Position numbers and translations under genes: made by a program
DNA from: an uncultured Flavobacteriaceae bacterium
GTDB lineage: Bacteria > Bacteroidota > Bacteroidia > Flavobacteriales > Flavobacteriaceae
NCBI GenBank assembly: GCA_947502635.1
Contig: CANNAN010000002.1
Coordinates: 496,001 to 560,000 of the forward strand
DNA: 64,000 bases
Reading direction: 5' to 3'
Shown: piece by piece, positions 1 through 64,000 of the stretch
Layout: each line of letters begins with the position of its first letter
How positions within the stretch are numbered: position 1 is the first letter of the stretch
Notes under the pieces: generated by a model
Databases searched by the model: none
Seen by the model: only the letters and a program-made list of their open reading frames with translations
What the model was told of the DNA's origin: nothing

Positions 1-485
1 CTAACTTGAGTACAGGGTATTTTATTAGAGACTTTGTCAAATAAAATTAAAGGTAAGCTGTTTAATATTTGAAGTACATTTTCTACATTACGTGTCATTT
101 TTGAAAGTGACATTAAAATACCGTCCACACCAAATTGCATCATTGTTTTAAGCATTTCAGTTTGTTTTATTACATCATCATTAGATTCAGAAACAATAAC
201 TCTATAACCTTTTGATGCAGATTCTTCCAGTATCCCTCTAATAATTGTTGTTGTAAAATAATGGGTTATGTTTGGTACAATAACTCCTATGATATTTGTT
301 TTATGTTGTCTAAACCCTTTTGCAAAAAGATTAGGGACATAATTTAATTCCTGAGCTATTTTCTTTACTTTCTTTTTAGTGGTTTCGCTTATGTCTGGAT
401 GATCGTTTAGTGCACGAGAAATTGTTGAAGTTGACAAATCAAGCTTTTTGGCTATTTGTTTTAATGTAGTTAGTTCCTTTTTCAT
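1..485 (-). CDS. LacI-family transcriptional regulator (C-terminus outside window)
   Basis: About 161 N-terminal residues are present. The gene starts at the ATG complementary to 483-485 and runs off the left edge. The first ~55 residues are a LacI-type helix-turn-helix plus hinge (LKQIAKKLDLSTSTISRAL, then KIAQELNYVPN), followed by the start of a periplasmic-binding-protein-like sensor domain (IIGVIVPNITHYFTT, GYRVIVSESND). Family members bind palindromic operators and release them on binding a sugar or related ligand. It is divergent from the TonB receptor gene, and the 127-base space between them holds operator-like repeats. It therefore most likely controls the locus at 613-8206; this is inferred from position. 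Confidence 0.93.
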   Translation of the reverse strand, partial: MKKELTTLKQIAKKLDLSTSTISRALNDHPDISETTKKKVKKIAQELNYVPNLFAKGFRQHKTNIIGVIVPNITHYFTTTIIRGILEESASKGYRVIVSESNDDVIKQTEMLKTMMQFGVDGILMSLSKMTRNVENVLQILNSLPLILFDKVSNKIPCTQV

Positions 486-507
486 TTAATCAGATTTTAA
501 TTTTATT

Positions 508-535
508 GCAAACGTTCCCGCAAACGATTGTGTGC
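508..535. promoter_or_regulatory. Candidate LacI-family operator
   Basis: The 7-mer GCAAACG occurs twice, at 508-514 and 520-526. The second copy begins an imperfect 16-base palindrome (GCAAACGATTGTGTGC, 520-535; 6 of 8 half-site positions match). GCAAACG-type half sites are typical of LacI/PurR-family operators. The site lies between a divergent LacI gene and its presumed target. No protection data exist, so this is a sequence-only call. Confidence 0.45.
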
Positions 536-612
536 AAATATCTTGATTTTTATGATATTATTATGTGTGATTCTTAATTATATTAGCTAAAAACTAACTA
601 ATTCTCAAAAAA

Positions 613-3297
613 ATGAAAAAAATTATTCTTACGTTATTAAGTGTTTTTAGCATTTCTGTGATGTTTTCGCAAACGGAAATATCGGGATCTATTAAAGATA
701 AATCAGGTATGCCTATTACAGGAGCTAATATTCTTATTTTGGGTAGTGCTTCAGGAACGACATCGGATTTTGATGGAAATTTTAGTTTCTCTACGAATGT
801 TTCAGGAGAACATACGATACAAGTATCTTTTGTAGGATATAGTAAAATTGAGCAGCCAATAAATCTTAGTGGAAGTCCAATTGTTTTAAATTTTGTATTA
901 CAAGAAGGAGGTAATGCCTTAGATGAGGTTGTATTAACAGCATCTGCTACTTTTAGATCGCAAAAAGACACACCAATGTCTATTAGTTCACTAAAACAAA
1001 AGACGATAACTAAGTTGTCTGCAAATAGTCAGGCAGATATTATTAGAAGCATCCCAGGTATTACAGCAGAAGGTGGCGGTGGAGAAACAGCTACAAACGT
1101 TTTTGTAAGAGGATTGCCTTCTGGAGGGCAATATGTATTTAACCCTTTACAATATGATGGCATGCCATTAATGAGTACGTTTGGATTGAATTCATCTGCA
1201 CATGATGTCTATGCAAGACCAGATATAGGATTTAAAGGTGTTGAATTCGTGCGTGGTGGTGCAGCTGTGTTATATGGAGCAGGATCGGTTGCAGGTATTA
1301 TTAATTATACGAGTAAAACAGGGGACTCAAATGCAGAAAATATTATTAATGTAGAATGGGCAGATAAAGGCCGTTTGAAAACAGATTTTTATACAGGAGG
1401 AAAACTGGGAGGAGAAGATTCTAATACATATTATGCTTTTACGGGTTTTATTAGAAAAGATGATGGACCAATTGAAACAGGATTGCCTACAAAAGGGGTG
1501 CAATTTAGAGCAAATATTAAAAAGAAATTTGAAAATGGATCTTTTACAGTCCATGGACAGTTTATAAATGATAAAGCACAGTTCTTCTTACCATTACCTT
1601 TAGATGGAGGAAACAGGACTAGATTAGCAGGTAATGATGGAAAAGAAGTATCTCAATTATTATCTGGAGAACTGGCGCATACATCATTTTTAACCCCAGG
1701 TGGCGTTTACGAAAGCCCAATTGAAGACGGTGTGTTTACTCAAGGAGGTTATATAATGGGAGATTTTAATTATAATTTCTCAGATGACTTAAAATTTAAG
1801 TCAAAAGTAAAATATGCAAATTATAAGCACAATTTTGCTTTGTATATTGGAGGCAATGGTGATAACAATAATCCAATAACTTTAAATGAATATGTAAATA
1901 ATGTTGCGCCAGGGAATTTAGGTTTTACTGCTCAATATCAGGGAGGCCCAAGCGGTAGTAGTGTTAATGGTTCAGATTTAGTTCTGGATAATTTACATAT
2001 TGATAGATTAAGACCTATGACAGATTATTCTGGAGAAGCTTCTTTAACAAAAACATTAGAAGTATCTAATGGAACACATAATATTACAGGAGGGGTGTTT
2101 TTAGCACGTACAGAAGCAGAAGATGTAAACTATCAATATCGTGTGTTATCAGAATTTAATAATAATCCACGATTAGTAAATTTAAGTTATGTTGATGCAG
2201 GTGGTAATGATGTTACATTTTCGCAGGGCGGATTATATAACAGAATAGGTATGACATCCAATAAGTTTTTATCTCAAAATAAAACAGCTTTTTATTTAAC
2301 AGATGAGATGGTTTTTGATAAATGGCGTTTTGATATTGGATTTAGAATCGAAAATACCGAAGGAACTTTTAGTAATGGAAGTATTTCTGAACAAACAGTT
2401 TATAATGATGTTTCATTAACTCCAGAATTAGCAAATGTTCGCTTTGCAGATGGTAGTTTTACAAGAGCAAATGTAAGTGCAACAGATTGGGCTTTGTCTT
2501 TAGCTGGTTTGTATAAATTAAACACAGATGTTAATTTATATGCTAATTTCTCAAAAGGTTTCTTCTTTCCTCAAATTAGAGGATTTTCGCCTATCTCAAC
2601 AGGAGTTACTGGAAGTAAATATGACTCAGAACAAATTATTCAATTTGAAGCAGGTGCAAAATTAGGTACAGAAAAACTAAAAGGATCTATAGCAGCATAC
2701 TATGTTGGTTTAAGTGATAGAATAAAAATAGATCAAGGTTTTGTTGGCGGTGCTTTAGTAGATTTAACAAGATCTGAACAAAGTACATCTACAGTAGGAG
2801 CCGAATTAACTTTCGATTGGAGCTTTGCAGAAAACTTTAGTTTAAGAGGAACAGGAACTTATCAAAACCATGAGATTACAAAAAATGTTTCTACAGATTT
2901 AACTAATAATACATCATCAACTACAAATGAAGGTAATGAATTAGCGAGACAACCTAATTTCTTAGGGAGTTTAGGAGCCTATTTTGACAATAGTAAATTT
3001 GATGCCTTATTATCATTTAACCATACAGGTAGCAAGTTTGCTGCAGATAATAATACAGTGGAATTAGATGCCATAACCATTGCGCGTATAGGTGCTGGAT
3101 ATATGTTTAATATAGGTGATAATGATGACAGTAAAGAAACATTACGTTTAGGTTTTTCAGTGTTTAATTTATTTGATGATGATGGAGTTACAGAAGGAGA
3201 TCCAAGAAATGTAAATCAGGCAGGGGCTGCAGAATTTTTCTTTGGAAGACCAATACTACCCAGAAGGTTCTTCTTAACAGCAACATTTAATTTTTAA
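613..3297 (+). CDS. TonB-dependent outer-membrane receptor with carboxypeptidase-like N-terminal domain
   Basis: The protein has 894 residues. A signal peptide (residues 1-20, ending MFSQ) is followed by a carboxypeptidase D regulatory-like Ig fold (ISGSIKDKSGMPITGANI... ending in the TonB-box region near LDEVVLTAS), a plug domain (~115-230, with RSIPGITAEGGG and GVEFVRGGAAVLYGAGSVAG) and a long beta-barrel ending in aromatic F (TATFNF). It should import a ligand across the outer membrane using TonB energy. The plug resembles FecA-like receptors more than SusC, and no SusD gene follows, so the ligand is probably small rather than a glycan chain. It is the first gene of the putative glycosylglycerate locus; a hairpin terminator separates it from the hydrolase gene. 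Confidence 0.93.
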   Translation: MKKIILTLLSVFSISVMFSQTEISGSIKDKSGMPITGANILILGSASGTTSDFDGNFSFSTNVSGEHTIQVSFVGYSKIEQPINLSGSPIVLNFVLQEGGNALDEVVLTASATFRSQKDTPMSISSLKQKTITKLSANSQADIIRSIPGITAEGGGGETATNVFVRGLPSGGQYVFNPLQYDGMPLMSTFGLNSSAHDVYARPDIGFKGVEFVRGGAAVLYGAGSVAGIINYTSKTGDSNAENIINVEWADKGRLKTDFYTGGKLGGEDSNTYYAFTGFIRKDDGPIETGLPTKGVQFRANIKKKFENGSFTVHGQFINDKAQFFLPLPLDGGNRTRLAGNDGKEVSQLLSGELAHTSFLTPGGVYESPIEDGVFTQGGYIMGDFNYNFSDDLKFKSKVKYANYKHNFALYIGGNGDNNNPITLNEYVNNVAPGNLGFTAQYQGGPSGSSVNGSDLVLDNLHIDRLRPMTDYSGEASLTKTLEVSNGTHNITGGVFLARTEAEDVNYQYRVLSEFNNNPRLVNLSYVDAGGNDVTFSQGGLYNRIGMTSNKFLSQNKTAFYLTDEMVFDKWRFDIGFRIENTEGTFSNGSISEQTVYNDVSLTPELANVRFADGSFTRANVSATDWALSLAGLYKLNTDVNLYANFSKGFFFPQIRGFSPISTGVTGSKYDSEQIIQFEAGAKLGTEKLKGSIAAYYVGLSDRIKIDQGFVGGALVDLTRSEQSTSTVGAELTFDWSFAENFSLRGTGTYQNHEITKNVSTDLTNNTSSTTNEGNELARQPNFLGSLGAYFDNSKFDALLSFNHTGSKFAADNNTVELDAITIARIGAGYMFNIGDNDDSKETLRLGFSVFNLFDDDGVTEGDPRNVNQAGAAEFFFGRPILPRRFFLTATFNF

Positions 3298-3319
3298 GTT
3301 TATTTTAAATTGAGTTGAT

Positions 3320-3358
3320 AACTCATCACTTATAGCTAAGTGTAAGTGATGAGTTTTT
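3320..3358 (+). terminator. Intrinsic terminator/attenuator after the TonB receptor gene
   Basis: Two 12-base arms (3321-3332 and 3343-3354) pair perfectly and can extend by one more A-T pair, around a 10-base loop, followed by a T run. It sits between the receptor and the co-oriented hydrolase gene, so it may make the receptor transcript more abundant than the rest. Confidence 0.8.
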
Positions 3359-3377
3359 ATATGAATAAAAAGTTGTT

Positions 3378-4682
3378 ATGAGAGATTTACAAAAGAAGGC
3401 TATCGAGGTACTTAATAAGAATTGGAAAGAAGGTTTTAGTATACCGTGTGCTAATTTATATCCATTTCAGTGGTTTTGGGATTCTGGCTTTATAGCTATC
3501 GGTTTTGCACATTTTGATATGGCAAAAGCAGAACAGGAAATAACTACCTTATTAGATACGCAGTGGGAAAACGGATTTATGCCTCATATCGTTTTTCATA
3601 CAGAAAGTGATTCTTACTTTCCTGGGGCAGATTTTCACTGTTCAGATTTACATTCAGAATCTTCAAAAAAATACAAGTCAACAGGTATGACACAGCCACC
3701 AGTAACAGGTTTTGTCTTGCAAGAGTTATATAGGATTAGTGATAATAAGGCTGAAACATTAAAATTTATTGAAACAGTTATTGATAAAGTATATCACAAT
3801 CACATGTATTTCTATAAAAATAGAGATCCGAAAAATGAAGGTTTAGTATACATTTATCATAATTGGGAATCGGGAACCGATAATTCACCAATTTGGGATG
3901 ATATATGGGAAACCATGGATCCTCCCGAATATACTTTTGAGCGTAGAGATACAACACATGTAGATGCCTCCGAAAGACCATCAAAAAGAGAATATGATCA
4001 TTATTTATACATAATAGATATAGCGAAAGAACATCATTATAGTGATGAAAAAATAGCTGAACTCTCACCTTTTTTAGTGCAAGACCCGTTGTTTAATGCC
4101 ATGCTTATCAAGTCTAATCAAAGTTTAATTAACTTGTACAAGCTAATAGGGAGCAGTAAAGAAAAAGTGAATCAGCTTGAAATGTGGCAGGAAAAAAGTA
4201 TTAAATCTTTTAACCATAAATTATTTGATGAAGAAATAGGCGCCTATATTCATTACGACTTAAGAAATGAAAGACCATTAAGATATCTTTCATCATCGTC
4301 TTTTTCACCAATATTTGCTAATATTCCAAGCAAGGAAAGAGCTGCGGCAATGATTCAAGTCATGATGGAGACATTTGGAAATGAGGATCAATATTTATGT
4401 GCCTCATTCGATCCAACAAGCGAACGATTTAATCCAAAAAAATATTGGAGAGGGCCAGTTTGGGTAAATCTTAACTGGATCCTTTATAATGGATTAAAAC
4501 AATATGGAATGGATGACATTGCAGAGCGTGTAAAACAAGACACTATTGCCATTGTAGAAAACAATGGCTTCTATGAATATTTTGATTCAAGAAAAGAAAT
4601 GCATGAAAACAATAATGCAGGCTATGGTGGTAATGATTTTTCTTGGAGTGCAGCTTTATTAATAGATTTATTAAATGACTAG
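3378..4682 (+). CDS. MGH1-like glycoside hydrolase (GH63), probable mannosylglycerate/glucosylglycerate hydrolase
   Basis: A 434-residue protein without a signal peptide, so cytoplasmic. It is an (alpha/alpha)6-barrel type GH63 protein of the size of bacterial mannosylglycerate and glucosylglycerate hydrolases. Visible signatures are QWFWDSGFIAIG near the N-terminus, the motif ESGTDNSPIWDD containing D168 (the general-acid Asp position in this family), KYWRGPVWVNLNW, and an acidic C-terminal segment (E400-E410) followed by GGNDFSWSAALLIDLL, where the family general base lies. Family enzymes split alpha-glycosyl-glycerate to hexose plus glycerate. The glycerate kinase gene three ORFs downstream supports that substrate strongly. 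Other GH63 substrates cannot be excluded from sequence alone. Confidence 0.82.
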   Translation: MRDLQKKAIEVLNKNWKEGFSIPCANLYPFQWFWDSGFIAIGFAHFDMAKAEQEITTLLDTQWENGFMPHIVFHTESDSYFPGADFHCSDLHSESSKKYKSTGMTQPPVTGFVLQELYRISDNKAETLKFIETVIDKVYHNHMYFYKNRDPKNEGLVYIYHNWESGTDNSPIWDDIWETMDPPEYTFERRDTTHVDASERPSKREYDHYLYIIDIAKEHHYSDEKIAELSPFLVQDPLFNAMLIKSNQSLINLYKLIGSSKEKVNQLEMWQEKSIKSFNHKLFDEEIGAYIHYDLRNERPLRYLSSSSFSPIFANIPSKERAAAMIQVMMETFGNEDQYLCASFDPTSERFNPKKYWRGPVWVNLNWILYNGLKQYGMDDIAERVKQDTIAIVENNGFYEYFDSRKEMHENNNAGYGGNDFSWSAALLIDLLND

Positions 4683-4788
4683 TTTTTTCTCTTTTCAAAG
4701 AGAGGATTGCTTTGATTTTATAAGAAATCAGGAGGGTTATATTTAAAACTTACAAAACTTTGTAGAGCAGTAAAAATGATCTAAGTAA

Positions 4789-4796
4789 TAAATTTG
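4789..4796 (+). promoter_or_regulatory. -7-like box (TAnnTTTG) before GNAT gene
   Basis: TAAATTTG matches the Bacteroidota sigma -7 consensus and ends only 7 bases before the ATG at 4804. If used, the mRNA would be nearly leaderless. No convincing -33 element at the usual spacing. Confidence 0.35.
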
Positions 4797-4803
4797 GAAA
4801 TGT

Positions 4804-5406
4804 ATGTTAGATTTCGATTATTCAAAAGCGTATATTATAGAGGATGATCGGGTTAAACTAAGTCCTTTAAAAATGGAGCATGTTGAAAGTTTACTTGATA
4901 TATCAAACGAATCAAATCTATGGACATTCTTTCTTGAAAAAGGAAACGGAGTTAAAAATTTAACGAATTATATCCAATCCACTATTAATAACCGAAAACA
5001 AAAAAAGGAATACCCGTTTGTTGTTTTCGATAAAACAAAAAATGAGCTTGTAGGAACAACAAGGTTTTACGATTATATAACAGACTTAAAATCAATAAAA
5101 TTAGGGCATACTTGGATTGGGGAAAAATTTAGAGGCACAGGCTTAAATAAGCATTGCAAATATTTATTGTTTCAATTCGCATTTGAAAAATTAGAAGTAG
5201 AACGCATAGGTTTCGGTGCTCATATAGAAAATAAAACAAGTATTGCAGCCATGAAAAGTATAGGCTGTAAAGAAGAAGGCATATTACGAAATTTTATTCC
5301 ATCACTGGATGGGAAAGGAAGAGCCGATATCATTTTATTAAGTATTTTAAAAAATGAATGGTTTGATAAAGTAAAAACAGAATTAAAAAATAAACTAAAC
5401 ACCTAA
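4804..5406 (+). CDS. GNAT-family N-acetyltransferase (RimL-like)
   Basis: The 200-residue protein has the RimJ/RimL-type GNAT fold. It opens with LDFDYSKAYIIEDDRVKLSPL, has a beta4/acetyl-CoA-binding stretch around LGHTWIGEKFRGTGLNKHCK, and the late motif ENKTSIAAMKSIGCKEEGILRN. Such enzymes acetylate N-termini or small amines with acetyl-CoA; the substrate here is unknown. It lies between the hydrolase and the symporter in the same orientation, 10 bases before the symporter start, so it is probably transcribed with the catabolic genes. No role in glycosylglycerate breakdown is obvious. Confidence 0.85.
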   Translation: MLDFDYSKAYIIEDDRVKLSPLKMEHVESLLDISNESNLWTFFLEKGNGVKNLTNYIQSTINNRKQKKEYPFVVFDKTKNELVGTTRFYDYITDLKSIKLGHTWIGEKFRGTGLNKHCKYLLFQFAFEKLEVERIGFGAHIENKTSIAAMKSIGCKEEGILRNFIPSLDGKGRADIILLSILKNEWFDKVKTELKNKLNT

Positions 5407-5416
5407 ACTTAAAATC

Positions 5417-7063
5417 ATGAATTGGCTAGACTATAGTATTGTCATATTTTATATTATATTTTTCCTAGGAATGGGGTTCTTTTTTAAGGATAACAAAGAC
5501 TCTAAAGATTATTTTTTAGGAGGAAAAAGCATGGGGTGGTTCCCTTTAAGTCTCTCAACCATGGCTACTCAGCTGTCTGCCATAAGTTTTATATCCGCTC
5601 CTGCCTTTGTAGGTCTTAAACTAGGAGGCGGTATGAAATGGTTAACCTTCGAGTTTGCCGTTCCATTGGCTATGATTTTTATAATGGTTGTTATTATTCC
5701 ACCTCTATTCCGATCTGGAGTAGTAAGTATATATGAGTTCGTAGAGAAGCGTTTTAGCCCATCAACCAGATTAGTATTAAGTGTGGTTTTTCAAATTAGT
5801 CGTGCCTTGGCAACTGGAGTCATGGTATATACAATTGCTATTATTTTACAAGCCGTTTTAGATATAGATTTTGGCTACACCATTTTAATTATAAGTATAA
5901 TAACCATTGTGTACTCATGGCAAGGTGGTATGAAAGCTGTTGTCTGGGGAGACGCCATACAAATGATCATACTTTTTGCAGGACTTCTTATTTGTCTTTA
6001 TTTTGGATGGACTCTTTTGCAAGACCATGGTGGTTTATCCCAAGGGTTTAATCCAGAAAGGTTAAAGGTAATTGACTTTAATTTAGGTATTGGAGAAGGT
6101 AACGAATATGGTGTTTTACCAATGATACTAGGAGGTTTCTTTTTATATGCGTCTTATTATGGATGCGATCAAACACAAGCACAACGGCTATTATCCGCTA
6201 AAAGCGAAAAAACCATTCGTCAACTTCTATTAGCAAATGGGCTTTTGCGTTTTCCTGTCGTTTTAATTTATTGTGCTATGGGGCTTGTTATTGGTGGATT
6301 AGTAACGTTAGCACCAGATTTTCTTCAAGAGATTACAGATACCTCTCAAAAATATTTTCCAGAGGAATTTGCAAAAAATGGTATAAAACCAGATTTAATG
6401 CTTCCTGTTTTTATCATGAAATACTTGCCACATGGGCTTATTGGGATTTTAATGGTAGGAATATTGTCTGCGGCGATGTCTTCTTTAAGTTCAACGGTGA
6501 ACTCGCTTTCAGCAGTAACAGTAGAAGATTTTTTTAACCGCGGCAGAGTAAAACTAACAAACAAAAAATACATGCTTATTTCAAAAGGGTCTGTGGTCTT
6601 TTGGGGAGTCGTCTGTATAGCAAGTGCCTTTCTTTTTGGAGGAAGTAAAAGTGCTGTTATAGAAATTATTAATGCTATTGGCTCTGTGTTTTATGGCCCT
6701 GTACTAGTTACTTTTATTTTAGCATTCTTTTCTAAAAAAGTAAATCATATAGGAATGAATGCTGGAATTATTATAGCCGTACTTATTAATCTTACTTTTT
6801 CTAAAACGATACAGGAGTTATTTCATGTAGATTTAGGAATTCATATTTTTTGGATATGGCTTAATTTTACAGGGGTTATAATTTCTTTAGTGGTGGCTTA
6901 TATTGTTAGTGCATTTACCAAACATGTAAAAGTTAAAAGTATTTCAAATTTCAATGTAACCATTAAGAAAGAAGATTTTATGATAAAAGAGGTTTACATT
7001 TTAGTAGCTTTCTTTATAATTATTTTAGTGTTTAGTTATTTTGTGCCTGTTATTTTTGGATAA
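5417..7063 (+). CDS. Sodium:solute symporter (SSS family)
   Basis: A 548-residue inner-membrane protein with about 13 hydrophobic segments. It has the SSS hallmarks: an N-terminal DYFLGGKSMGWFPL segment, AISFISAPAFVG, the GGMKAVVWGDAIQM motif and MVGILSAAMSSLSSTVNSLS. It resembles the sodium/sugar (SglT-like) branch and would bring a sugar or glycoside into the cytoplasm with Na+. Placed between the hydrolase/GNAT genes and glycerate kinase, it is the likely inner-membrane importer of the locus. The substrate is inferred from neighbours only. Confidence 0.92.
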   Translation: MNWLDYSIVIFYIIFFLGMGFFFKDNKDSKDYFLGGKSMGWFPLSLSTMATQLSAISFISAPAFVGLKLGGGMKWLTFEFAVPLAMIFIMVVIIPPLFRSGVVSIYEFVEKRFSPSTRLVLSVVFQISRALATGVMVYTIAIILQAVLDIDFGYTILIISIITIVYSWQGGMKAVVWGDAIQMIILFAGLLICLYFGWTLLQDHGGLSQGFNPERLKVIDFNLGIGEGNEYGVLPMILGGFFLYASYYGCDQTQAQRLLSAKSEKTIRQLLLANGLLRFPVVLIYCAMGLVIGGLVTLAPDFLQEITDTSQKYFPEEFAKNGIKPDLMLPVFIMKYLPHGLIGILMVGILSAAMSSLSSTVNSLSAVTVEDFFNRGRVKLTNKKYMLISKGSVVFWGVVCIASAFLFGGSKSAVIEIINAIGSVFYGPVLVTFILAFFSKKVNHIGMNAGIIIAVLINLTFSKTIQELFHVDLGIHIFWIWLNFTGVIISLVVAYIVSAFTKHVKVKSISNFNVTIKKEDFMIKEVYILVAFFIIILVFSYFVPVIFG

Positions 7064-7081
7064 AATTTTAAGTTTCATATT

Positions 7082-8206
7082 ATGAAAATTGTTCTAGCAC
7101 CAGACAAATTTAAAGGCTCTTTAACAGGGACTCAATTTTGTAATGCTGTTGAAGAAGGAATTAAGCAGGTATTACCTGATACGGAAATCGTTAAGTTGCC
7201 ACTTGCAGATGGCGGCGATGGCACGATAGAAATATTAGAATATCATTTACAGGGCAAACGTGTAAAAGTAACTGTAAACGATCCTTTGTTTAGACCTGTT
7301 GAGGCATCTTATTTATATATGGATGCTATTGAAACAGCGTTTATTGAAATGGCAGAAGCTTCGGGAGTGGCACTCTTAAAACCTGAAGATAGAAACTGTT
7401 TTTATACAACATCGCTTGGCACAGGCGATATTATTCTAGATGCCATAAACAAAGGAGCAAAAACAATTGTTTTAGGTATTGGTGGCAGTGCTACTAACGA
7501 CTGTGGGATAGGAATGGCAACAGCCTTAGGTTATAAGTTTGAAGATGAAAATGGGATTGAATTAAGCCCGATTGGAAAAAATTTATCACAAATTAAAAGT
7601 ATAAATACAACACGTGTCATTTCCAATTTAAAATCCGTGACTTTTAAAGTCGCCTGCGATGTTACAAATCCGTTATTTGGAGAAAACGGAGCCGCCTATA
7701 TTTATGGACCACAAAAAGGCGCTTCAAAAAAAGAAATTGCTTTTTTAGATAAAGGGTTACAGCATATTTCAAGATTAATTTTAGAAGTTTTTAGTTTAGA
7801 TGTTCAAAATATAAAAGGAGCAGGTGCAGCTGGAGGTATGGGTGCAGGAACAAAGGCCTTTTTAAACGCCGAATTACAATCGGGTATTGATTTAGTTAAA
7901 GATTTGATTGGTTTTGATGAGAAAATTAAGGATGCCGACTGGATTATAACAGGTGAAGGCAAATTAGATGCTCAAACCCTTTCTGGGAAAACGATTCAAG
8001 GCGTTATTGCTTCGGCTAAAAAAGAAGATACGCATGTAGCAGCATTTTGTGGAAGCATAGCACTTTCAAAAGAAACAGCCGAAAAATTTGGAATTTCTTA
8101 TATGGATGCTGTGATAAATAGATCTAAAAATCTTCAAGATGCCATGCAGAATTCCTATAAATACCTAACAGATATTTCGACGATATTCGCAAAAAAACGG
8201 ACTTAG
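7082..8206 (+). CDS. Glycerate kinase (GarK/GlxK family)
   Basis: 374 residues, the normal length for the GarK/GlxK family. Signatures include MKIVLAPDKFKGSLTG at the N-terminus, LADGGDGTIEIL, VLGIGGSATNDCGIGM and ITGEGKLDAQTLSGKT. The enzyme phosphorylates D-glycerate with ATP, giving 2-phosphoglycerate (GarK type), which enters lower glycolysis. It begins 18 bases after the symporter and completes a route import, hydrolysis, phosphorylation of the aglycone. It ends 4 bases before the convergent DUF3098 gene, with no room for a separate terminator. Confidence 0.95.
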   Translation: MKIVLAPDKFKGSLTGTQFCNAVEEGIKQVLPDTEIVKLPLADGGDGTIEILEYHLQGKRVKVTVNDPLFRPVEASYLYMDAIETAFIEMAEASGVALLKPEDRNCFYTTSLGTGDIILDAINKGAKTIVLGIGGSATNDCGIGMATALGYKFEDENGIELSPIGKNLSQIKSINTTRVISNLKSVTFKVACDVTNPLFGENGAAYIYGPQKGASKKEIAFLDKGLQHISRLILEVFSLDVQNIKGAGAAGGMGAGTKAFLNAELQSGIDLVKDLIGFDEKIKDADWIITGEGKLDAQTLSGKTIQGVIASAKKEDTHVAAFCGSIALSKETAEKFGISYMDAVINRSKNLQDAMQNSYKYLTDISTIFAKKRT

Positions 8207-8209
8207 ATT

Positions 8210-8464
8210 TTACTGCTTTTCAGGATTTAATAAAATAGCATAAATTTCAATACCGAATCCAATTAAAATAATAGCAGGAGCAAGTCTTATACGTCTCCAG
8301 TGAAAGATTTCAGGGTTAAAAACATTAGGGTCGTCACTACCACCGCCAGACATTAAAATAAAACCTAAAGCGATACAAGCTAAACCAATAAACATAAACT
8401 TGTAGTTTTTCTTTCCAAAAACAAATATACTTTTAGCGTCTTCTTTTCGTTTTTTTTCTCCCAT
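8210..8464 (-). CDS. DUF3098 membrane protein
   Basis: This 84-residue protein has two hydrophobic helices (~25-40 and ~61-78) separated by a short loop containing SGGGSDDPNVFNPEIFHWRRI, the typical DUF3098 pattern. The family is restricted to Bacteroidota and is usually found directly downstream of ftsX. Function is unknown; inner-membrane location is inferred from the helices. Start two bases after the stop of the upstream gene indicates an operon with ftsX. Confidence 0.85.
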   Translation of the reverse strand: MGEKKRKEDAKSIFVFGKKNYKFMFIGLACIALGFILMSGGGSDDPNVFNPEIFHWRRIRLAPAIILIGFGIEIYAILLNPEKQ

Positions 8465-8466
8465 AA

Positions 8467-8817
8467 CTAGTTAAATTCTGTAAAAATCACATCGTTTTCA
8501 ATAGATAATTGTGCAATATGTTCTGAAGTAGCTAACCCTCCAAGAACTTTTGCTAGGTGCAAAGTAACAGTTTTATTTAAAACTTTAGTGTTAAGAGACT
8601 CTAAATTTAATCCACGTTCCAATCCGCGATTAATATAATAATGGTCTCCAGTAGTATCACTAAATATAATATCACCAGATGTGCCTTCTTCTATGTTCAT
8701 AATAGTTTTAGCGTATACTACGCATGTATCAGGTTTAGGGTTTGTTATTATATTGAGACTAGATAATAGTAAGGTGCCAACTAATAGAGTGCTACCTATA
8801 AAAATATATTTTCTCAT
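8467..8817 (-). CDS. Small membrane-anchored or secreted protein, function unknown
   Basis: A 116-residue protein with an N-terminal hydrophobic segment (residues 4-24). The remainder is a probably all-beta, nucleotide- and metal-motif-free domain (ICTVVYAK-like strand region, then DTTGDHYYINRGLERGL). I do not recognise a named family. It sits in the ftsX operon, 56 bases after ftsX and 2 bases before DUF3098, so an envelope role is plausible but unproven. Confidence 0.7.
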   Translation of the reverse strand: MRKYIFIGSTLLVGTLLLSSLNIITNPKPDTCVVYAKTIMNIEEGTSGDIIFSDTTGDHYYINRGLERGLNLESLNTKVLNKTVTLHLAKVLGGLATSEHIAQLSIENDVIFTEFN

Positions 8818-8873
8818 AATTTGCTTGGTTACAGTTCGTAAGCTAACGATTCTAAAAACAAATTATTATTCGT

Positions 8874-9752
8874 TTAGTAGTAAAGTTGATCTGTTTTCAA
8901 ATTTAAAAAACGTTGTGTAGCAAAGTGTGTGCTAATCCAAGTGATGATTATGCCCAAAGCAAATACAAATACAAATAATAGCGTTACTAAAATAGGGTTG
9001 CTAAGTAATTCCAACTCCACAAATGTTTTATTTAAATAGTATAAAACAATGGCCATGCCTATTAATGCAATAGCAGCACCTATAACACCAAGTTTTACAC
9101 TTTTCCATACAAAAGGACGTCTAATAAATTGTTTTGTGGCACCAACCATTTGCATGGTTTTAATAGTAAAACGTTTAGAATAAACAGCTAATCTTATAGA
9201 ACTATTAATAAGTAAAACGGCAATTAAAGTAAAAATGCCACTTATAATAAGTACCCAAAAACTAATCTTTTTTACATTATCATTCATCAAATTAACCAAA
9301 TCATTGTCATAGCTAACTTCGTCAACAAAATTTTTGTTTTGTGCTTCTGTAGAAATTTTCTCTAAATGTTCAGAAGTTACAAAATCAGCCTTCAAATGCA
9401 CATCGATTGAATTTTGTAATGGATTATAACCCACAAAATCCATAAAATCTTCACCATTTTCAGCTTTCATAAACTCGGCAGCCTGATCTTTAGAGACATA
9501 TTCAGTAGATTTTACATAATCTGCCATCGCTAAGCTTTTTTCAAGCTGTTTTGTTTCTACCTCTTTAGCAGAATCTTTAAGATAGATAGTTACAACCACC
9601 TGTTCTTTAAAATGATCAGATACCTTTTTAGCATTTAGAATAAGCATGCCCAATAAACCCAATAAAAACAATACTAAAGCAATACTTAATACCACTGAAA
9701 AGTAAGATGAGATAAGTTTGCGTTTTTGATGTTTTTCAAATGATGAACTCAT
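8874..9752 (-). CDS. ftsX: Cell-division permease-like protein FtsX
   Basis: This 292-residue membrane protein has one N-terminal transmembrane helix (~16-38), a periplasmic domain (~45-155, containing KDSAKEVETKQLEKSL and ADYVKSTEYVSKDQAA) and three C-terminal helices (~165-185, 225-243, 258-280). This is the topology of FtsX. FtsX works with the ATPase FtsE to activate peptidoglycan hydrolases at the division site; ftsE is not next to it here, as is common in Bacteroidota. First gene of a three-gene operon, divergent from leuS. Confidence 0.93.
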   Translation of the reverse strand: MSSSFEKHQKRKLISSYFSVVLSIALVLFLLGLLGMLILNAKKVSDHFKEQVVVTIYLKDSAKEVETKQLEKSLAMADYVKSTEYVSKDQAAEFMKAENGEDFMDFVGYNPLQNSIDVHLKADFVTSEHLEKISTEAQNKNFVDEVSYDNDLVNLMNDNVKKISFWVLIISGIFTLIAVLLINSSIRLAVYSKRFTIKTMQMVGATKQFIRRPFVWKSVKLGVIGAAIALIGMAIVLYYLNKTFVELELLSNPILVTLLFVFVFALGIIITWISTHFATQRFLNLKTDQLYY

Positions 9753-9843
9753 AAAATAATGGATTGATAGTGTAAAAATAATAAAGTATTCTCTTTCCCT
9801 GAGGATTACAACGCTTAAACTTTCAACATTGTCATAATAAGTT

Positions 9844-9851
9844 TAAATTTG
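9844..9851 (+). promoter_or_regulatory. Candidate leuS promoter (-7 box)
   Basis: TAAATTTG matches TAnnTTTG, with a TTTC at 9821-9824 at 19-base spacing as a degenerate -33. It lies 64 bases before the leuS ATG. Confidence 0.45.
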
Positions 9852-9914
9852 CGCCTTAATTGAAGAGGCTGTAAGTGGTCTTCAGTTGGCAGTAATACGA
9901 AAATAAAAATTAGC

Positions 9915-12900
9915 ATGAAATACAATTTCAACGAGATAGAAGCGAAATGGCAAAAGTATTGGGCAGAGAACCAAACATTTAAAGCTGTTAATAATAGTGA
10001 GAAACCAAAATATTATGTTTTGGATATGTTTCCTTACCCAAGTGGAGCTGGTTTACACGTTGGACACCCATTGGGGTATATCGCTTCAGATATTTATGCA
10101 CGTTACAAACGCCATCAAGGTTTTAATGTATTGCATCCACAAGGTTACGATAGTTTTGGTTTGCCAGCAGAGCAATACGCCATTCAAACAGGGCAGCATC
10201 CAGCAATAACCACTGCTGAAAATATAAAAACATACCGTAGACAGTTAGACCAGATAGGTTTTTCTTTCGACTGGTCTCGTGAGGTTAGAACGTCTGATCC
10301 AAGTTATTATAAATGGACCCAATGGATTTTTATTCAATTGTTCAATTCCTGGTATAATAATGATTCTGATAAAGCTGAAGATATTTCAGAATTAGAAAAA
10401 TTGTTTGCTTCAGGAGGAAATGCAAATGTGAATGCCGTTTGTGATGATAATGTCGAAACGTTTTCTGCCGATGAATGGAATGGATTTTCATCTGAAAAAC
10501 AACAAAAAATATTATTACAGTATCGATTAACATATTTGGCCGAAACAGAAGTGAATTGGTGTCCTGCATTAGGAACTGTTTTAGCAAATGATGAAATCGT
10601 TAATGGTGTTTCAGAACGTGGCGGGCATCCTGTAATTCGTAAAAAAATGACCCAGTGGAGTATGCGTATTTCTGCCTATGCAGAACGTTTACTTCAAGGA
10701 TTAGATAAAATTGATTGGACAGACTCACTAAAGGAAAGTCAACGTAATTGGATAGGAAAATCTGTTGGGGCGTCTGTTTCTTTCAAGATTATTGCCGAAG
10801 GCAATAATCTTGAAAGAAACATTGAAGTGTTTACAACAAGACCTGATACCATTTTCGGAGTTTCATTCATGACCCTAGCACCAGAACATGAATTGGTATC
10901 GCAAATAACAACTCCAGAACAAAAGGAAGCCGTTGATGCTTATATTGTTGCGACTGCAAAGCGTAGCGAACGCGATAGAATGGCGGATGTAAAAACTATT
11001 TCGGGCGTATTTACTGGGGCTTATGCAGAACACCCTTTTACAAAAGAACCTATTCCAGTTTGGATTGGCGACTACGTATTAGCAGGTTATGGTACGGGAG
11101 CCGTGATGTCGGTACCTTGTGGGGATCAACGTGATTACGATTTTGCAAAACATTATAATATTCCAATTCCTAATATTTTTGAAGGGGTCGATATTTCTGA
11201 AGAAGCATTTTCAGATAAAGATAAAACGGTTATTGGAAATAGTGATTTCCTTAACGGCATGAACTATAAAAAAGCGACTAAACGTGCTATTTACGAATTA
11301 GAACAAATAGGACTAGGTGAAGGTAAAACCAATTATAGATTGCGTGATGCTGTATTTAGCAGACAGCGTTATTGGGGAGAGCCATTCCCTGTGTATTATG
11401 TGAATGGTATGCCGCAAATGATTGCCAAAGAACATTTACCAATTAAATTACCAGAAGTTGAAAAGTATTTACCAACCGAAACTGGCGAACCACCACTAGG
11501 AAATGCCACTGTTTGGGCTTGGGATACAAATACAAATAAAGTGGTGAGCAACGACCTTGTCACTCAGAGCGCAGTTGAAGGGGGTCAAGATAATGGTATC
11601 TATCCACTCGAATTAAACACTATGCCTGGCTGGGCAGGAAGCTCCTTTTATTTTAACAGATACATGGATCCTACGAATGATGATGAAATGGCCTCTAAAG
11701 AAGCTTTAGATTATTGGCAAGACGTCGATTTATATATTGGTGGTAGCGAGCATGCTACTGGGCATTTGTTATATTCACGTTTTTGGCAAAAATTCTTATT
11801 TGATAAAGGCGTTGTACCTGTTGATGAGTATGCTAAAAAGTTGATTAATCAAGGGATGATTTTGGGCACTAGTGCTTTTACATATGAACTTATGCCTGCT
11901 TTTGATTTTGATTCAAAATATGATTATAATAAAATTTTTGTTTCGAATAAAATATTTATAACCTACCAGAAGGAAATAGTTTTAGACGACAAGTTTTTCG
12001 ATGAAATATTTGATAAAATGTTCTCGATGTATTCAAATTCTGAAAAATTAAAGATTAAAGACTTGGTAGATAAGGAAAAGATCAGTTTTGGTTTTATGGA
12101 TAGGCATGTAGATGTGACTTTAATAAATTCTTCAGACGAACTAAATGTTAATGACTTCAGAAAATGGCGCCCAGAATTTGAGGATGCTATTTTTATTGGT
12201 GAAAATGGAGAGATAATTAATGGAAATAATGATACTTATAAAGTGGGTAGAGATGTCGAAAAAATGTCCAAGTCAAAATACAACGTAGTCAATCCAGACA
12301 ATATCGTTGCAGATTATGGCGCAGACAGTTTAAGACTTTACGAAATGTTTCTTGGTCCTTTAGAGCAATACAAGCCATGGAATACCGCAGGTATCACAGG
12401 CGTATACAACTTTCTTAAAAAACTATGGAAACTATACCACCAAGGAGAAAACGGAGCTTTTAACGTAACAAGTTCCCCTCCTTCGGAGGGGTTAGGGGAG
12501 GCTTTAAAAACTCTTCATAAAACCATTAAAAAGGTACAAGAAGATATAGAAAATTTCTCTTTTAATACGTCTGTGTCCACATTTATGATCGCTGTTAACG
12601 AGTTAACGGCCCAAAAATGTACAAGCAAAGATATCTTGGAGCCACTATTGATTTTAATGTCACCGTACGCGCCACACATTGCTGAGGAGTTATGGAGTCA
12701 ATTAGGGCATAATGAATCTATTTCAACAGTCGACTTTCCGAAATTTGACGGTAGTCACTTAGTAGAAAGCAGTAAAAACTATCCAATTTCATTTAATGGG
12801 AAAATGCGTTTTACGTTAGAATTACCATTAGATATGAGTAAAGACGATATTGAAAAAACGGTTTTAGAGCACGAAAAGACGAAAGAACAATTACAAGGGC

Positions 12901-12956
12901 GTGAGCCTAAAAAAGTGATTGTAGTTCCAGGAAAAATAGTCAATATTGTTGGGTAA
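9915..12956 (+). CDS. leuS: Leucyl-tRNA synthetase
   Basis: The 1013-residue class I synthetase charges tRNA-Leu. It shows the HIGH-type motif (LHVGHPLGY, ~residue 50), the CP1 editing domain (~230-430, with TTRPDTIFGVSFM and GTGAVMSVPCGDQRDYDF), the KMSKS motif at 783-787 and a C-terminal anticodon domain. It is longer than E. coli LeuS (~860), partly from an acidic insertion at ~655-780 before KMSKS, as known in Bacteroidota. Two oddities are visible. A perfect 45-base inverted repeat encodes residues 288-302. A palindromic repeat encodes residues 853-863 (SSPPSEGLGEA). Both keep the frame open, so the gene looks functional. Confidence 0.97.
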   Translation: MKYNFNEIEAKWQKYWAENQTFKAVNNSEKPKYYVLDMFPYPSGAGLHVGHPLGYIASDIYARYKRHQGFNVLHPQGYDSFGLPAEQYAIQTGQHPAITTAENIKTYRRQLDQIGFSFDWSREVRTSDPSYYKWTQWIFIQLFNSWYNNDSDKAEDISELEKLFASGGNANVNAVCDDNVETFSADEWNGFSSEKQQKILLQYRLTYLAETEVNWCPALGTVLANDEIVNGVSERGGHPVIRKKMTQWSMRISAYAERLLQGLDKIDWTDSLKESQRNWIGKSVGASVSFKIIAEGNNLERNIEVFTTRPDTIFGVSFMTLAPEHELVSQITTPEQKEAVDAYIVATAKRSERDRMADVKTISGVFTGAYAEHPFTKEPIPVWIGDYVLAGYGTGAVMSVPCGDQRDYDFAKHYNIPIPNIFEGVDISEEAFSDKDKTVIGNSDFLNGMNYKKATKRAIYELEQIGLGEGKTNYRLRDAVFSRQRYWGEPFPVYYVNGMPQMIAKEHLPIKLPEVEKYLPTETGEPPLGNATVWAWDTNTNKVVSNDLVTQSAVEGGQDNGIYPLELNTMPGWAGSSFYFNRYMDPTNDDEMASKEALDYWQDVDLYIGGSEHATGHLLYSRFWQKFLFDKGVVPVDEYAKKLINQGMILGTSAFTYELMPAFDFDSKYDYNKIFVSNKIFITYQKEIVLDDKFFDEIFDKMFSMYSNSEKLKIKDLVDKEKISFGFMDRHVDVTLINSSDELNVNDFRKWRPEFEDAIFIGENGEIINGNNDTYKVGRDVEKMSKSKYNVVNPDNIVADYGADSLRLYEMFLGPLEQYKPWNTAGITGVYNFLKKLWKLYHQGENGAFNVTSSPPSEGLGEALKTLHKTIKKVQEDIENFSFNTSVSTFMIAVNELTAQKCTSKDILEPLLILMSPYAPHIAEELWSQLGHNESISTVDFPKFDGSHLVESSKNYPISFNGKMRFTLELPLDMSKDDIEKTVLEHEKTKEQLQGREPKKVIVVPGKIVNIVG
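10776..10820. repeat. Perfect 21-bp inverted repeat inside leuS
   Basis: Arms 10776-10796 and 10800-10820 are exact reverse complements around a 3-base loop (GAA). The 45 bases are exactly 15 in-frame codons in the editing domain. A transcript could form a very stable hairpin. Confidence 0.95.
12471..12503. repeat. Palindromic repeat inserted in leuS coding sequence
   Basis: The core CCCCTCC-TTC-GGAGGGG (12475-12491) forms a 7-bp stem and is followed by a related GGGGAGG (12495-12501). The 33 bases form 11 codons (SSPPSEGLGEA). The GC-rich, hairpin-forming block is unlike the AT-rich gene around it and matches a type of dispersed element I know from Flavobacteriaceae genomes. Only one copy was seen in this window. 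Confidence 0.75.
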
Positions 12957-12995
12957 TGTGATTTTTGGAGACTATAGTATTTAAAACATATTATT

Positions 12996-13394
12996 ATGAA
13001 TGAAACAGGAATTATCTCAAAAATAAGTCACCAGGATTTTAATACAACCTATCAAAAATTGAAAGACGTTATCGAAAACAATCCAAATTTAAAAACTATA
13101 GCAGAGCTAAATCATCAAGCGAATGCTTCTTCTGTAGGTTTAGAGCTAAACCCAACACGAATTATTATGTTTGGAAATCCTAATTTAGGAACACCATTGA
13201 TGCAAAATGCTCAAACAATAGGTTTAGATTTACCACAAAAGATATTAGTTTATCAAGATGAAGAAGGTGTTGTAAAAGTGTCGTATAATGACCCTCTATA
13301 TTTAAAAAACAGGCATGGCGTTACCAACCAAGAAGAGGTGTTAAATAAGATAGCAGGGGCATTAGATAAAATCACAAACGCTGCAATAGTATGA
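12996..13394 (+). CDS. DUF302 domain protein
   Basis: This 132-residue soluble protein matches the DUF302 fold: an initial strand-helix unit (FNTTYQKLKDVIENNPNLKTIAELNHQ), the motif RIIMFGNPNLGTPLM, then LPQKILVYQDEEG and the terminal YNDPLYLKNRHG. The family is small, widespread and without an established biochemical role. No signal peptide, so probably cytoplasmic. It lies 39 bases after leuS and could be read from the same transcript. Confidence 0.85.
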   Translation: MNETGIISKISHQDFNTTYQKLKDVIENNPNLKTIAELNHQANASSVGLELNPTRIIMFGNPNLGTPLMQNAQTIGLDLPQKILVYQDEEGVVKVSYNDPLYLKNRHGVTNQEEVLNKIAGALDKITNAAIV

Positions 13395-13500
13395 TTTTAT
13401 AGAAATAATCGGTTTATTGTGTCTATACTTGTTATACCGTTTTAGGTTAAGATTCTTGTGAAGGTGTTAGACATGGTCTAAGTATGAGCGCTTATTTTTA

Positions 13501-13594
13501 GTCATATCGAAATGAAGAATGATTGAAACATCGCATTATACTATTGTGAATACACTTTAAAAATTTATGCGATTTCTCTTTTCGTCGAAATGAC
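13501..13594. repeat. Intergenic inverted-repeat element, copy 1
   Basis: The left end (13501-13536, beginning GTCATATCGAAATGA and ending ATCGCAT) is an imperfect reverse complement of the right end (13567-13594, ATGCGATTTCTC...TCGAAATGAC), around an AT-rich centre of ~30 bases. The same end motif (GTCATTTCGACGA...GAGAAATC) is at 18794-18821. It is a non-coding hairpin element of a type common between flavobacterial genes. Confidence 0.7.
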
Positions 13595-13645
13595 TATTTG
13601 TTGTCATTTTAACCTAGAAAGAACTTATTTTTTTAATAATAGTTG

Positions 13646-13906
13646 ATGAATTATATAGAAATCATTGGTTTTATAGCAGCAGTTTTAACAACAGCAGCAT
13701 TCTTACCGCAAGTATACAAAACTTGGAAAACCAAAGATGTTTCGAGCCTGTCTTTACCCATGCTATTTTTATTCTTTATAGGAATCGTTGCATGGTTAGT
13801 TTATGGATTTCTAAAAAACAGCCCTCCAATGATTTTTGCTAATAGTATTACCGTAGTATCTTCATTTTTATTAATCTATTTTAAAATTAAATACAGAAAT
13901 AAATAA
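13646..13906 (+). CDS. SemiSWEET-type sugar transporter (PQ-loop)
   Basis: An 86-residue protein with three transmembrane helices and the PQ motif (LPQVYKTWKTKDVSSLSLPM), which is the SemiSWEET signature. SemiSWEETs dimerise to form a facilitative sugar channel in the inner membrane. I chose the ATG at 13646 over the TTG at 13643, which would add one Met only. No sugar genes adjoin it, so the substrate is open. Confidence 0.88.
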   Translation: MNYIEIIGFIAAVLTTAAFLPQVYKTWKTKDVSSLSLPMLFLFFIGIVAWLVYGFLKNSPPMIFANSITVVSSFLLIYFKIKYRNK

Positions 13907-14146
13907 ATCAACTTGATAATTTCGAGGGGTCATTTCTAGCCTAAATTTCCTATTTCATAAAATAATATTTCCATTTTATAGAAATCGATAAAAATGCAGT
14001 CAGCTTCTTTAAAAGGCTGATGTTTTGTGTTTTTCGTTGTAATTTTAACGAAGAAATTATTACCATTTCAATGTGGAAATAGTATAGCTTAAAATATTGT
14101 CTATGTTAATTGCTCCAGACAATTTAATTAAAAATTAGAATAAAAG

Positions 14147-15247
14147 ATGAAAATTGGTGTCCCCAAAGAGATTAAAAACAATGAAAATAGAGTAGGAATG
14201 ACCCCTGCTGGAATTTTTGAACTTACAAAAAGAAATCACACAGTTTATATACAAACTAGTGCTGGTTTTGGTAGTGGTTTTTTTGATGAAGATTATCAAG
14301 AAGCAGGTGCCATTATTTTAAATTCTATTGAAGAGGTTTATGCTTCTAGCGATATGATTGTGAAAGTGAAAGAGCCTATACAAGAGGAATATCAATTAAT
14401 TAAGCCTAATCAGGTGGTATTTACCTATTTTCATTTTGCATCTAGTGAAACACTAACAAAGGCTATGATAAAAAGTGATGCGATTTGTATTGCTTATGAA
14501 ACGGTTGAAGAAATAGATGGTTCTCTACCATTGTTAATCCCAATGTCTGAAGTTGCAGGCAGAATGTCCATTCAGCAAGGCGCAAAATATTTAGAAAAAC
14601 CAATTAAAGGAAGAGGTGTTTTATTAGGAGGTGTTCCAGGTGTGCCACCAGGTAAGGTTTTAGTCTTAGGTGCTGGAGTAGTTGGTATTCAAGCGGCTAA
14701 AATGGCTGCGGGATTAGGAGCGCATGTAACTATTATGGACATAAATATGAAACAATTGCGTTATGTAAATGATGTGATGCCTAATCATGTGGTAACCGAG
14801 TTTTCAAGTGAATATAACATTAGAAAGCGTATTAAAGAATCTGATTTAATTATTGGAGGTGTTTTGATAAAAGGAGCCAAAGCGCCTAAATTAATCACTA
14901 GAGACATGCTAAAAGACATGCGACTAGGTACTGTAATTGTAGATGTAGCCGTAGACCAAGGCGGATGTTTTGAAACCACAAAAGCAACCACGCATGAAGA
15001 TCCAACTTATATTATAGACGATGTGGTGCATTATTGTGTTGCCAATATGCCTGGAGCAGTACCATATACTTCTACAGTAGCTCTAACCAATGTGACTTTG
15101 CCTTATATTATTAAACTGGCAAATGAAGGCTGGGAAAAAGCTTGTGAAAATAATATGTCTTTGTCAAAAGGCTTAAATATTGTTAAGGGTAAAATTGTTT
15201 ATAAAGAAATAGCAGAGGCTTTTAATTGGGAAGCTGAAGTTGTTTGA
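14147..15247 (+). CDS. ald: Alanine dehydrogenase
   Basis: 366 residues, close to the usual ~370. The N-terminus MKIGVPKEIKNNENRVGMTP and catalytic region (YFHFASS, then AGRMSIQQGAKYLE) are typical, as is the NAD-binding segment GKVLVLGAGVVGIQAAKMAAGLGA with an acidic residue after the next strand (MDINM). It interconverts L-alanine and pyruvate plus ammonia with NAD. It stands alone with a 240-base upstream gap in which I see no clear promoter. Confidence 0.95.
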   Translation: MKIGVPKEIKNNENRVGMTPAGIFELTKRNHTVYIQTSAGFGSGFFDEDYQEAGAIILNSIEEVYASSDMIVKVKEPIQEEYQLIKPNQVVFTYFHFASSETLTKAMIKSDAICIAYETVEEIDGSLPLLIPMSEVAGRMSIQQGAKYLEKPIKGRGVLLGGVPGVPPGKVLVLGAGVVGIQAAKMAAGLGAHVTIMDINMKQLRYVNDVMPNHVVTEFSSEYNIRKRIKESDLIIGGVLIKGAKAPKLITRDMLKDMRLGTVIVDVAVDQGGCFETTKATTHEDPTYIIDDVVHYCVANMPGAVPYTSTVALTNVTLPYIIKLANEGWEKACENNMSLSKGLNIVKGKIVYKEIAEAFNWEAEVV

Positions 15248-15321
15248 AACTGACATAATTTCATATAATAATATTGGTGCAATTATTGCTACCTTTATTT
15301 TGTAATTAAAAAAGGAAAACA

Positions 15322-16017
15322 ATGTTAGGATATTATATATTATTAGGAGCGATAGCTTTAGTAAGCTGGTTAGTAAGTAGTACTTTAAAAAGAAAGTTCA
15401 AAAAGTACTCGAAAGTGCAATTACGTAATGGTATGAGTGGTGCAGAAATCGCAGAAAAAATGTTAGCAGATCATGGTATTAGAGATGTTGAGGTGATTTC
15501 AACTCCTGGGCGTCTCACCGACCATTATAACCCAAAAAATAAGACCGTTAATTTAAGTGAAGCTGTTTATAATCAGCGTAATGCGGCGGCGGCGGCAGTA
15601 GCAGCACACGAATGTGGTCATGCAGTTCAACATGCTCAAGCATATAGCTGGTTACAAATGCGATCTACTTTGGTTCCAGTGGTTAGTGTAACATCTGGAA
15701 TGTCTCATTGGGTAGTGATTGGTGGCTTAATGTTAGGAGCTGCTGCTGGTTTAGGCTTTGGATATTATGTAGCTGTCGCTGGTTTAGTAATGATGGGGTT
15801 TGCTACTTTGTTCAGCTTTATAACACTACCTGTAGAATACGATGCAAGTAACCGTGCTTTGGCTTGGTTAAAAAACAAAAATATGGTATCTCAAGAAGAA
15901 TATGCTGGTTCGGAAGATGCACTTAAGTGGGCAGCAAGAACCTATTTAGTTGCAGCAATTGGTGCTTTAGCATCTTTGATATATTGGGGACTTCAAGTAT
16001 TTGGAGGTAGAGATTAA
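15322..16017 (+). CDS. Membrane zinc metallopeptidase (YugP/Zn_peptidase_2 family)
   Basis: 231 residues with an N-terminal transmembrane helix (1-20), the zinc-binding HECGHAVQHA motif (~residue 94) and two to three hydrophobic segments (~120-165, 205-225). The stretch TLPVEYDASNRALAWL with a conserved E supplies the third ligand region in this family. It is predicted to be an inner-membrane neutral protease; substrates are unknown. AAAAAGGAAAAC before the ATG is a fair ribosome binding site. A terminator follows. Confidence 0.9.
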   Translation: MLGYYILLGAIALVSWLVSSTLKRKFKKYSKVQLRNGMSGAEIAEKMLADHGIRDVEVISTPGRLTDHYNPKNKTVNLSEAVYNQRNAAAAAVAAHECGHAVQHAQAYSWLQMRSTLVPVVSVTSGMSHWVVIGGLMLGAAAGLGFGYYVAVAGLVMMGFATLFSFITLPVEYDASNRALAWLKNKNMVSQEEYAGSEDALKWAARTYLVAAIGALASLIYWGLQVFGGRD

Positions 16018-16040
16018 ATACATTTTTAAAAATATATATT

Positions 16041-16085
16041 AAACCGAATTTTTAGTGAAAATTGAAGAATTCGGTTTCTTTTTTT
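16041..16085 (+). terminator. Terminator after the zinc peptidase gene
   Basis: AAACCGAATT (16041-16050) pairs with AATTCGGTTT (16068-16077), followed by a CTTTTTTT run. Confidence 0.8.
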
Positions 16086-16125
16086 AGTACATTTAAATTT
16101 CAAATCAATATTAAGGATAGTAGTT

Positions 16126-16830
16126 ATGGAAGAAATACAAAATAATAAGTTATTACTTAGCCAAACTTCTGATTTGGATCGTGTGGCATTTTATAAAAAA
16201 ACCTATAGTCATGTAGCTGGAGGTGTTTTGGTATTTATTCTTTTTGAATATTTGTTACTTCAAAGTGAGACTATTGTTGAGTTTGCATTATCAATGACAG
16301 AAGGATACAGATGGTTAATCATGTTAGGTGGTTTTATGTTCATTACAAATTATGCAGAACGCATGGTTTTAAAAACACCAGATAAGAATAAACAGTATTT
16401 AGCCTATGGTCTATATATTTTAGCAGAAGCTTTTATTTTTGTGCCGCTAATTTATATTGCTGCATTTTATATGGAATCTGGTCCAGAAATGTTAAACCAA
16501 GCAGCCATTGTTACATTGGCATTATTTTCAGGATTAACAGCGGTTGTTTTTCTTACTAAAAAGGATTTTTCTTTTTTAAAAACAGGGCTTACTATCGGAT
16601 TCTTTATAGCTATTGGACTTATTATAGCGGGGACTTTATTCGGTTTTAATTTAGGTTTGTGGTTTTCTGTCGGGATGTGTTTGCTGGCTGGAGGTTCAAT
16701 TTTGTACCAAACGTCTAATTTAGTAAACAAATATACTGTCGAAGATTACATTCCTGCTGCATTAGGCTTATTTGCTTCTTTAATGTTGCTGTTTTGGTAT
16801 ATACTTAGTATTTTTATGTCACGAGATTAA
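16126..16830 (+). CDS. Bax inhibitor-1/YccA family membrane protein
   Basis: The 234-residue protein has seven hydrophobic segments and the BI-1 layout, beginning with a soluble N-terminus (DLDRVAFYKKTYSHVAGGVLVF) and ending with LYQTSNLVNKYTVEDYIPAALGLFASLMLLFWYILSIF. Family members are inner-membrane proteins, some with pH-dependent Ca2+ leak and some interacting with the FtsH protease. It is bracketed by its own terminators, so it is a single-gene unit. Confidence 0.92.
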   Translation: MEEIQNNKLLLSQTSDLDRVAFYKKTYSHVAGGVLVFILFEYLLLQSETIVEFALSMTEGYRWLIMLGGFMFITNYAERMVLKTPDKNKQYLAYGLYILAEAFIFVPLIYIAAFYMESGPEMLNQAAIVTLALFSGLTAVVFLTKKDFSFLKTGLTIGFFIAIGLIIAGTLFGFNLGLWFSVGMCLLAGGSILYQTSNLVNKYTVEDYIPAALGLFASLMLLFWYILSIFMSRD

Positions 16831-16851
16831 AAACCATTAAAATATAAACTT

Positions 16852-16880
16852 AAAGCTCTGAATCATTTCAGGGCTTTTTT
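16852..16880 (+). terminator. Terminator after the BI-1 family gene
   Basis: AAAGCTCTGAA pairs with TTCAGGGCTTT (one G-U pair) around TCAT, followed by T6. Confidence 0.85.
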
Positions 16881-16898
16881 GTTTCTTTACTCAAAAAA

Positions 16899-16962
16899 GA
16901 TTCCTTGATGTAATACTTCGAGGTTTCCTATAAAATTGTCATTCTCTCGAAAGCGAAAATCT
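16899..16962. repeat. Degenerate dispersed intergenic repeat
   Basis: GATTCCTTGATGTAATACTT followed by CGAGGTTTCCTAT resembles 63439-63472. It is followed by GTCATTCTCTCGAAAGCGAA (16938-16957), which recalls the GTCATTCnnnCGAA repeats common in flavobacteria. Imperfect, non-coding. Confidence 0.45.
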
Positions 16963-16978
16963 AAAATTAAAACTTAAA

Positions 16979-18748
16979 ATGGACAGCCCATTATCATATT
17001 ATAAACAGTATTTAGAAAAATATCAATCTGAAGCCCAGAGATTATTCAAAAAAATGACAGCCTTGAGTATGTTAAGGCTATCCGTGTTTTTAATAACAGG
17101 ATTTGGGATTTATTTTACATTTCAGTATTGGCAAGTAGCTATGGTTATTGCTATTGCAGGCCTAGTAGTATTTGTGTATTTATTATCAAAATATACCGAT
17201 ATAAAATCACAAAGAAATTTCAATAAAGCATTAGTTAAAATAAATGAAGAAGAAATTAAAATAGCCTCTGGTGATTTTCATGAACGTGATAAAGGTTTGC
17301 AATTTCAAGATCCTACTCATTTTTATAGCTTGGATATTGATTTATTTGGTCGTGGTTCTTTTTTTCAGTTTATAAATAGAACAACTATTAATGAGGGGAC
17401 TCTAAAGTTGGCAGATGCTTTAAAAGCAAATAATGTTGATGCTATTAAATTACGTCAGGAGGCTATAAAAGAATTGAGTTCTAAACCAAAATGGCGACAA
17501 TACTATTCGGCTACATCGAGTTTGGTTGAAGTTGAAACACCCGCTAAAAGTATTATAAGTTGGTTGCAAAATTATCAATCTTTTTTGCCAAAAACGATGC
17601 GGTGGCTGCCAATAATCTTTGTTATATGTGCAATCGGAATATTTGGTTTAACTGCTTTAAACTTTTTAAACCCAGAATTTATCGGGTATTGGCTACTCAT
17701 AGGATTAGGTATTACTGGTATTTATGTTAAAAAAACGAATGTTTTATCATCAAATACAGATAGGGTGAAAGATACTTTTCGTCAATATGCTCTGTTATTG
17801 GATTTAATAGAAAACGAAACGTTTACTTCAGAATTGTTACAACAAAAGCAACAACAAATTCAATTAGATACAGAAAAAGCATCCCATATATTTAAAGGAC
17901 TTTCAAAATCTTTAGACGCTTTAGATAATAGAAATAATATTATAGGCGCCATTTTTGGAAATGGGTTGTTTTTAACAGATATAAAAAATGGTTATAACAT
18001 TGAAAAATGGATTGAGCAATACCATACTAAGGTTACCGATTGGTTTGAGGTTGTTTCGTTTTTTGATGCCTATAATTCACTAGGGAATTTTGCTTTTAAT
18101 AAGCCAGATTTTATCTATCCAGAAATACAGGAAAAAGGAGCTGTTATTAGTGCTAATAGTTTAGGACACCCTTTATTAGATAAAAGTAAACGAGTAGATA
18201 GTGATTTAACAATAAAAAATGAGCAATTCTTTATTGTAACAGGAGCAAATATGGCAGGAAAAAGCACCTTTTTGCGTACCGTGTCTTTACATATTGTTAT
18301 GGCTAATGTTGGCCTTCCTATCTGTGCTAAATCAAGTAAATATTCGCCAGTAAAATTAATTACCAGCATGCGAACAACAGATTCTCTAACAGATGACAGT
18401 TCGTATTTCTTTTCAGAATTAACCCGTCTAAAATATATAGTGGATGCCATTCAAAAAGAACCTTATTTTATTGTTTTAGATGAAATTTTGAAAGGAACAA
18501 ATAGTACCGACAAAGCTATCGGTTCCAGGAAATTTGTTGAAAAGTTGGTAGCTTCGAATGCCACGGGAATTATCGCGACGCATGATTTAAGTTTATGTGA
18601 AATTGAACAAGAACTTGAAGATGTGAAAAACTACTATTTTGATGCCGAAATTATCAATGATGAACTTCATTTCGATTATAAACTAAAAATTGGAATTTGT
18701 CAAAATATGAATGCTTCTTTTCTCTTAAAGAAGATGGATATTGTTTAA
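16979..18748 (+). CDS. Membrane-anchored MutS-family ATPase
   Basis: 589 residues. The C-terminal ~190 carry the MutS ATPase: Walker A GANMAGKST at 422-430, Walker B YFIVLDEILKGTNS (~495-508) and the GIIATHDLSLCEIE switch. The N-terminal half lacks the mismatch-recognition domain and instead has two pairs of transmembrane helices (~31-69 and ~210-247). It therefore belongs to a group of MutS-like proteins of Bacteroidota without a known role in mismatch repair. A DNA- or membrane-linked ATPase function is possible. It has no operon partner. Confidence 0.88.
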   Translation: MDSPLSYYKQYLEKYQSEAQRLFKKMTALSMLRLSVFLITGFGIYFTFQYWQVAMVIAIAGLVVFVYLLSKYTDIKSQRNFNKALVKINEEEIKIASGDFHERDKGLQFQDPTHFYSLDIDLFGRGSFFQFINRTTINEGTLKLADALKANNVDAIKLRQEAIKELSSKPKWRQYYSATSSLVEVETPAKSIISWLQNYQSFLPKTMRWLPIIFVICAIGIFGLTALNFLNPEFIGYWLLIGLGITGIYVKKTNVLSSNTDRVKDTFRQYALLLDLIENETFTSELLQQKQQQIQLDTEKASHIFKGLSKSLDALDNRNNIIGAIFGNGLFLTDIKNGYNIEKWIEQYHTKVTDWFEVVSFFDAYNSLGNFAFNKPDFIYPEIQEKGAVISANSLGHPLLDKSKRVDSDLTIKNEQFFIVTGANMAGKSTFLRTVSLHIVMANVGLPICAKSSKYSPVKLITSMRTTDSLTDDSSYFFSELTRLKYIVDAIQKEPYFIVLDEILKGTNSTDKAIGSRKFVEKLVASNATGIIATHDLSLCEIEQELEDVKNYYFDAEIINDELHFDYKLKIGICQNMNASFLLKKMDIV

Positions 18749-18793
18749 ACACATATTATCTTAATTAATTGAAAATATAATTTGATGTTGTAC

Positions 18794-18876
18794 GTCATTT
18801 CGACGATAGGAGAAATCACATAACTAGAATCTAAACCAAAATAATGCGATGTCTTAATCGTGCCTCACGATATGAC
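18794..18876. repeat. Intergenic inverted-repeat element, copy 2
   Basis: The left end 18794-18821 (GTCATTTCGACGATAGGAGA...) and right end 18844-18876 (ATGCGATG...ATATGAC) are imperfectly inverted around a ~22-base AT-rich centre. It lies between convergent gene ends, so it could also help end transcription. Same family as 13501-13594. Confidence 0.7.
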
Positions 18877-18902
18877 CTCAAAGGGTAATTTCGTATTCTG
18901 AG

Positions 18903-19796
18903 TCACTTCATCTCTAACGTTATCTTTCCAATCATTTTAACGGCATTTTCATCATCAGGTTTTATACTTAGTGCTTTGTAATAGTTTTTAAGAGCATCTA
19001 TATAATTTTTAGTCATAAAATAAGCTTCTCCCAAGCTATCATATGTATTGTAATTATAAGGAAAAATCTTTGTGTTTAAATCAAAAATGTATAAGGCCTT
19101 TTTTGTTTGCTTAGAACTTAAAAGCGAATAGCCATATGTGTTAAGTTCTTTACTTCCTTTTACAAGCCCTGCTAACTTAGAAACTAATTTGGGTTCTTCT
19201 AATTTTAAATCACTTATGGATTTGGAGTTGAGTAAATTATCTATATAATTAACACCCATATAATTTGAAGTATATGTTTCATTAGAAACAATCTTAAGAA
19301 TATCACGTTCTAAAGTTTCCTTGGGAGACTCTATAATTCGATTAATTTCTTTACCATTTTTATAAAAAATAAAAGTGGGTACGCGATGTATATTTAAGCC
19401 TTTTTCTTCATGATTCGGGCTTTGTTTATAAGCTTCATCAGTTCTGTTAACCGCGATGGCTTTTAATTGATTTTCTGGAAAATTGGCAGCATCTAAAACT
19501 TTATAAAATCTAGGAACTTCTCGTTTGCTATCACGACACCAGGTTCCTAAAAAAACCTTGATTTCATAATCTTTTAATGAGGTTTTTAATAGCTTCACAA
19601 CTTTTTTATTAACCAAGTAATCCTTGTAGTTTTTATAAAACCATATATTAAAGCTGTTTTTTGTTAATCCGTTTCTGTTTATTTCACCAAGTAAAAGGGG
19701 TTTGCCCTTCTCATCTACAGAAAGATTGTTTAATGTTTGAGAATGTCCCAAATGTAGTATAAATAAAAAGGTCAAGCAGATAATTGTTTGTTTCAT
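18903..19796 (-). CDS. Secreted thioredoxin-like protein with C-terminal TPR
   Basis: 297 residues with a signal peptide (1-19, ending GHSQ). A thioredoxin-like domain spans ~55-180: IKVFLGTWCRDSKREVPRF with C87, and the cis-Pro loop HRVPTFIFYKNGKEI. The active site reads C-R-D-S, so the second Cys of the usual CxxC is missing; classical disulfide reduction is unlikely. The last ~80 residues contain tetratricopeptide-like helices (YNTYDSLGEAYFMTKNYIDALKNYYKALSIKP). Probably periplasmic. It is divergent from the LytS/LytTR pair. Confidence 0.82.
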   Translation of the reverse strand: MKQTIICLTFLFILHLGHSQTLNNLSVDEKGKPLLLGEINRNGLTKNSFNIWFYKNYKDYLVNKKVVKLLKTSLKDYEIKVFLGTWCRDSKREVPRFYKVLDAANFPENQLKAIAVNRTDEAYKQSPNHEEKGLNIHRVPTFIFYKNGKEINRIIESPKETLERDILKIVSNETYTSNYMGVNYIDNLLNSKSISDLKLEEPKLVSKLAGLVKGSKELNTYGYSLLSSKQTKKALYIFDLNTKIFPYNYNTYDSLGEAYFMTKNYIDALKNYYKALSIKPDDENAVKMIGKITLEMK

Positions 19797-19814
19797 AATT
19801 TTGATTGTTTACCC

Positions 19815-19822
19815 CAAAAATA
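19815..19822 (-). promoter_or_regulatory. -7-like box for the thioredoxin-like gene
   Basis: On the minus strand this reads TATTTTTG (TAnnTTTG), ending 18 bases before the ATG at 19796. Confidence 0.35.
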
Positions 19823-19993
19823 GATGGTTATGCTATGCAACTCCAGAAAAAAGGATAGCTTACTTATTTAATAATGCGAATGTTTATGACTTGTTTACAA
19901 ACGACATTTTTGACGTTGGTAACTACAAAACTGATTTTTGTACATATTCTTTGATAGTTAAGGCTTTTCTGTTTACTTTTCATCTAGATAAAA

Positions 19994-20962
19994 ATGACTT
20001 TTATAAAAAAACATAGCTCACAAATTTTGGTTCACATCCTTTTTTGGATGTTGTTCGTATTTGTATCATTGTTTTTGTTTTCAGATTTTTATTGGAAACA
20101 AAACCCTTTTCTTCAGTACCTCGCTCTTTTGGTCATCATCGTATATGGAAACAATGTATTACTGCTCCCTTTTTTTGTTAAGAAAAAAATGTACATGCTT
20201 TACACTTTGGTGTTTGCAACCATTTCATTTTTAGCAACTCAATTATATTGTTACACATTTGCCAAATGCGGATGTTCTATTTTTAAGTGTTTAAGTGATT
20301 ATTTATGGCAATCGCTGGTGCCATTAATTTTCTTTTCTTTTATATGGATGCTATACCGTTTTATTGATAAAGAAGATGAAATTGAAACCATTAAAAAGGA
20401 ACATGTTGAAATGGAATTGAAATTCTTGAAATCACAAATAAACCCACATGTATTGTTTAATAATTTGAATACGATTTATTCATATTCATTAGAAAAACCT
20501 CATGAAGTTCCGGAGATGATTTTAATGTTATCAGACAATTTGAAGCATGTGCTATATGAAAGTAATTCTAAGACTATTTCTTTAGAAAAAGAAATTCAAT
20601 TTATAGATAATTACATAAAATTTCAAGAAATTAGAACCGAAGGCGTTAAGCAAATTTATTACAAAAAAGAAATAGATTTTAATAAGTACCAAATAGCTCC
20701 CCTGCTTTTAATAACCATTATAGAAAATGCTTTTAAGCATAGTACCTTACATAGTGATATTTCAATTTTAATTAAAGTTACAAATGGGGCTTTAGAATGT
20801 ATTTGTGAAAATGATTATGATAAAGAAAAAGTAAGCACTACCGATTTTAGAATTGGTTTGCAAAATCTGGAGAAAAGACTTCAACTTATTTATAAAGATG
20901 CTTATGAATTTAGTATCGATAAGAATGATACTTTTAAGGTGTATTTGAAACTTAATTTCTAA
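19994..20962 (+). CDS. LytS/YehU-type sensor histidine kinase
   Basis: 322 residues: four transmembrane helices in the first ~125 residues, a short coiled linker (IETIKKEHVEMELKFLKSQ), then the His_kinase domain. The phospho-accepting His is H152 in QINPHVLFNNLNT; most relatives read NPHFLFN. The ATP-binding domain shows LLLITIIENAFKHS (N box) and RIGLQNLEKRL. It lacks an obvious extracytoplasmic sensor domain, so the membrane helices probably sense the signal. It is 14 bases upstream of its response-regulator partner. Confidence 0.92.
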   Translation: MTFIKKHSSQILVHILFWMLFVFVSLFLFSDFYWKQNPFLQYLALLVIIVYGNNVLLLPFFVKKKMYMLYTLVFATISFLATQLYCYTFAKCGCSIFKCLSDYLWQSLVPLIFFSFIWMLYRFIDKEDEIETIKKEHVEMELKFLKSQINPHVLFNNLNTIYSYSLEKPHEVPEMILMLSDNLKHVLYESNSKTISLEKEIQFIDNYIKFQEIRTEGVKQIYYKKEIDFNKYQIAPLLLITIIENAFKHSTLHSDISILIKVTNGALECICENDYDKEKVSTTDFRIGLQNLEKRLQLIYKDAYEFSIDKNDTFKVYLKLNF

Positions 20963-20976
20963 TAGGTAATTAAAAG

Positions 20977-21669
20977 ATGAACTGCATAATTATAGAAGAT
21001 GAAATTCCTGCTCAAAAAATTTTAAAGAGTTTTATTAGTAAAATACCTAGTTTAACATTGATCGATACTTTTAAAGCGGCTATAGAAGCAAATTCTTTTT
21101 TAAATAATAATAGTGTCGATGTTGTCTTTTTGGATATTAATTTACCAGATATGTCTGGGTTAGATTTTATAAAAACGGTTAAAAATCCACCAGCAATTAT
21201 AATGACTACAGCATACCCCGAGTATGCTGTGAGTAGTTTTGAGCTAGACACTATTATTGACTATTTAGTAAAACCTTTTTCTTTCGATCGTTTTTTAAAA
21301 GCTATAAATAAAGCAAAAGACAGGATTGTAGTACCAGATAATGCTTTAGAGGAAAACAATGATGAAACTATTTTTTTAAATGTAGATAAAACGCTTCATA
21401 AACTAATTTTAAATTCCATATTATACATTGAATCCGATAGAAATTATATAACGGTAGTGACCGAAACTCAAAAATTATCTTATATAGATTCATTAAAAAA
21501 TTGGACAACAAAACTTCCCGAGGTTCAATTTATTCAAGTCCACAAATCATATATTATAAATAGCAAGTTTGTAGATAAGATTTCTGGGAATACCATTTTT
21601 GTGAAGGCTAATAAAATTCCTATTGGCAGAACGTATAAGCAAGAATTATTAAAAGCATTAGGAGTATAA
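20977..21669 (+). CDS. LytTR-family response regulator
   Basis: The 230-residue protein has a receiver domain (1-120; acidic pocket E7/D8, phospho-acceptor D53 in VVFLDINLPDMSG, K in YLVKPFSFDRF) and a LytTR DNA-binding domain (~130-230: ILYIESDRNYITVVT, QVHKSYIINSKFVDKI, IPIGRTYKQELLKAL). It should be phosphorylated by the kinase encoded just upstream and bind direct-repeat sites. Targets are unknown; the divergent thioredoxin-like gene is one candidate by position. Confidence 0.94.
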   Translation: MNCIIIEDEIPAQKILKSFISKIPSLTLIDTFKAAIEANSFLNNNSVDVVFLDINLPDMSGLDFIKTVKNPPAIIMTTAYPEYAVSSFELDTIIDYLVKPFSFDRFLKAINKAKDRIVVPDNALEENNDETIFLNVDKTLHKLILNSILYIESDRNYITVVTETQKLSYIDSLKNWTTKLPEVQFIQVHKSYIINSKFVDKISGNTIFVKANKIPIGRTYKQELLKALGV

Positions 21670-21759
21670 GTTTTTCGAGTCTTTAAGTCATTACCAATTC
21701 TTTTTTATCTGAAAAACCTTGTAAGTTGTTATATTTACATGAGGGTAACTATTGAATAT

Positions 21760-22221
21760 ATGAAGTTTAGAAAAGCTACGGAAAAAGATATTCCAATTAT
21801 TGTAGAGATGATTGCAGATGATGCGCTTGGAAAAAAAAGAGAAAATTTTCAAACCCCATTACCTCCCGAATATTTACAGGCATTTTTTAAAATTGAATCT
21901 GATAAAAACCAAGAGTTGGTAGTTGTAGAAGACGAATCTTCTGAAATTATAGGAACCTTACAACTTTCATTTATTCAGTATCTCACCTATCGAGGAGGTG
22001 TTAGAGCTCAGATTGAAGCCGTTCGAATTAAGAAAGACAAAAGGGGATTAGGCATCGGGAAAAAGATGTTTGAATGGGCTATAAAAAGAGCGAAAGAACG
22101 AAAAGCACATGTATTGCAATTAACTACTGATAAAAAAAGACCAAAAGCAATTAAGTTTTATAACGATTTGGGATTTGTTAAATCTCATGAAGGGATGAAA
22201 ATGCACTTTAATGATAATTAA
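21760..22221 (+). CDS. GNAT-family N-acetyltransferase
   Basis: About 153 residues from the ATG at 21760 (MKFRKATEKDIPIIVEMI, the usual GNAT opening). An upstream in-frame ATG at 21739 would add seven residues, but it overlaps a -7-like TATATTTAC, so the later start is preferred. The acetyl-CoA-binding motif is RIKKDKRGLGIGKKMFEWAI and the late motif is TTDKKRPKAIKFYNDLGF. Substrate unknown. It is 6 bases before the aminotransferase gene and probably shares its mRNA. Confidence 0.85.
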   Translation: MKFRKATEKDIPIIVEMIADDALGKKRENFQTPLPPEYLQAFFKIESDKNQELVVVEDESSEIIGTLQLSFIQYLTYRGGVRAQIEAVRIKKDKRGLGIGKKMFEWAIKRAKERKAHVLQLTTDKKRPKAIKFYNDLGFVKSHEGMKMHFNDN

Positions 22222-22227
22222 TACACC

Positions 22228-23370
22228 ATGCAGCACCAATCTAAGCTTCCTAATGTAGAAACCACTATTTTCTCAATTATGAGTAAGTTGTCTAATGAGC
22301 ACAATGCCATTAACTTGTCTCAAGGGTTTCCGAATTTTGAAAGTGATCAAAAATTAATCGATTTGGTTAGTAAAGCGATGAATTCTGGGTACAATCATTA
22401 TGCTCCCATGGCTGGAAACTTAGAATTGAGAGCGGCTATTGCTAAAAAAATAGCATTGTTATACAATACCAGTTACCATCCAGAAACCGAAATAACTGTG
22501 ACTGCTGGTGCTACTCAAGCTATTTTTACAATTATTACAACGTTTATAAATCCAGATGATGAGGTTATTATTTTTAGACCAGCTTACGATAGTTATGAGC
22601 CTGCCATAACACTAAATGGAGGTAAAACAATTTCAATCCAATTAGAAGCACCAAGTTTTAGTGTCGATTGGAATGCTGTAAAGGAGAAGGTGAATCGTCG
22701 GACTAAAATGATAATCATTAATACGCCTCACAATCCTTCGGGCACGGTATTTTCCAAAGAAGACATGCAACAACTGGAAGAAATAACTAGAAATACTAAT
22801 ATCATTGTATTGAGTGATGAGGTTTATGAGCATATGATTTTTGATGATGAAAAGCATCAGAGCGCGTGCTTGTTTCCCGATTTAAAATCACGAAGTTTTG
22901 TTGTTGCTTCTTTTTGCAAAACGTTCCATAATACGGGGTGGCGAATAGGTTATTGTTGTGCGCCAAAAACGCTTATGGAAGAATTTATGAAAGTGCATCA
23001 GTTTAATGTTTTTTGCATTCATCATCCAACACAAAAAGGAATAGCAGATTATATGCAGGAAACGAGTCATTATCTAATTTTACCTGCTTTTTATCAACAA
23101 AAAAGAGATTTGTTTTTGAGCCTCATTAAAGATTCCAGATTTAAATTCACACCATCAAAAGGGACCTATTTTCAAGTCTTAGATTATTCAGAAATCACAA
23201 ACGAATATGATGTTGACTTTGCAAAGCGATTGACTATTGAATCTGGAATAGCTTCCATTCCTTTATCCGTTTTTAATAGTAATAATTTAGATAATAAAGT
23301 ACTTCGATTTTGCTTTGCAAAAACCGATGATACTTTGAAAAAAGCTGCTGAGATATTAAACCGTATTTAA
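22228..23370 (+). CDS. Methionine aminotransferase (YbdL/KAT-like, PLP class I)
   Basis: 380 residues. PLP class I fold with the opening AINLSQGFPNFESDQ, the Asn-containing INTPHNPSGTVFS, LSDEVYEHMIF and the PLP-binding K231 in SFCKTFHNTGWRIGYC. Closest by pattern to E. coli YbdL, a methionine-preferring aminotransferase that accepts glutamine or other amino donors. The next gene, 3 bases later, encodes an omega-amidase, the usual partner that removes the alpha-keto-omega-amide product. This supports a role in methionine salvage or transamination with glutamine. Confidence 0.9.
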   Translation: MQHQSKLPNVETTIFSIMSKLSNEHNAINLSQGFPNFESDQKLIDLVSKAMNSGYNHYAPMAGNLELRAAIAKKIALLYNTSYHPETEITVTAGATQAIFTIITTFINPDDEVIIFRPAYDSYEPAITLNGGKTISIQLEAPSFSVDWNAVKEKVNRRTKMIIINTPHNPSGTVFSKEDMQQLEEITRNTNIIVLSDEVYEHMIFDDEKHQSACLFPDLKSRSFVVASFCKTFHNTGWRIGYCCAPKTLMEEFMKVHQFNVFCIHHPTQKGIADYMQETSHYLILPAFYQQKRDLFLSLIKDSRFKFTPSKGTYFQVLDYSEITNEYDVDFAKRLTIESGIASIPLSVFNSNNLDNKVLRFCFAKTDDTLKKAAEILNRI

Positions 23371-23373
23371 AAG

Positions 23374-24153
23374 ATGAAAGAGACTCTTAAAATAGCATTG
23401 ATTCAATCTGATTTAGTTTGGGAAAACCCTAAACAAAATCTTAAGAATTTTTATGAAAAAATAGATAACATTTCGGAAGATGTTGACTTAATTCTACTTC
23501 CAGAAATGTTTACCACTGGTTTTACTATGAATGCAAAAGATGTGGCTGAAACCATGGATGGAGACACGGTTAAATGGATGCAATCTGTAGCTTTAAAAAC
23601 AAATGCTGCTGTAATTGGTAGTTTTGTTGTTTTAGAGGCGAATAACTATTACAATCGGTTGCTTTTCGTAGAGCCATCTGGAGCAATTAAATATTATGAT
23701 AAACGACATACTTTTACATTGGTTGGCGAAGATAAAATATACTCAGCAGGGTTTGAAAAACTAATAGTTGATTATAAAGGATGGAAGATTTGTCCATTAA
23801 TTTGTTACGATTTACGTTTTCCTGTTTGGGCAAGAAATACCGAAGATTATGATGTGTTGTTATATGTTGCCAACTGGCCAAAACCCAGAATATCAGCATG
23901 GGATGCTTTGTTAAAAGCACGAGCTATTGAGAATATGGCTTATTGTATTGGCGTAAATCGTGTTGGTGTTGATGGTGTTAACAGCGACTATTCAGGACAT
24001 TCTGCAGCGTATGACGTACTGGGAAATAAAATCACTTCAATAGAGCCTGATAAAGAGCAAACTCAAACAGTCCTTTTAGAAAAAAGACATATAGAAGCCT
24101 ATAGAAATAAACTTAAGTTTTTAGATGATAGAGATGTGTTTATTCTGAAGTAA
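23374..24153 (+). CDS. Omega-amidase, nitrilase superfamily (YafV/Nit2-like)
   Basis: The 259-residue protein has the nitrilase catalytic triad: E44 in LLPEMFTTGF, K110 in YYDKRHTF and C144 in LICYDLRFPVWARN. YafV/Nit2 enzymes hydrolyse 2-oxoglutaramate and 2-oxosuccinamate to the keto acid plus ammonia, pulling glutamine-dependent transamination forward. It is cotranscribed with the YbdL-like aminotransferase. Its 3' end overlaps the convergent lipoprotein gene by 14 bases. Confidence 0.93.
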   Translation: MKETLKIALIQSDLVWENPKQNLKNFYEKIDNISEDVDLILLPEMFTTGFTMNAKDVAETMDGDTVKWMQSVALKTNAAVIGSFVVLEANNYYNRLLFVEPSGAIKYYDKRHTFTLVGEDKIYSAGFEKLIVDYKGWKICPLICYDLRFPVWARNTEDYDVLLYVANWPKPRISAWDALLKARAIENMAYCIGVNRVGVDGVNSDYSGHSAAYDVLGNKITSIEPDKEQTQTVLLEKRHIEAYRNKLKFLDDRDVFILK

Positions 24154-25750
24154 ATTGAAGTGTTTCAGAAATACCCCAATCTGCTCTAATTTCTATTTCC
24201 TTAAAATGACTTACGTGTTCTGGCTGGATTTTTTTAAGATAATTTCCTGGATCATATTTTTTATTACCATTGGTGTCATGTATCACACGAATATGATAGA
24301 CACTAGGGCTTAAGTTTAAAAAATCTATGAAATTAGAATTTTCAACAATAAATTGCTCAAATTTTATGTTCCCATCTTTATCCGTTAATTGTATAATAAG
24401 AGGGTATTTAGCATTAACTAGTGTAAAACGTGCATAGCCAAAATCGGAAGCCTTTTTTGTATCTAGGTAATAATTTAAAGTATCATTTTTATTGTCAAAG
24501 AAATCTACAAAAGCCTCAGGAAGTATTTGCATATTATAAGCATTATCTTCTGTTTTGTCAAAATTGAAAGCATAGGTGTTTGTAATAGTGTCAAATTCTG
24601 TAGTAAAATCAATTTGAGTAGAATCTCTATCGATCAGAGTCATTTTATTAGTGTCTATGTTAATAAGAGGGGTGTTAGCAGAAATTCTAAAGGGCTCATC
24701 AAAACGAATGGTACCAGAAGGTGATGTTTCAATTATTAAAGAATCTCTTTCTTGCTTGCTAATTCTTACGGTATGGTCTTTTTCCATGGTAGGATGAATG
24801 ACCTTAAAAAGAAGTGAGTCAACTTCAAGTCGAGGTTTATACCAATAATTAAGGCTATCTGTTTTTGGGTCTTTTGTGACACGGTATTCAAATTCGGGTG
24901 GTACTTCAGATAGTAACTCAATAGCCATACCTTCATGATCACCTTCGTACCCAAAGGCGATTTTCTCACCAGATAATAATTTAGGCCTTGTGGAGTTAAA
25001 ATCTAACGCTTCCGAAAACAGTTTTAATGTAAAAAGCGAATCTGTGGGTACTTCAATAAAGTCTTTATAAAATGCGATTTGATCCGTTTTTTGTTGAAAC
25101 TTATTATCGCCATTACCATCTTTTAAAGCAATAAGCATGTACTTTCCTTCTTTTATATTTTCAATAGAAAATGTAGTAAGGCTATCTAATGTGTTGGTAA
25201 TATATCTAGGAGTTTCTTTATAAATAATAGAGTCGCTAAATGTTGAATCAACTTCGTATAAAGACACCGAAACAAAAGTTTCTGGTTGTTTTTTTAAGGC
25301 ATCTACGATATTACCACTTACACTAAGGGAATCTATATAATCGCCAGTTGAAAGGACATATCTATAATATGGGTATGGGTTTCCTTCATTATTATCGGCG
25401 ATACTATTTCCAAAGTTAAAAGCATAAGTAGTATTAGGCAGCAGTGTATCGTGAATTTTAATGGTAATATATTTACTTGCTCCCCCCAAAGGTGTAACTT
25501 CTGGTTGCGTTTTCATAGGAGGTGAAATAATAAGTTGCTTTTGTAAATCTTTAATTTTAACATATTCGTCAAAATAGACTCTTATTTCATTACCAGTAAA
25601 GTTGGTGGAATAATTCTCTGGAACAGATTTAATAATGTTTGGAGGTGTTTCATCTTTTGGCCCCCCACCAGGAGTACCACGGTTAGCACAGTTTATAAAA
25701 AACAAGCTCAAAAAAACGACTAAAATAAAATTTGAAAGGGTTTTATTCAT
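24140..25750 (-). CDS. Lipoprotein with Ig-like (Big_5) domain
   Basis: About 536 residues from the ATG at 25750. The lipoprotein signal peptide ends at a lipobox (LFFINC, Cys21), which makes this start better than the upstream in-frame GTG at 25771. A glycine/proline-rich linker (RGTPGGGPKDETPP) leads to an Ig-like Big_5 domain (~35-135: NIIKSVPENYSTNFTG, LLPNTTYAFNFG). The rest is a series of beta-rich segments including DGNGDNKF and DTNGNKKYDPG, which may bind Ca2+. Such lipoproteins are common in Bacteroidota and are without known function. Likely outer-membrane anchored. Confidence 0.85.
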   Translation of the reverse strand: MNKTLSNFILVVFLSLFFINCANRGTPGGGPKDETPPNIIKSVPENYSTNFTGNEIRVYFDEYVKIKDLQKQLIISPPMKTQPEVTPLGGASKYITIKIHDTLLPNTTYAFNFGNSIADNNEGNPYPYYRYVLSTGDYIDSLSVSGNIVDALKKQPETFVSVSLYEVDSTFSDSIIYKETPRYITNTLDSLTTFSIENIKEGKYMLIALKDGNGDNKFQQKTDQIAFYKDFIEVPTDSLFTLKLFSEALDFNSTRPKLLSGEKIAFGYEGDHEGMAIELLSEVPPEFEYRVTKDPKTDSLNYWYKPRLEVDSLLFKVIHPTMEKDHTVRISKQERDSLIIETSPSGTIRFDEPFRISANTPLINIDTNKMTLIDRDSTQIDFTTEFDTITNTYAFNFDKTEDNAYNMQILPEAFVDFFDNKNDTLNYYLDTKKASDFGYARFTLVNAKYPLIIQLTDKDGNIKFEQFIVENSNFIDFLNLSPSVYHIRVIHDTNGNKKYDPGNYLKKIQPEHVSHFKEIEIRADWGISETLQFTSE

Positions 25751-25808
25751 TACCAATTTTAAATTTTGCACAAACCTACATAATTTTAGAGATATAACGA
25801 TGAACTCA

Positions 25809-26486
25809 TTAAGCTATTGCCATGGTAGCGATACTTATTTTTATGTTTTTTGCTTGATTTAACACTGCGATACAAGCTTCTAAAGTGGCACCAGTAGTGA
25901 TAATGTCGTCTACTAACAGAATATGTTTGTTCTCAATAGATTTAGAATTAACAAGTGTAAATAATTCGTCACTATCATTCCAACGTGCTAATCGTTTTTT
26001 ATTCACTTGCGATTTAGAAGCGGTTACTTTTAAGAGCGCATCAGCTTTATAATCTATTTTTAAAGCTTCAGCAATTTGTTGACCAAATTTTGAAGTTTGA
26101 TTAAAACCTCTTTTTTTTAGTTTCTTTTTATGAAGTGGTACAGGAATTACCATGTCAATAGATTTATAAGATGTTATATTTTTTAATTCAGCTCCTAACC
26201 AGTCCCCTAGTAAAAAACCAATATTTTCATAACCTTTATATTTTAATCCATGAATTAATTGTTGAACAATTCCTTTTTTTTCAAATCGAAAAAGAGCCGT
26301 TCCGTTTTCAATTTTTGCACGCCCATAAAGTACTTTTTTAACTGTATCATCATTGTCAAAATGAAAATTTGTAATGGGCAAATTATGTCGGCAATCTATA
26401 CAAATCGTTTTTTCATTATCATTTAACAAATTAAGGCATGCGTAACATACTTTAGGAAAGAATAGGTTGACTATTGGTTTGAACAT
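25809..26486 (-). CDS. comF: ComF-family phosphoribosyltransferase-like protein
   Basis: 225 residues. An N-terminal zinc-ribbon-like part has two Cys pairs (CYAC and CIDC at ~15-35). The phosphoribosyltransferase domain shows the PRPP-binding motif HILLVDDIITTGATLEACI and KKRGFNQTSKFGQQIAEAL. ComF proteins are needed for DNA uptake in competent bacteria and are linked to replication restart, but the molecular role is not settled. The gene stands alone, 58 bases upstream of the Ig-like lipoprotein gene on the same strand. Confidence 0.93.
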   Translation of the reverse strand: MFKPIVNLFFPKVCYACLNLLNDNEKTICIDCRHNLPITNFHFDNDDTVKKVLYGRAKIENGTALFRFEKKGIVQQLIHGLKYKGYENIGFLLGDWLGAELKNITSYKSIDMVIPVPLHKKKLKKRGFNQTSKFGQQIAEALKIDYKADALLKVTASKSQVNKKRLARWNDSDELFTLVNSKSIENKHILLVDDIITTGATLEACIAVLNQAKNIKISIATMAIA

Positions 26487-26967
26487 TTATTTAAAAATAT
26501 TATGCTTTGTAAACTTAATTAAAAAATAATCAATAAAAGCCTTATTGTCTTGAAGGGGCTCTAACTAGGCAATAATGTTATAGATTTTTTCTGAATTTAG
26601 TTTTAAATAAAATGTTTTGTGATTTAAAAACGGACTGTTATTTATCTGTCAAACTCTCAATAATATTCATAATAATTTGAAAAATTATTATTTTTTACAA
26701 TGACTTTGTAAGAATATACTAATTATTATGTTAAGTTTTTTACAAGTTAATAAACGGATAAAAATGTATTTCATCGATATGTGTTGTTTTTGTAAAGTTT
26801 TTATCTAGTTGATAATCAGTGTAAAATATGCGTTTGTTTAAAGCTTTGTAAATAAATTCTTAATACCTGAAAGTGACGTGTTTTTATTAGATAAAAATAC
26901 AATTGTTAAGCACTAACTAAAGGCATTAATAATAAAATTTAAACCAAACTATTTAAACTAAAAGATT
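26487..26967. other. Long AT-rich intergenic region upstream of the GH86 gene
   Basis: 481 bases, no supported ORF. It holds two small AT-only inverted repeats, 26671-26689 (8-base arms) and 26881-26897 (TTTTTAT/ATAAAAA around TAG). The latter lies about 70 bases before the GH86 start and could be an operator. No clear TAnnTTTG box. Confidence 0.5.
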
Positions 26968-29900
26968 ATGAAACACATTATTGAAAAAATGATTAAAAAA
27001 CTATTACTATTATTTGTATTTCTCCTACTTACAGTAGAATTATCTTACGCTCAGAATATTAAAGTTGATGTAAATTTAAACATCAAACATTCTGTTGAAG
27101 GTGTCTCTGATTTTGGAAGAGACAGGCATATGACGGTACACGCAACACCTACGGAGACTGATTGGGTAGGTGACGAAGACAAATTAGATTATCTAATTAA
27201 TGATCTAGATGTTTATTTTGGTAGAGATAATGGATCTGCAACCTGGAAATTCAGAGATACACCCGAAGACCCAAATAGGGCAGCAAAACCAGATATTAGT
27301 GGGATGCAAGAAAGGGCCGATTATCTCAAAAATATTTATGACGGTGAGGTTTTGGCGCATCAATATGAAAACAAAGGTGCTATGATAATGGGAACCAATC
27401 CATTACCAACCTATCCTACTTTGAACTGGTTTGATGCTGGTAGTACATGGCATGGATGGCAACCTCAAACGGTAGAGACTTCTGCAGAATGGGTGACAGA
27501 ATATTTAGATCGTTATTTCAAAAAAAATAATGGAGAATCTGGAGAACCTTTACCAGCATATTGGGAAGTTATTAACGAACCTGATATGTTAATGATGACT
27601 GGACAAATGATGTGTACTAGCCAAGAAAAAATATGGGAGTACCACAATTTAGTAGCTGCTAGCGTAAAACAACGTATGGGAGCAAAAGCCCCGAAAATTG
27701 GCGGCATGACTTGGGGGCTTCATGATTTGTACTTACCAGATGGTCTAAGTAGGTTCGCTGAAAACCATTATGACCAATGGTTAACCGCAGAATCCTTTCC
27801 TATATATCACGCCATGATTGATTCTGATGTAAACACTTCTAGAGCACAAAATTGGTACCAATGGGATGTTATGTGGCAAGGGTTTATTGATAACTGTGGA
27901 GTAAACATGGACTTTTATGGAGTTCATATATACGATTGGCCAGATATTGCAGGCAAAAACAATGGTGTTTTGCGTACAGGAGGTCAAGTTGAAGCGACTC
28001 TCGATATGCTAGAATGGTATGATAACTTTAAATTTTCGGCAAAAAAGGATATTGTGATTTCTGAATTTGGAGCAGTTTCATCAGCTTTAGACAATATAAG
28101 TTACGAGCGTAGGGCTTGGGAAAATTTACGTCCGTTTAACGCTATGTTTATGCAGTTTTTAGAAAGACCTTCTCATATCGTTCTTTCCATGCCTTTCTGC
28201 CCAATAAAAGCAGAATGGGGTGATATTAGGGATGCTAACGGTAACTTGATAAAAAGATATCAAGCGACTCTAATGGATAAAGATACCAATGGAGATTGGC
28301 AATGGAACGATTTTATCTTATTCTATGAATTATGGAAAGATGTTGATGGTACTCGTATTGATACAAAGTCGAACAATTTAGATATTATGGTTGATGCCTA
28401 TACTAAAGACAATCATGTTTATTTAATACTTAACAATCTGAAGTTTGATGAACAAACCTTGGACTTAACTTTATTTGATGATTATACAAACGCCATCACT
28501 AGCGTAAAAATGAACCATCTATTTTTAGATATTTCTAAAGGAATACAGGGAGAAGCCGTTATGGATGAACGGACATTTAATACAGCACCTGGTTCTATTA
28601 AAATTGCTGGAGAAGGCACTATAATTTTAGATTATACATTTGAAAATCCAGTGACGATAGACCAAACTAGTGATGAGAAAAAATTTATGGGAGACAGACT
28701 GGGAGTAGGTTCTACAGCCATAGGAGGAGACAAATTTCGAAAGACGGTTGCAGGGCGTACACCCTTAAACGCAATGGTAAACAACGTTGTTGTTCCAGCA
28801 AAAGGAGAAGCTGTATTGCGTATTGGAGCCAGATGTTGGGAAAGTGCGTATCAACCATCAAGTATAACTATTAACGGAAACGCTTTAACCCTTCCTGCTA
28901 AAGAAGATTGGAGAGGGGAAGTTCAGGATTCTAGAAACGTTGTATTCCATGTGTTTGAAGTGGATGTTCCTTTAAGTTTTCTGCAACAAAACAATACTAT
29001 AACTTGCCAGGTCGATGGAAATAGTGTTGAGTACACAACAGTAATGCTTCAAGTATTCGATTTTAGTAAAACACCAAAACGTTCTGAGGAGATCGCTCCA
29101 ATTTCAGTTGCAGCATTATCAATTGACGAATCTACATTAGGTATTATGGTTGGAAATTCAAAAGCATTAACTGCAACGATTGCTCCAGAAGATGCAAGTA
29201 ATAAAAGCATCACTTGGTCATCTGCAGATGAAGCTATTGCAACTGTGGATGAATTTGGTATAGTAACGGGGGTGTCTATTGGATCTACAACCATAACTGC
29301 AACATCTGTTGATGGAAGTTTTACAGATAACACTACAACTAATGTCGCTGCCTTTTCTGCTACCTCTGTCACAGGTATTTCAATTGATGAAGGTAATAAT
29401 ACCAATGTCACATATTATATCACCACACCACTTCACGCCAATATTCTTCCAATAGATGCTACTGAACAAAATGTTGTTTGGTCATCATCAAACCCAGACA
29501 ATGTCGAGGTTGACCCAAATACAGGAAAAGTAGTTGGGAAAATAATTAATAGTTCTGCAACCATTACAGCGACACTAACAGACCCTAATAATGGTAATTC
29601 GATACATACAACAAGCATCCTGGTAACTGTAGATGCACCAGCTAATTTTATAGCTGCAAGCGGTATTGAAGTTTCTCCAGTGAATCGTACACTAACAGCA
29701 GCAGGTGAAGAATTTCAAGTCAGTGCAAATGTTTTACCGTCTAATGCTACCGTTAAAACATACACATGGTCATCTAACGACACTAATGTAGCAACGGTTA
29801 GTGAATCTGGACTTGTTACAGCGATAGCAAACGGAAATGCACAGATAATAGCGACATCTACAGAAGGTGGTTATACTTCTATCTGTAATTTAACTGTAGC

Positions 29901-30618
29901 TATTAATAATGGTGGTGGGAATACCTTAATCATTGAAGCTGAAACTTTCGATAGAACAGAAGGCACATATGTAGATGGTCATGTTCCTAGCCCTTATGGA
30001 GTAAATAGAGAAACTATGAGTATTAATTGGGTTAACTCAGGTGATTGGGCAGAGTATGATATTAATGTACTAGCTGCAGGGAATTATAATATTGTATATT
30101 TTATCTCTACCCCATCAGACAATGCTCAAATACAAATCTATGTTGATAATATTCTTATTTCAACAGATAATGTTTCTAATAATGGAGCTTGGGATACTTA
30201 TGGTCCGTTAACAGCATTAAATCCTGTAACCTTAACAGCTGGAGCACACACTATAAGAATAGTGGCTTCTGGTAGTAATGCATGGCAATGGAATTTAGAT
30301 CGTATTGAATTACAAGAAAACTCTTTGACTTTGAGGACTTCGAAGGTTTTGAATGTAAATGAACCTGATATAAGCATTTCCAGTGCGTATATTTACCCCA
30401 ACCCTGTTGAAAATGTATTAACCATTAATGGAGAAAACTTAAACGGATCTTACGATATGAAAATTTTCAACCTAAATGGAGGCATTGTAAAGAAATCAAA
30501 AATTAATGGTTTCCCTAGCACCATTGATATTGACAATCTGCAAGATGGATTCTATTTGTTAAGTATTAGTAACTCTAATACTAAAAGAATCTTCAAAGTA
30601 GTTAAAATGACTAAATAA
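26968..30618 (+). CDS. Secreted GH86-type beta-agarase/porphyranase with Ig-like domains, CBM6 and T9SS tail
   Basis: 1216 residues. Signal peptide 1-28 (SYAQ). Catalytic region ~30-560 has the GH86 opening (VNLNIKHSVEGVSDFGRDR, then MTVHATPTETDW), YWEVINEPD with probable acid/base E204, DFYGVHIYDWPDI, and ISEFGAV with probable nucleophile E366. A beta-sandwich follows to ~700, then three Big_2-like Ig domains (~705-985, each with a TWSS-type or VWSS core), a CBM6 (~990-1125: LIIEAETFD, NWVNSGDWAEYDINV, AWQWNLDRIEL) and a T9SS type A sorting domain (~1140-1216: YIYPNPVENVLTI). Such enzymes cut agarose or porphyran from red algae. It is exported by T9SS and probably surface attached. No SusC/D or other agarolytic genes adjoin it. 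Confidence 0.85.
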   Translation: MKHIIEKMIKKLLLLFVFLLLTVELSYAQNIKVDVNLNIKHSVEGVSDFGRDRHMTVHATPTETDWVGDEDKLDYLINDLDVYFGRDNGSATWKFRDTPEDPNRAAKPDISGMQERADYLKNIYDGEVLAHQYENKGAMIMGTNPLPTYPTLNWFDAGSTWHGWQPQTVETSAEWVTEYLDRYFKKNNGESGEPLPAYWEVINEPDMLMMTGQMMCTSQEKIWEYHNLVAASVKQRMGAKAPKIGGMTWGLHDLYLPDGLSRFAENHYDQWLTAESFPIYHAMIDSDVNTSRAQNWYQWDVMWQGFIDNCGVNMDFYGVHIYDWPDIAGKNNGVLRTGGQVEATLDMLEWYDNFKFSAKKDIVISEFGAVSSALDNISYERRAWENLRPFNAMFMQFLERPSHIVLSMPFCPIKAEWGDIRDANGNLIKRYQATLMDKDTNGDWQWNDFILFYELWKDVDGTRIDTKSNNLDIMVDAYTKDNHVYLILNNLKFDEQTLDLTLFDDYTNAITSVKMNHLFLDISKGIQGEAVMDERTFNTAPGSIKIAGEGTIILDYTFENPVTIDQTSDEKKFMGDRLGVGSTAIGGDKFRKTVAGRTPLNAMVNNVVVPAKGEAVLRIGARCWESAYQPSSITINGNALTLPAKEDWRGEVQDSRNVVFHVFEVDVPLSFLQQNNTITCQVDGNSVEYTTVMLQVFDFSKTPKRSEEIAPISVAALSIDESTLGIMVGNSKALTATIAPEDASNKSITWSSADEAIATVDEFGIVTGVSIGSTTITATSVDGSFTDNTTTNVAAFSATSVTGISIDEGNNTNVTYYITTPLHANILPIDATEQNVVWSSSNPDNVEVDPNTGKVVGKIINSSATITATLTDPNNGNSIHTTSILVTVDAPANFIAASGIEVSPVNRTLTAAGEEFQVSANVLPSNATVKTYTWSSNDTNVATVSESGLVTAIANGNAQIIATSTEGGYTSICNLTVAINNGGGNTLIIEAETFDRTEGTYVDGHVPSPYGVNRETMSINWVNSGDWAEYDINVLAAGNYNIVYFISTPSDNAQIQIYVDNILISTDNVSNNGAWDTYGPLTALNPVTLTAGAHTIRIVASGSNAWQWNLDRIELQENSLTLRTSKVLNVNEPDISISSAYIYPNPVENVLTINGENLNGSYDMKIFNLNGGIVKKSKINGFPSTIDIDNLQDGFYLLSISNSNTKRIFKVVKMTK

Positions 30619-30679
30619 ATCTATTTCCTATAGATTATAATATAAGGCTTAATAAACAAATAGCCTTCATGTTAAAATG

Positions 30680-30720
30680 ACCCTCTAAGTGCTAAATTCA
30701 TAGCATTTAGAGGGTTTATT
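30680..30720 (+). terminator. Terminator after the GH86 gene
   Basis: A 15-base stem (30680-30694 with 30701-30715, one G-U-type mismatch) with a 6-base loop, followed by a T-rich tail. Confidence 0.75.
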
Positions 30721-30786
30721 ATTGTGTGCCTTTAAATAATATTCTTAGTTAAGAATTTGGGCTGGCAGGGAGAGAAGGATGAACAA

Positions 30787-30816
30787 CGAGAAATCTTATA
30801 AATTTATGCGATGTTT
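30787..30816. repeat. Possible decayed copy of the intergenic inverted repeat
   Basis: CGAGAAATCTTATAAATTTA followed by TGCGATGTTT shares the inner GAGAAATC and ATTTATGCGAT motifs with copies 1 and 2 but lacks clear GTCAT ends. The rest of 30721-31008 shows only the glyS -7-like box. Confidence 0.35.
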
Positions 30817-30996
30817 TAAAACTAAAATTATACCAAATCTACTTTGGTAGATTACTACATATATCTATCAAAATATCACAACTCAGTTTCTTCCTTTACA
30901 ATACTTATTCTAAAGAGTATAAAATTAATATCTAAAAAAAAATGCATATCCATTGTTATTTTTTAATAAACAAGATGTTAGTTTGAAGCGGTTTTT

Positions 30997-31004
30997 TATT
31001 TTTG
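30997..31004 (+). promoter_or_regulatory. -7-like box directly before glyS
   Basis: TATTTTTG (TAnnTTTG) ends 4 bases before the ATG. If it is the promoter, glyS would be leaderless or start internally. Confidence 0.35.
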
Positions 31005-31008
31005 CACC

Positions 31009-32550
31009 ATGGCAAATCAAGACGATCAATTTAAGAAGGTTATTTCGCATGCAAAAGAGTACGGTTATGTATTTCAAAGTAGCGAAATTTATGATGGATT
31101 AAGTGCAGTTTACGACTACGCGCAGAATGGTGCAGAGTTAAAGAAAAACATACGCGACTACTGGTGGAAAGCGATGGTGCAAATGAATGAAAATATTGTA
31201 GGCATTGATGCCGCCATTTTTATGCATCCCACCACATGGAAAGCGTCTGGTCACGTAGATGCATTCAATGATCCGCTTATTGATAATAAAGATTCTAAAA
31301 AAAGATATCGTGCCGATGTTTTAGTTGAAGATTTTAGAGAAAAAATATCTGAAAAAATAGAAAAAGATATTACCAAAGCAAAAAAGCGTTTTGGAGATAC
31401 TTTTGATGAACAACAATTTAGAGAAACCAATCCAAATGTAGTGCGTCGTCAAAAACAAATTGATGAAATTACAGAACAGTTAACTAAAGTCCAAGAAGAA
31501 GGAGATTTAGAAGCTTTTAAGCAATTAATAGTAGATTTAGGGATAACATGCCCTGTTTCAGGAAGTAAAAACTGGACGGATGTTAAGCAGTTTAACTTAA
31601 TGTTTGGTACTAAACTTGGTGCCTCAGCAGAATCAGCGATGGATTTATATTTACGCCCTGAAACCGCACAAGGTATTTTTGTGAACTTTTTAAATGTTCA
31701 GAAAACAGGACGTATGAAGATTCCATTTGGAATTGCACAAACAGGAAAAGCTTTTAGAAATGAAATTGTAGCAAGACAGTTTATTTTTAGAATGCGTGAA
31801 TTTGAACAAATGGAGATGCAGTTTTTCATAAAACCTGGGACTCAAAAAGAATGGTATGAGCATTGGAAAGAAATGAGAATGAAGTGGCACTTGTCTTTAG
31901 GTATGGGAGCCAATAATTATCGTTTTCACGATCATGAAAAACTAGCACACTATGCAGATGCTGCTGCCGATATTGAGTTTAAGTTTCCATTCGGTTTTAA
32001 AGAATTAGAAGGTATCCACTCACGTACAGATTTCGATTTAAAAGCACATGAAAAGCATTCAGGAAAGAAATTACAGTATTTCGATCACGAAGCTAATGCG
32101 AGTTATACACCATACGTTTTAGAAACGTCTATTGGTTTAGATAGAATGTTTTTAGCCGTATTTTCTAATTCGTTACAAGAAGAAGCCTTAGAGAATGGAA
32201 CGACACGTACTGTTTTGAAATTGCCAAGTGTTTTAGCGCCAGTAAAAGCAGCTATCTTGCCCTTGGTTAAAAAAGATGGATTGCCAGAAGTAGCTCGTAA
32301 AATTGTAGATGATTTGAAATGGGATTTTAATGTGATTTATGATGAAAAAGATGCTGTTGGTAGACGTTATAGAAGGCAAGATGCCAATGGTACACCTTTT
32401 TGTATCACAGTAGATCACGATACTTTAGAAGATAATACGGTGACCATTCGACATAGAGATACTATGGAGCAAGAACGTGTTAAAATTGAAGATTTAGGAA
32501 GGATTATTAAACAAGAAGTAGATGTACGCTCTTGGTTAATGAAAATGTAA
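31009..32550 (+). CDS. glyS: Glycyl-tRNA synthetase (class II, single-chain dimer type)
   Basis: 513 residues of the single-chain alpha2 form, not the bacterial alpha2-beta2 form. Motif 2 region is FGIAQTGKAFRNEI, followed by RMREFEQMEMQFFI, and motif 3 is YVLETSIGLDRMFLA. The C-terminal anticodon domain ends with VTIRHRDTMEQERV. Charges tRNA-Gly. The N-terminal start is MANQDDQFKKVISHAKEYGYV, typical for Bacteroidota. Monocistronic by spacing. Confidence 0.96.
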   Translation: MANQDDQFKKVISHAKEYGYVFQSSEIYDGLSAVYDYAQNGAELKKNIRDYWWKAMVQMNENIVGIDAAIFMHPTTWKASGHVDAFNDPLIDNKDSKKRYRADVLVEDFREKISEKIEKDITKAKKRFGDTFDEQQFRETNPNVVRRQKQIDEITEQLTKVQEEGDLEAFKQLIVDLGITCPVSGSKNWTDVKQFNLMFGTKLGASAESAMDLYLRPETAQGIFVNFLNVQKTGRMKIPFGIAQTGKAFRNEIVARQFIFRMREFEQMEMQFFIKPGTQKEWYEHWKEMRMKWHLSLGMGANNYRFHDHEKLAHYADAAADIEFKFPFGFKELEGIHSRTDFDLKAHEKHSGKKLQYFDHEANASYTPYVLETSIGLDRMFLAVFSNSLQEEALENGTTRTVLKLPSVLAPVKAAILPLVKKDGLPEVARKIVDDLKWDFNVIYDEKDAVGRRYRRQDANGTPFCITVDHDTLEDNTVTIRHRDTMEQERVKIEDLGRIIKQEVDVRSWLMKM

Positions 32551-32699
32551 AATACTAAAGTGCTTCATGCTAAACTCGTTTCAGTATCTTATAAAATATA
32601 AAAAGGTCTAAAAATCAGCTTAATATCATATTGATGTCTATCTTATAGATAAACGGTTTCGATAAGTATATATCATTAATAGTAATAAATGATATATAC

Positions 32700-33035
32700 T
32701 TAAAAATTATCTGTTTTTTCAAGAACTATTGATACTGAAAACAGTTTTCTTTCAATAGAAAATTTTATTTTTTTATTGTTTAATCTAGATTTTACATAGT
32801 TAACAATTTTCTCATCTTCAGGTTTCACATCCAAAACATTAATTCTTTTGTCATCAGTTATTTTAAAAGTGATTTTTGTACGAACATTTTCTTCTATGAT
32901 AATGTTTGGATCTTCAAGGAGCGAAGCTATTTTTGATCTTAATTTTCGCTCTGGGTCATCATAATCTAACCCATTGCTAATAAATGGCGCATTAGAGTTT
33001 AAAGACAAAAGAAATAATAAGATAATTTTCTTCAT
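32700..33035 (-). CDS. Small secreted protein, TonB-C-like, function unknown
   Basis: 111 residues with an N-terminal signal (first ~18 residues). The rest (KIASLLEDPNIIIEENVRTK, ITDDKRINVLDVKPEDEKIV, YVKSRLNNKKIKF) has the beta-alpha-beta spacing of TonB C-terminal-like domains and resembles short exported proteins often annotated as hypothetical in Flavobacteriaceae. It has no operon partner. On the minus strand TATATTTG at 33072-33079 is a good -7 box, 36 bases before the ATG. Confidence 0.7.
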   Translation of the reverse strand: MKKIILLFLLSLNSNAPFISNGLDYDDPERKLRSKIASLLEDPNIIIEENVRTKITFKITDDKRINVLDVKPEDEKIVNYVKSRLNNKKIKFSIERKLFSVSIVLEKTDNF

Positions 33036-33381
33036 AGCAGGTTGGTTTTAAGGTTGATTTTAAGGGTGGTACAAATATATTTTTGAAAACCATTAATGCG
33101 TGTTACATCATGTTATTAGATTGTAATATTTTTGTGACTAACGTGTTAATTTAGATTACAAATGAGGTGTTTTGTATTCCTTTTTTAAGTTCAAAAACAC
33201 AAAAGCTTTACATTATTTTTTAGAATTTTTAAAAGTGTAAGAAGTAGAGTGTGGACAATTGGAATGTCTTGAAATAGTGTTGCTAGATGTCAAATTTTGA
33301 AGTTCATATAGCATGGCATAGTAAGATGGCAGAAATTAAGATCTACTTATCAAATAAATCAAATCATAAAGACCTTAGGTG
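33036..33381. other. Intergenic region with little recognisable content
   Basis: 346 bases between two minus-strand genes. Apart from the minus-strand -7-like box at 33072-33079 and a plus-strand TATTTTTG at 33127-33134 with no gene behind it, I see no ORF, hairpin or repeat. Confidence 0.5.
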
Positions 33382-33852
33382 TTATATACGTATTTGCCTA
33401 TTAATCTGCTGGTCTAAAGAAATAATAGATTCTGTTCTTAAAACACCAACAATGGTTTGAATTTTGTTATTTAATAATAGCATTAAATGGTTGTTATTGT
33501 AAGCGAGCATTTTGATAAAGATATTCCAGTCGCCAGTGGTGTAATGACATTCTAAGACTTCGGGAATTTTTTTTAAAGCTCTAATAACATCCTCAGTGTT
33601 TACAGCTTTTTCAAGATAAATACCAACAAAAGTCATGGTGGAATAACCTAGAACTTTAGCATCGATAATAAACTGAGAACCAGAAATGAGCTTAGATTTT
33701 TCTAATTTTCGTAGACGTTGATGAATAGCAGCGCCAGAAATGCCAACATTACGAGCAATCTCTAAAATAGGTGTTCTGGCATCTTCAGTTAATGCACGCA
33801 ATATTTTTTTATCGATCCCATCGATTATTACAGGCTTGTTTTTGGACTTCAT
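33382..33852 (-). CDS. Lrp/AsnC-family transcriptional regulator
   Basis: 156 residues: N-terminal winged helix-turn-helix (IDKKILRALTEDARTPILEI, NVGISGAAIHQRLRKL) and C-terminal RAM ligand-binding domain (TMTFVGIYLEKAVNTEDVIR, VLECHYTTGDWNIFIKM). The family senses amino acids. It lies 115 bases downstream of a saccharopine-dehydrogenase family gene on the same strand, so it may respond to lysine or a relative and control that gene; this is inferred. Confidence 0.93.
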   Translation of the reverse strand: MKSKNKPVIIDGIDKKILRALTEDARTPILEIARNVGISGAAIHQRLRKLEKSKLISGSQFIIDAKVLGYSTMTFVGIYLEKAVNTEDVIRALKKIPEVLECHYTTGDWNIFIKMLAYNNNHLMLLLNNKIQTIVGVLRTESIISLDQQINRQIRI

Positions 33853-33967
33853 TAGCTATATTTTAAAACATAAAAATAGCTATTTGATTTCAAATTGAAA
33901 CTATTTTTGTGTTTTAAGGGTTACTTGTGCCAATTTAAAGGTTAAATAGGTGTTACAGGTCTAAATT

Positions 33968-35332
33968 TTAATTGTTTAATGGGTTGTAACCTAAGTAAGG
34001 CACCTCTTTTTCATTAAAAGTAACACCAAAAGTTTCTAGTTCTTTTAAAATAGGTTCATAAACTTCTTTAGTAATAGGAATTTGCACACCTGGAGTTGTA
34101 ATTTTTTTGTTAAGAATTCCAAGTGTTGCTATAGCAACTGGTAAGCCGACTGTTTTTGCCATAGCTGTATAAGTTTGATCTTCTCCTAAAACAACCATAT
34201 TGGCATCTATCTGGTATTTTTTACCATCTTTTTCGTAACCGAATTTATGATACATAACAATCATATCCTTATCATGGGCATCAAGCGTCCAGCTATCCAT
34301 GAGTATTTTTTGAAGTATTTGAGCTGGGGTGGCTTTTTTAAGACCGACTCTTTTTTCAGAATTAAAAATGTCAAGCTCTGTAAGCTTATTCCAAACAATA
34401 TCATCCTGATCAATTTTAAGAGCATGCCTTAATTTTAATTCTACAGAGTCTGTAGGGCTATAGGTTAAAAAAGCATTTATAAAATCACGATAACTCATGT
34501 TTTCACTATCGTCTATTGTATAACTATCATCAGTCATTCCCAATATGACGAAAATATTCCAAGCGCGGCTAAAACCAATACGTCTCATGGTGCCCCTATA
34601 TAATGTTTTAACATTATCGAGTCCGTAAACACTTTGGTATTTTAGAGAATCTCTATTTGCATAAGCTTCAAAACGTCCAAAACCATCAATATCTAAAAAT
34701 TCAGTGCGTCTAAATAAACGATGATAAGGGATGTATTTATATGTGCCTTCCTGTAAAAACTTTGCAGCGCTACCTTGCCCTGCGGTTACAACATTCCGGG
34801 GATTCCAGGTGAATTTATAATTCCATAAGTTCGTATCACTCTCGGGAGCTACTAACCCGCCTGTAAATGATTCAAACAAGATTATTTGGCCACCATTGTT
34901 GCGTATACGATCTAAAACTTGCATTGCGCTCATATGGTCTATACCAGGATCTACACCAATTTCATTCATTAGTATGAGCCCTTTAGTTTTAGCATCTTCA
35001 TCTAAAGCTTGCATTTCTGGGCTTACGTATGATGCTGTAACCATATGTTTTTCATACAAAACACAATCTTTAGCAACTTCTATATGAAAACGCGCAGGTA
35101 GCATAGATACTACAATATCTGTGTTTTTTATAGCATCAATACGTGATGTTTCATCAAAAATATCTAATAGAATGGCTTTCGCATTTTTATGATTGCCAAT
35201 TAGTTTCTTTGCAGCATTAAGGTTTAAATCGCCAACAGTAATAAAAAGATTTTCGGAAGCCGATTTGTCTAACAAGTATTTTAGAAGACTAGAAGCCGAT
35301 TTTCCTGAACCAATGACTAAAATGTTTCGCAT
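33968..35332 (-). CDS. Saccharopine dehydrogenase family protein
   Basis: 454 residues. N-terminal Rossmann fold (ILVIGSGKSASSLLKYLLD), LLDIFDETSRIDAI, then VSMLPARFHIEVAKDC and LMNEIGVDPGIDHMSAM, all typical of saccharopine dehydrogenase (glutamate-forming) relatives and lysine 6-dehydrogenases. The likely reaction joins or splits saccharopine in lysine breakdown with NAD(P). The partner lysine-ketoglutarate reductase domain is not fused or adjacent. Monocistronic start; Lrp regulator follows. Confidence 0.9.
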   Translation of the reverse strand: MRNILVIGSGKSASSLLKYLLDKSASENLFITVGDLNLNAAKKLIGNHKNAKAILLDIFDETSRIDAIKNTDIVVSMLPARFHIEVAKDCVLYEKHMVTASYVSPEMQALDEDAKTKGLILMNEIGVDPGIDHMSAMQVLDRIRNNGGQIILFESFTGGLVAPESDTNLWNYKFTWNPRNVVTAGQGSAAKFLQEGTYKYIPYHRLFRRTEFLDIDGFGRFEAYANRDSLKYQSVYGLDNVKTLYRGTMRRIGFSRAWNIFVILGMTDDSYTIDDSENMSYRDFINAFLTYSPTDSVELKLRHALKIDQDDIVWNKLTELDIFNSEKRVGLKKATPAQILQKILMDSWTLDAHDKDMIVMYHKFGYEKDGKKYQIDANMVVLGEDQTYTAMAKTVGLPVAIATLGILNKKITTPGVQIPITKEVYEPILKELETFGVTFNEKEVPYLGYNPLNN

Positions 35333-35412
35333 AATAAGAATAGTTAACTAGTTTTGTGTTGACGAATTTAATCAATACAATAGATATTAATGGCTATTAC
35401 GAAATACATATT

Positions 35413-35811
35413 ATGAACAAAAAAATATTAATTACGGCATCAATTTTTGGATTATTGGCTGTTATTTTAGGAGCGTTTGGAGCCCATGCATTAAAAGAAT
35501 TAATTACAGTTAAGGCACAACAAACTTTCGAGACAGGTGTGAGATACCAGATGTATCATGCTATTTTACTATTATTTGTAGGAAGTACCATCCGCATTCA
35601 GCAAAAAATAAAGAAAGCTTTATATTATTTAATTGTATTGGGAATCATTTTATTTTCAGGATCTATTTATGGGTTGGCAACAAATTTGTTAACAACTTTT
35701 GATTTCAAAACCATTGGTTTTATAACTCCAATAGGTGGCTTGCTTCTAATTTTAGCATGGAGCATTATGATTATGGATTTCTTAAAAATAGAATCTAAAA
35801 ACGACAATTAA
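35413..35811 (+). CDS. DUF423 membrane protein
   Basis: 132 residues from the ATG at 35413 (MNKKILITASIFGLLAVILG). An upstream start at 35356 would add 19 residues that do not fit the family. Four hydrophobic helices and the DUF423 motifs GAFGAHALKE, TGVRYQMYHAILLL and TPIGGLLLILAW are visible. Inner-membrane, function unknown. It is 60 bases before pckA, on the same strand. Confidence 0.9.
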   Translation: MNKKILITASIFGLLAVILGAFGAHALKELITVKAQQTFETGVRYQMYHAILLLFVGSTIRIQQKIKKALYYLIVLGIILFSGSIYGLATNLLTTFDFKTIGFITPIGGLLLILAWSIMIMDFLKIESKNDN

Positions 35812-35837
35812 TAACGAAAAATTTAAAATAATTATCT

Positions 35838-35845
35838 TAATTTTG
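35838..35845 (+). promoter_or_regulatory. Candidate pckA promoter (-7 box)
   Basis: TAATTTTG fits TAnnTTTG, 27 bases before the pckA ATG. Confidence 0.4.
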
Positions 35846-35871
35846 TTCAATAAATAATTTTATAGCAAATT

Positions 35872-37488
35872 ATGGTAAACAACAACCAAGTAACGAAAAC
35901 GATTTCGTTGGAGACATACGGAATAAAAAATGCCAATGTAAAGTATCAACTTTCACCAGAACAACTTCATGAAATTACTATTGAAAAAGGTTTAGGTTTA
36001 GAAGCTTCATCTGGAGCTTTGGCAGTTAATACAGGTGAATTTACAGGTCGCTCTCCAAAAGATCGGTTTATTGTTAAAGATGATATAACGCGAGACCGAA
36101 TTTGGTGGGGAGATATTAATATTCCGTTTGATGCAGATAAGTTTGATGCATTATATAATAAGGTCGTTGATTATTTATCTAATAAGGAGGTTTTTGTAAG
36201 AGATAGTTATGCATGTGCAGATGAAGATTATAAATTAAATATTCGTGTTATTAATGAGTATCCTTGGAGCAATCAGTTTGCTTACAATATGTTTTTGCGA
36301 CCAACAGATGAGGAGTTAAACGGTTTTGATCCAGAGTGGACGGTGGTTAACGCACCTGGTTTTATTGCAAAGCCTGAAGATGATGGGACCCGTCAGCATA
36401 ATTTTGCGATTTTAAATTTTTCTAAAAAGATAGCCTTAATTGGTGGTACTGGATATACAGGTGAAATTAAAAAAGGTATTTTTTCTGCACTTAATTTTAT
36501 ACTTCCAGTATTTAAAAACACTTTACCAATGCATTGCAGTGCCAATGTAGGTAAGGAAGGTGATACCGCTATTTTCTTTGGATTATCTGGAACAGGAAAA
36601 ACAACCTTGTCAACCGATCCTAACAGAAGTTTAATTGGAGATGATGAACATGGTTGGACTGCTGGGAATTCGGTATTTAACTTTGAAGGAGGATGCTATG
36701 CGAAGGTTATTAATCTCTCAAGAGATAATGAACCAGAAATATACGATGCTATTAAAAAGGGAGCCATTCTTGAAAATGTTATTTTAGATGGGAATGGGCA
36801 TGTGAATTTTGAAGATACTTCAATCACTCAAAATACAAGAGTTAGTTATCCTATTGAGCATATTGAGAATATCCAAATACCTTCAATGGGCGAAAATCCA
36901 AAAAATATTTTCTTTTTAACAGCCGATGCTTTTGGAGTATTACCTCCAATATCTAAATTAACACCTAGTCAGGCAGCTTATCATTTTATTTCTGGATATA
37001 CAGCTAAAGTAGCAGGTACAGAGGCAGGGGTTGTAGAGCCGCAGCCGTCTTTTTCAGCATGTTTTGGTGCACCTTTTATGCCTTTACATCCAGCTAAATA
37101 TGCAGAAATGTTAAGTAAAAAAATGAAAGATTCTGGAGTTAATGTGTGGCTGGTAAATACAGGTTGGACAGGTGGTCCTTATGGTATTGGAACAAGAATG
37201 AAATTAAAATACACACGAGCAATGATTAATGCGGTGTTAAATGGCGATTTAGGATTATATAATTATGATGATTACCATATACATTCAGTTTTTGGAGTGG
37301 CACAACCTAGAGAATGTCCAGGTGTACCTACCAGTGTTTTAAGCCCGAGAGCTACATGGAATGATGATGAAAACTATTATAAAACAGCGTTTAAGTTGAC
37401 TAACGCGTTTCGTGAGAATTTCAAAAAATTTGAAGCCCATTGCAATGAAGAAATCAGGCGTGGTGGACCACAACGTTATGCATTTTAA
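35872..37488 (+). CDS. pckA: Phosphoenolpyruvate carboxykinase (ATP)
   Basis: 538 residues, normal for the ATP-dependent enzyme. Converts oxaloacetate plus ATP to PEP, CO2 and ADP. Key sequences are TGRSPKDRFIVKD (substrate-binding Arg), the P-loop GLSGTGKTTLSTDPN (~237-251), the metal-binding LIGDDEHGW, and NTGWTGGPYGIGTRM. This is the gluconeogenic entry point and fits growth on amino or organic acids. Strong bidirectional terminator follows. Confidence 0.98.
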   Translation: MVNNNQVTKTISLETYGIKNANVKYQLSPEQLHEITIEKGLGLEASSGALAVNTGEFTGRSPKDRFIVKDDITRDRIWWGDINIPFDADKFDALYNKVVDYLSNKEVFVRDSYACADEDYKLNIRVINEYPWSNQFAYNMFLRPTDEELNGFDPEWTVVNAPGFIAKPEDDGTRQHNFAILNFSKKIALIGGTGYTGEIKKGIFSALNFILPVFKNTLPMHCSANVGKEGDTAIFFGLSGTGKTTLSTDPNRSLIGDDEHGWTAGNSVFNFEGGCYAKVINLSRDNEPEIYDAIKKGAILENVILDGNGHVNFEDTSITQNTRVSYPIEHIENIQIPSMGENPKNIFFLTADAFGVLPPISKLTPSQAAYHFISGYTAKVAGTEAGVVEPQPSFSACFGAPFMPLHPAKYAEMLSKKMKDSGVNVWLVNTGWTGGPYGIGTRMKLKYTRAMINAVLNGDLGLYNYDDYHIHSVFGVAQPRECPGVPTSVLSPRATWNDDENYYKTAFKLTNAFRENFKKFEAHCNEEIRRGGPQRYAF

Positions 37489-37495
37489 GTAAAAT

Positions 37496-37531
37496 AAAAA
37501 AGGGGTGATTTTTTAAAATCACCCCTTTTTT
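37496..37531. terminator. Bidirectional terminator between pckA and hemD
   Basis: Perfect 17-base arms (37496-37512 with 37515-37531, core GGGGTGATTTT/AAAATCACCCC) with A and T tracts on both sides, 7 bases after the pckA stop and 17 bases past the hemD stop. Confidence 0.9.
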
Positions 37532-37548
37532 ATTTATATTATATAGAT

Positions 37549-38298
37549 CTATTTTCCCTTATTAACTTTATCAATATATTTCTGTAAAGCCATGGTCATA
37601 GATGGTGTTTCGGGTGTTGGTGCAGAAATATCTACTCGCAATCCTTTTTCTTCTACAGCTTTTATTGTTGTATTTCCAAAAACAGCAATTCGCGTATCGT
37701 TTTGTTTGAAATCTGGAAAATTATGAAATAAAGATTCTATTCCAGAAGGGCTGAAAAATACTAAAACATCATAATACACATTAGCGAGATCTGATAAGTC
37801 ACTAACCACAGTTTTGTAAAAAGTAGCTTGCTTCCAATTAACACCTAAGGCATCTAAAGTTGAAGGAACAGCAGGCTTTACTTTATCTGTATTAGGTAAT
37901 AAGAAAGTCTCTTCTTTATATTTTTTGATTAATGGAGATAATTCTGCAAATGTACGCTTGCCAACGTAAATTTTACGCTTTCTATATACCACATATTTTT
38001 GAAGATAGAAGGCAACAGCTTCAGACTGGCAGAAGTATTTCATTGTGTCTGGGACTTTGAATCGCATTTCCTCAGCAATTCTAAAAAAATGATCTACAGC
38101 ATTTCTACTTGTTAAAATAATAGCTGTGTAATTATTTAAATCGATCTTTTGTTGTCTAATATCTTTTGCAGATACACCTTCAACATGTATAAAAGGCCTG
38201 AAATCTATTTTTACCTTTAGTTTTTCTTGTAAATCAAAATATGGGGAATTCTCTATTTTAGGTTCTGGTTGAGATACTAGAATTGTTTTTACTTTCAT
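37549..38298 (-). CDS. hemD: Uroporphyrinogen-III synthase
   Basis: 249 residues. Two alternating domains are seen: KTILVSQPEPKIENSPYFDL and the first domain's ILTSRNAVDHFFRIAEE, then FFSPSGIESLFHNFPDF and IAVFGNTTIKAVEEKGLRV. It cyclises hydroxymethylbilane to uroporphyrinogen III in heme synthesis. The next gene upstream (DUF4271) ends 21 bases before it; this pairing is usual in Bacteroidota. Confidence 0.9.
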   Translation of the reverse strand: MKVKTILVSQPEPKIENSPYFDLQEKLKVKIDFRPFIHVEGVSAKDIRQQKIDLNNYTAIILTSRNAVDHFFRIAEEMRFKVPDTMKYFCQSEAVAFYLQKYVVYRKRKIYVGKRTFAELSPLIKKYKEETFLLPNTDKVKPAVPSTLDALGVNWKQATFYKTVVSDLSDLANVYYDVLVFFSPSGIESLFHNFPDFKQNDTRIAVFGNTTIKAVEEKGLRVDISAPTPETPSMTMALQKYIDKVNKGK

Positions 38299-38319
38299 AC
38301 GTGTAAGCAGTTAGTCCTA

Positions 38320-38967
38320 TTATTTGGTAATAAACACCTTGTATAAAATGATATAAGGTGAGATTTCGAGTGTGCAAAGATACAAAATAAAATAAAAATA
38401 ATGGGATTTTATTAAACTTTGATGTGTTTTAAAAGAAGTAATGAGACCGACAATATTTACAATTAATAATAAAATAATTATTACATATATAATTGGTAGA
38501 GATGGTTTAAAACCAAATAATAATAAGGCGTTTATAGGAATCAATAAAATGCCTAAATAATTTTTATAGGTGATTTTCTGAAAAAGGTATAGATCTATAA
38601 GCTTGTCAATCTCTAAAAGACTTCCTATGAGACGCTCTATAAGTACCTTTATCAAAATTAAAAGAGCAATACTAAAAGACAATTTAAGCATAAGGCCAAA
38701 GGAAAGAGACCTGCCATCAACTAAGTATTGATAAGAGATAAAGATAAAAATGGATAGGGAAATAATTAAATTACCAAATAGCAATGCATCAAATTTATCA
38801 AAGAATTTTTGTTCTCTAGAGTAAATTTTAAGGTATTTAGAATTTCCCAAAACAAGTATGAAGTCATCAAAACGTTTTGGAGAAGCCAATTTTGCAATAG
38901 CTACAATGAGTAATCCTGTAACCAATAAAATGGTATATAATTCATTTGATATGATGTCCCGAAGCAT
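38320..38967 (-). CDS. DUF4271 membrane protein
   Basis: 215 residues with about five to six hydrophobic segments, opening LRDIISNELYTILLVTGLLI and with KLASPKRFDDFILVLGNSKYL in the first loop, the DUF4271 hallmark. Typical neighbour of hemD in Bacteroidota. Inner membrane; function unknown. Probably transcribed with hemD from a promoter in the ~110 bases shared with the divergent glycosyltransferase gene. Confidence 0.85.
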   Translation of the reverse strand: MLRDIISNELYTILLVTGLLIVAIAKLASPKRFDDFILVLGNSKYLKIYSREQKFFDKFDALLFGNLIISLSIFIFISYQYLVDGRSLSFGLMLKLSFSIALLILIKVLIERLIGSLLEIDKLIDLYLFQKITYKNYLGILLIPINALLLFGFKPSLPIIYVIIILLLIVNIVGLITSFKTHQSLIKSHYFYFILYLCTLEISPYIILYKVFITK

Positions 38968-39046
38968 GCTATAAAATTATTATAATTATTAACACTACGC
39001 TTATAATTATTAAGTAATATTTAAAAAAAATAAGCGGTTATTGATG

Positions 39047-39054
39047 TACATTTG
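39047..39054 (+). promoter_or_regulatory. -7-like box before the GT2 gene
   Basis: TACATTTG matches TAnnTTTG, 26 bases before the ATG at 39080. Confidence 0.4.
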
Positions 39055-39079
39055 CTAAAAATTTTAATAAAGTTAGAGA

Positions 39080-39802
39080 ATGAAGGATACGGTTGTTATC
39101 ATTCCAACATATAACGAGATAGAAAATATTGAAGCTATTATAAAGGCTGTATTCTCTCAATCGGATAGTATTCACATACTTATTGTTGACGATAATTCAC
39201 CAGATCTCACAGCTTTAAAAGTAAAAGAACTTCAAAACGAATTTGTTAATAGATTGTTTTTAGAAACACGAAAAGAAAAATCTGGGCTGGGAACGGCCTA
39301 TATACATGGCTTTAAATGGTGTTTAAATAATACGTATAAGTATATTTTTGAAATGGATGCTGATTTTTCACATGATCCAAACGATTTAATAAAACTTTAT
39401 AATGCTTGTCATATAGATGGCGCAGATTTATCTATAGGTTCTAGATATGTTACAGGTGTAAATGTTGTTAATTGGCCAATGAATCGTGTTCTTATGTCTT
39501 ACTGTGCATCAAAATATGTACGTATTATAACAGGTATGAAAATTCATGATACGACAGCAGGATATGTTTGTTATAAACGCCATGTGCTAGAGGAAATAAA
39601 TCTGGACACTATTAAATTTATTGGTTATGCGTTTCAAATCGAAATGAAATTTAAAGCCTATTTAAAGAAGTTTAAAATTACTGAAGTACCAGTTATCTTT
39701 ACAGATAGAACAAAGGGCATATCAAAACTAAGTTCAGGTATTATTTCTGAAGCTATTTTTGGAGTTATTTCTATGAAATTGAAAAGCCTTTTTAAAAAAT
39801 AA
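39080..39802 (+). CDS. Polyprenol-phosphate mannosyltransferase-like GT2
   Basis: 240 residues; a soluble GT-A fold with VVIIPTYNEIENIEAIIKAV, LIVDDNSPD, FEMDADFSHDPNDL (DAD metal site) and DLSIGSRYVTGVNVVNWPM, then the DPM1-type ending TAGYVCYKRHVLEEI. Makes polyprenyl-phosphate mannose or a related lipid-linked sugar at the inner membrane. No C-terminal membrane helices. It begins a run with dihydroorotase (7 bases later) and DUF4296, a conserved flavobacterial order. Confidence 0.9.
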   Translation: MKDTVVIIPTYNEIENIEAIIKAVFSQSDSIHILIVDDNSPDLTALKVKELQNEFVNRLFLETRKEKSGLGTAYIHGFKWCLNNTYKYIFEMDADFSHDPNDLIKLYNACHIDGADLSIGSRYVTGVNVVNWPMNRVLMSYCASKYVRIITGMKIHDTTAGYVCYKRHVLEEINLDTIKFIGYAFQIEMKFKAYLKKFKITEVPVIFTDRTKGISKLSSGIISEAIFGVISMKLKSLFKK

Positions 39803-39809
39803 AAATGAT

Positions 39810-41156
39810 ATGAAATTGAAATCGACACTTATTAAGAATGCGAATATTGTAAATGAAGGCGTTATTTTTAATGGAGACATATTAATTGAAGGAGAGTACA
39901 TCAAAAAAATAAGTGAATCAATAAGTGTGAAATCTGCGGATGTACTAGTTGTAGATGCCGAAGGAAAGTATTTATTACCAGGAGCTATCGATGATCAAGT
40001 TCATTTTAGAGAACCAGGATTAACTCATAAAGGGAGTATAGAAACAGGATCCAAAGCCGCTATTGCTGGTGGAATAACCTCTTTTATAGAAATGCCCAAT
40101 ACGAATCCTCAAACGACCACTATTGAGAAATTAGAAGAGAAATTTGAGATTGCTTCAAAAACCTCGGCTGCTAATTATTCATTTATGTTTGGAGGAACCA
40201 ATGACAACTTAGATGAAATTTTAAAATTAGACGTTAATCAAGCTGCTGGTTTAAAATTGTTTTTAGGATCTTCAACAGGTAATATGTTGGTTGATAATCT
40301 GGAAGTGCTTGAGAAAATTTTTAAAAGCACCAATATGCTTATTTCTGTTCATTGTGAAGACGAATCAACCATTAGAAAGAATTTTCAAGAACATATTGAA
40401 ACTTATGGAGACGATATTCCTGTTAAATATCACCCTGTTATAAGAAGTGAAGAAGCCTGTTATTTATCATCTTCTAGAGCCATAGAATTAGCAAAAAAGA
40501 CAGGAGCGAGGCTTCATGTGTTTCATCTTTCAACAGGAAAAGAAACAAATTTATTTAGTAATAAAATTCCTTTAAAAGAAAAAAGAATTACATCAGAAGT
40601 TTGCATACACCATTTGTGGTTTAGCGATGAGGATTATGATAATAAAGGCACTTTTATAAAGTGGAATCCAGCGGTAAAAACCAAAGAAGATAGATCGCAA
40701 TTATGGGATGCTTTATTGGATAATAGAATAGATGTTATAGCTACAGACCATGCGCCACATACTTTAGAGGAGAAAGAAAACGTTTATACTAAAGCACCAT
40801 CTGGTGGTCCATTAGTTCAACATGCCTTGCCTGCTATGTTAGAAATGTATCATAAAGGTAAAATTTCTGTAGAAAAAGTGGTTGAAAAAATGTGTCATAA
40901 CCCAGCAATTTTATTTCAAATTGCAAGGAGAGGCTTTGTTAAAGAAGGTTATTTTGCAGATTTGGTGTTAGTAGATTTGAATAGTCCATGGACTGTGAAT
41001 AAAGATAATATTTTATATAAATGTGGGTGGTCACCTTTTGAGGGAGCAACCTTTAAATCTAGAATTACACATACATTTTTAAATGGTAGTTTAGTATATC
41101 AAAACTCTAAATTTAATAATGTAAAAGCTGCAAAACGATTAACTTTTAATAGATGA
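39810..41156 (+). CDS. pyrC: Dihydroorotase
   Basis: 448 residues, class I type. TIM-barrel amidohydrolase for pyrimidine synthesis (carbamoyl-aspartate to dihydroorotate). The metal-site segment at 61-67 reads DDQVHFR, so the first His of the usual HxH is Gln (Q63); His65 is kept. GLKLFLGSSTGNM carries the Lys that is carboxylated in the family, and ATDHAPHT the catalytic Asp. The Q variant is, as I recall, common in Bacteroidota, so I take it as functional. Overlaps the next start by 4 bases. Confidence 0.93.
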   Translation: MKLKSTLIKNANIVNEGVIFNGDILIEGEYIKKISESISVKSADVLVVDAEGKYLLPGAIDDQVHFREPGLTHKGSIETGSKAAIAGGITSFIEMPNTNPQTTTIEKLEEKFEIASKTSAANYSFMFGGTNDNLDEILKLDVNQAAGLKLFLGSSTGNMLVDNLEVLEKIFKSTNMLISVHCEDESTIRKNFQEHIETYGDDIPVKYHPVIRSEEACYLSSSRAIELAKKTGARLHVFHLSTGKETNLFSNKIPLKEKRITSEVCIHHLWFSDEDYDNKGTFIKWNPAVKTKEDRSQLWDALLDNRIDVIATDHAPHTLEEKENVYTKAPSGGPLVQHALPAMLEMYHKGKISVEKVVEKMCHNPAILFQIARRGFVKEGYFADLVLVDLNSPWTVNKDNILYKCGWSPFEGATFKSRITHTFLNGSLVYQNSKFNNVKAAKRLTFNR

Positions 41157-41713
41157 TTTTAAGACGATTTATTATATGCTTAAGTATTGTTATAACTACT
41201 TCAGCTTGCCATAATATAAATAAACCAAAGAAACCTGATAATTTGATAGCTAAGGAGAAAATGGTTGATATTTTAATTGATGCTAAAATAATAGCATCTG
41301 CAAGTTCAGCTAACAGAAAAATATTGGAAAAACATGGTGTTAAGTTAAACTCGTATGTTTATACAAAACACCATATAGATAGTTTACAGTTTGCCTTAAG
41401 TAATGAGTATTATGCATTTTATATAAAAGAATATGAAGAGATTTATGAGGAGGTGAAAGATAGTTTAGGAAAACTTTTGGTTAAAGTAAAAGAAGAGGAA
41501 GAAATAATAAGGTTAGAGAAAGAAAAAAGAAGAGAAGATTCACTTCGGGTTGTTTTTAAAGAAAAGGATTCTTTAAGTTTATTAAAAATTAAAGATTCAT
41601 TAAAAGTACAAGCAATAAAAGATTCAATAACAGACATGTTAATAGAAGAAAGACTTGAAAAATTAAGAGGTTTAATAATAGAACCTATTTCTTCAGATAA
41701 AGAGAGCCAATAG
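41153..41713 (+). CDS. DUF4296 lipoprotein
   Basis: 186 residues. Lipobox ending at Cys19 (ITTSACHN). The DUF4296 core (KPDNLIAKEKMVDILIDAKI, YTKHHIDSLQFALSNEYYAF) is followed by a long charged coiled-coil-like tail rich in K, E, D (~95-170). Bacteroidota-specific, envelope-anchored, function unknown. It is translationally coupled to pyrC (4-base overlap) and its end overlaps the convergent epimerase gene by 29 bases. Confidence 0.85.
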   Translation: MILRRFIICLSIVITTSACHNINKPKKPDNLIAKEKMVDILIDAKIIASASSANRKILEKHGVKLNSYVYTKHHIDSLQFALSNEYYAFYIKEYEEIYEEVKDSLGKLLVKVKEEEEIIRLEKEKRREDSLRVVFKEKDSLSLLKIKDSLKVQAIKDSITDMLIEERLEKLRGLIIEPISSDKESQ

Positions 41714-42689
41714 CCGCAATCGTCTCATCTATAGGTTTGAATTTGTAGTTTAAAGCCTTTTTAATTTTATGGCTACCATACGCAGTTTCTGTAGATAGAG
41801 ATGCCGCTATATGTTTTGTTAATTGTCTTCGTTTGCCTGTCAATTTAGTTTTTAACCAATCTAGTTTCCAAGCCAAATTTAATAACCAACTACTGGCCAT
41901 TTTTTCGGGAGGTTTTACATGAACAGATTTAGACAAAGTTTGTAAAAATTGTTTATAGGACCAATTCTCAGCAATTAACAAAAAACGTTCGTTCACAATA
42001 TCACTTTTTACCAGTGCTATCATAATTGAAACAACATCTTCTACAGCTATAAGAGCAATGGTTCCAGATGTATAATATTTAAAACCCTTGTGCGCTTTTT
42101 TAAAAAAACTTCCAGTGCCATAGCGCCAAATACCAGCACCTAAAATAACACCAGGATTAACAATAACGACATTAAGACCTTCTTGTGTAGCACGCCAAAC
42201 TTCCATTTCTGCACCATATTTCGTGATAGCGTAAATACTATTATCGTCTTCTGGATTCCAAACAGTGTCCTCTGTAATTTCTTCATTATGAATAGCGTTT
42301 CCTGTAGTTGCGATGGAGCTTACGTAACAAAGTTTACTAATCGTATTTGATAAACAAAGGTTTACAATATTAGCAGTGCCTTCAATATTTGTTTTTCGTA
42401 ACGTTTGGTATTTATCTGGTTCGAAAGACACGAATGCCGCACAATGATATACATAACTAACATCAATAAATGCTTCAGACAATGCCGGAATATCTAAAAG
42501 GTCTGCCTTCACCCATTCAATGGTTTTAAAAAGAGCCTCGTAGTTAGAAGTATAAGTAGCGAAAACAGATTTTACATTGGCAAGTTTACGCTCTGCTCTA
42601 TAAGTAGCTCTAACTTTCTCATTACTACTTACAAGTTTATAAAGTAAATGAGAACCAACTAAACCCGTACTTCCTGTTACTAAAATCAT
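41685..42689 (-). CDS. NAD-dependent epimerase/dehydratase family protein (extended SDR)
   Basis: 334 residues. Extended SDR with ILVTGSTGLVGSHLLYKLV (GxxGxxG), WVKADLLDIPAL, CYVSSIATTG and the YxxxK motif YAITKYGAE. Relatives act on NDP-sugars, flavonols or steroid-like substrates; the substrate here is not predictable. It stands alone and lies next to tyrS in many flavobacterial genomes, as I recall. No signal peptide. Confidence 0.88.
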   Translation of the reverse strand: MILVTGSTGLVGSHLLYKLVSSNEKVRATYRAERKLANVKSVFATYTSNYEALFKTIEWVKADLLDIPALSEAFIDVSYVYHCAAFVSFEPDKYQTLRKTNIEGTANIVNLCLSNTISKLCYVSSIATTGNAIHNEEITEDTVWNPEDDNSIYAITKYGAEMEVWRATQEGLNVVIVNPGVILGAGIWRYGTGSFFKKAHKGFKYYTSGTIALIAVEDVVSIMIALVKSDIVNERFLLIAENWSYKQFLQTLSKSVHVKPPEKMASSWLLNLAWKLDWLKTKLTGKRRQLTKHIAASLSTETAYGSHKIKKALNYKFKPIDETIAAIGSLYLKK

Positions 42690-42901
42690 GCAACGAAAGT
42701 AATAAAATATTTAAGAGTACTTAAAGCCAAAATCACATCTATGTAATTTTTATTACTTAGATTTCTAATTTACCCGTAGCGTTAGTAGATTAGTAAAGTT
42801 ATAAACGCGAGTCTATTTTAACTAAAATCACTCTGGATTCGACATCTTTTTTTTGAAGAAAGAATTATTCATATATACCTAAGTAATTATGCATTGATTT
42901 T

Positions 42902-42909
42902 TATCTTTG
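42902..42909 (+). promoter_or_regulatory. Candidate tyrS promoter (-7 box)
   Basis: TATCTTTG matches TAnnTTTG, 28 bases before the ATG. Nothing else clear in 42690-42901. Confidence 0.45.
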
Positions 42910-42936
42910 CCATAGTTTTGTAAAAATTGAAGAATA

Positions 42937-44232
42937 ATGATAAAGAATTTTGTTGAAGAATTAACATGGAGAGGTATGATACATACCGTAATGCCAGGAG
43001 CAGAAGAGCATTTAATGGAAAGCATGCGTAGTGCTTATGTGGGTTTCGATCCTACAGCAGATTCTTTGCATATTGGGAACCTAGTGCCAATTATGCTTTT
43101 AGCACATTACCAACGTTGTGGACATAGGCCCGTAGCTTTAATTGGTGGTGCTACAGGAATGATTGGAGACCCGTCAGGTAAATCAAACGAGCGTAATTTG
43201 TTAGACGAAAAAACATTACGTCATAATCAAGAAGCCATTAAAAATCAATTATCACATTTTTTAGATTTTGAAAGTGATGTCGAAAATGCAGCGCTTTTAG
43301 TAAATAATTACGATTGGATGAAAGATTTTTCATTCCTTGAATTTATTCGTGATGTTGGTAAGCATATTACTGTAAATTATATGATGGCAAAAGATTCTGT
43401 AAAAAACAGAATTTCGTCTGAGTCGTCTGAAGGGATGAGTTTTACGGAGTTTACTTATCAATTAGTCCAAGGATATGATTTTCTTCATTTATATAAAGAA
43501 AGTGATTGCTCTATACAAATGGGAGGAAGCGACCAGTGGGGGAATATTACAACAGGGACAGAATTAATTAGAAGAATTGCGAACGGAAAAGGGTTTGCTG
43601 TAACCTGTCCGCTAATTACAAAATCTGATGGCTCTAAGTTTGGGAAATCAGAAGGAGGTAATGTTTGGTTAGATGCCAACAGAACGTCTCCTTATAAATT
43701 CTATCAATATTGGTTAAACTCTAGTGATGAAGATGCTGAGAAATATATTAAAATATTTACTTTTTTAACTCAAGAAGATATTAATACTCTAGTTGAAGCG
43801 CATAAAGAAGCACCTCATTTAAGAGTTTTACAAAAACGTTTGGCGGAAGAGCTTACCATGATGGTGCATTCTAAAGAGGATTTAGAAAACGCTGTAAAAG
43901 CGAGTGACATTCTTTTTGGAAAATCCACTAGTGATGATTTAAAGGGGCTAAATGAACAAACATTTTTAGATGTATTTGATGGTGTTCCGCAAACAAATAT
44001 ATCTCAATCAGACATTGATGGAGGTATAGATATTATTGTAGCTTTAGCAGAAAAAGGAGGATTTTTAAAATCTAATGGAGAAGCAAGAAGAGCTCTTAAA
44101 GAAAACTCCATTTCGGTAAATAAAGAAAAGGTAAAGGATGATTACCGTATTACCATAAAAGACTTAATTAATAATAAATTTGTTTTATTACAGCGTGGTA
44201 AGAAAAACTATTTCGTATTAAGAGTCGTATAA
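42937..44232 (+). CDS. tyrS: Tyrosyl-tRNA synthetase
   Basis: 431 residues, class I. HIGH-type motif in [14 protein letters not shown], the tyrosine-binding [12 protein letters not shown] and [11 protein letters not shown], the KMSKS-equivalent [11 protein letters not shown] and a C-terminal S4-like RNA-binding domain ([20 protein letters not shown]). Charges tRNA-Tyr. Single-gene unit with a promoter box and terminator of its own. Confidence 0.97.
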
Positions 44233-44238
44233 AATGAC

Positions 44239-44264
44239 AAAGCCTGATTTTAAAATCAGGCTTT
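44239..44264. terminator. Terminator after tyrS
   Basis: A perfect 26-base palindrome (AAAGCCTGATTTT and its complement), followed by GCTTTT. Could serve both strands. Confidence 0.85.
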
Positions 44265-44288
44265 GCTTTTTAACCAACCGACTAAAAA

Positions 44289-44330
44289 CTAATTTTTCTT
44301 TTTCTTAGCTGGTAGTTTTGTCGTTCTCAT
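44289..44330 (-). CDS. Possible 13-residue basic micro-ORF
   Basis: An ATG-to-TAG ORF encoding MRTTKLPAKKKKN lies between the LuxE-like gene and the tyrS terminator. Half of the residues are Lys/Arg. It is far below usual gene length; the only support is position between a gene end and a terminator on the right strand. Confidence 0.2.
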   Translation of the reverse strand: MRTTKLPAKKKKN

Positions 44331-44385
44331 TTTGAATAACTTACACAAAAAATTAAATTATTTTGATTAAGCTTATATTTTGCAA

Positions 44386-45366
44386 TTAAAGCACCATAAG
44401 ATTACATCCACGAATATCTGAATTATCAAAACGGCCAATGACTTCAAATGTGCCATCGTCATTAACACGACCTAAATCTTGAGTGGCAATAAAGGAACAA
44501 GAATTGATGTTGGCCAGATCAATAATATTTATTCCTCCAGTTTTACCTGATGCGTATATGGATAGCGGATCTTCTGTGTCACGTGTTAAAATACGCATCC
44601 AATTTGGAGAATGAAAAATACCCTGCCCTTTAGAATATCCCTGACTTAAAAGCTCAGTCATACCATATTCACTATGTATTGAGTTTACTCCGAAACCTAT
44701 TTTTAATTTTGCATGCAGATCTTCTCTAATTAGCTCTTTTCTTCTGCCTTTCATACCACCAGTTTCCATAATAATGGTATTGTTTAAATTGAATTGATAA
44801 GTTTCAACCAAATCTAATAATGCAAAAGAAACACCTATTAACAAGATCTTTTTTCCTTGCGATTCCAGTGTAACTAATGTATCTTTTAATTCAGAATAAT
44901 TATTTAAATAAAAGCCACTTTCGGCATACTTTGATTGCTTAATCATAGCATCCACCATATATATTAAAGAAGACCCTTTTCGTTCTAAATAAGAGGGTAA
45001 TAATGCCAGAACCACATAATCTTCAATATTCCTATAGAATTGTTGAAACCCTTTAGTAAAACTTTGAGTATAAATATCTAAATCTGTAACATGGTGTTTA
45101 CTGGTAATACTTCCAGTAGTGCCAGAGCTTGAAAAAGTAGCTTTAATGACGTCTTTAGAACTTAGTATGTTATGAGATTTAAAGAACTGAATAGGTAAAA
45201 AGGGAATGTCCTTTATGTCCTTTATATCGCTAGGGTGTTTGTATAGTAAGTCACAAAAAGAACGATAAATGCGATTGTTTTCAAATTGAAATTTGAAAAT
45301 TTTCAGAGTTAAATCTTCAAACTCTGTTTGATTATTAATGTTGAAAATAGAATTAGTGTCAATCAT
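44386..45366 (-). CDS. LuxE/PaaK-like acyl-protein synthetase domain protein
   Basis: 326 residues. LuxE-type adenylating fold: FLPIQFFKSHNILS, FSSSGTTGSITSKHH (P-loop-like phosphate motif), LLIGVSFALLDL, EYGMTELLSQGYSKGQGIFH and the ending FATQDLGR-like region (CSFIATQDLGRVNDDGTFEV). In luminous bacteria LuxE activates fatty acids for the reductase; here no luxCDAB gene is present, so activation of some carboxylate (fatty or aryl acid) is the most one can say. Related stand-alone genes occur in Bacteroidota envelope-polysaccharide contexts. Confidence 0.85.
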   Translation of the reverse strand: MIDTNSIFNINNQTEFEDLTLKIFKFQFENNRIYRSFCDLLYKHPSDIKDIKDIPFLPIQFFKSHNILSSKDVIKATFSSSGTTGSITSKHHVTDLDIYTQSFTKGFQQFYRNIEDYVVLALLPSYLERKGSSLIYMVDAMIKQSKYAESGFYLNNYSELKDTLVTLESQGKKILLIGVSFALLDLVETYQFNLNNTIIMETGGMKGRRKELIREDLHAKLKIGFGVNSIHSEYGMTELLSQGYSKGQGIFHSPNWMRILTRDTEDPLSIYASGKTGGINIIDLANINSCSFIATQDLGRVNDDGTFEVIGRFDNSDIRGCNLMVL

Positions 45367-45380
45367 AATTAATAGAAAGA

Positions 45381-45388
45381 CAAAAGTA
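45381..45388 (-). promoter_or_regulatory. -7-like box before the LuxE-like gene
   Basis: Minus strand reads TACTTTTG (TAnnTTTG), 14 bases before the ATG at 45366. Confidence 0.4.
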
Positions 45389-45396
45389 TGTAAAAT

Positions 45397-45425
45397 AAAA
45401 AAGCGCTACCATTAGTAACGCTTTT
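45397..45425 (-). terminator. Terminator after the small T9SS protein gene
   Basis: On the minus strand an AAAAGCG..TAC / GTA..CGCTTTT stem (one mismatch) with a 5-base loop and a T run. It lies 20 bases past the stop at 45446. Confidence 0.7.
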
Positions 45426-45445
45426 AAAATTTATGAATAGCTATA

Positions 45446-45787
45446 TTACTTGATCACTAATTTTCTTGTTTCGCTAATTTCGTTTTCGGTAATCTTTAAA
45501 ATATAGACCCCTTTACTTAAATTTGAAATATTTAATTCTTTACCAATCAGGATCGTAGAATAAACTTTTTTCCCTAAAACATTAAAGCACTCAATTTTTT
45601 TAGTCAAATTGCGTTTAGATGTAATATATACGAATGTTCTGTTACTACTAACTGGGTTTGGGTATATAGATAATCCTTCTATATTTTGCTCAATAGAAGC
45701 CTTATTGACATTATTTTGGGCAAACCCATATTGGGTTGCAGATAATGTTAATGCTAAAAATAAAATGAATAAGTAGTTTTTTTTCAT
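45446..45787 (-). CDS. Mini-protein made of signal peptide and T9SS sorting domain
   Basis: 113 residues: signal peptide (1-23, ending GFAQ), a ~16-residue spacer, then a type A T9SS sorting domain (GLSIYPNPVSSNRTFVYI, KKIECFNVLGKKVYST, LSKGVYILKITENE, ending RKLVIK). There is no cargo domain, so the mature product after tail removal would be tiny. The 'KIECFNVLGKKV' core and 'LxKGVYILKI' end are typical. What it does is not known; it might be a sorting-pathway decoy or an adhesive peptide. Confidence 0.85.
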   Translation of the reverse strand: MKKNYLFILFLALTLSATQYGFAQNNVNKASIEQNIEGLSIYPNPVSSNRTFVYITSKRNLTKKIECFNVLGKKVYSTILIGKELNISNLSKGVYILKITENEISETRKLVIK

Positions 45788-45874
45788 ACGTTCTATCAGT
45801 ACTATAAAGGTACTAATTTACTACAAAAGTGATGCCAAAAAAGTGTTAAAGATTACGTTATTTGGTCGAAAGTT

Positions 45875-45899
45875 TAACTTACTGTAACTTGTTTGTTAC
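45875..45899 (+). promoter_or_regulatory. Direct repeats upstream of the PhoB-like gene
   Basis: TAACTT at 45875-45880 and 45885-45890 (10-base period), then an inverted GTTAC at 45895-45899. Direct repeats about one helical turn apart are the usual site type for OmpR/PhoB regulators; 90 bases before the start of the regulator gene. Confidence 0.35.
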
Positions 45900-45989
45900 G
45901 TTAATGTTATTAATTTTGAAATATAAATAAAACGGTCTTATTTAGTTTTATCTTTACTTTAAGAAATAAATATAATTTGTTATTTAAGT

Positions 45990-46670
45990 ATGAAAAAGAA
46001 TGATATTAAAATATTATTAGTTGATGACGAGCCAGATATTTTAGAGATAGTTGGATACAATTTATCAAGTGAAGGTTATCAGGTTATTACTGCGGAGAAT
46101 GGTTATGAAGGTGTTAAAAAAGCAAAAAAAGAACTACCGCAGTTAATCATTCTAGATGTAATGATGCCAGAAATGGATGGTATTGAAGCTTGTGAATTGA
46201 TTCGAAAAAACCCAGATTTAAAAAATAGTATTATCACTTTTTTAACAGCTAGAGGTGAAGATTATTCTCAAGTTGCAGGTTTTGATGCAGGTGCAGACGA
46301 TTATATTACAAAACCAATAAAACCTAAGGTTTTAGTGAGTAAAGTAAAAGCACTTTTAAGACGCTTTAAAGAAGAAGATGTAACCGATACTGTTAAAATT
46401 GGGAGTTTAGTAATAAATAGAGATGAGTATAAAATTATTTCTAAAGGAGAAGAAATAATTTTACCAAGAAAAGAATTTGAATTACTATCTTTATTAGCTT
46501 CAAAACCAGGAAAGGTTTTTAAAAGAGATGAAATTCTTGATGCTGTTTGGGGAAATGAAGTCGTTGTTGGAGGTAGAACAATTGATGTCCACATTCGTAA
46601 ATTAAGAGAAAAATTAGGAGATAAAAGTTTTAAAACCATAAAAGGAGTAGGCTACAAGTTTGTAGAATAA
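45990..46670 (+). CDS. OmpR/PhoB-family response regulator
   Basis: 226 residues. Receiver domain (1-120): acidic pocket D12/D13, phospho-acceptor D56 (LIILDVMMPEMDG), TARGED and the Lys in DYITKPIKPK. C-terminal winged helix (~130-226: PRKEFELLSLLASKPGKVF, VVVGGRTIDVHIRKLREKLG, IKGVGYKFVE). The pairing with the kinase and the family resemblance point to PhoB/PhoP-like control, but the signal (phosphate or envelope) cannot be read from sequence. Its last base is the first base of the kinase ATG, so they are coupled. Confidence 0.95.
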   Translation: MKKNDIKILLVDDEPDILEIVGYNLSSEGYQVITAENGYEGVKKAKKELPQLIILDVMMPEMDGIEACELIRKNPDLKNSIITFLTARGEDYSQVAGFDAGADDYITKPIKPKVLVSKVKALLRRFKEEDVTDTVKIGSLVINRDEYKIISKGEEIILPRKEFELLSLLASKPGKVFKRDEILDAVWGNEVVVGGRTIDVHIRKLREKLGDKSFKTIKGVGYKFVE

Positions 46671-47713
46671 TGCAGACAAAATTTAAAAGATCATATAGGT
46701 TTTCAATAAAAACGTCACTATATATAACCTTATATACAACGCTCTTAATGAGTGTTTTTTTATATTATTTATATGAGCTTAAGTGGCTTCATGTAATTGT
46801 CTTTGCTGTATGTGTTTATGCTTTTTCCTTTGTTGTAATTCAACTTAGCGTAGAACGATTTATATATAAACGTGTTAAAAAAATATACGATGATTTAACA
46901 CTTTTAGAATCGGCCAGTTTAAGTAAAGGGCCTATTACTACAGACATGCGAACGCTTACTCAAGAGATTGATAAGTTTGCACGAGATAAAAAGATTGAAA
47001 TAGAGACTTTAAAAGTTCGTGAAAAGTATAGAAAAGAATTTTTAGGAAATGTATCTCATGAGTTAAAAACTCCTTTATTTACGGTACAAGGATATGTTCT
47101 TACACTGCTAGATGGTGCTATGAATGATGAGAAATTAAGAGAAAAATATTTGGAGAGAGCCAGTAAAGGGATTGAGCGATTAGGCTATATTATTAAAGAT
47201 TTGGATATGATCACTAAATTAGAAGTTGGTGATCTAAGTTTAAATATAGAAGAGTTTGATATTGTAGAGTTGGTTGAAAATGTATTCGAAATGCTGGAGA
47301 TGAAAGCCAGTAAAAAAAGAATTACGCTTACTTTTGATACAGATTACAGCAAACTAGTATTAGTTAAAGCAGATAAGGAACGTATTCAGCAAGTGTTGGC
47401 GAATCTAATTGTAAACTCTTTAAAGTATGGAAGAGAAAAAGGAACTACAGAGATTAGTATCGAAAACTTAATAAAAAACAAGGTTATTGTTCGTGTAACA
47501 GATAATGGAGAAGGTATTGAGAAAATGCACCTTCCGCGTTTATTTGAACGTTTTTATAGAGTTGATAAAAGTGGCTCTCGTAAAGAGGGAGGCTCAGGGT
47601 TGGGGCTTTCTATAGTAAAACATATTATAGAAGCCCATGATGAAAAGATATATGTAGAAAGTGAATATGGTGTAGGTAGTGAGTTTTCATTCACACTCGA
47701 AAAGGTTGAATAG
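46670..47713 (+). CDS. Sensor histidine kinase (PhoR-like)
   Basis: 347 residues: two closely spaced transmembrane helices (~15-35, 41-62) with almost no periplasmic loop, a HAMP-like linker (~65-120), HisKA with phospho-acceptor H130 (FLGNVSHELKTPLF), and an HATPase domain (NLIVNSLKYG, VTDNGEGIE, FERFYRVDKSGSRKEGGSGL). The short loop suggests it senses a membrane or cytoplasmic signal rather than a periplasmic ligand, as for PhoR. 3' end overlaps the convergent glycosyltransferase gene by 27 bases. Confidence 0.95.
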   Translation: MQTKFKRSYRFSIKTSLYITLYTTLLMSVFLYYLYELKWLHVIVFAVCVYAFSFVVIQLSVERFIYKRVKKIYDDLTLLESASLSKGPITTDMRTLTQEIDKFARDKKIEIETLKVREKYRKEFLGNVSHELKTPLFTVQGYVLTLLDGAMNDEKLREKYLERASKGIERLGYIIKDLDMITKLEVGDLSLNIEEFDIVELVENVFEMLEMKASKKRITLTFDTDYSKLVLVKADKERIQQVLANLIVNSLKYGREKGTTEISIENLIKNKVIVRVTDNGEGIEKMHLPRLFERFYRVDKSGSRKEGGSGLGLSIVKHIIEAHDEKIYVESEYGVGSEFSFTLEKVE

Positions 47714-48742
47714 CTTTTCGAAATTTGTATTGCATTCAAAAGAACTTAAACCTTTAAAAGAGGTGGCGTTTTTTAATTTATCTAATGTGAAACCTTCTTG
47801 AGTACAACTAGGAGCTAATTCCAATCCTGTTAGTCTTTTTGCCAGATATTCTTGTTCAAATTGTCCAGGCGTAGGTATAAAAAAAGCTTTTTTGTTAAGC
47901 TTAGCTAAATCCATGATGGTTGTATAGCCAGATCGTGATAAGATTAATTCACTTTGGTTAATGGTTTTTTCTAATAAATTTGAGGTCATAAAATTATAAA
48001 CCGTCATATTTCCTATAATCTGGATAGTTTGTTCCTTTTCCATAATACCTTTAACAAAAACGACTTTTCCAGTATAATTCTTTAACTCTAAAAAAAGAAC
48101 TTTTTCGAGTAATGTACGTTGCGGTTCAGGACCAGAAAGCAATACCATTAAATCGTTTTTAATATTTAAATATTTTTTTTGAAACCTGCTTAAAGGTCCA
48201 ATATATGTTGTGGGTATCTCAAAATTATCAGTATGCCCTAGTTTGCCGCTTAAATTAATGTCTCCTTCGGTATCAGGGACCCAACATGCATTAAACTTTT
48301 TTATGATTTTTTGATGCATCATAGTACTGAGCCATGTAGTACTTCCTGTTAAAACATTTAGCTGATGTGTTATAAAAACTGAAGGTATTTTTTTACTGTA
48401 AACACCCAATCGGTTATCAGAAATAATGCCTCCAATATTATGCGTTTTCACTATAAATTTCGTTACTTTTTTCTCAGCTTTAATCGCTTTAAGAAGCTTA
48501 GGGGAATCTTTAATCATCTTTAATTTAAAATGCTTTCCTTTTTTAGCATAGGTAACATTGTAAGATGGCAATTCTATAGATGTAAGACGTGGAAACTCTT
48601 TTTGCAAAAGAGTTAAAGCAACACCGTCACTAGCGATAATAGGCTGAAAGCCATGTTTTATTAACTCATAAATAATAGGGATAGACCTTGTTGCATGTCC
48701 TAAGCCCCAGTTTAAAGGCGCAACTAAAATTCGTTTTTTCAT
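47687..48742 (-). CDS. Glycosyltransferase, GT28/MurG-like fold
   Basis: 351 residues. N-terminal KRILVAPLNWGLGHATRSIP is the glycine-rich MurG/GT28-type opening; the C-terminal donor-binding half has LILSRSGYTTIMDLAKLNKK and FIPTPGQFEQEYLAKRL, the GxxT and Gln/Glu pattern of this group. Donor and acceptor are unknown. It has no signal peptide and would work at the cytoplasmic face of the inner membrane. Monocistronic, divergent from trmB. Confidence 0.85.
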   Translation of the reverse strand: MKKRILVAPLNWGLGHATRSIPIIYELIKHGFQPIIASDGVALTLLQKEFPRLTSIELPSYNVTYAKKGKHFKLKMIKDSPKLLKAIKAEKKVTKFIVKTHNIGGIISDNRLGVYSKKIPSVFITHQLNVLTGSTTWLSTMMHQKIIKKFNACWVPDTEGDINLSGKLGHTDNFEIPTTYIGPLSRFQKKYLNIKNDLMVLLSGPEPQRTLLEKVLFLELKNYTGKVVFVKGIMEKEQTIQIIGNMTVYNFMTSNLLEKTINQSELILSRSGYTTIMDLAKLNKKAFFIPTPGQFEQEYLAKRLTGLELAPSCTQEGFTLDKLKNATSFKGLSSFECNTNFEKLFNLFECE

Positions 48743-48931
48743 AAATAATTTAAGAGGTGTCTTTTGTTTAAGAAAAGCTGGGCTTTCCGCTATATCATTA
48801 TTTAATTTGATATAAATTAAATTAAAAAAGGATACGACTGCAACTTCACACGCAAGTTTTCAGTAAAATCAAAGATAAGGATATAAACACTCCCGTATAT
48901 TTCCTTAATTTTACCAAAATTTTAAATAATA

Positions 48932-49609
48932 GTGGGAAGCAAAAATAAACTCAGAAGATTTAAAGAGAATGAAACCTTCTCAAATGTATTTCAACCATCT
49001 AGAGATGAATTGGTTGAAGGGGTATATGAGTTAAAAGCCAATTGGAGAACCTCCGTATTTAAGAATGACAACCCATTAGTGTTAGAGCTAGGTTGCGGAA
49101 AAGGGGAATATTCTGTGGCATTAGCGAAAAAATATCCCAATAAAAATTTTATAGGAATAGATATTAAAGGGGCGCGTTTTTGGAGAGGTGCTAAAACAGC
49201 TATAGAAGAAGGCATTTCGAATGTCGCTTTTTTAAGAACCCAAATCGAACTAATAGATTATGCTTTTGCAGAAAATGAAGTCGATGAAATTTGGATAACG
49301 TTTCCAGATCCGCAAATAAAATATAAGCGTACTAAGCATAGAATGACCAATGAAGCGTTTTTAAAGCGTTATAAAAAAATATTGAAAACAGAAGGTGTTG
49401 TCAATCTAAAAACGGATAGCGAGTTTATGCATGGGTATACACTTGGATTATTACATGGGGCTGGGCATGAGGTACTTTATGCCAATCATAATGTGTATAA
49501 ACAAGAAGGTAGTCCAGAAGAAGTTACAAGTATTCAAACATTTTACGAATCGCAATATTTAGAACAAAACAAACCAATTACGTATATTCGATTTAAAATT
49601 AAGCATTAG
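48932..49609 (+). CDS. trmB: tRNA (guanine(46)-N7)-methyltransferase
   Basis: 225 residues from a GTG start (family N-terminus MGSKNKLRRFKENETFSNV). SAM motif I is LVLELGCGKGEYSVAL, followed by FIGIDIKGARFWRGAK and the TrmB-specific EIWITFPDPQIKYKRTKHR. Makes m7G46 in tRNA variable loops. The LysE gene starts on the last base of its stop codon, so translation is coupled. Confidence 0.95.
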   Translation: MGSKNKLRRFKENETFSNVFQPSRDELVEGVYELKANWRTSVFKNDNPLVLELGCGKGEYSVALAKKYPNKNFIGIDIKGARFWRGAKTAIEEGISNVAFLRTQIELIDYAFAENEVDEIWITFPDPQIKYKRTKHRMTNEAFLKRYKKILKTEGVVNLKTDSEFMHGYTLGLLHGAGHEVLYANHNVYKQEGSPEEVTSIQTFYESQYLEQNKPITYIRFKIKH

Positions 49610-50238
49610 TGAATATAACTTTTATCTTTATTTTAGGATTTTTTATAGCTTTAATTGGAGTTATTCCCCCAGGTTTGTTAAATATGACGGCTGCTAAAAT
49701 AAGTTTAAAAGAAGGACATGTAAGAGGTGTCATGTTTTCTATAGGAGTTTGCGTTATTGTGTTACTTCAAACTTATGTCGCTGCAGTTTTTGCAAGGTAT
49801 TTAAGTAAACATTTAGAGGTCGTAGACATATTACAACGTGTCGCGTTTATTATTTTTGTATTGATAACGATCTATTTTTTACTCATAGCAAAATCAAAGC
49901 ACAAAAAACAAATTAAACCACAAATACGCAGTAAACACAGTCGATTTTTTCACGGTATGTTTCTCTCGGCAATAAATGTATTTCCTATTCCTTACCAAGC
50001 ATATATGACCATTACTTTGGCGTCTTTTGGTTGGATGTCTTTTGATCAGATTAGTATTATATCCTATATGGCAGGAGCAGCTATGGGTACTTTTGTTATG
50101 TTGTATATGTATATTTTCTTTTTTGATAAAATAAAAGGGAAATCGTTTACATCCCAAAAAAACATGAATTATGTTATTGGAGGGATTACAGGTATTATTT
50201 CAATTATTACACTAATCAACATTATTAAGGAGATTTAG
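49609..50238 (+). CDS. LysE-family transporter
   Basis: 209 residues from a GTG that shares one base with the trmB stop (TAGTG). Six hydrophobic helices; opening ITFIFILGFFIALIGVIPPG followed by LLNMTAAKISLKEGHVRG, which is LysE/RhtB-like. Such proteins export amino acids or other small metabolites. Substrate unknown. The alkyltransferase-like gene follows 3 bases later, giving a trmB-lysE-atl transcription unit. Confidence 0.88.
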   Translation: MNITFIFILGFFIALIGVIPPGLLNMTAAKISLKEGHVRGVMFSIGVCVIVLLQTYVAAVFARYLSKHLEVVDILQRVAFIIFVLITIYFLLIAKSKHKKQIKPQIRSKHSRFFHGMFLSAINVFPIPYQAYMTITLASFGWMSFDQISIISYMAGAAMGTFVMLYMYIFFFDKIKGKSFTSQKNMNYVIGGITGIISIITLINIIKEI

Positions 50239-50241
50239 ATT

Positions 50242-50574
50242 ATGAAACCAGAGACTTTAAATTTTTTTGATAAAGTTTATAAGGTTGCTAAACTGATTCC
50301 ATATGGTAGGGTGACAAGTTATGGTGCTATTGCTAACTATTTAGGGGCAGTGAGAAGTGCGCGTATGGTAGGTTATGCCATGAATGGTTCTGGCGGGAAA
50401 GATGTTCCAGCACATCGTGTAGTAAATAGAAAAGGCCTATTAACAGGTAAACATCATTTTGATGGAACTAACCTCATGCAACAATTATTAGAAAGCGAAG
50501 GTATTGAAGTGATAGAAAATCAGATTCAGAATTTAGACAAGGTGTTTTGGGATCCTTCAAAGGAAATCAAATAA
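50242..50574 (+). CDS. Alkyltransferase-like protein (Atl), MGMT fold without active Cys
   Basis: 110 residues, only the DNA-binding domain of O6-alkylguanine-DNA alkyltransferase. LIPYGRVTSYGAIANYLG and RMVGYAMN are intact, but the PCHRV active site reads VPAHRVV, with A57 in place of the Cys. Atl proteins bind O6-alkylguanine and flag it for nucleotide excision repair instead of repairing it. No partner domain present. 3' end is inside the shared terminator. Confidence 0.9.
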   Translation: MKPETLNFFDKVYKVAKLIPYGRVTSYGAIANYLGAVRSARMVGYAMNGSGGKDVPAHRVVNRKGLLTGKHHFDGTNLMQQLLESEGIEVIENQIQNLDKVFWDPSKEIK

Positions 50575-50599
50575 GGTTATTTTTTAATAACCTTATTTG
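50568..50599. terminator. Shared terminator overlapping both convergent stop codons
   Basis: Perfect 14-base arms (50568-50581 with 50586-50599) with a TTTT loop. The stop of the Atl gene (50572-50574) and the last codons of the LRR gene (VIKK) are inside the stem. Confidence 0.85.
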
Positions 50600-53147
50600 T
50601 GAATTCGTTTCGACTAGTCTTTATCTTTATAATATATGTTCCTGATAATAAATTGCTAATATTATAATCGATATTGGTTTTATTTTTTGAGTATGATACG
50701 CTTTTTATTAATCTTCCCGAAATGTCATAAAGAGAAATTAATTCAATAGCTTCTTTACTTTGAATAAGAACATTATTTATAGAAGGATTAGGGAATAGTT
50801 TTATAGTATTGTCAATGCTTCCATCATTATTTAATTCAACACCTATGTTTTTAAAATTAGAACCAGAGGTATTTGTGATTTTGGTACTAACATCACAGGA
50901 ACTTGAAACTTCACAATTTAAGTAGCCATAATCATTGACTAAATCTTGAACAATAGAAAATTCCAAAGCATCACAGCATACCGAACTCAGTTTTGGGCAT
51001 CTAGGAAAATAAAGCTTATTTTCAAGGCTATTGTTTTTAAGTATTATTTTGGTTAGATTAGGTATGTTGCCACAAACTAAATGTTCAAGTTTTGATAAGT
51101 TACTTACATCTATTATAGATAAGTTACTATAGCCACAGGTTAAATATTTTATTTTGGGAAGTGCGCTAAAATCTAAGGATGTAAATGGATTATCTTGACA
51201 ATTTAAGTTTTCTAATTTTGAAAGGTTATTGAGATTTAAAGATGTTAACTGATTTGTATTACATGCTAATTTTGTTAAACTTGGTACGCCAGTAATGTTT
51301 AATTCTGTTAACTTATTATGGCCACACCATAAAAAATCAAGAGAGTTTAAATAGCCTATATTTAAAGAAGTTAGGTTTCCAGAACTACAATTTAGATTTA
51401 CAAGATTTACTAATTTAGTAACATCTAAAGTCGTCAATGGATTATAGCTACAGTCAATTTGTTTTATATTGGTTAATGTATCTACATTTAAAGATGTAAG
51501 ATTGTTGTTACTAATATATAAATATTCCAAATCCGTTAATAATGATACGTCTATTGAAGTTAAATTGTTCTTATTTAGGTCTAAAATCTTGAGCTTTTTT
51601 AAAGCACTTAAATCAACCGAAGTTATTAAATTTTCATATGCAGAAATTCTTGTAAGATTAGCAAAATATTGAATTCCTTCTAGAGATTTAATGCCTTGTT
51701 TATGAATAGAAAGTAACGTCTTTTTTTCTGCTTCAGAAACTTGAATTTCGCCATCATGATTTAAGTCAGTGCCATCAGTTAAAAGTATATTTTTAAAATT
51801 TGGATCGGGGATGTTTATAGTACCACAAGAAGCTGTAACCTCGCAATTTGTATAACCATATTTTACTACTAAATTTTCAATTGTAGAAGCTTCAAAAGCA
51901 TCACAACATATATATTCCAAATTTGGGTTGTTTTCAAAATTAATCGTGATTAACGAATCATTGTGAGTAGTTTCATCTGTGCCATTTTTTATTGATAATG
52001 TTATTAATTCATTATCATTGCACTCTAAATGATCTAACTTATTAGCATTTGAAAAATCTAAATTAGTTAGTTTATTATTGTAGCACCTTATGAGTGTTAT
52101 TGTGCTACCATCAACTAACAAGGATGTCAAATCATTATCATTACAATCAAGAAATTCTATTTTTCTTAAATTAGAAATATCAAGAGTAGTTAATTTATTA
52201 AATGAACATTTCAATGATTGAAGGGTGTGTAAGTCTCCTAAACTTAAACTAGCTATTTGATTGTTTCTACAGTATAGTGTTTTGAGGTTATCTAGACCTT
52301 CAATGTTTAAGCTAATTAATGAATTATTGTCACAATTTAAGAAGTCAAGATTTGAAAGTAATTTACAATCTAAAGATGTTAATGAATTTTTACTACATAT
52401 TAATCTCTTGATTTTACTTATCATGCCAAGATTCAAGTTAGTAAGAAAGTTGTTACTGCATGTTAAGTTTTCTAGATTTAATAATGCGCTTACATTTAAA
52501 TCGATTATTTGGTTGAAATTGCATGTTAATTTTTTAAGTTTAGTTAAATCATTTATATTCAATTCAGTTAACGAATTGTTGTATAAATCTAGTTCTTCAA
52601 GATTTAAAAAAGAACTAACATCAATATTAACGAGATCATTTGAAGAAGATTTTAAAACAGTAAGATTAGCTAGCTTCGATTTGTTTTTCTTAATAAAATC
52701 TGGTTCTAAGCCTCTATTGCTGCCTAAATCGAGTGATAATAAAGAATTATTTAAATTTAGATTTGTTAATCGGTTTTGGTAGCAGCTAAGCGTTTTAAGA
52801 TTACTTAGTAATGAAATATCAAGGCTTTCAAGGCTATTTCTTTTACATAATAGCGTATTTAAATTCGTTAGTGCTGAAATATTCAAATCACGAATTTCAT
52901 TGAAATTTATATTTAATAATTCCAGATTAGTGAAATGTTCAATACCATTGAGATTAGAAATGCTTTTATGAGAAACATTTAGAGTTTTTACAGCTTCCGC
53001 TTCAATTATCTGAATTTCATTATCACCATTTGTATCTATTCCTGAAGCTATTAAAGCTTCTTTAAAATTAGTATCTGGAATATAAATGTTTTGAGCTTCA
53101 ATTGTTGTAGATATTAAAATTATAAGAATTGAAAGAAAGGGTTTCAT
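50577..53147 (-). CDS. Secreted leucine-rich-repeat protein with EF-hand-like units and T9SS tail
   Basis: 856 residues. Signal peptide (1-18). Two tandem units, ~20-440 and ~440-770. Each begins with a PDTNFKE/PDPNFKN block and a Ca-site-like loop (DTNGDNEIQIIEAE and DLNHDGEIQVSEAE), continues with some 15 LRRs of ~20-23 residues (LxxLxCxxNxLxxLNIxxL), and ends in a Cys-rich cap (CCDAFEAST... and CCDALEFSIV...). A T9SS type A domain closes the protein (ISNLLSGTYIIKI, NKVIKK). Likely a cell-surface binding protein. The unit duplication is evident from the repeated caps. Confidence 0.9.
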   Translation of the reverse strand: MKPFLSILIILISTTIEAQNIYIPDTNFKEALIASGIDTNGDNEIQIIEAEAVKTLNVSHKSISNLNGIEHFTNLELLNINFNEIRDLNISALTNLNTLLCKRNSLESLDISLLSNLKTLSCYQNRLTNLNLNNSLLSLDLGSNRGLEPDFIKKNKSKLANLTVLKSSSNDLVNIDVSSFLNLEELDLYNNSLTELNINDLTKLKKLTCNFNQIIDLNVSALLNLENLTCSNNFLTNLNLGMISKIKRLICSKNSLTSLDCKLLSNLDFLNCDNNSLISLNIEGLDNLKTLYCRNNQIASLSLGDLHTLQSLKCSFNKLTTLDISNLRKIEFLDCNDNDLTSLLVDGSTITLIRCYNNKLTNLDFSNANKLDHLECNDNELITLSIKNGTDETTHNDSLITINFENNPNLEYICCDAFEASTIENLVVKYGYTNCEVTASCGTINIPDPNFKNILLTDGTDLNHDGEIQVSEAEKKTLLSIHKQGIKSLEGIQYFANLTRISAYENLITSVDLSALKKLKILDLNKNNLTSIDVSLLTDLEYLYISNNNLTSLNVDTLTNIKQIDCSYNPLTTLDVTKLVNLVNLNCSSGNLTSLNIGYLNSLDFLWCGHNKLTELNITGVPSLTKLACNTNQLTSLNLNNLSKLENLNCQDNPFTSLDFSALPKIKYLTCGYSNLSIIDVSNLSKLEHLVCGNIPNLTKIILKNNSLENKLYFPRCPKLSSVCCDALEFSIVQDLVNDYGYLNCEVSSSCDVSTKITNTSGSNFKNIGVELNNDGSIDNTIKLFPNPSINNVLIQSKEAIELISLYDISGRLIKSVSYSKNKTNIDYNISNLLSGTYIIKIKTSRNEFTNKVIKK

Positions 53148-53473
53148 AAATTATATATTGTAGGTTAAATAATATTATAAATGTAGGAAATAAATTATAT
53201 ATTTAATGTTAAATGTAGATTAATTGAAAGTAAATTTAATGGAGAATATGGCTGTTTATAAAAAGGATTGTAATGAGCCCTCGATTTTTTATAAAATTTA
53301 CAAATACATATTGAGTTTCTTATAAACAAACCGAATATTCGTATAAATCATTTCAATGAAATGCCTTTAAATTCTAAACAATTCACTGTATCTTTGCATT
53401 TTAGAATGATTCTTAATTAGTTGAACTAATCCCTAATTTTATATTGGGATTTCACAAGTATAATTTTTAGTTA
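53148..53473. other. Intergenic region with palindromes upstream of mrp
   Basis: 326 bases, no ORF. CGAATATTCG (53332-53341) and CATTTCAATGAAATG (53349-53363; 7-base arms, one central base) are perfect palindromes placed just upstream of the mrp -7 box, and may be operators. Confidence 0.4.
53389..53396 (+). promoter_or_regulatory. Candidate mrp promoter (-7 box)
   Basis: TATCTTTG fits TAnnTTTG with TTTA 19 bases upstream; 78 bases before the ATG. Confidence 0.45.
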
Positions 53474-54610
53474 ATGAAGCTTAATAAACAAGATATATTA
53501 AAAGCACTTGAATCTATAACTGTACCAGGTGAAGGGCAAAATATGATTGAAAGCGGTGCCGTAAAGAATGTCATCACTTTTGGAGATGAGGTTATTGTGG
53601 ATATTACCATTAAAAATCCTAGTTTACAGGCAAAGAAACGTACCGAAGTAGATATTTTGAAAACAATTCATGAGCAGGTTTATGAAAAAGCTAAAATAAC
53701 TGTTAATGTAAAAGTTGAAGCTCCAACAAAACCAAAAGCTAATGTCATCAAAGGAAATCCTATTCCAGGTATTCAAAATATTGTGGCTGTAGCCTCTGGT
53801 AAAGGTGGTGTAGGTAAATCTACGGTGACAGCAAACTTAGCTGTGACTTTAGCTAAAATGGGATTCAAAGTTGGTGTTTTAGATGCTGATATTTATGGAC
53901 CATCTATTCCTATTATGTTTGATGTTGAAGCTGAAAAACCTTTAGCAGTAAACATTGGTGGGAAATCTAAAATGAAACCTGTTGAAAATTATGGTGTTAA
54001 GGTATTATCTATTGGTTTTTTTACACAACCTAATCAGGCAGTAGTTTGGAGAGGCCCTATGGCTGCGAAAGCGTTAAATCAAATGATTTTTGATGCGCAT
54101 TGGGGAGAACTAGATTTTTTACTTCTAGATTTACCTCCAGGAACAGGAGATATTCATTTAAGTATTATGCAGTCACTTCCAATTACGGGAGCTGTTGTAG
54201 TTAGTACACCGCAAAACGTTGCGTTGGCAGATGCCAAAAAAGGAGTAGCGATGTTTCAACAAGAAAGCATAAATGTACCTGTATTAGGAATTATAGAGAA
54301 TATGGCTTACTTTACACCAGAAGAGTTGCCAGATAATAAATATTATATCTTTGGAAAAGAAGGTGCTAAAAACTTATCTGAAGATTTAAAAGTGCCATTT
54401 TTAGGAGAATTGCCCTTGGTGCAAAGCATTAGGGAAGCAGGAGATGTTGGTCGTCCCGCAGCTTTGCAAACAGCTACGGAATTAGAACAAGCTTTTGAAA
54501 AACTGACTCAAAATGTGGTGCAAGAAGTGGTAAGACGAAATGACGATTTACCTCCTACCGAAGCAATTAAAATAACAACAATGGCTGGGTGTTCAGCAGT
54601 TAAAAAATAA
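53474..54610 (+). CDS. Mrp/ApbC-family Fe-S carrier ATPase
   Basis: 378 residues. N-terminal MIP18 (DUF59) domain (~1-90), then the ParA-like P-loop ATPase with ASGKGGVGKSTVTAN (109-117) and LDADIYGPSIPIMF. Carries Fe-S clusters to apo-proteins. A typical CxxC pair near the C-terminus is not present; only a single C in GCSAVKK is seen. NifU-like gene follows 3 bases later and ferredoxin further on: an Fe-S assembly group. Confidence 0.93.
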   Translation: MKLNKQDILKALESITVPGEGQNMIESGAVKNVITFGDEVIVDITIKNPSLQAKKRTEVDILKTIHEQVYEKAKITVNVKVEAPTKPKANVIKGNPIPGIQNIVAVASGKGGVGKSTVTANLAVTLAKMGFKVGVLDADIYGPSIPIMFDVEAEKPLAVNIGGKSKMKPVENYGVKVLSIGFFTQPNQAVVWRGPMAAKALNQMIFDAHWGELDFLLLDLPPGTGDIHLSIMQSLPITGAVVVSTPQNVALADAKKGVAMFQQESINVPVLGIIENMAYFTPEELPDNKYYIFGKEGAKNLSEDLKVPFLGELPLVQSIREAGDVGRPAALQTATELEQAFEKLTQNVVQEVVRRNDDLPPTEAIKITTMAGCSAVKK

Positions 54611-54613
54611 CAG

Positions 54614-54856
54614 ATGACTTCAGAAGAACTTAAATTAAATGTTGAGAAAGCCTTAGATGAAATTCGTCCGTTTTTACAAAGTGATGGCGGTGATATTTCT
54701 TTGCTATCCATAGAAAATGACAATTTAGTAAAGGTACAACTACAAGGGGCTTGTGTTGGTTGTAGCGTTAATCAAATGACCTTAAAATCTGGTGTAGAAA
54801 TGACTATTAAAAAGTATGCACCTCAAATAGAACAGGTTATTAATATTGAAATTTAA
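54614..54856 (+). CDS. NifU C-terminal domain protein
   Basis: 80 residues. Single NifU-C domain with the CxxC at C47/C50 (LQGACVGCSVNQ), preceded by FLQSDGGDISLLSI. Assembles or passes Fe-S clusters. Three bases after the Mrp gene, so cotranscribed with the carrier ATPase. Confidence 0.95.
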   Translation: MTSEELKLNVEKALDEIRPFLQSDGGDISLLSIENDNLVKVQLQGACVGCSVNQMTLKSGVEMTIKKYAPQIEQVINIEI

Positions 54857-54921
54857 TCTCTTTTTTTTTAATTCCTACTAAAATAATAGGGGAAACTTAC
54901 CTTCAAATAATTCAGAAAGTT

Positions 54922-54929
54922 TAAATTTG
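54922..54929 (+). promoter_or_regulatory. -7-like box before ferredoxin gene
   Basis: TAAATTTG matches TAnnTTTG, 48 bases before the ATG at 54978. Confidence 0.4.
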
Positions 54930-54977
54930 CGGCACGAATTGTGAAATGCTTTTAATCAAAGGTATAAAAACTCAACA

Positions 54978-55307
54978 ATGGAAGACATTAATATAAAAAT
55001 AACAGATAGAGATGGTGTAACTCATGACATTGTCGCACCCACAGATATGGCAATGAATCTTATGGAAGTTGTAAGATCTTATGAATTAGCTCCAGAAGGT
55101 ACTATAGGTGTTTGTGGAGGTATGGCTATGTGTGCATCATGTCAATGCTATGTGTTAAGCGAAACGGATTTGCCAGAAATGAGTGACGATGAAGAAGCGA
55201 TGTTATCTGAAGCTTTTGATGTGAAAGACAACAGTCGTTTAGGTTGTCAGATTCAAATGACTCCAGATATGGAAGGGCTTGAAGTAGAGTTGGCTCCTGA
55301 GAGTTAA
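54978..55307 (+). CDS. 2Fe-2S ferredoxin (adrenodoxin type)
   Basis: 109 residues. Cys ligands C46, C52, C55 and C90 are spaced as C-x5-C-x2-C...C, the adrenodoxin/ISC ferredoxin pattern, with an extra C57. Electron carrier, probably for Fe-S assembly or monooxygenases. Located after Mrp-NifU genes but with a -7 box of its own. Confidence 0.93.
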   Translation: MEDINIKITDRDGVTHDIVAPTDMAMNLMEVVRSYELAPEGTIGVCGGMAMCASCQCYVLSETDLPEMSDDEEAMLSEAFDVKDNSRLGCQIQMTPDMEGLEVELAPES

Positions 55308-55325
55308 AGTATAAAGTTTATAAAA

Positions 55326-55679
55326 ATGAGGAAGGCCTTTTTTTTAGTTTTACCGCTGTTTGTGTGTTTATCGTTTACACATAATATTGATAAACTTATT
55401 GGTAAATGGCATATTGAAAAGGCCGTTTATGAAAACGGAAAAGAAGCTAAGGAGGGAGGTTTTTTAGAATTTTTAAAAGATGGAAAGGTGCAAGGTGGAT
55501 CTACAGGAAAAAAGGCTTCAAGGTTTGGTGAATGGAATTATAATGAAAAGGATAGTATATTGACCTTAAGTTCTAAAGAAAAAAGAGGAGATGACGGAGA
55601 TTATAAGGTATTAAAGTTGATAGATAGTCTATTGATTCTAAAAAGAGGTAGAATGGAAATTCATTTAAAAAAGAGTTGA
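55326..55679 (+). CDS. Small secreted lipocalin-like protein
   Basis: 117 residues with a signal peptide (1-18). Remaining ~100 residues follow the lipocalin-like pattern seen in many flavobacterial exported proteins: LIGKWHIEKAVYENGKE (opening GKW), FLKDGKVQGG, GEWNYNEKDSILTLSS and the closing ILKRGRMEIHLKK. Ligand and role unknown. It is 18 bases after the ferredoxin gene on the same strand. Confidence 0.78.
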   Translation: MRKAFFLVLPLFVCLSFTHNIDKLIGKWHIEKAVYENGKEAKEGGFLEFLKDGKVQGGSTGKKASRFGEWNYNEKDSILTLSSKEKRGDDGDYKVLKLIDSLLILKRGRMEIHLKKS

Positions 55680-55739
55680 GTAATAAATACACCTAGTAGA
55701 AATGTCTTTGTACCACTTTCTACACACTTAAAACCGTAA

Positions 55740-56534
55740 TCACCACCAAACCAAGAACATTTTTTTCAATGCACCGGTTTTTAATTTCACCCAACAAAGC
55801 GGAGAAAATTGCTGTTTAAAATAGTCTTTAGCAACGATTTTAAATTTATCGGAGGTTAACCATTTTACGTTTGCATGTGGAATTATGAGCCAATCTTTCT
55901 TTTGTGGTATATAAAATTTACAATCATTAAATTGGTCTAGCTGATTTTTGTTGATATAGAAACCAGCAATACAATCGTTATTTAGAGTTTTGAGTTGTAT
56001 GTCTCGATTTGTAAGAGGTACAAATAACTGCGCTTTAAAGTAGACTTCCTGGGAAATATCTTGAGACTTTAGATTGAAACTTTTTAGATAATTTTTACAT
56101 TCGTTAGAATGTAAAAGAGGCAATTGTTTATCTTTTAATTTAGTGATTTTTTCTTTTAAAGAATCTTTTCTGTTGGGGCCAATAAAATGTTCGATTTCTG
56201 TTTTTCCAATAGAAGCATCGTATACATAGAATTTATAAACGACCTCTAAATGAATGGGTTTGTTGTTTTTAAGAAGTAAGCAGTCAAGTTCTCCCAAAGT
56301 TATTTTATCATTTTGAATTTGGATGTTTTCGACTATAATAGAAATGTTCTTATGTTGTTCTAATTCAAAAGAAACAAATCGCTCCACATATTTTCCTAAG
56401 CGTAGTTTTTCATCAATATTGACACCAATTTTGTCGGATTTAGATACGATTTTAAACGATTTTAAATTAGAAACGACCTTTCCTTTCCATAAAGAAGGCG
56501 TATTTAAAAAACCTTCATATCGTTTTTGAATCAT
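55740..56534 (-). CDS. DUF1853 family protein
   Basis: 264 residues, soluble. The pattern KYVERFVSFELEQHKNI, then TLGELDCLLLKNNKPIHLEVVYKFYVYD, is the DUF1853 core; the E and D with LEVVYK resemble a PD-(D/E)xK nuclease active site (D..ExK), a point known for related families and inferred here. Role unknown. It follows the phosphoesterase gene by 21 bases on the same strand. Confidence 0.82.
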   Translation of the reverse strand: MIQKRYEGFLNTPSLWKGKVVSNLKSFKIVSKSDKIGVNIDEKLRLGKYVERFVSFELEQHKNISIIVENIQIQNDKITLGELDCLLLKNNKPIHLEVVYKFYVYDASIGKTEIEHFIGPNRKDSLKEKITKLKDKQLPLLHSNECKNYLKSFNLKSQDISQEVYFKAQLFVPLTNRDIQLKTLNNDCIAGFYINKNQLDQFNDCKFYIPQKKDWLIIPHANVKWLTSDKFKIVAKDYFKQQFSPLCWVKLKTGALKKMFLVWW

Positions 56535-56555
56535 TAGTGTAAATCGTGAAATTAG

Positions 56556-57455
56556 TTATTCAGTTTTATAATCAATCAATTTTCTAGGGCCTTCAAGTAC
56601 TGTTCTAATAATTTGAAGTGTGCCATCTTCTCTAGTTGCGATATGCCATTTTATTAAAGTAATAGAGCTACTTTCAATTTCAATACCCGTGATACTTCTT
56701 GGGTGTACACAGCTACCATCGTTAAAAAAAGCAATATCCCCAGGCTCAGGGAAACGAGGTCTATGTGTATGCCCAACAATGGTTAATAAATTGTTGTTTT
56801 CAGAAATCCACTTTTTAGTTCTACGTTCTACTTTAATGAGTTCTTTGTAATTCTTGGCTGGGCTTGTGGGATCTGCAATTCCCATAACATTTAAGGGTTT
56901 CCAAAGAACGCGTACCATAAACCGACTCCATTTCCAAAACAAAAAATTCCACCAATCTGCCTGATGGCCATGGGTTAAAAAGAGTTCTTGTTTTGTTTCT
57001 GAATGTTTTAAAACAATGGCTTCGTTGTATGTGATATCCCCAAAAAGGTCTACGTCTTCACCAATTTTTGGGTCAAAATAAGAAGATAAATGTTTTTTTA
57101 CATAATTTGGATTTCTGTATACCATATCATGATTACCCCAAATCATGTGTAATTTACGCCCTTCATGAAATTGCTTCATAAGCATAAATACATTTTTGTG
57201 TGCATTTAAAATAGATGTAAAAGAAATGTTTTCCCAAAGTTCATCGCCATCTCCTAATTCACAATAGTGAAAACCTTCTTTGTAATAATGTTTCAATGCA
57301 TGAAAGTAGATATTTCTGTTATTAGCAAAATCATCTGCAAAGCTATTGTCCCCACGATGACAATCACTAAATAGGATGAATTTACTACTGTTATTAAATT
57401 CAACAACTTTAGCATTTTTATAAGCGCGGTTTAATCGTTTTTTTGATGAAAACAT
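56556..57455 (-). CDS. Metallophosphoesterase
   Basis: 299 residues. Calcineurin-like metal motifs: FSDCHRGDN (D, H), ELGDGDELWEN (GDxxE variant), WGNHDMVY (GNHD), LTHGHQADWW and IVGHTHRPRF. The two-metal site is intact except for a diverged DG in GDGDE. Substrate unknown; related proteins include UDP-diacylglucosamine and Ser/Thr phosphatases. Cytoplasmic. Followed by the DUF1853 gene. Confidence 0.9.
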   Translation of the reverse strand: MFSSKKRLNRAYKNAKVVEFNNSSKFILFSDCHRGDNSFADDFANNRNIYFHALKHYYKEGFHYCELGDGDELWENISFTSILNAHKNVFMLMKQFHEGRKLHMIWGNHDMVYRNPNYVKKHLSSYFDPKIGEDVDLFGDITYNEAIVLKHSETKQELFLTHGHQADWWNFLFWKWSRFMVRVLWKPLNVMGIADPTSPAKNYKELIKVERRTKKWISENNNLLTIVGHTHRPRFPEPGDIAFFNDGSCVHPRSITGIEIESSSITLIKWHIATREDGTLQIIRTVLEGPRKLIDYKTE

Positions 57456-57471
57456 AAAGTAAAAGTAAACA

Positions 57472-57500
57472 AAAAAGCGTTTCTGTATGAAACGCTTTTT
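57472..57500 (-). terminator. Terminator after the SDR gene
   Basis: AAAAAAGCGTTTC and GAAACGCTTTTT pair around TGTAT; 58 bases past the SDR stop on the minus strand. Same core as the hairpin at 61121-61154. Confidence 0.8.
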
Positions 57501-57557
57501 AAAATCATATAATTTAAGGAATGCTTCTATGTTATTATTCCGCTAGTCCAAATAAAA

Positions 57558-58277
57558 TTATGGGTTTGTAGACCATAAAGCGGCACTTTTAAGCATAGCT
57601 CTTCTTGGAAGTTTTAAGCCTGCAAGGATTAATTCTGCAAAATCTTCTGGTTGTAAAACACTATCATGAGAGTTCTTATTCGCAATGCCTAATTCAATGG
57701 TCATATCAGATTCTATAGTGCTTGGTGTTAATGTGTTTACTCTAATGTTGTTTTTACGGACTTCCTTCATTAGAGATTCAGACATGCCTATAACAGCGAA
57801 TTTTGATGCTGAATAGGCAGATATATTTGCATTTCCGGTTAACCCTGCTGTAGAGGAGACATTTATAATATCACCCTCATTTTTATTTATTAGGTGCGGT
57901 AAAACTTCTTTAGTCACATAATACATCCCCATAACATTAGTTTGAATAATTTGACTCCATTGACTAACTTCCATATCATTAAAAGACCCAATAACAGCAA
58001 TCCCTGCATTATTGACTAAAATATCGACAGAGCCCAAAGTATCAATAATACTTTTGATGCTGCTTTTAACCTCTTCATAATTACCAACATCGAATACGGA
58101 ATAAATAGCCTTAACTCCGAACGTTTCTAATTCAGAAACCGTTTCTTTTAAATTTTTTTCATTTCTACCTGTTATTGCAATATCAATACCTTCTTTAGCA
58201 AATGCTAGTGCTGTTGCTTTTCCTAGTCCTTTGCCGCCTCCAGTTATAATTGCTTTTTTGTTTTTTAAATTGCTCAT
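57558..58277 (-). CDS. Short-chain dehydrogenase/reductase
   Basis: 239 residues. Classical SDR: AIITGGGKGLGKATALAFA, NNAGI (NNAGIAV), catalytic S in INVSSTAG and YSASK motif (YSASKFAVIG). The C-terminus is FabG/3-ketoacyl-reductase-like. NAD(P)H specificity is not clear. It is the last of a same-strand run with the propeller-Dabb protein, GlcG and Crp genes (gap to the propeller gene: 70 bases). Substrate unknown. Confidence 0.9.
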   Translation of the reverse strand: MSNLKNKKAIITGGGKGLGKATALAFAKEGIDIAITGRNEKNLKETVSELETFGVKAIYSVFDVGNYEEVKSSIKSIIDTLGSVDILVNNAGIAVIGSFNDMEVSQWSQIIQTNVMGMYYVTKEVLPHLINKNEGDIINVSSTAGLTGNANISAYSASKFAVIGMSESLMKEVRKNNIRVNTLTPSTIESDMTIELGIANKNSHDSVLQPEDFAELILAGLKLPRRAMLKSAALWSTNP

Positions 58278-58347
58278 TTTTTATTTTTTAAATAGGTTTT
58301 TATAGAAAATTTCTGCTATGGGTTTTATATGAAATTAGTTGTTTGCA

Positions 58348-59874
58348 TTAATCATCCTTTGTCCAATAATCCATAACAAAAACATCGTCCAATAATGGTC
58401 CCACTTTGCTTACTAAATCCAAATGTGCTTTATGAAATAGGTAAATTTCTCGGTCATGTTCATTGTTAAATGTTAAGGTAAAGCAATGGGTGAAGCCTTT
58501 ACTATGGCCTTCGGTACTATCATTTACCCCCCATTCTATATGTACAATTTCTGGAATTTCATTTTTAAGATTTTCAAAAGCTTTAACGGCCTCATCGATT
58601 TGTTGTTCGGTGGCATCTGCTTTGTATTTTAGGTTTACCATGTGTCTTAAAACTTTCCCGTTTCTGTTAATTTTAGGAGAAATCTTATAGGTAGCTAATT
58701 TTTTTAAATCAAATCTATTGGAGCCAGCAATAAGGAAGTTGTCTTCACCTATTTTATGTGATCTCAAACCGTAATAAATGGAAAAACCAGTTTCTAAATA
58801 ATTTATAGGACTAAGAATGCCTTCTTCATTTAATTTACAAAGCTGAATACTGGCATCATCTCTGGTGCCAACAGCCAATATGGCTTCTTTACCATTTTCT
58901 GAAATAATTTCAATTCTTGTTTGTCCTTGTAGCTTAGTGTTTTCGTCATCTTTTAAAATAAAATGTGGTACTAAGGCCCCCTTTTTGTTTACCTTAAATA
59001 TAGTTACAGCATCACCATGATATACAAAATCGGTTTTTTTAATAAACCCATTTCTTTCATAATATTTATGGTGTCTGTGACCAACAATAACATAATAATG
59101 ACTTCCTAGCTTAACGCCTGTTACGGGATACGCCCCAGTTAGATAACTATCTTTTGTGTTATCACTTATATTGTTAATGTTTTTAAAGGTGCCATCTTCA
59201 TAAACTCTAAAACTACTTACACCATTGTCTTGAAAACCACCAGTATATAAAAAGGTTTTTTCGTTGATTTTGTGGGTAAACATGCCTATGATGCCATCTG
59301 TATGTATCTTATCATCATCTTTCATAGACTGAACATGAGTCAATTTTCCATCATTATTTATTTTAAAACAACTCAGTCCTGGTGTTTCTTCTAAACCACC
59401 AATAAAGAGATATGATGATTTTTTCATATGAATAACCTGCAAAGTAATAGCAGTTCCAAGGTGCGTTTCATCGGTATCTTCAACTAAAGCTACACGTTTT
59501 AAAGCTCCGTTGTTTAAAATTTTAAAAGTTTCAATAACATTGCCGTGCTTGTTAGCTACAAACAGAAAGTCTGTGCCTCCAATATTATCGGCAACCATGC
59601 CTCTAGCAGGTCCTTTTTGTTTGTGTAATTCGTGGTTACTAATTGGTGTTAATAGACCTTCTTTGTCTAAGCTGAAAGTATCAATATTGCCATAGCCGCC
59701 TGCATATACAAAATGAGAGCCGTCTTTTTCATAGCTAGTAACAGTAACGGTATTGTTGGCAGAAAGGTTTTTGAAGTCTTTTCTGTAGAGCATTAAGTCG
59801 TCAGAGATTTGCGCTAAACAAATTTGCGCTAAAAACAATGCTATGATGAGAATTCCTTTTTTTGTACAATTCAT
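58348..59874 (-). CDS. Secreted beta-propeller fused to a Dabb (stress-responsive A/B barrel) domain
   Basis: 508 residues with a signal peptide (1-22, LAQ). Residues ~30-400 contain at least six repeats of an F-x-[IV/L]-x-x-x-G-x-L pattern (FSLDKEGLL, FKILNNGAL, FKINNDGKL, FRVYEDGTF, FKVNKKGAL, CKLNEEGIL), the shape of a seven-bladed lactonase-type propeller. The last ~105 residues are a Dabb domain (LRHMVNLKYKADATEQQIDE, GFTHCFTLTF, YLFHKAHLDLVSKVGPLLDD). Separate Dabb proteins form homodimer barrels; fusion to a propeller is unusual. Periplasmic by the signal. Confidence 0.87.
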   Translation of the reverse strand: MNCTKKGILIIALFLAQICLAQISDDLMLYRKDFKNLSANNTVTVTSYEKDGSHFVYAGGYGNIDTFSLDKEGLLTPISNHELHKQKGPARGMVADNIGGTDFLFVANKHGNVIETFKILNNGALKRVALVEDTDETHLGTAITLQVIHMKKSSYLFIGGLEETPGLSCFKINNDGKLTHVQSMKDDDKIHTDGIIGMFTHKINEKTFLYTGGFQDNGVSSFRVYEDGTFKNINNISDNTKDSYLTGAYPVTGVKLGSHYYVIVGHRHHKYYERNGFIKKTDFVYHGDAVTIFKVNKKGALVPHFILKDDENTKLQGQTRIEIISENGKEAILAVGTRDDASIQLCKLNEEGILSPINYLETGFSIYYGLRSHKIGEDNFLIAGSNRFDLKKLATYKISPKINRNGKVLRHMVNLKYKADATEQQIDEAVKAFENLKNEIPEIVHIEWGVNDSTEGHSKGFTHCFTLTFNNEHDREIYLFHKAHLDLVSKVGPLLDDVFVMDYWTKDD

Positions 59875-59897
59875 AATTTTAATCTTTTCAAATTTAA

Positions 59898-60392
59898 TTA
59901 ATCTATAATTGATTTTGCTCCCGCTGTGGCAATAGCTCTATCTTGTTCTATGGTGCCGCCGCTTACACCAATGGCACCAATAATTTTACCGTCATTGTTT
60001 TTAATTGGTAAGCCGCCAGGAAATGTAATTAAACCATCATTAGAATGTTCTATGTTGTAAATAATACCTCCTGGTTGTGTTAATTCTCCTAATTCTCCAG
60101 TGTCAATGTTAAAATATCTTGCCGTTTTGGCTTTTTTAATGGCTACATCTATACTTCCTAAAAAAGACTCATCCATCCTTATAAATGCTTTTAAGTTGGC
60201 TCCAGCATCTACAATTGCTATATTGACCAGTACTTTTGAATCCTCCGCTTTTTTCTTAGCAGCTATAAGTGCTTTAAAAGCTTCATCATGTGTGATCTCG
60301 TTAGTTATTTGGGCATATGTTGCATTTGATAATAATGTTAGTGTAAATGTAATGATACAAATACAAATTTTTGAGTGCTTAAGTAAGTTCAT
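59898..60392 (-). CDS. Secreted GlcG/HbpS-family protein
   Basis: 164 residues. Signal peptide (1-27, TYAQ). GlcG/HbpS (DUF336) domain: AFKALIAAKKKAEDSKVLVN, IVDAGANLKAFIRMD, ARYFN region, and the GGLPIKNNDGKIIGAIGVSGG core. Relatives bind heme or are found in glycolate and diol operons; the ligand here is unknown. 24 bases upstream of the propeller-Dabb gene on the same strand, so cotranscribed. Confidence 0.9.
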   Translation of the reverse strand: MNLLKHSKICICIITFTLTLLSNATYAQITNEITHDEAFKALIAAKKKAEDSKVLVNIAIVDAGANLKAFIRMDESFLGSIDVAIKKAKTARYFNIDTGELGELTQPGGIIYNIEHSNDGLITFPGGLPIKNNDGKIIGAIGVSGGTIEQDRAIATAGAKSIID

Positions 60393-60482
60393 AATTCTGT
60401 TTATAATTTTATACTACAAAAATTATAAACTATCGTTAGAAAATAGTTGAACAAGTTCAACTTGATGAACTTTTTATTGGAT

Positions 60483-61055
60483 TTAAGACTGCTTTTTAAT
60501 TTTACTTAAAAATTCGTGAGTAATACCCAAATAGCTGGCAATTTGTTTGTCTGTAAGTTTGGATGCTATATTTGGGTAGGTGGTTGCAAAGTAATGGTAA
60601 CGTTCTTTTGCCGTTTCACAATGATTTCTAATTAAGCGGCGTTGCCATGCAACTAGTGCTTTTTGAGACATTACTCTAAATAACTTCTCGACTATGGGAA
60701 CAGATTCATAAAGTGCTAGTTTGTCGGCTCTATTAATTAAAAGAATTTTGCTGTCTTCTAATGCTTGGATATTTAAATTTGAAGGGGTTTGATTCATAAA
60801 ACTATCAATATCCATTAACCACCAATCTTTAGCTGCAAAATACAACGTGTTTTCATTGCCCTTTTTGTCGATTGTGAAAACTCTAAAACAACCTTCTAAC
60901 ACAAAACCTTCAAATTTATAAATACTTCCTTGTGTAAGTAGAAAATCTTTTTTCTTGATAAGATGGGGTTTAAAATAACTACTTATGGTGTCTAAGTCTT
61001 TCTCTGAAATCTGAATGTTTTTTTGGATATTTAGCTTTAATAAATCGTAAGGCAT
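60483..61055 (-). CDS. Crp/Fnr-family transcriptional regulator
   Basis: 190 residues. N-terminal cyclic-nucleotide-binding-like beta-roll (~25-115: KDFLLTQGSIYKFEGFVLEG, FRVFTIDKKGNENTLYFA) and C-terminal helix-turn-helix (~150-190: LTDKQIASYLGITHEFLSKI). No Fe-S Cys cluster, so not FNR itself; the ligand site lacks the full cAMP-binding signature. It is 90 bases upstream of the GlcG gene on the same strand and may control that operon. Confidence 0.9.
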   Translation of the reverse strand: MPYDLLKLNIQKNIQISEKDLDTISSYFKPHLIKKKDFLLTQGSIYKFEGFVLEGCFRVFTIDKKGNENTLYFAAKDWWLMDIDSFMNQTPSNLNIQALEDSKILLINRADKLALYESVPIVEKLFRVMSQKALVAWQRRLIRNHCETAKERYHYFATTYPNIASKLTDKQIASYLGITHEFLSKIKKQS

Positions 61056-61120
61056 TTTAAAAGTGTGTGTAAAAATTTTATTTTAAAGGTATGGCTTTGG
61101 AATGAAAAACTAAAACTTGT

Positions 61121-61154
61121 AAAAAAAGCGTTTCTACCTGAAACGCTTTTTTTT
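61121..61154 (-). terminator. Terminator after the Met-rich outer-membrane protein gene
   Basis: 14-base arms AAAAAAAGCGTTTC / GAAACGCTTTTTTT around TACCT, 24 bases past the stop codon. Confidence 0.85.
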
Positions 61155-61177
61155 ATGATTTGGAAAACAAAAAGGTT

Positions 61178-62197
61178 TTAATGAAGTGCGTACTGCAATC
61201 CGAAAGTTAAATTGTAATTCTGTTTTAATTGAATACCATTTAAGTCTTGGTAAAGTGGTGTTGAACATTCCGTCGCAAAACGCAGGCCTTTTAAGCCGCC
61301 ATTAGTGACTAAATAGTTAAGTCCAAAACCAGAATTAACATAACCGCCACCAGAGTTAGTCGTGTCAGCAGTAGTAACCATCATTGGGTTTAATGCAGAA
61401 CTTTGTCCATCAATTTTATCAACAAGAACAGCTTCCAATCTAATAGAAACACTTAAGTTATCACCAGCTTTAGCAGCAAGCCAGTTATTAAAGTTATAAC
61501 GATTTCCAAATTTATAATCTTGGTCATTATCGTTAATGTTAACCATAGCATTTAATTGATGGCCTCTGGAAAATTTAGCATATTGTTCTAAATAAGTGAA
61601 CCCTAATTTAACACCAAAAGAGCCCGTTCCTAATTGCATGGGGTAAGGGAGCTGCACCGCATTGCCCATAGACATAGGAAGCACGGCTTTTTCTTCAATG
61701 CTTCCAGTAGGAATTGAAACACCTACTTGTGCATGTAAAGCTTTTCTATTCTTATTAAGAATACCATATAAAGCACTTAGTGAAACGTCTCCTAAACCAC
61801 TAGTGCTTGTTGAAAACTGATTGCCATTGCGCATTTGCAAGTTCATATCATTTTCTAAGTAATTAGCCATAACCATTAATGTTATTTTATCAGATGGCGC
61901 ATACATAGCACCTAACATATGCATGTTCATTGTCATGTCTTGCGGTGCGACCATATAATTGGTGTGGGCATCAGCGTTTGTAGCATCGTTAGTGCCTTGT
62001 CTTAATTGCCTCATATCCATAGTCATGTAACGGTACGAAAACATAACTTCTCCTTTGTAATGTACATGGTCTGCCATTACAGATATAGGAGCGTGTCCGT
62101 CTGGTCTACCAGATGACCATAAACCTGATGATTCTTTTTCTTGAGCAAAAGTTATTGTTGTTGCAACGCATAGCATTGCAATGAAAAAATTCTTCAT
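61178..62197 (-). CDS. Met/His-rich outer-membrane channel-like protein
   Basis: 339 residues. Signal peptide (1-18, TFAQ). The remainder is a beta-barrel of the MetA-pathway/phenol-degradation type (alternating strands, closing NYNLTFGLQYALH). It is unusually rich in Met and His near the N-terminus (APISVMADHVHYKGEVMF, YRYMTMDMRQL, DMTMNMHMLGAMY), which suggests a Cu(I)/Ag or other soft-metal link; this is inferred from composition. It is 69 bases after a membrane protein with Cys/His motifs, on the same strand. Confidence 0.82.
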   Translation of the reverse strand: MKNFFIAMLCVATTITFAQEKESSGLWSSGRPDGHAPISVMADHVHYKGEVMFSYRYMTMDMRQLRQGTNDATNADAHTNYMVAPQDMTMNMHMLGAMYAPSDKITLMVMANYLENDMNLQMRNGNQFSTSTSGLGDVSLSALYGILNKNRKALHAQVGVSIPTGSIEEKAVLPMSMGNAVQLPYPMQLGTGSFGVKLGFTYLEQYAKFSRGHQLNAMVNINDNDQDYKFGNRYNFNNWLAAKAGDNLSVSIRLEAVLVDKIDGQSSALNPMMVTTADTTNSGGGYVNSGFGLNYLVTNGGLKGLRFATECSTPLYQDLNGIQLKQNYNLTFGLQYALH

Positions 62198-62266
62198 TAT
62201 AAATGATTATTTAAGTTTTATGTGTTAGCGAAAGTATTTCCGAAGAAATAAAAAACGAATGTTAGT

Positions 62267-62650
62267 TCAAGCTATATCGGGCGGTTGATAAGCTCTTTTA
62301 AAATAATCGAAGTGATACAATTGTATGTATGAAAATTGAGATTGGGTACTATTTAAAGAAATGAATACTTGAGAGGTGTCTATACCATAAATAGTTACAA
62401 AACCAATAGGGTAATTTTCTAATGAAACACTTAATGATGTTAAAGGATCTGTTTTTTGTTGTTTATTAATTTCCTTTACTAAATGACATTTACCATGACA
62501 TTCCAGTTCTGGCTTGTCTTTATTAATACATAAAAACTCAGCAATATAATCTTGGTTTAAGATGTATTCAACATAGGGTTGAATAGGTCTTAACATAGCA
62601 ACCAAGTATAAGAAAATAAAAAATGTAGCTGTTAGTTTATTTAAATGCAA
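62267..62650 (-). CDS. Small membrane protein with Cys/His metal-like motif
   Basis: 127 residues. One N-terminal hydrophobic segment (7-22), then FLCINKDKPELECHGKCHLV with three Cys and two His, and a C-terminus ending YFKRAYQPPDIA. Similar short proteins with CxGxCH occur beside metal-linked outer-membrane genes in Flavobacteriaceae. Role unknown; metal binding is an inference. Upstream partner of the Met-rich barrel gene, probably same mRNA. Confidence 0.7.
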   Translation of the reverse strand: MHLNKLTATFFIFLYLVAMLRPIQPYVEYILNQDYIAEFLCINKDKPELECHGKCHLVKEINKQQKTDPLTSLSVSLENYPIGFVTIYGIDTSQVFISLNSTQSQFSYIQLYHFDYFKRAYQPPDIA

Positions 62651-62722
62651 AAATGAAATTTTTGCAAATATATAATTAGATGTTAGATCGTACTAAAACT
62701 TGGGATTATTTATTTGAAAATC

Positions 62723-63424
62723 TTAATTTTTCAACTTTTCAATAGCAATAGGAAGTATGCGCTCTATGAACTTGGAATATGCATATTCTGAAGGGTGCAA
62801 TCCATCTGCAGCAACTAATTTAGGGTCTGTTATTCCATTTCTTGTAATATCGGTAATATTGATGAATGAGATATTATTTGTGTTGCAATAATTTTTTGCA
62901 TAATCATTATATTTATCAATTTCAGAACTGACATTGCTAGTGTTTTGTCCAAAAGGAGTAAAAGTATAATCGGGGATAGAAATAACAATGACATTCGATT
63001 TATCTCCTTTTGCATAGCCAATGGCTTTATTTACAAGTTCTGGAAATTCAATTTCATATACTGAAAAGGGGCTATTTTGATACTGGTTGTTTACACCAAT
63101 AAGTAATGTCGTCAGGTCATAATCATTTGATAGGGTTGTCGCATTTAAAGTATTTATCAAATTTGTAGTGGTCCACCCTGTCGTTGCAATTACTTTTAAA
63201 TCAAAAGTTGGATTAGCTTCAAAACTTAATTTTAAACTATTTTTTAGTTGCTCTGGAAATTTACAAATTTCACAAACACTTTCTCCTATTGTGTAGCTAT
63301 CTCCAAGGGATAATAGTTTGAAGTTTTTTTGAGTTGTATCTTCATCTTTAAAAAGAGCATTTTCTTTACTACAGCCAAAGTTTAGTACCATGTAAAATAT
63401 TAGTAAATAAAAGCTTTTTTTCAT
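62723..63424 (-). CDS. SGNH/GDSL hydrolase lipoprotein
   Basis: 233 residues. Lipobox Cys at 18 (VLNFGCSK). Catalytic Ser43 (LSLGDSYTIGE), oxyanion Asn in IGVNNQYQ, and Asp207/His210 in AADGLHPSEY. Family members cleave esters of acyl chains or sugar O-acetyl groups. Envelope-anchored. Two extra Cys (C52, C55: CEICK) may form a disulfide. Substrate unknown. Single gene. Confidence 0.9.
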   Translation of the reverse strand: MKKSFYLLIFYMVLNFGCSKENALFKDEDTTQKNFKLLSLGDSYTIGESVCEICKFPEQLKNSLKLSFEANPTFDLKVIATTGWTTTNLINTLNATTLSNDYDLTTLLIGVNNQYQNSPFSVYEIEFPELVNKAIGYAKGDKSNVIVISIPDYTFTPFGQNTSNVSSEIDKYNDYAKNYCNTNNISFINITDITRNGITDPKLVAADGLHPSEYAYSKFIERILPIAIEKLKN

Positions 63425-63438
63425 GTTTTTAATCTAAA

Positions 63439-63472
63439 GAATTCCTTGATACTTTGCGTCGGAGTTTCCTAT
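63439..63472. repeat. Degenerate dispersed intergenic repeat
   Basis: GAATTCCTTGATACTTTGCG followed by TCGGAGTTTCCTAT resembles 16899-16931 (shared ATTCCTTGAT and TTTCCTAT). Non-coding, upstream of the SGNH gene. Confidence 0.4.
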
Positions 63473-63550
63473 TACATTACTCTTTTGTTATTCAGGTCGG
63501 GGTTACATAAAGATTAAAGATACGAATTTCTCTGTTTTTGGGTTTGAATA

Positions 63551-63582
63551 AAAAAAAATGCTTCTTGCAAAAGAAGCATTTT
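63551..63582 (-). terminator. Terminator after the partial gene at the right edge
   Basis: Perfect 12-base arms (63555-63566 with 63571-63582) with a GCAA loop and an A8 tract that gives a minus-strand T run. Confidence 0.85.
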
Positions 63583-63608
63583 AAAAAAGTTGTTTTTAAG
63601 GTAGTCGT

Positions 63609-64000
63609 TTACTTTCTATATAAAGGGTCAGCCCCAATAGTACCAATCAAACTGTTTAAATACGATTCAGACTTAACTTGTTTATACAACTGTTTTACAG
63701 ATTCTAAGCGGTCTTTGATTTTCATTTCAGTAACTAAAAAACGATTGTTCGGATTTGCAATGAAATCTTCTAAATAACTGATTTGGGAATCATAAAAACG
63801 AATGTCTTTTTGCTGTTTTAATACCAATCGTTCTTTATACCAATCACTTTTTAATACATAATCTCTATTAAAGAAGTGTCGTAATTCTGGATCACTTATA
63901 TGTTTACCTTCATAAGTGCCATAAGCCATGATATGTAATAAGATTTTTAGTGGTGGTATAGCAGCTTCGATACTTCCATCTTCAAAATAACTTAGAGCCA
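63609..64000 (-). CDS. C-terminal part of an unrecognised protein (cut by window edge)
   Basis: The reading frame is open from the right edge to the stop at 63609 (about 129 residues). An internal ATG at 63929 is not a likely start because upstream codons keep coding-like composition (LSYFEDGSIEAAIPPLKILL). Soluble, helical, charged C-terminus with DPELRHFFNRDYVLKSDWYK and LEDFIANPNNRFLV. I do not recognise the family; the tail resembles those of larger bacterial enzymes seen in Bacteroidota but I cannot name one. Confidence 0.7.
   Translation of the reverse strand, partial: ALSYFEDGSIEAAIPPLKILLHIMAYGTYEGKHISDPELRHFFNRDYVLKSDWYKERLVLKQQKDIRFYDSQISYLEDFIANPNNRFLVTEMKIKDRLESVKQLYKQVKSESYLNSLIGTIGADPLYRK

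Follow-up and report, generated by a model that had tools for sequence, protein, structure and literature searches.

A putative LacI-controlled operon for use of external mannosylglycerate in a flavobacterium

Mannosylglycerate (digeneaside) is an osmolyte of red algae. The window (the whole 64,000-nt stretch of an uncultured Flavobacteriaceae genome that was analysed here) begins with a regulator gene divergent from genes for an outer-membrane receptor, a glycoside hydrolase, a symporter and a sugar-acid kinase, which raises the question of what substrate these genes serve and whether it comes from outside the cell. Sequence comparisons suggest, at a probability of roughly 0.7, that they form a LacI-controlled operon for the use of external 2-O-alpha-mannosylglycerate.

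The gene block and its surroundings

The features of the block are as follows.

3..485, minus strand: LacI-family regulator (PF00356); the window covers the N-terminal 161 of 340 aa, the rest lying beyond the window edge
506..530, plus strand: predicted double LacI-type operator TTGCAAACGTTCCCGCAAACGATTG, conserved in the regulator-receptor gap
613..3297, plus strand: TonB-dependent receptor (PF00593, PF07715, PF13715)
3378..4682, plus strand: predicted MGH1-like GH63 mannosyl/glucosylglycerate hydrolase (PF22422, Tt8MgH phmmer match, aligned residues)
4804..5406, plus strand: GNAT acetyltransferase (PF13302), between the hydrolase and symporter genes
5417..7063, plus strand: sodium:solute symporter (SSS), proposed inner-membrane importer (PF00474; TIGR00813 over its cut-off)
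7082..8206, plus strand: glycerate kinase (PF02595, E = 7e-137; TIGR00045 over its cut-off)

The complete regulator gene is found at L114:9463-10485 in the genome, with a product of 340 aa. Gaps of 80, 121, 10 and 18 bp separate the genes from receptor through kinase, which is compatible with a single operon. Profile matches bear out the layout given in a preliminary description of this DNA (LacI divergent from the TonB receptor, then the GH63 hydrolase, SSS symporter and glycerate kinase), except that the GNAT gene was missing from it; this gene is present in 18 of 44 loci of relatives. Downstream of the kinase gene a sigma-70 scan stayed at chance level (three found, against a mean of 3.9 in shuffles), and the single terminator-like site is on the minus strand.

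The receptor scores 90.1 with the SusC-type model TIGR04056, below its cut-off of 368.25, and no SusD family appears among the profile matches of the operon genes, so there is no SusC/SusD pairing. By sequence, the solved proteins closest to the symporter are NIS, SMCT1 and SMVT.

The preliminary description also pointed to a secreted GH86 gene at 26968-30618. A GH86-type gene with porphyranase domains, a CBM6 and a T9SS tail is indeed present there, but the linkage did not hold up: about 19 kb with leuS (recognised by eye), a MutS-domain gene and others lie between it and the operon, and because of this distance and the unrelated genes it was left out of the locus.

Hydrolase, glycerate kinase and the choice of sugar

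PF22422 spans the hydrolase at E = 6e-89 (profile positions 1-356 of 356), and phmmer matches it to the mannosylglycerate hydrolase Tt8MgH at E = 6e-94. Identities over aligned residues are 165/412 (40%) with Tt8MgH and 126/403 (31%) with the glucosylglycerate hydrolase MhGgH, the former being the nearer overall. The catalytic pair falls by alignment at D168 and E400 (D182 and E419 in MhGgH); D168, singled out earlier in the motif ESGTDNSP, lines up with the catalytic acid. The glycerate contacts are Y28, W32, Y80, R200 and Y356 (MhGgH Y36, W40, Y88, R216 and Y375). Catalytic pair and contacts are among the 17 MhGgH catalytic and substrate-site residues checked outside loop E, 17 of 17 of which are kept in 78/78 flavobacterial rows; several glycerate contacts are lost in 32 distant homologues in the same alignment. 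According to PMC6608630, MhGgH acts on both mannosylglycerate and glucosylglycerate and does not hydrolyse glucosylglycerol or glucosylglycolate, which suggests that the acid part of the substrate matters.

The kinase scores 456.8 with PF02595 (cut-off 23.3) and 437.3 with TIGR00045 (cut-off 168.45), is below the cut-offs of the position-specific equivalogs NF007668 and NF007401, and has 3cwc and 1to6 as solved relatives. It would, judging by its family, make 2- or 3-phosphoglycerate from D-glycerate. It is very improbable that the hydrolase has a different glycoside as substrate, the kinase being a bystander left over from an earlier site of glycerate use. In ten kinase-only genomes, and likewise in the window genome, the kinase does lie between truB and ftsX, and in the ten it is either alone, with a GntP permease (4/10) or with ManA (G017); this suggests that the kinase can predate the rest of the operon, and distant hydrolases are found without a kinase nearby. 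Against this, all checked glycerate contacts are invariant among the flavobacterial hydrolases, the kinase accompanies them in every locus with enough sequence (44/44), and an ftsX-like neighbour (recognised by eye) occurs in only 17 of 48 hydrolase loci.

Glucosylglycerate is a solute of marine picocyanobacteria, and the same pathway might have it as natural substrate or use both compounds alike, an alternative that is unlikely but to be reckoned with. The best NCBIfam match of the hydrolase is the glucosylglycerate hydrolase equivalog NF047898, at 314.7 against a cut-off of 550, and the tunnel residues D196 and S198 are those of MhGgH (D212, S214), which takes both substrates, and differ from Tt8MgH. 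On the other side, E199 and F421 are of the Tt8MgH type, the latter standing in place of the MhGgH sugar contact Gln434 and present as F in 78/78 rows, and the overall closeness to the mannosylglycerate enzyme points the same way. N419 and D420 match neither enzyme. As to mannose or glucose, the active-site clues are mixed.

Neighbouring genes also speak against glucosylglycerate. A gene for the mannose-6-phosphate isomerase ManA directly follows the kinase gene on the same strand in 10/45 loci, which favours mannosylglycerate. TIGR00218 is over its cut-off in 4/4 of these genes that were scanned, and the remaining ones are 64-72% identical to one of them, or are that one itself; L038 has a broken ManA piece. 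The argument is limited by the small share of loci with this linkage and by the kinase-ManA pair of G017, which occurs without the hydrolase. In the window genome a ManA-type gene matching the catalytic-domain family PF20511 lies elsewhere; PF01238, as a marker for mannose-6-phosphate isomerase, matched nothing, and no ROK-family kinase was found in the genome. Overall, the gene comparisons favour mannose rather than glucose as the sugar.

Conservation among relatives and the double operator

Synteny was compared in 48 loci (L034-L081) from named Flavobacteriaceae with hydrolases at least 65% identical. Where upstream sequence sufficed, a divergent LacI gene was found in 46/46 loci and a TonB receptor gene in 45/46; symporter and glycerate kinase genes are present in 44/44 with sufficient downstream sequence, and regulator, receptor, hydrolase, symporter and kinase occur together in 42 of the 43 with enough on both sides. 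Among 397 family genomes the kinase is found in 55 of 56 with the hydrolase versus 124 of 341 without it (Fisher p about 1.6e-20, with genomes treated as independent of relatedness). The gene set is not together by chance. The genus-mate G248 is without the block. Among eight loci in the 54-68% identity range, of which two run into a contig end, the symporter is present in eight, the kinase in six, LacI in two and a receptor in the operon in one. Nine more distant Bacteroidota loci (34-42% identity) include two with an adjacent receptor and three with a symporter, and no glycerate kinase was found near the hydrolase in these nine. The pairing, the loss of which in relatives would according to the preliminary description have counted against its reading, is therefore kept in close relatives (42/43) and only partly in distant ones, which lack the receptor and the regulator and in many cases the kinase as well.

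In 46/46 LacI-receptor gaps the double operator is matched at no fewer than 19 of its 22 positions, versus at most 14/22 in 920 shuffles and 16/22 in 893 random segments. Since the consensus was derived from these same 46 gaps, the independent tests are confined to L065 and L190 (22/22 each) and L181 (21/22); L065 and L190 have no receptor gene, and the double operator lies between the LacI and hydrolase genes. Ten kinase-only loci and two genus-mates reach at most 17/22. With up to three mismatches allowed, the site has no second match in the genome (reversed control 0). As a regulon probe the 16-bp single palindrome was rejected, with 11 forward-strand places at up to three mismatches versus 33 for its reversed control; specificity is thus confined to the double site, and so no additional regulon member was found.

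The operator also bears on whether the substrate is external. It is hardly probable that the cell makes a glycosylglycerate solute itself and turns it over, in the way mycobacteria do, and that the transporters are there to recapture it. In PMC6608630, MhGgH is linked to recovery from nitrogen starvation, the solute having by then accumulated intracellularly. The operon here has its own TonB receptor and operator, which suggest an external substrate, and the genome has no match to PF09488 (mannosyl-phosphoglycerate synthase family), a search positive in 1/14 control genomes. NF010496 is also below its cut-off in the genome, as in 13/14 controls, which is weak evidence, since the model matches 14/14 controls and is over the cut-off in one.

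Proposed pathway and known systems

In an operon for external mannosylglycerate, the TonB receptor would take the heteroside through the outer membrane and the SSS symporter would carry it uncleaved through the inner one; import of the intact compound is suggested by the hydropathy of the hydrolase, which has no hydrophobic N-terminus. The hydrolase would then yield mannose and D-glycerate with inversion, D168 acting as the acid and E400 as the base by analogy with MhGgH. The kinase product would enter glycolysis, and mannose would be phosphorylated by a kinase and then isomerised by ManA, the gene for which is elsewhere in the window genome and at the operon end in several relatives. LacI may repress at the double operator between its own and the receptor gene, with substrate or product as the probable relieving effector. 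Residues, synteny, operator and neighbour genes all lend support to the earlier proposal of import and use of a glycosylglycerate, with mannosylglycerate as a candidate.

The two transporter genes seem to have been replaced separately, around a core that has been more stable. A tentative extension, a little short of even odds, is that the glycerate-salvage site by uppP serves as a docking site where upstream modules can replace one another (the kinase by itself, the kinase with a GntP permease, or the full mannosylglycerate module), with outer- and inner-membrane transporters swapped independently and regulator, double operator, hydrolase and kinase kept together and coevolving. Should the mannosylglycerate reading hold, the locus would provide marker genes, an operator of diagnostic value and a receptor that can be tested for mannosylglycerate uptake by marine bacteria, and the apparent separate replacement of two transporters at a single enzyme core would clearly exemplify the modular evolution of operons.

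The idea is not new, digeneaside-degradation genes having already been named in marine Flavobacteriaceae: PMC8072126 mentions such genes for Zobellia and Maribacter, and PMC6298971 counts digeneaside as a potential substrate for Flavobacteriia of the North Sea. The preliminary description knew of no TonB-linked locus of this kind; its novelty is reduced by these predictions in print, and apart from them, titles and abstract openings in the literature, with subscription papers largely outside, suggested no described TonB-linked glycosylglycerate locus. The genes of Zobellia galactanivorans and Maribacter dokdonensis 62-1 have in common with those here the marine Flavobacteriaceae background and the predicted substrate.

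Tt8MgH (2z07/4wva) and MhGgH resemble the hydrolase over most of its length, with catalytic residues and glycerate contacts kept, but loop E and some of the residues in the tunnel are unlike those of one or the other enzyme, and the hydrolase here lies in a TonB/LacI operon. The mngR-mngA-mngB system of E. coli, for 2-O-alpha-mannosylglycerate with PTS import and a GH38 enzyme, likewise has a dedicated regulator, importer and hydrolase for this substrate; the flavobacterial operon has TonB, SSS and GH63 components in place of the PTS permease and GH38, and is not of the mng type. SusD-less TonB sucrose loci, such as SuxA of Xanthomonas, likewise combine a small-sugar TonB receptor with their own regulator and an inner-membrane carrier, but substrate and enzymes differ.

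Gene content and conservation of the locus

The gene series of the preliminary description was recovered as given: a LacI regulator on the minus strand, divergent from a TonB receptor, then a GH63 MGH1-like hydrolase, an SSS symporter and a glycerate kinase. Missing from that list was a GNAT acetyltransferase gene between hydrolase and symporter (window 4804-5406), which is part of the locus; the gaps from receptor through hydrolase, GNAT and symporter to kinase are 80, 121, 10, and 18 bp. The LacI gene is truncated by the window start, its full product in the genome (5.44 Mb, 81 contigs) being 340 aa. The GH86 gene mentioned alongside the locus is present at 26968-30618 but has no linkage to it; its product, a T9SS-type protein, combines porphyranase sandwich domains with Big_2 repeats and CBM6 and is a red-algal polysaccharide enzyme. 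A protein with leucine-rich repeats and a T9SS tail is encoded at 50577-53147.

The near relatives of the hydrolase that bear names are from Flavobacteriaceae, and a sample of 48 such loci (L034-L081, 65-83% hydrolase identity) was surveyed for neighbors. Where upstream sequence sufficed, a divergent LacI gene was found in 46 of 46 and a receptor in 45, the single locus without one being from Dokdonia (L065). Where downstream sequence sufficed, symporter and kinase were each present in 44 of 44 and GNAT, in the same placement, in 18. A second GNAT lies 3' of the kinase in two Allomuricauda loci, and Flavivirga rizhaonensis (L040) has an additional Antibiotic_NAT family gene (PF02522) between GNAT and symporter (10056-10805). 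Among 397 family genomes the hydrolase occurs in 56 and the kinase in 179, that is, in 55 of the 56 with hydrolase vs. 124 of the 341 without. A draw of 395 genomes from across the phylum has the hydrolase in 19, seven of which are the window's own genome or members of its family.

The expectation that relatives keep the gene set held for near ones, with LacI, receptor, hydrolase, symporter, and kinase together in 42 of 43 loci sufficient on both flanks, but only in part for distant ones. None of nine distant loci (L172-L180) has a window-like glycerate kinase near the hydrolase. Genome G636, from another family, has receptor, hydrolase, GNAT (L172 8379, minus strand) and symporter, in that order; G466 has receptor, hydrolase and symporter; and G515 has hydrolase and symporter. 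The other six have no adjacent receptor, GNAT or symporter; in one of them a receptor-like gene matching at 25% lies roughly 5 kb away. Eight intermediate loci (54-68% identity; L181-L186, L190, L191, of which L182 and L183 are truncated at contig ends) have symporter in eight (broken into pieces in L191), kinase in six, LacI in two, and a receptor in the operon in one, leaving out 29-30% receptor matches farther off in three. Receptor and LacI thus set apart a single flavobacterial group and are not hallmarks of the pathway in general.

Genomic site and proposed exchange of parts

The flanking genes are presumably truB, uppP, ftsX, and leuS, names taken from by-eye recognition of the sequence, not family search. 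The downstream flank is shared with L040. Genus-mate G248 matches the window genome up to a point 563 bases ahead of the window, and again from window position 8217 on, with 27 bases in place of the block; everything from LacI to kinase is absent between uppP and ftsX. In a second genus-mate (G019), the kinase alone remains at the site (7,606 bp vs. 124 bp). Ten further genomes with kinase and no hydrolase were compared, G017 chosen for its isomerase and the others as top-ranking kinase matches. All ten have the kinase between truB and ftsX; uppP matches at 80% or more in eight and at only 32-34% in two. The kinase may thus be an old resident, in front of which a module for mannosylglycerate (digeneaside) may have been gained or lost repeatedly. 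Four of the ten (L203, L204, L207, L210) have a GntP permease beside the kinase, and another kinase-only locus, L187, has one nearby; the GntP permeases listed below are perhaps direct acid-uptake modules.

GntP-family permeases (PF02447)
L203 7102-8436, next to glycerate kinase
L204 9693-11033, next to glycerate kinase
L186 5396-6724, next to symporter and hydrolase

Receptors fall into three identity clusters (32, 12, and 2 members) and symporters into two (24 and 23). At 62%, all hydrolases group together, as do all LacI proteins, and the kinases are dispersed over 10 clusters (largest 34). Identity matrices correlate at 0.67-0.75 among LacI, hydrolase, and kinase, and at 0.18-0.35 for any pair including receptor or symporter. 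On a quick hydrolase tree, in which 16 of the 46 forks were left open and L052 was assigned its type manually, receptor and symporter type each change at least nine times. Transporter types in combination change 17 times and shuffled ones 27.0 times on average, with none of 200 shuffles as low. Clustering thus persists, and by these sequence comparisons exchange appears recurrent, not rampant. Of two well supported sister pairs, one from Maribacter (L078/L079) differs in symporter only and the other, Lutibacter L063 and Flavobacterium L068, in receptor only, which we read as independent exchange of the two transporters. Compared with L040, window 3378-8166 has 87% DNA identity from about the GNAT/symporter border onward (symporter protein 97%) and 81% over hydrolase and GNAT, with a receptor of different type; the operon may contain a recombination boundary near that border.

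A predicted double operator

The gap between LacI and receptor contains a double site, GCAAACGTT-NN-CGCAAACGTTTGC, with two LacI-type centers 12 bp apart, predicted to be the operator. In 46 of 46 gaps (the window genome's and those of 45 of the 48 loci; L059, L064, and L065 lack one flanking gene), at least 19 of its 22 positions agree; these are the same gaps from which the consensus was derived. The highest control scores were 14 among 920 shuffled gaps and 16 among 893 random segments. Outside the consensus set, L065 and L190 score 22, between LacI and hydrolase with no receptor there, and L181 scores 21; L184 and L185, both without adjacent LacI, score only 12 and 14. The best score in the ten kinase-only loci and two genus-mates was 17. 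Genome-wide, the window copy with up to three mismatches has a single match, at window 506-530; the reversed control has no match.

The sugar and comparison with known systems

Ten of 45 loci with a visible kinase have, 3' of it and in the same orientation, a class I mannose-6-phosphate isomerase; ORF calls put the two no more than 30 bp apart. All four of these that were scanned exceed the TIGR00218 cut-off; of the other six, one was the query and five match it at 66-72%. In L038 the isomerase is reduced to a broken piece. Isomerase presence changes at least eight times on the hydrolase tree, with five of the changes required by well supported branches. Its clustering does not exceed that of shuffled labels (75 of 500 shuffles gave as few changes), so frequent gain or loss is suggested. 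G017 has no hydrolase but carries kinase and isomerase at the same site, which may be a remnant arrangement. We read the linkage as indicating mannose as the sugar. The window genome encodes an isomerase of this type elsewhere. A search for ROK-family kinases (PF00480) found no match in this genome (99.98% complete) and was positive in 12 of 14 control genomes.

The hydrolase has no hydrophobic N-terminus by simple hydropathy (best 12-residue mean in the first 35 of 0.75, vs. 2.4 for the receptor), so uptake of the intact glycoside into the cell is expected. Among solved relatives the enzyme is closest to the mannosylglycerate hydrolase of Thermus (Tt8MgH; E=6e-94), followed by the mycobacterial glucosylglycerate hydrolase (MhGgH; 4e-61). 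Alignments with solved relatives and by MAFFT place D168, singled out earlier, in a predicted catalytic pair with E400. Outside loop E, 17 of the 17 residues checked show no variation across 78 of 78 flavobacterial rows (window and L005-L081, in which unnamed and named rows may partly duplicate species). Thirty-two homologs at 25-30% identity (L082-L113), mainly from Chloroflexota and Actinobacteria and taken for contrast, keep the catalytic pair, with Y80 and F81 in gaps in 32, R200 kept in six and Y356 in none, although gappy columns may be misaligned at this identity.

MhGgH is reported to cleave glucosylglycerate and mannosylglycerate, not glucosylglycerol or glucosylglycolate, with its Gln434 contacting the sugar (PMC6608630). 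At that position the window hydrolase has F421, as does Tt8MgH. Residues that differ between the two enzymes show a mixed pattern: E199 is as in Tt8MgH, D196 and S198 are as in MhGgH, and N419 and D420 match neither. Two earlier papers already point to digeneaside use, one noting homologs of Zobellia digeneaside-degradation genes in Maribacter (PMC8072126) and the other listing digeneaside among possible substrates of North Sea Flavobacteriia (PMC6298971). The locus is therefore well supported as a further case of an already predicted, not novel, kind of system, itself a prediction as far as the literature covered goes; what is new here is detail on its sugar, operator, and modular history.
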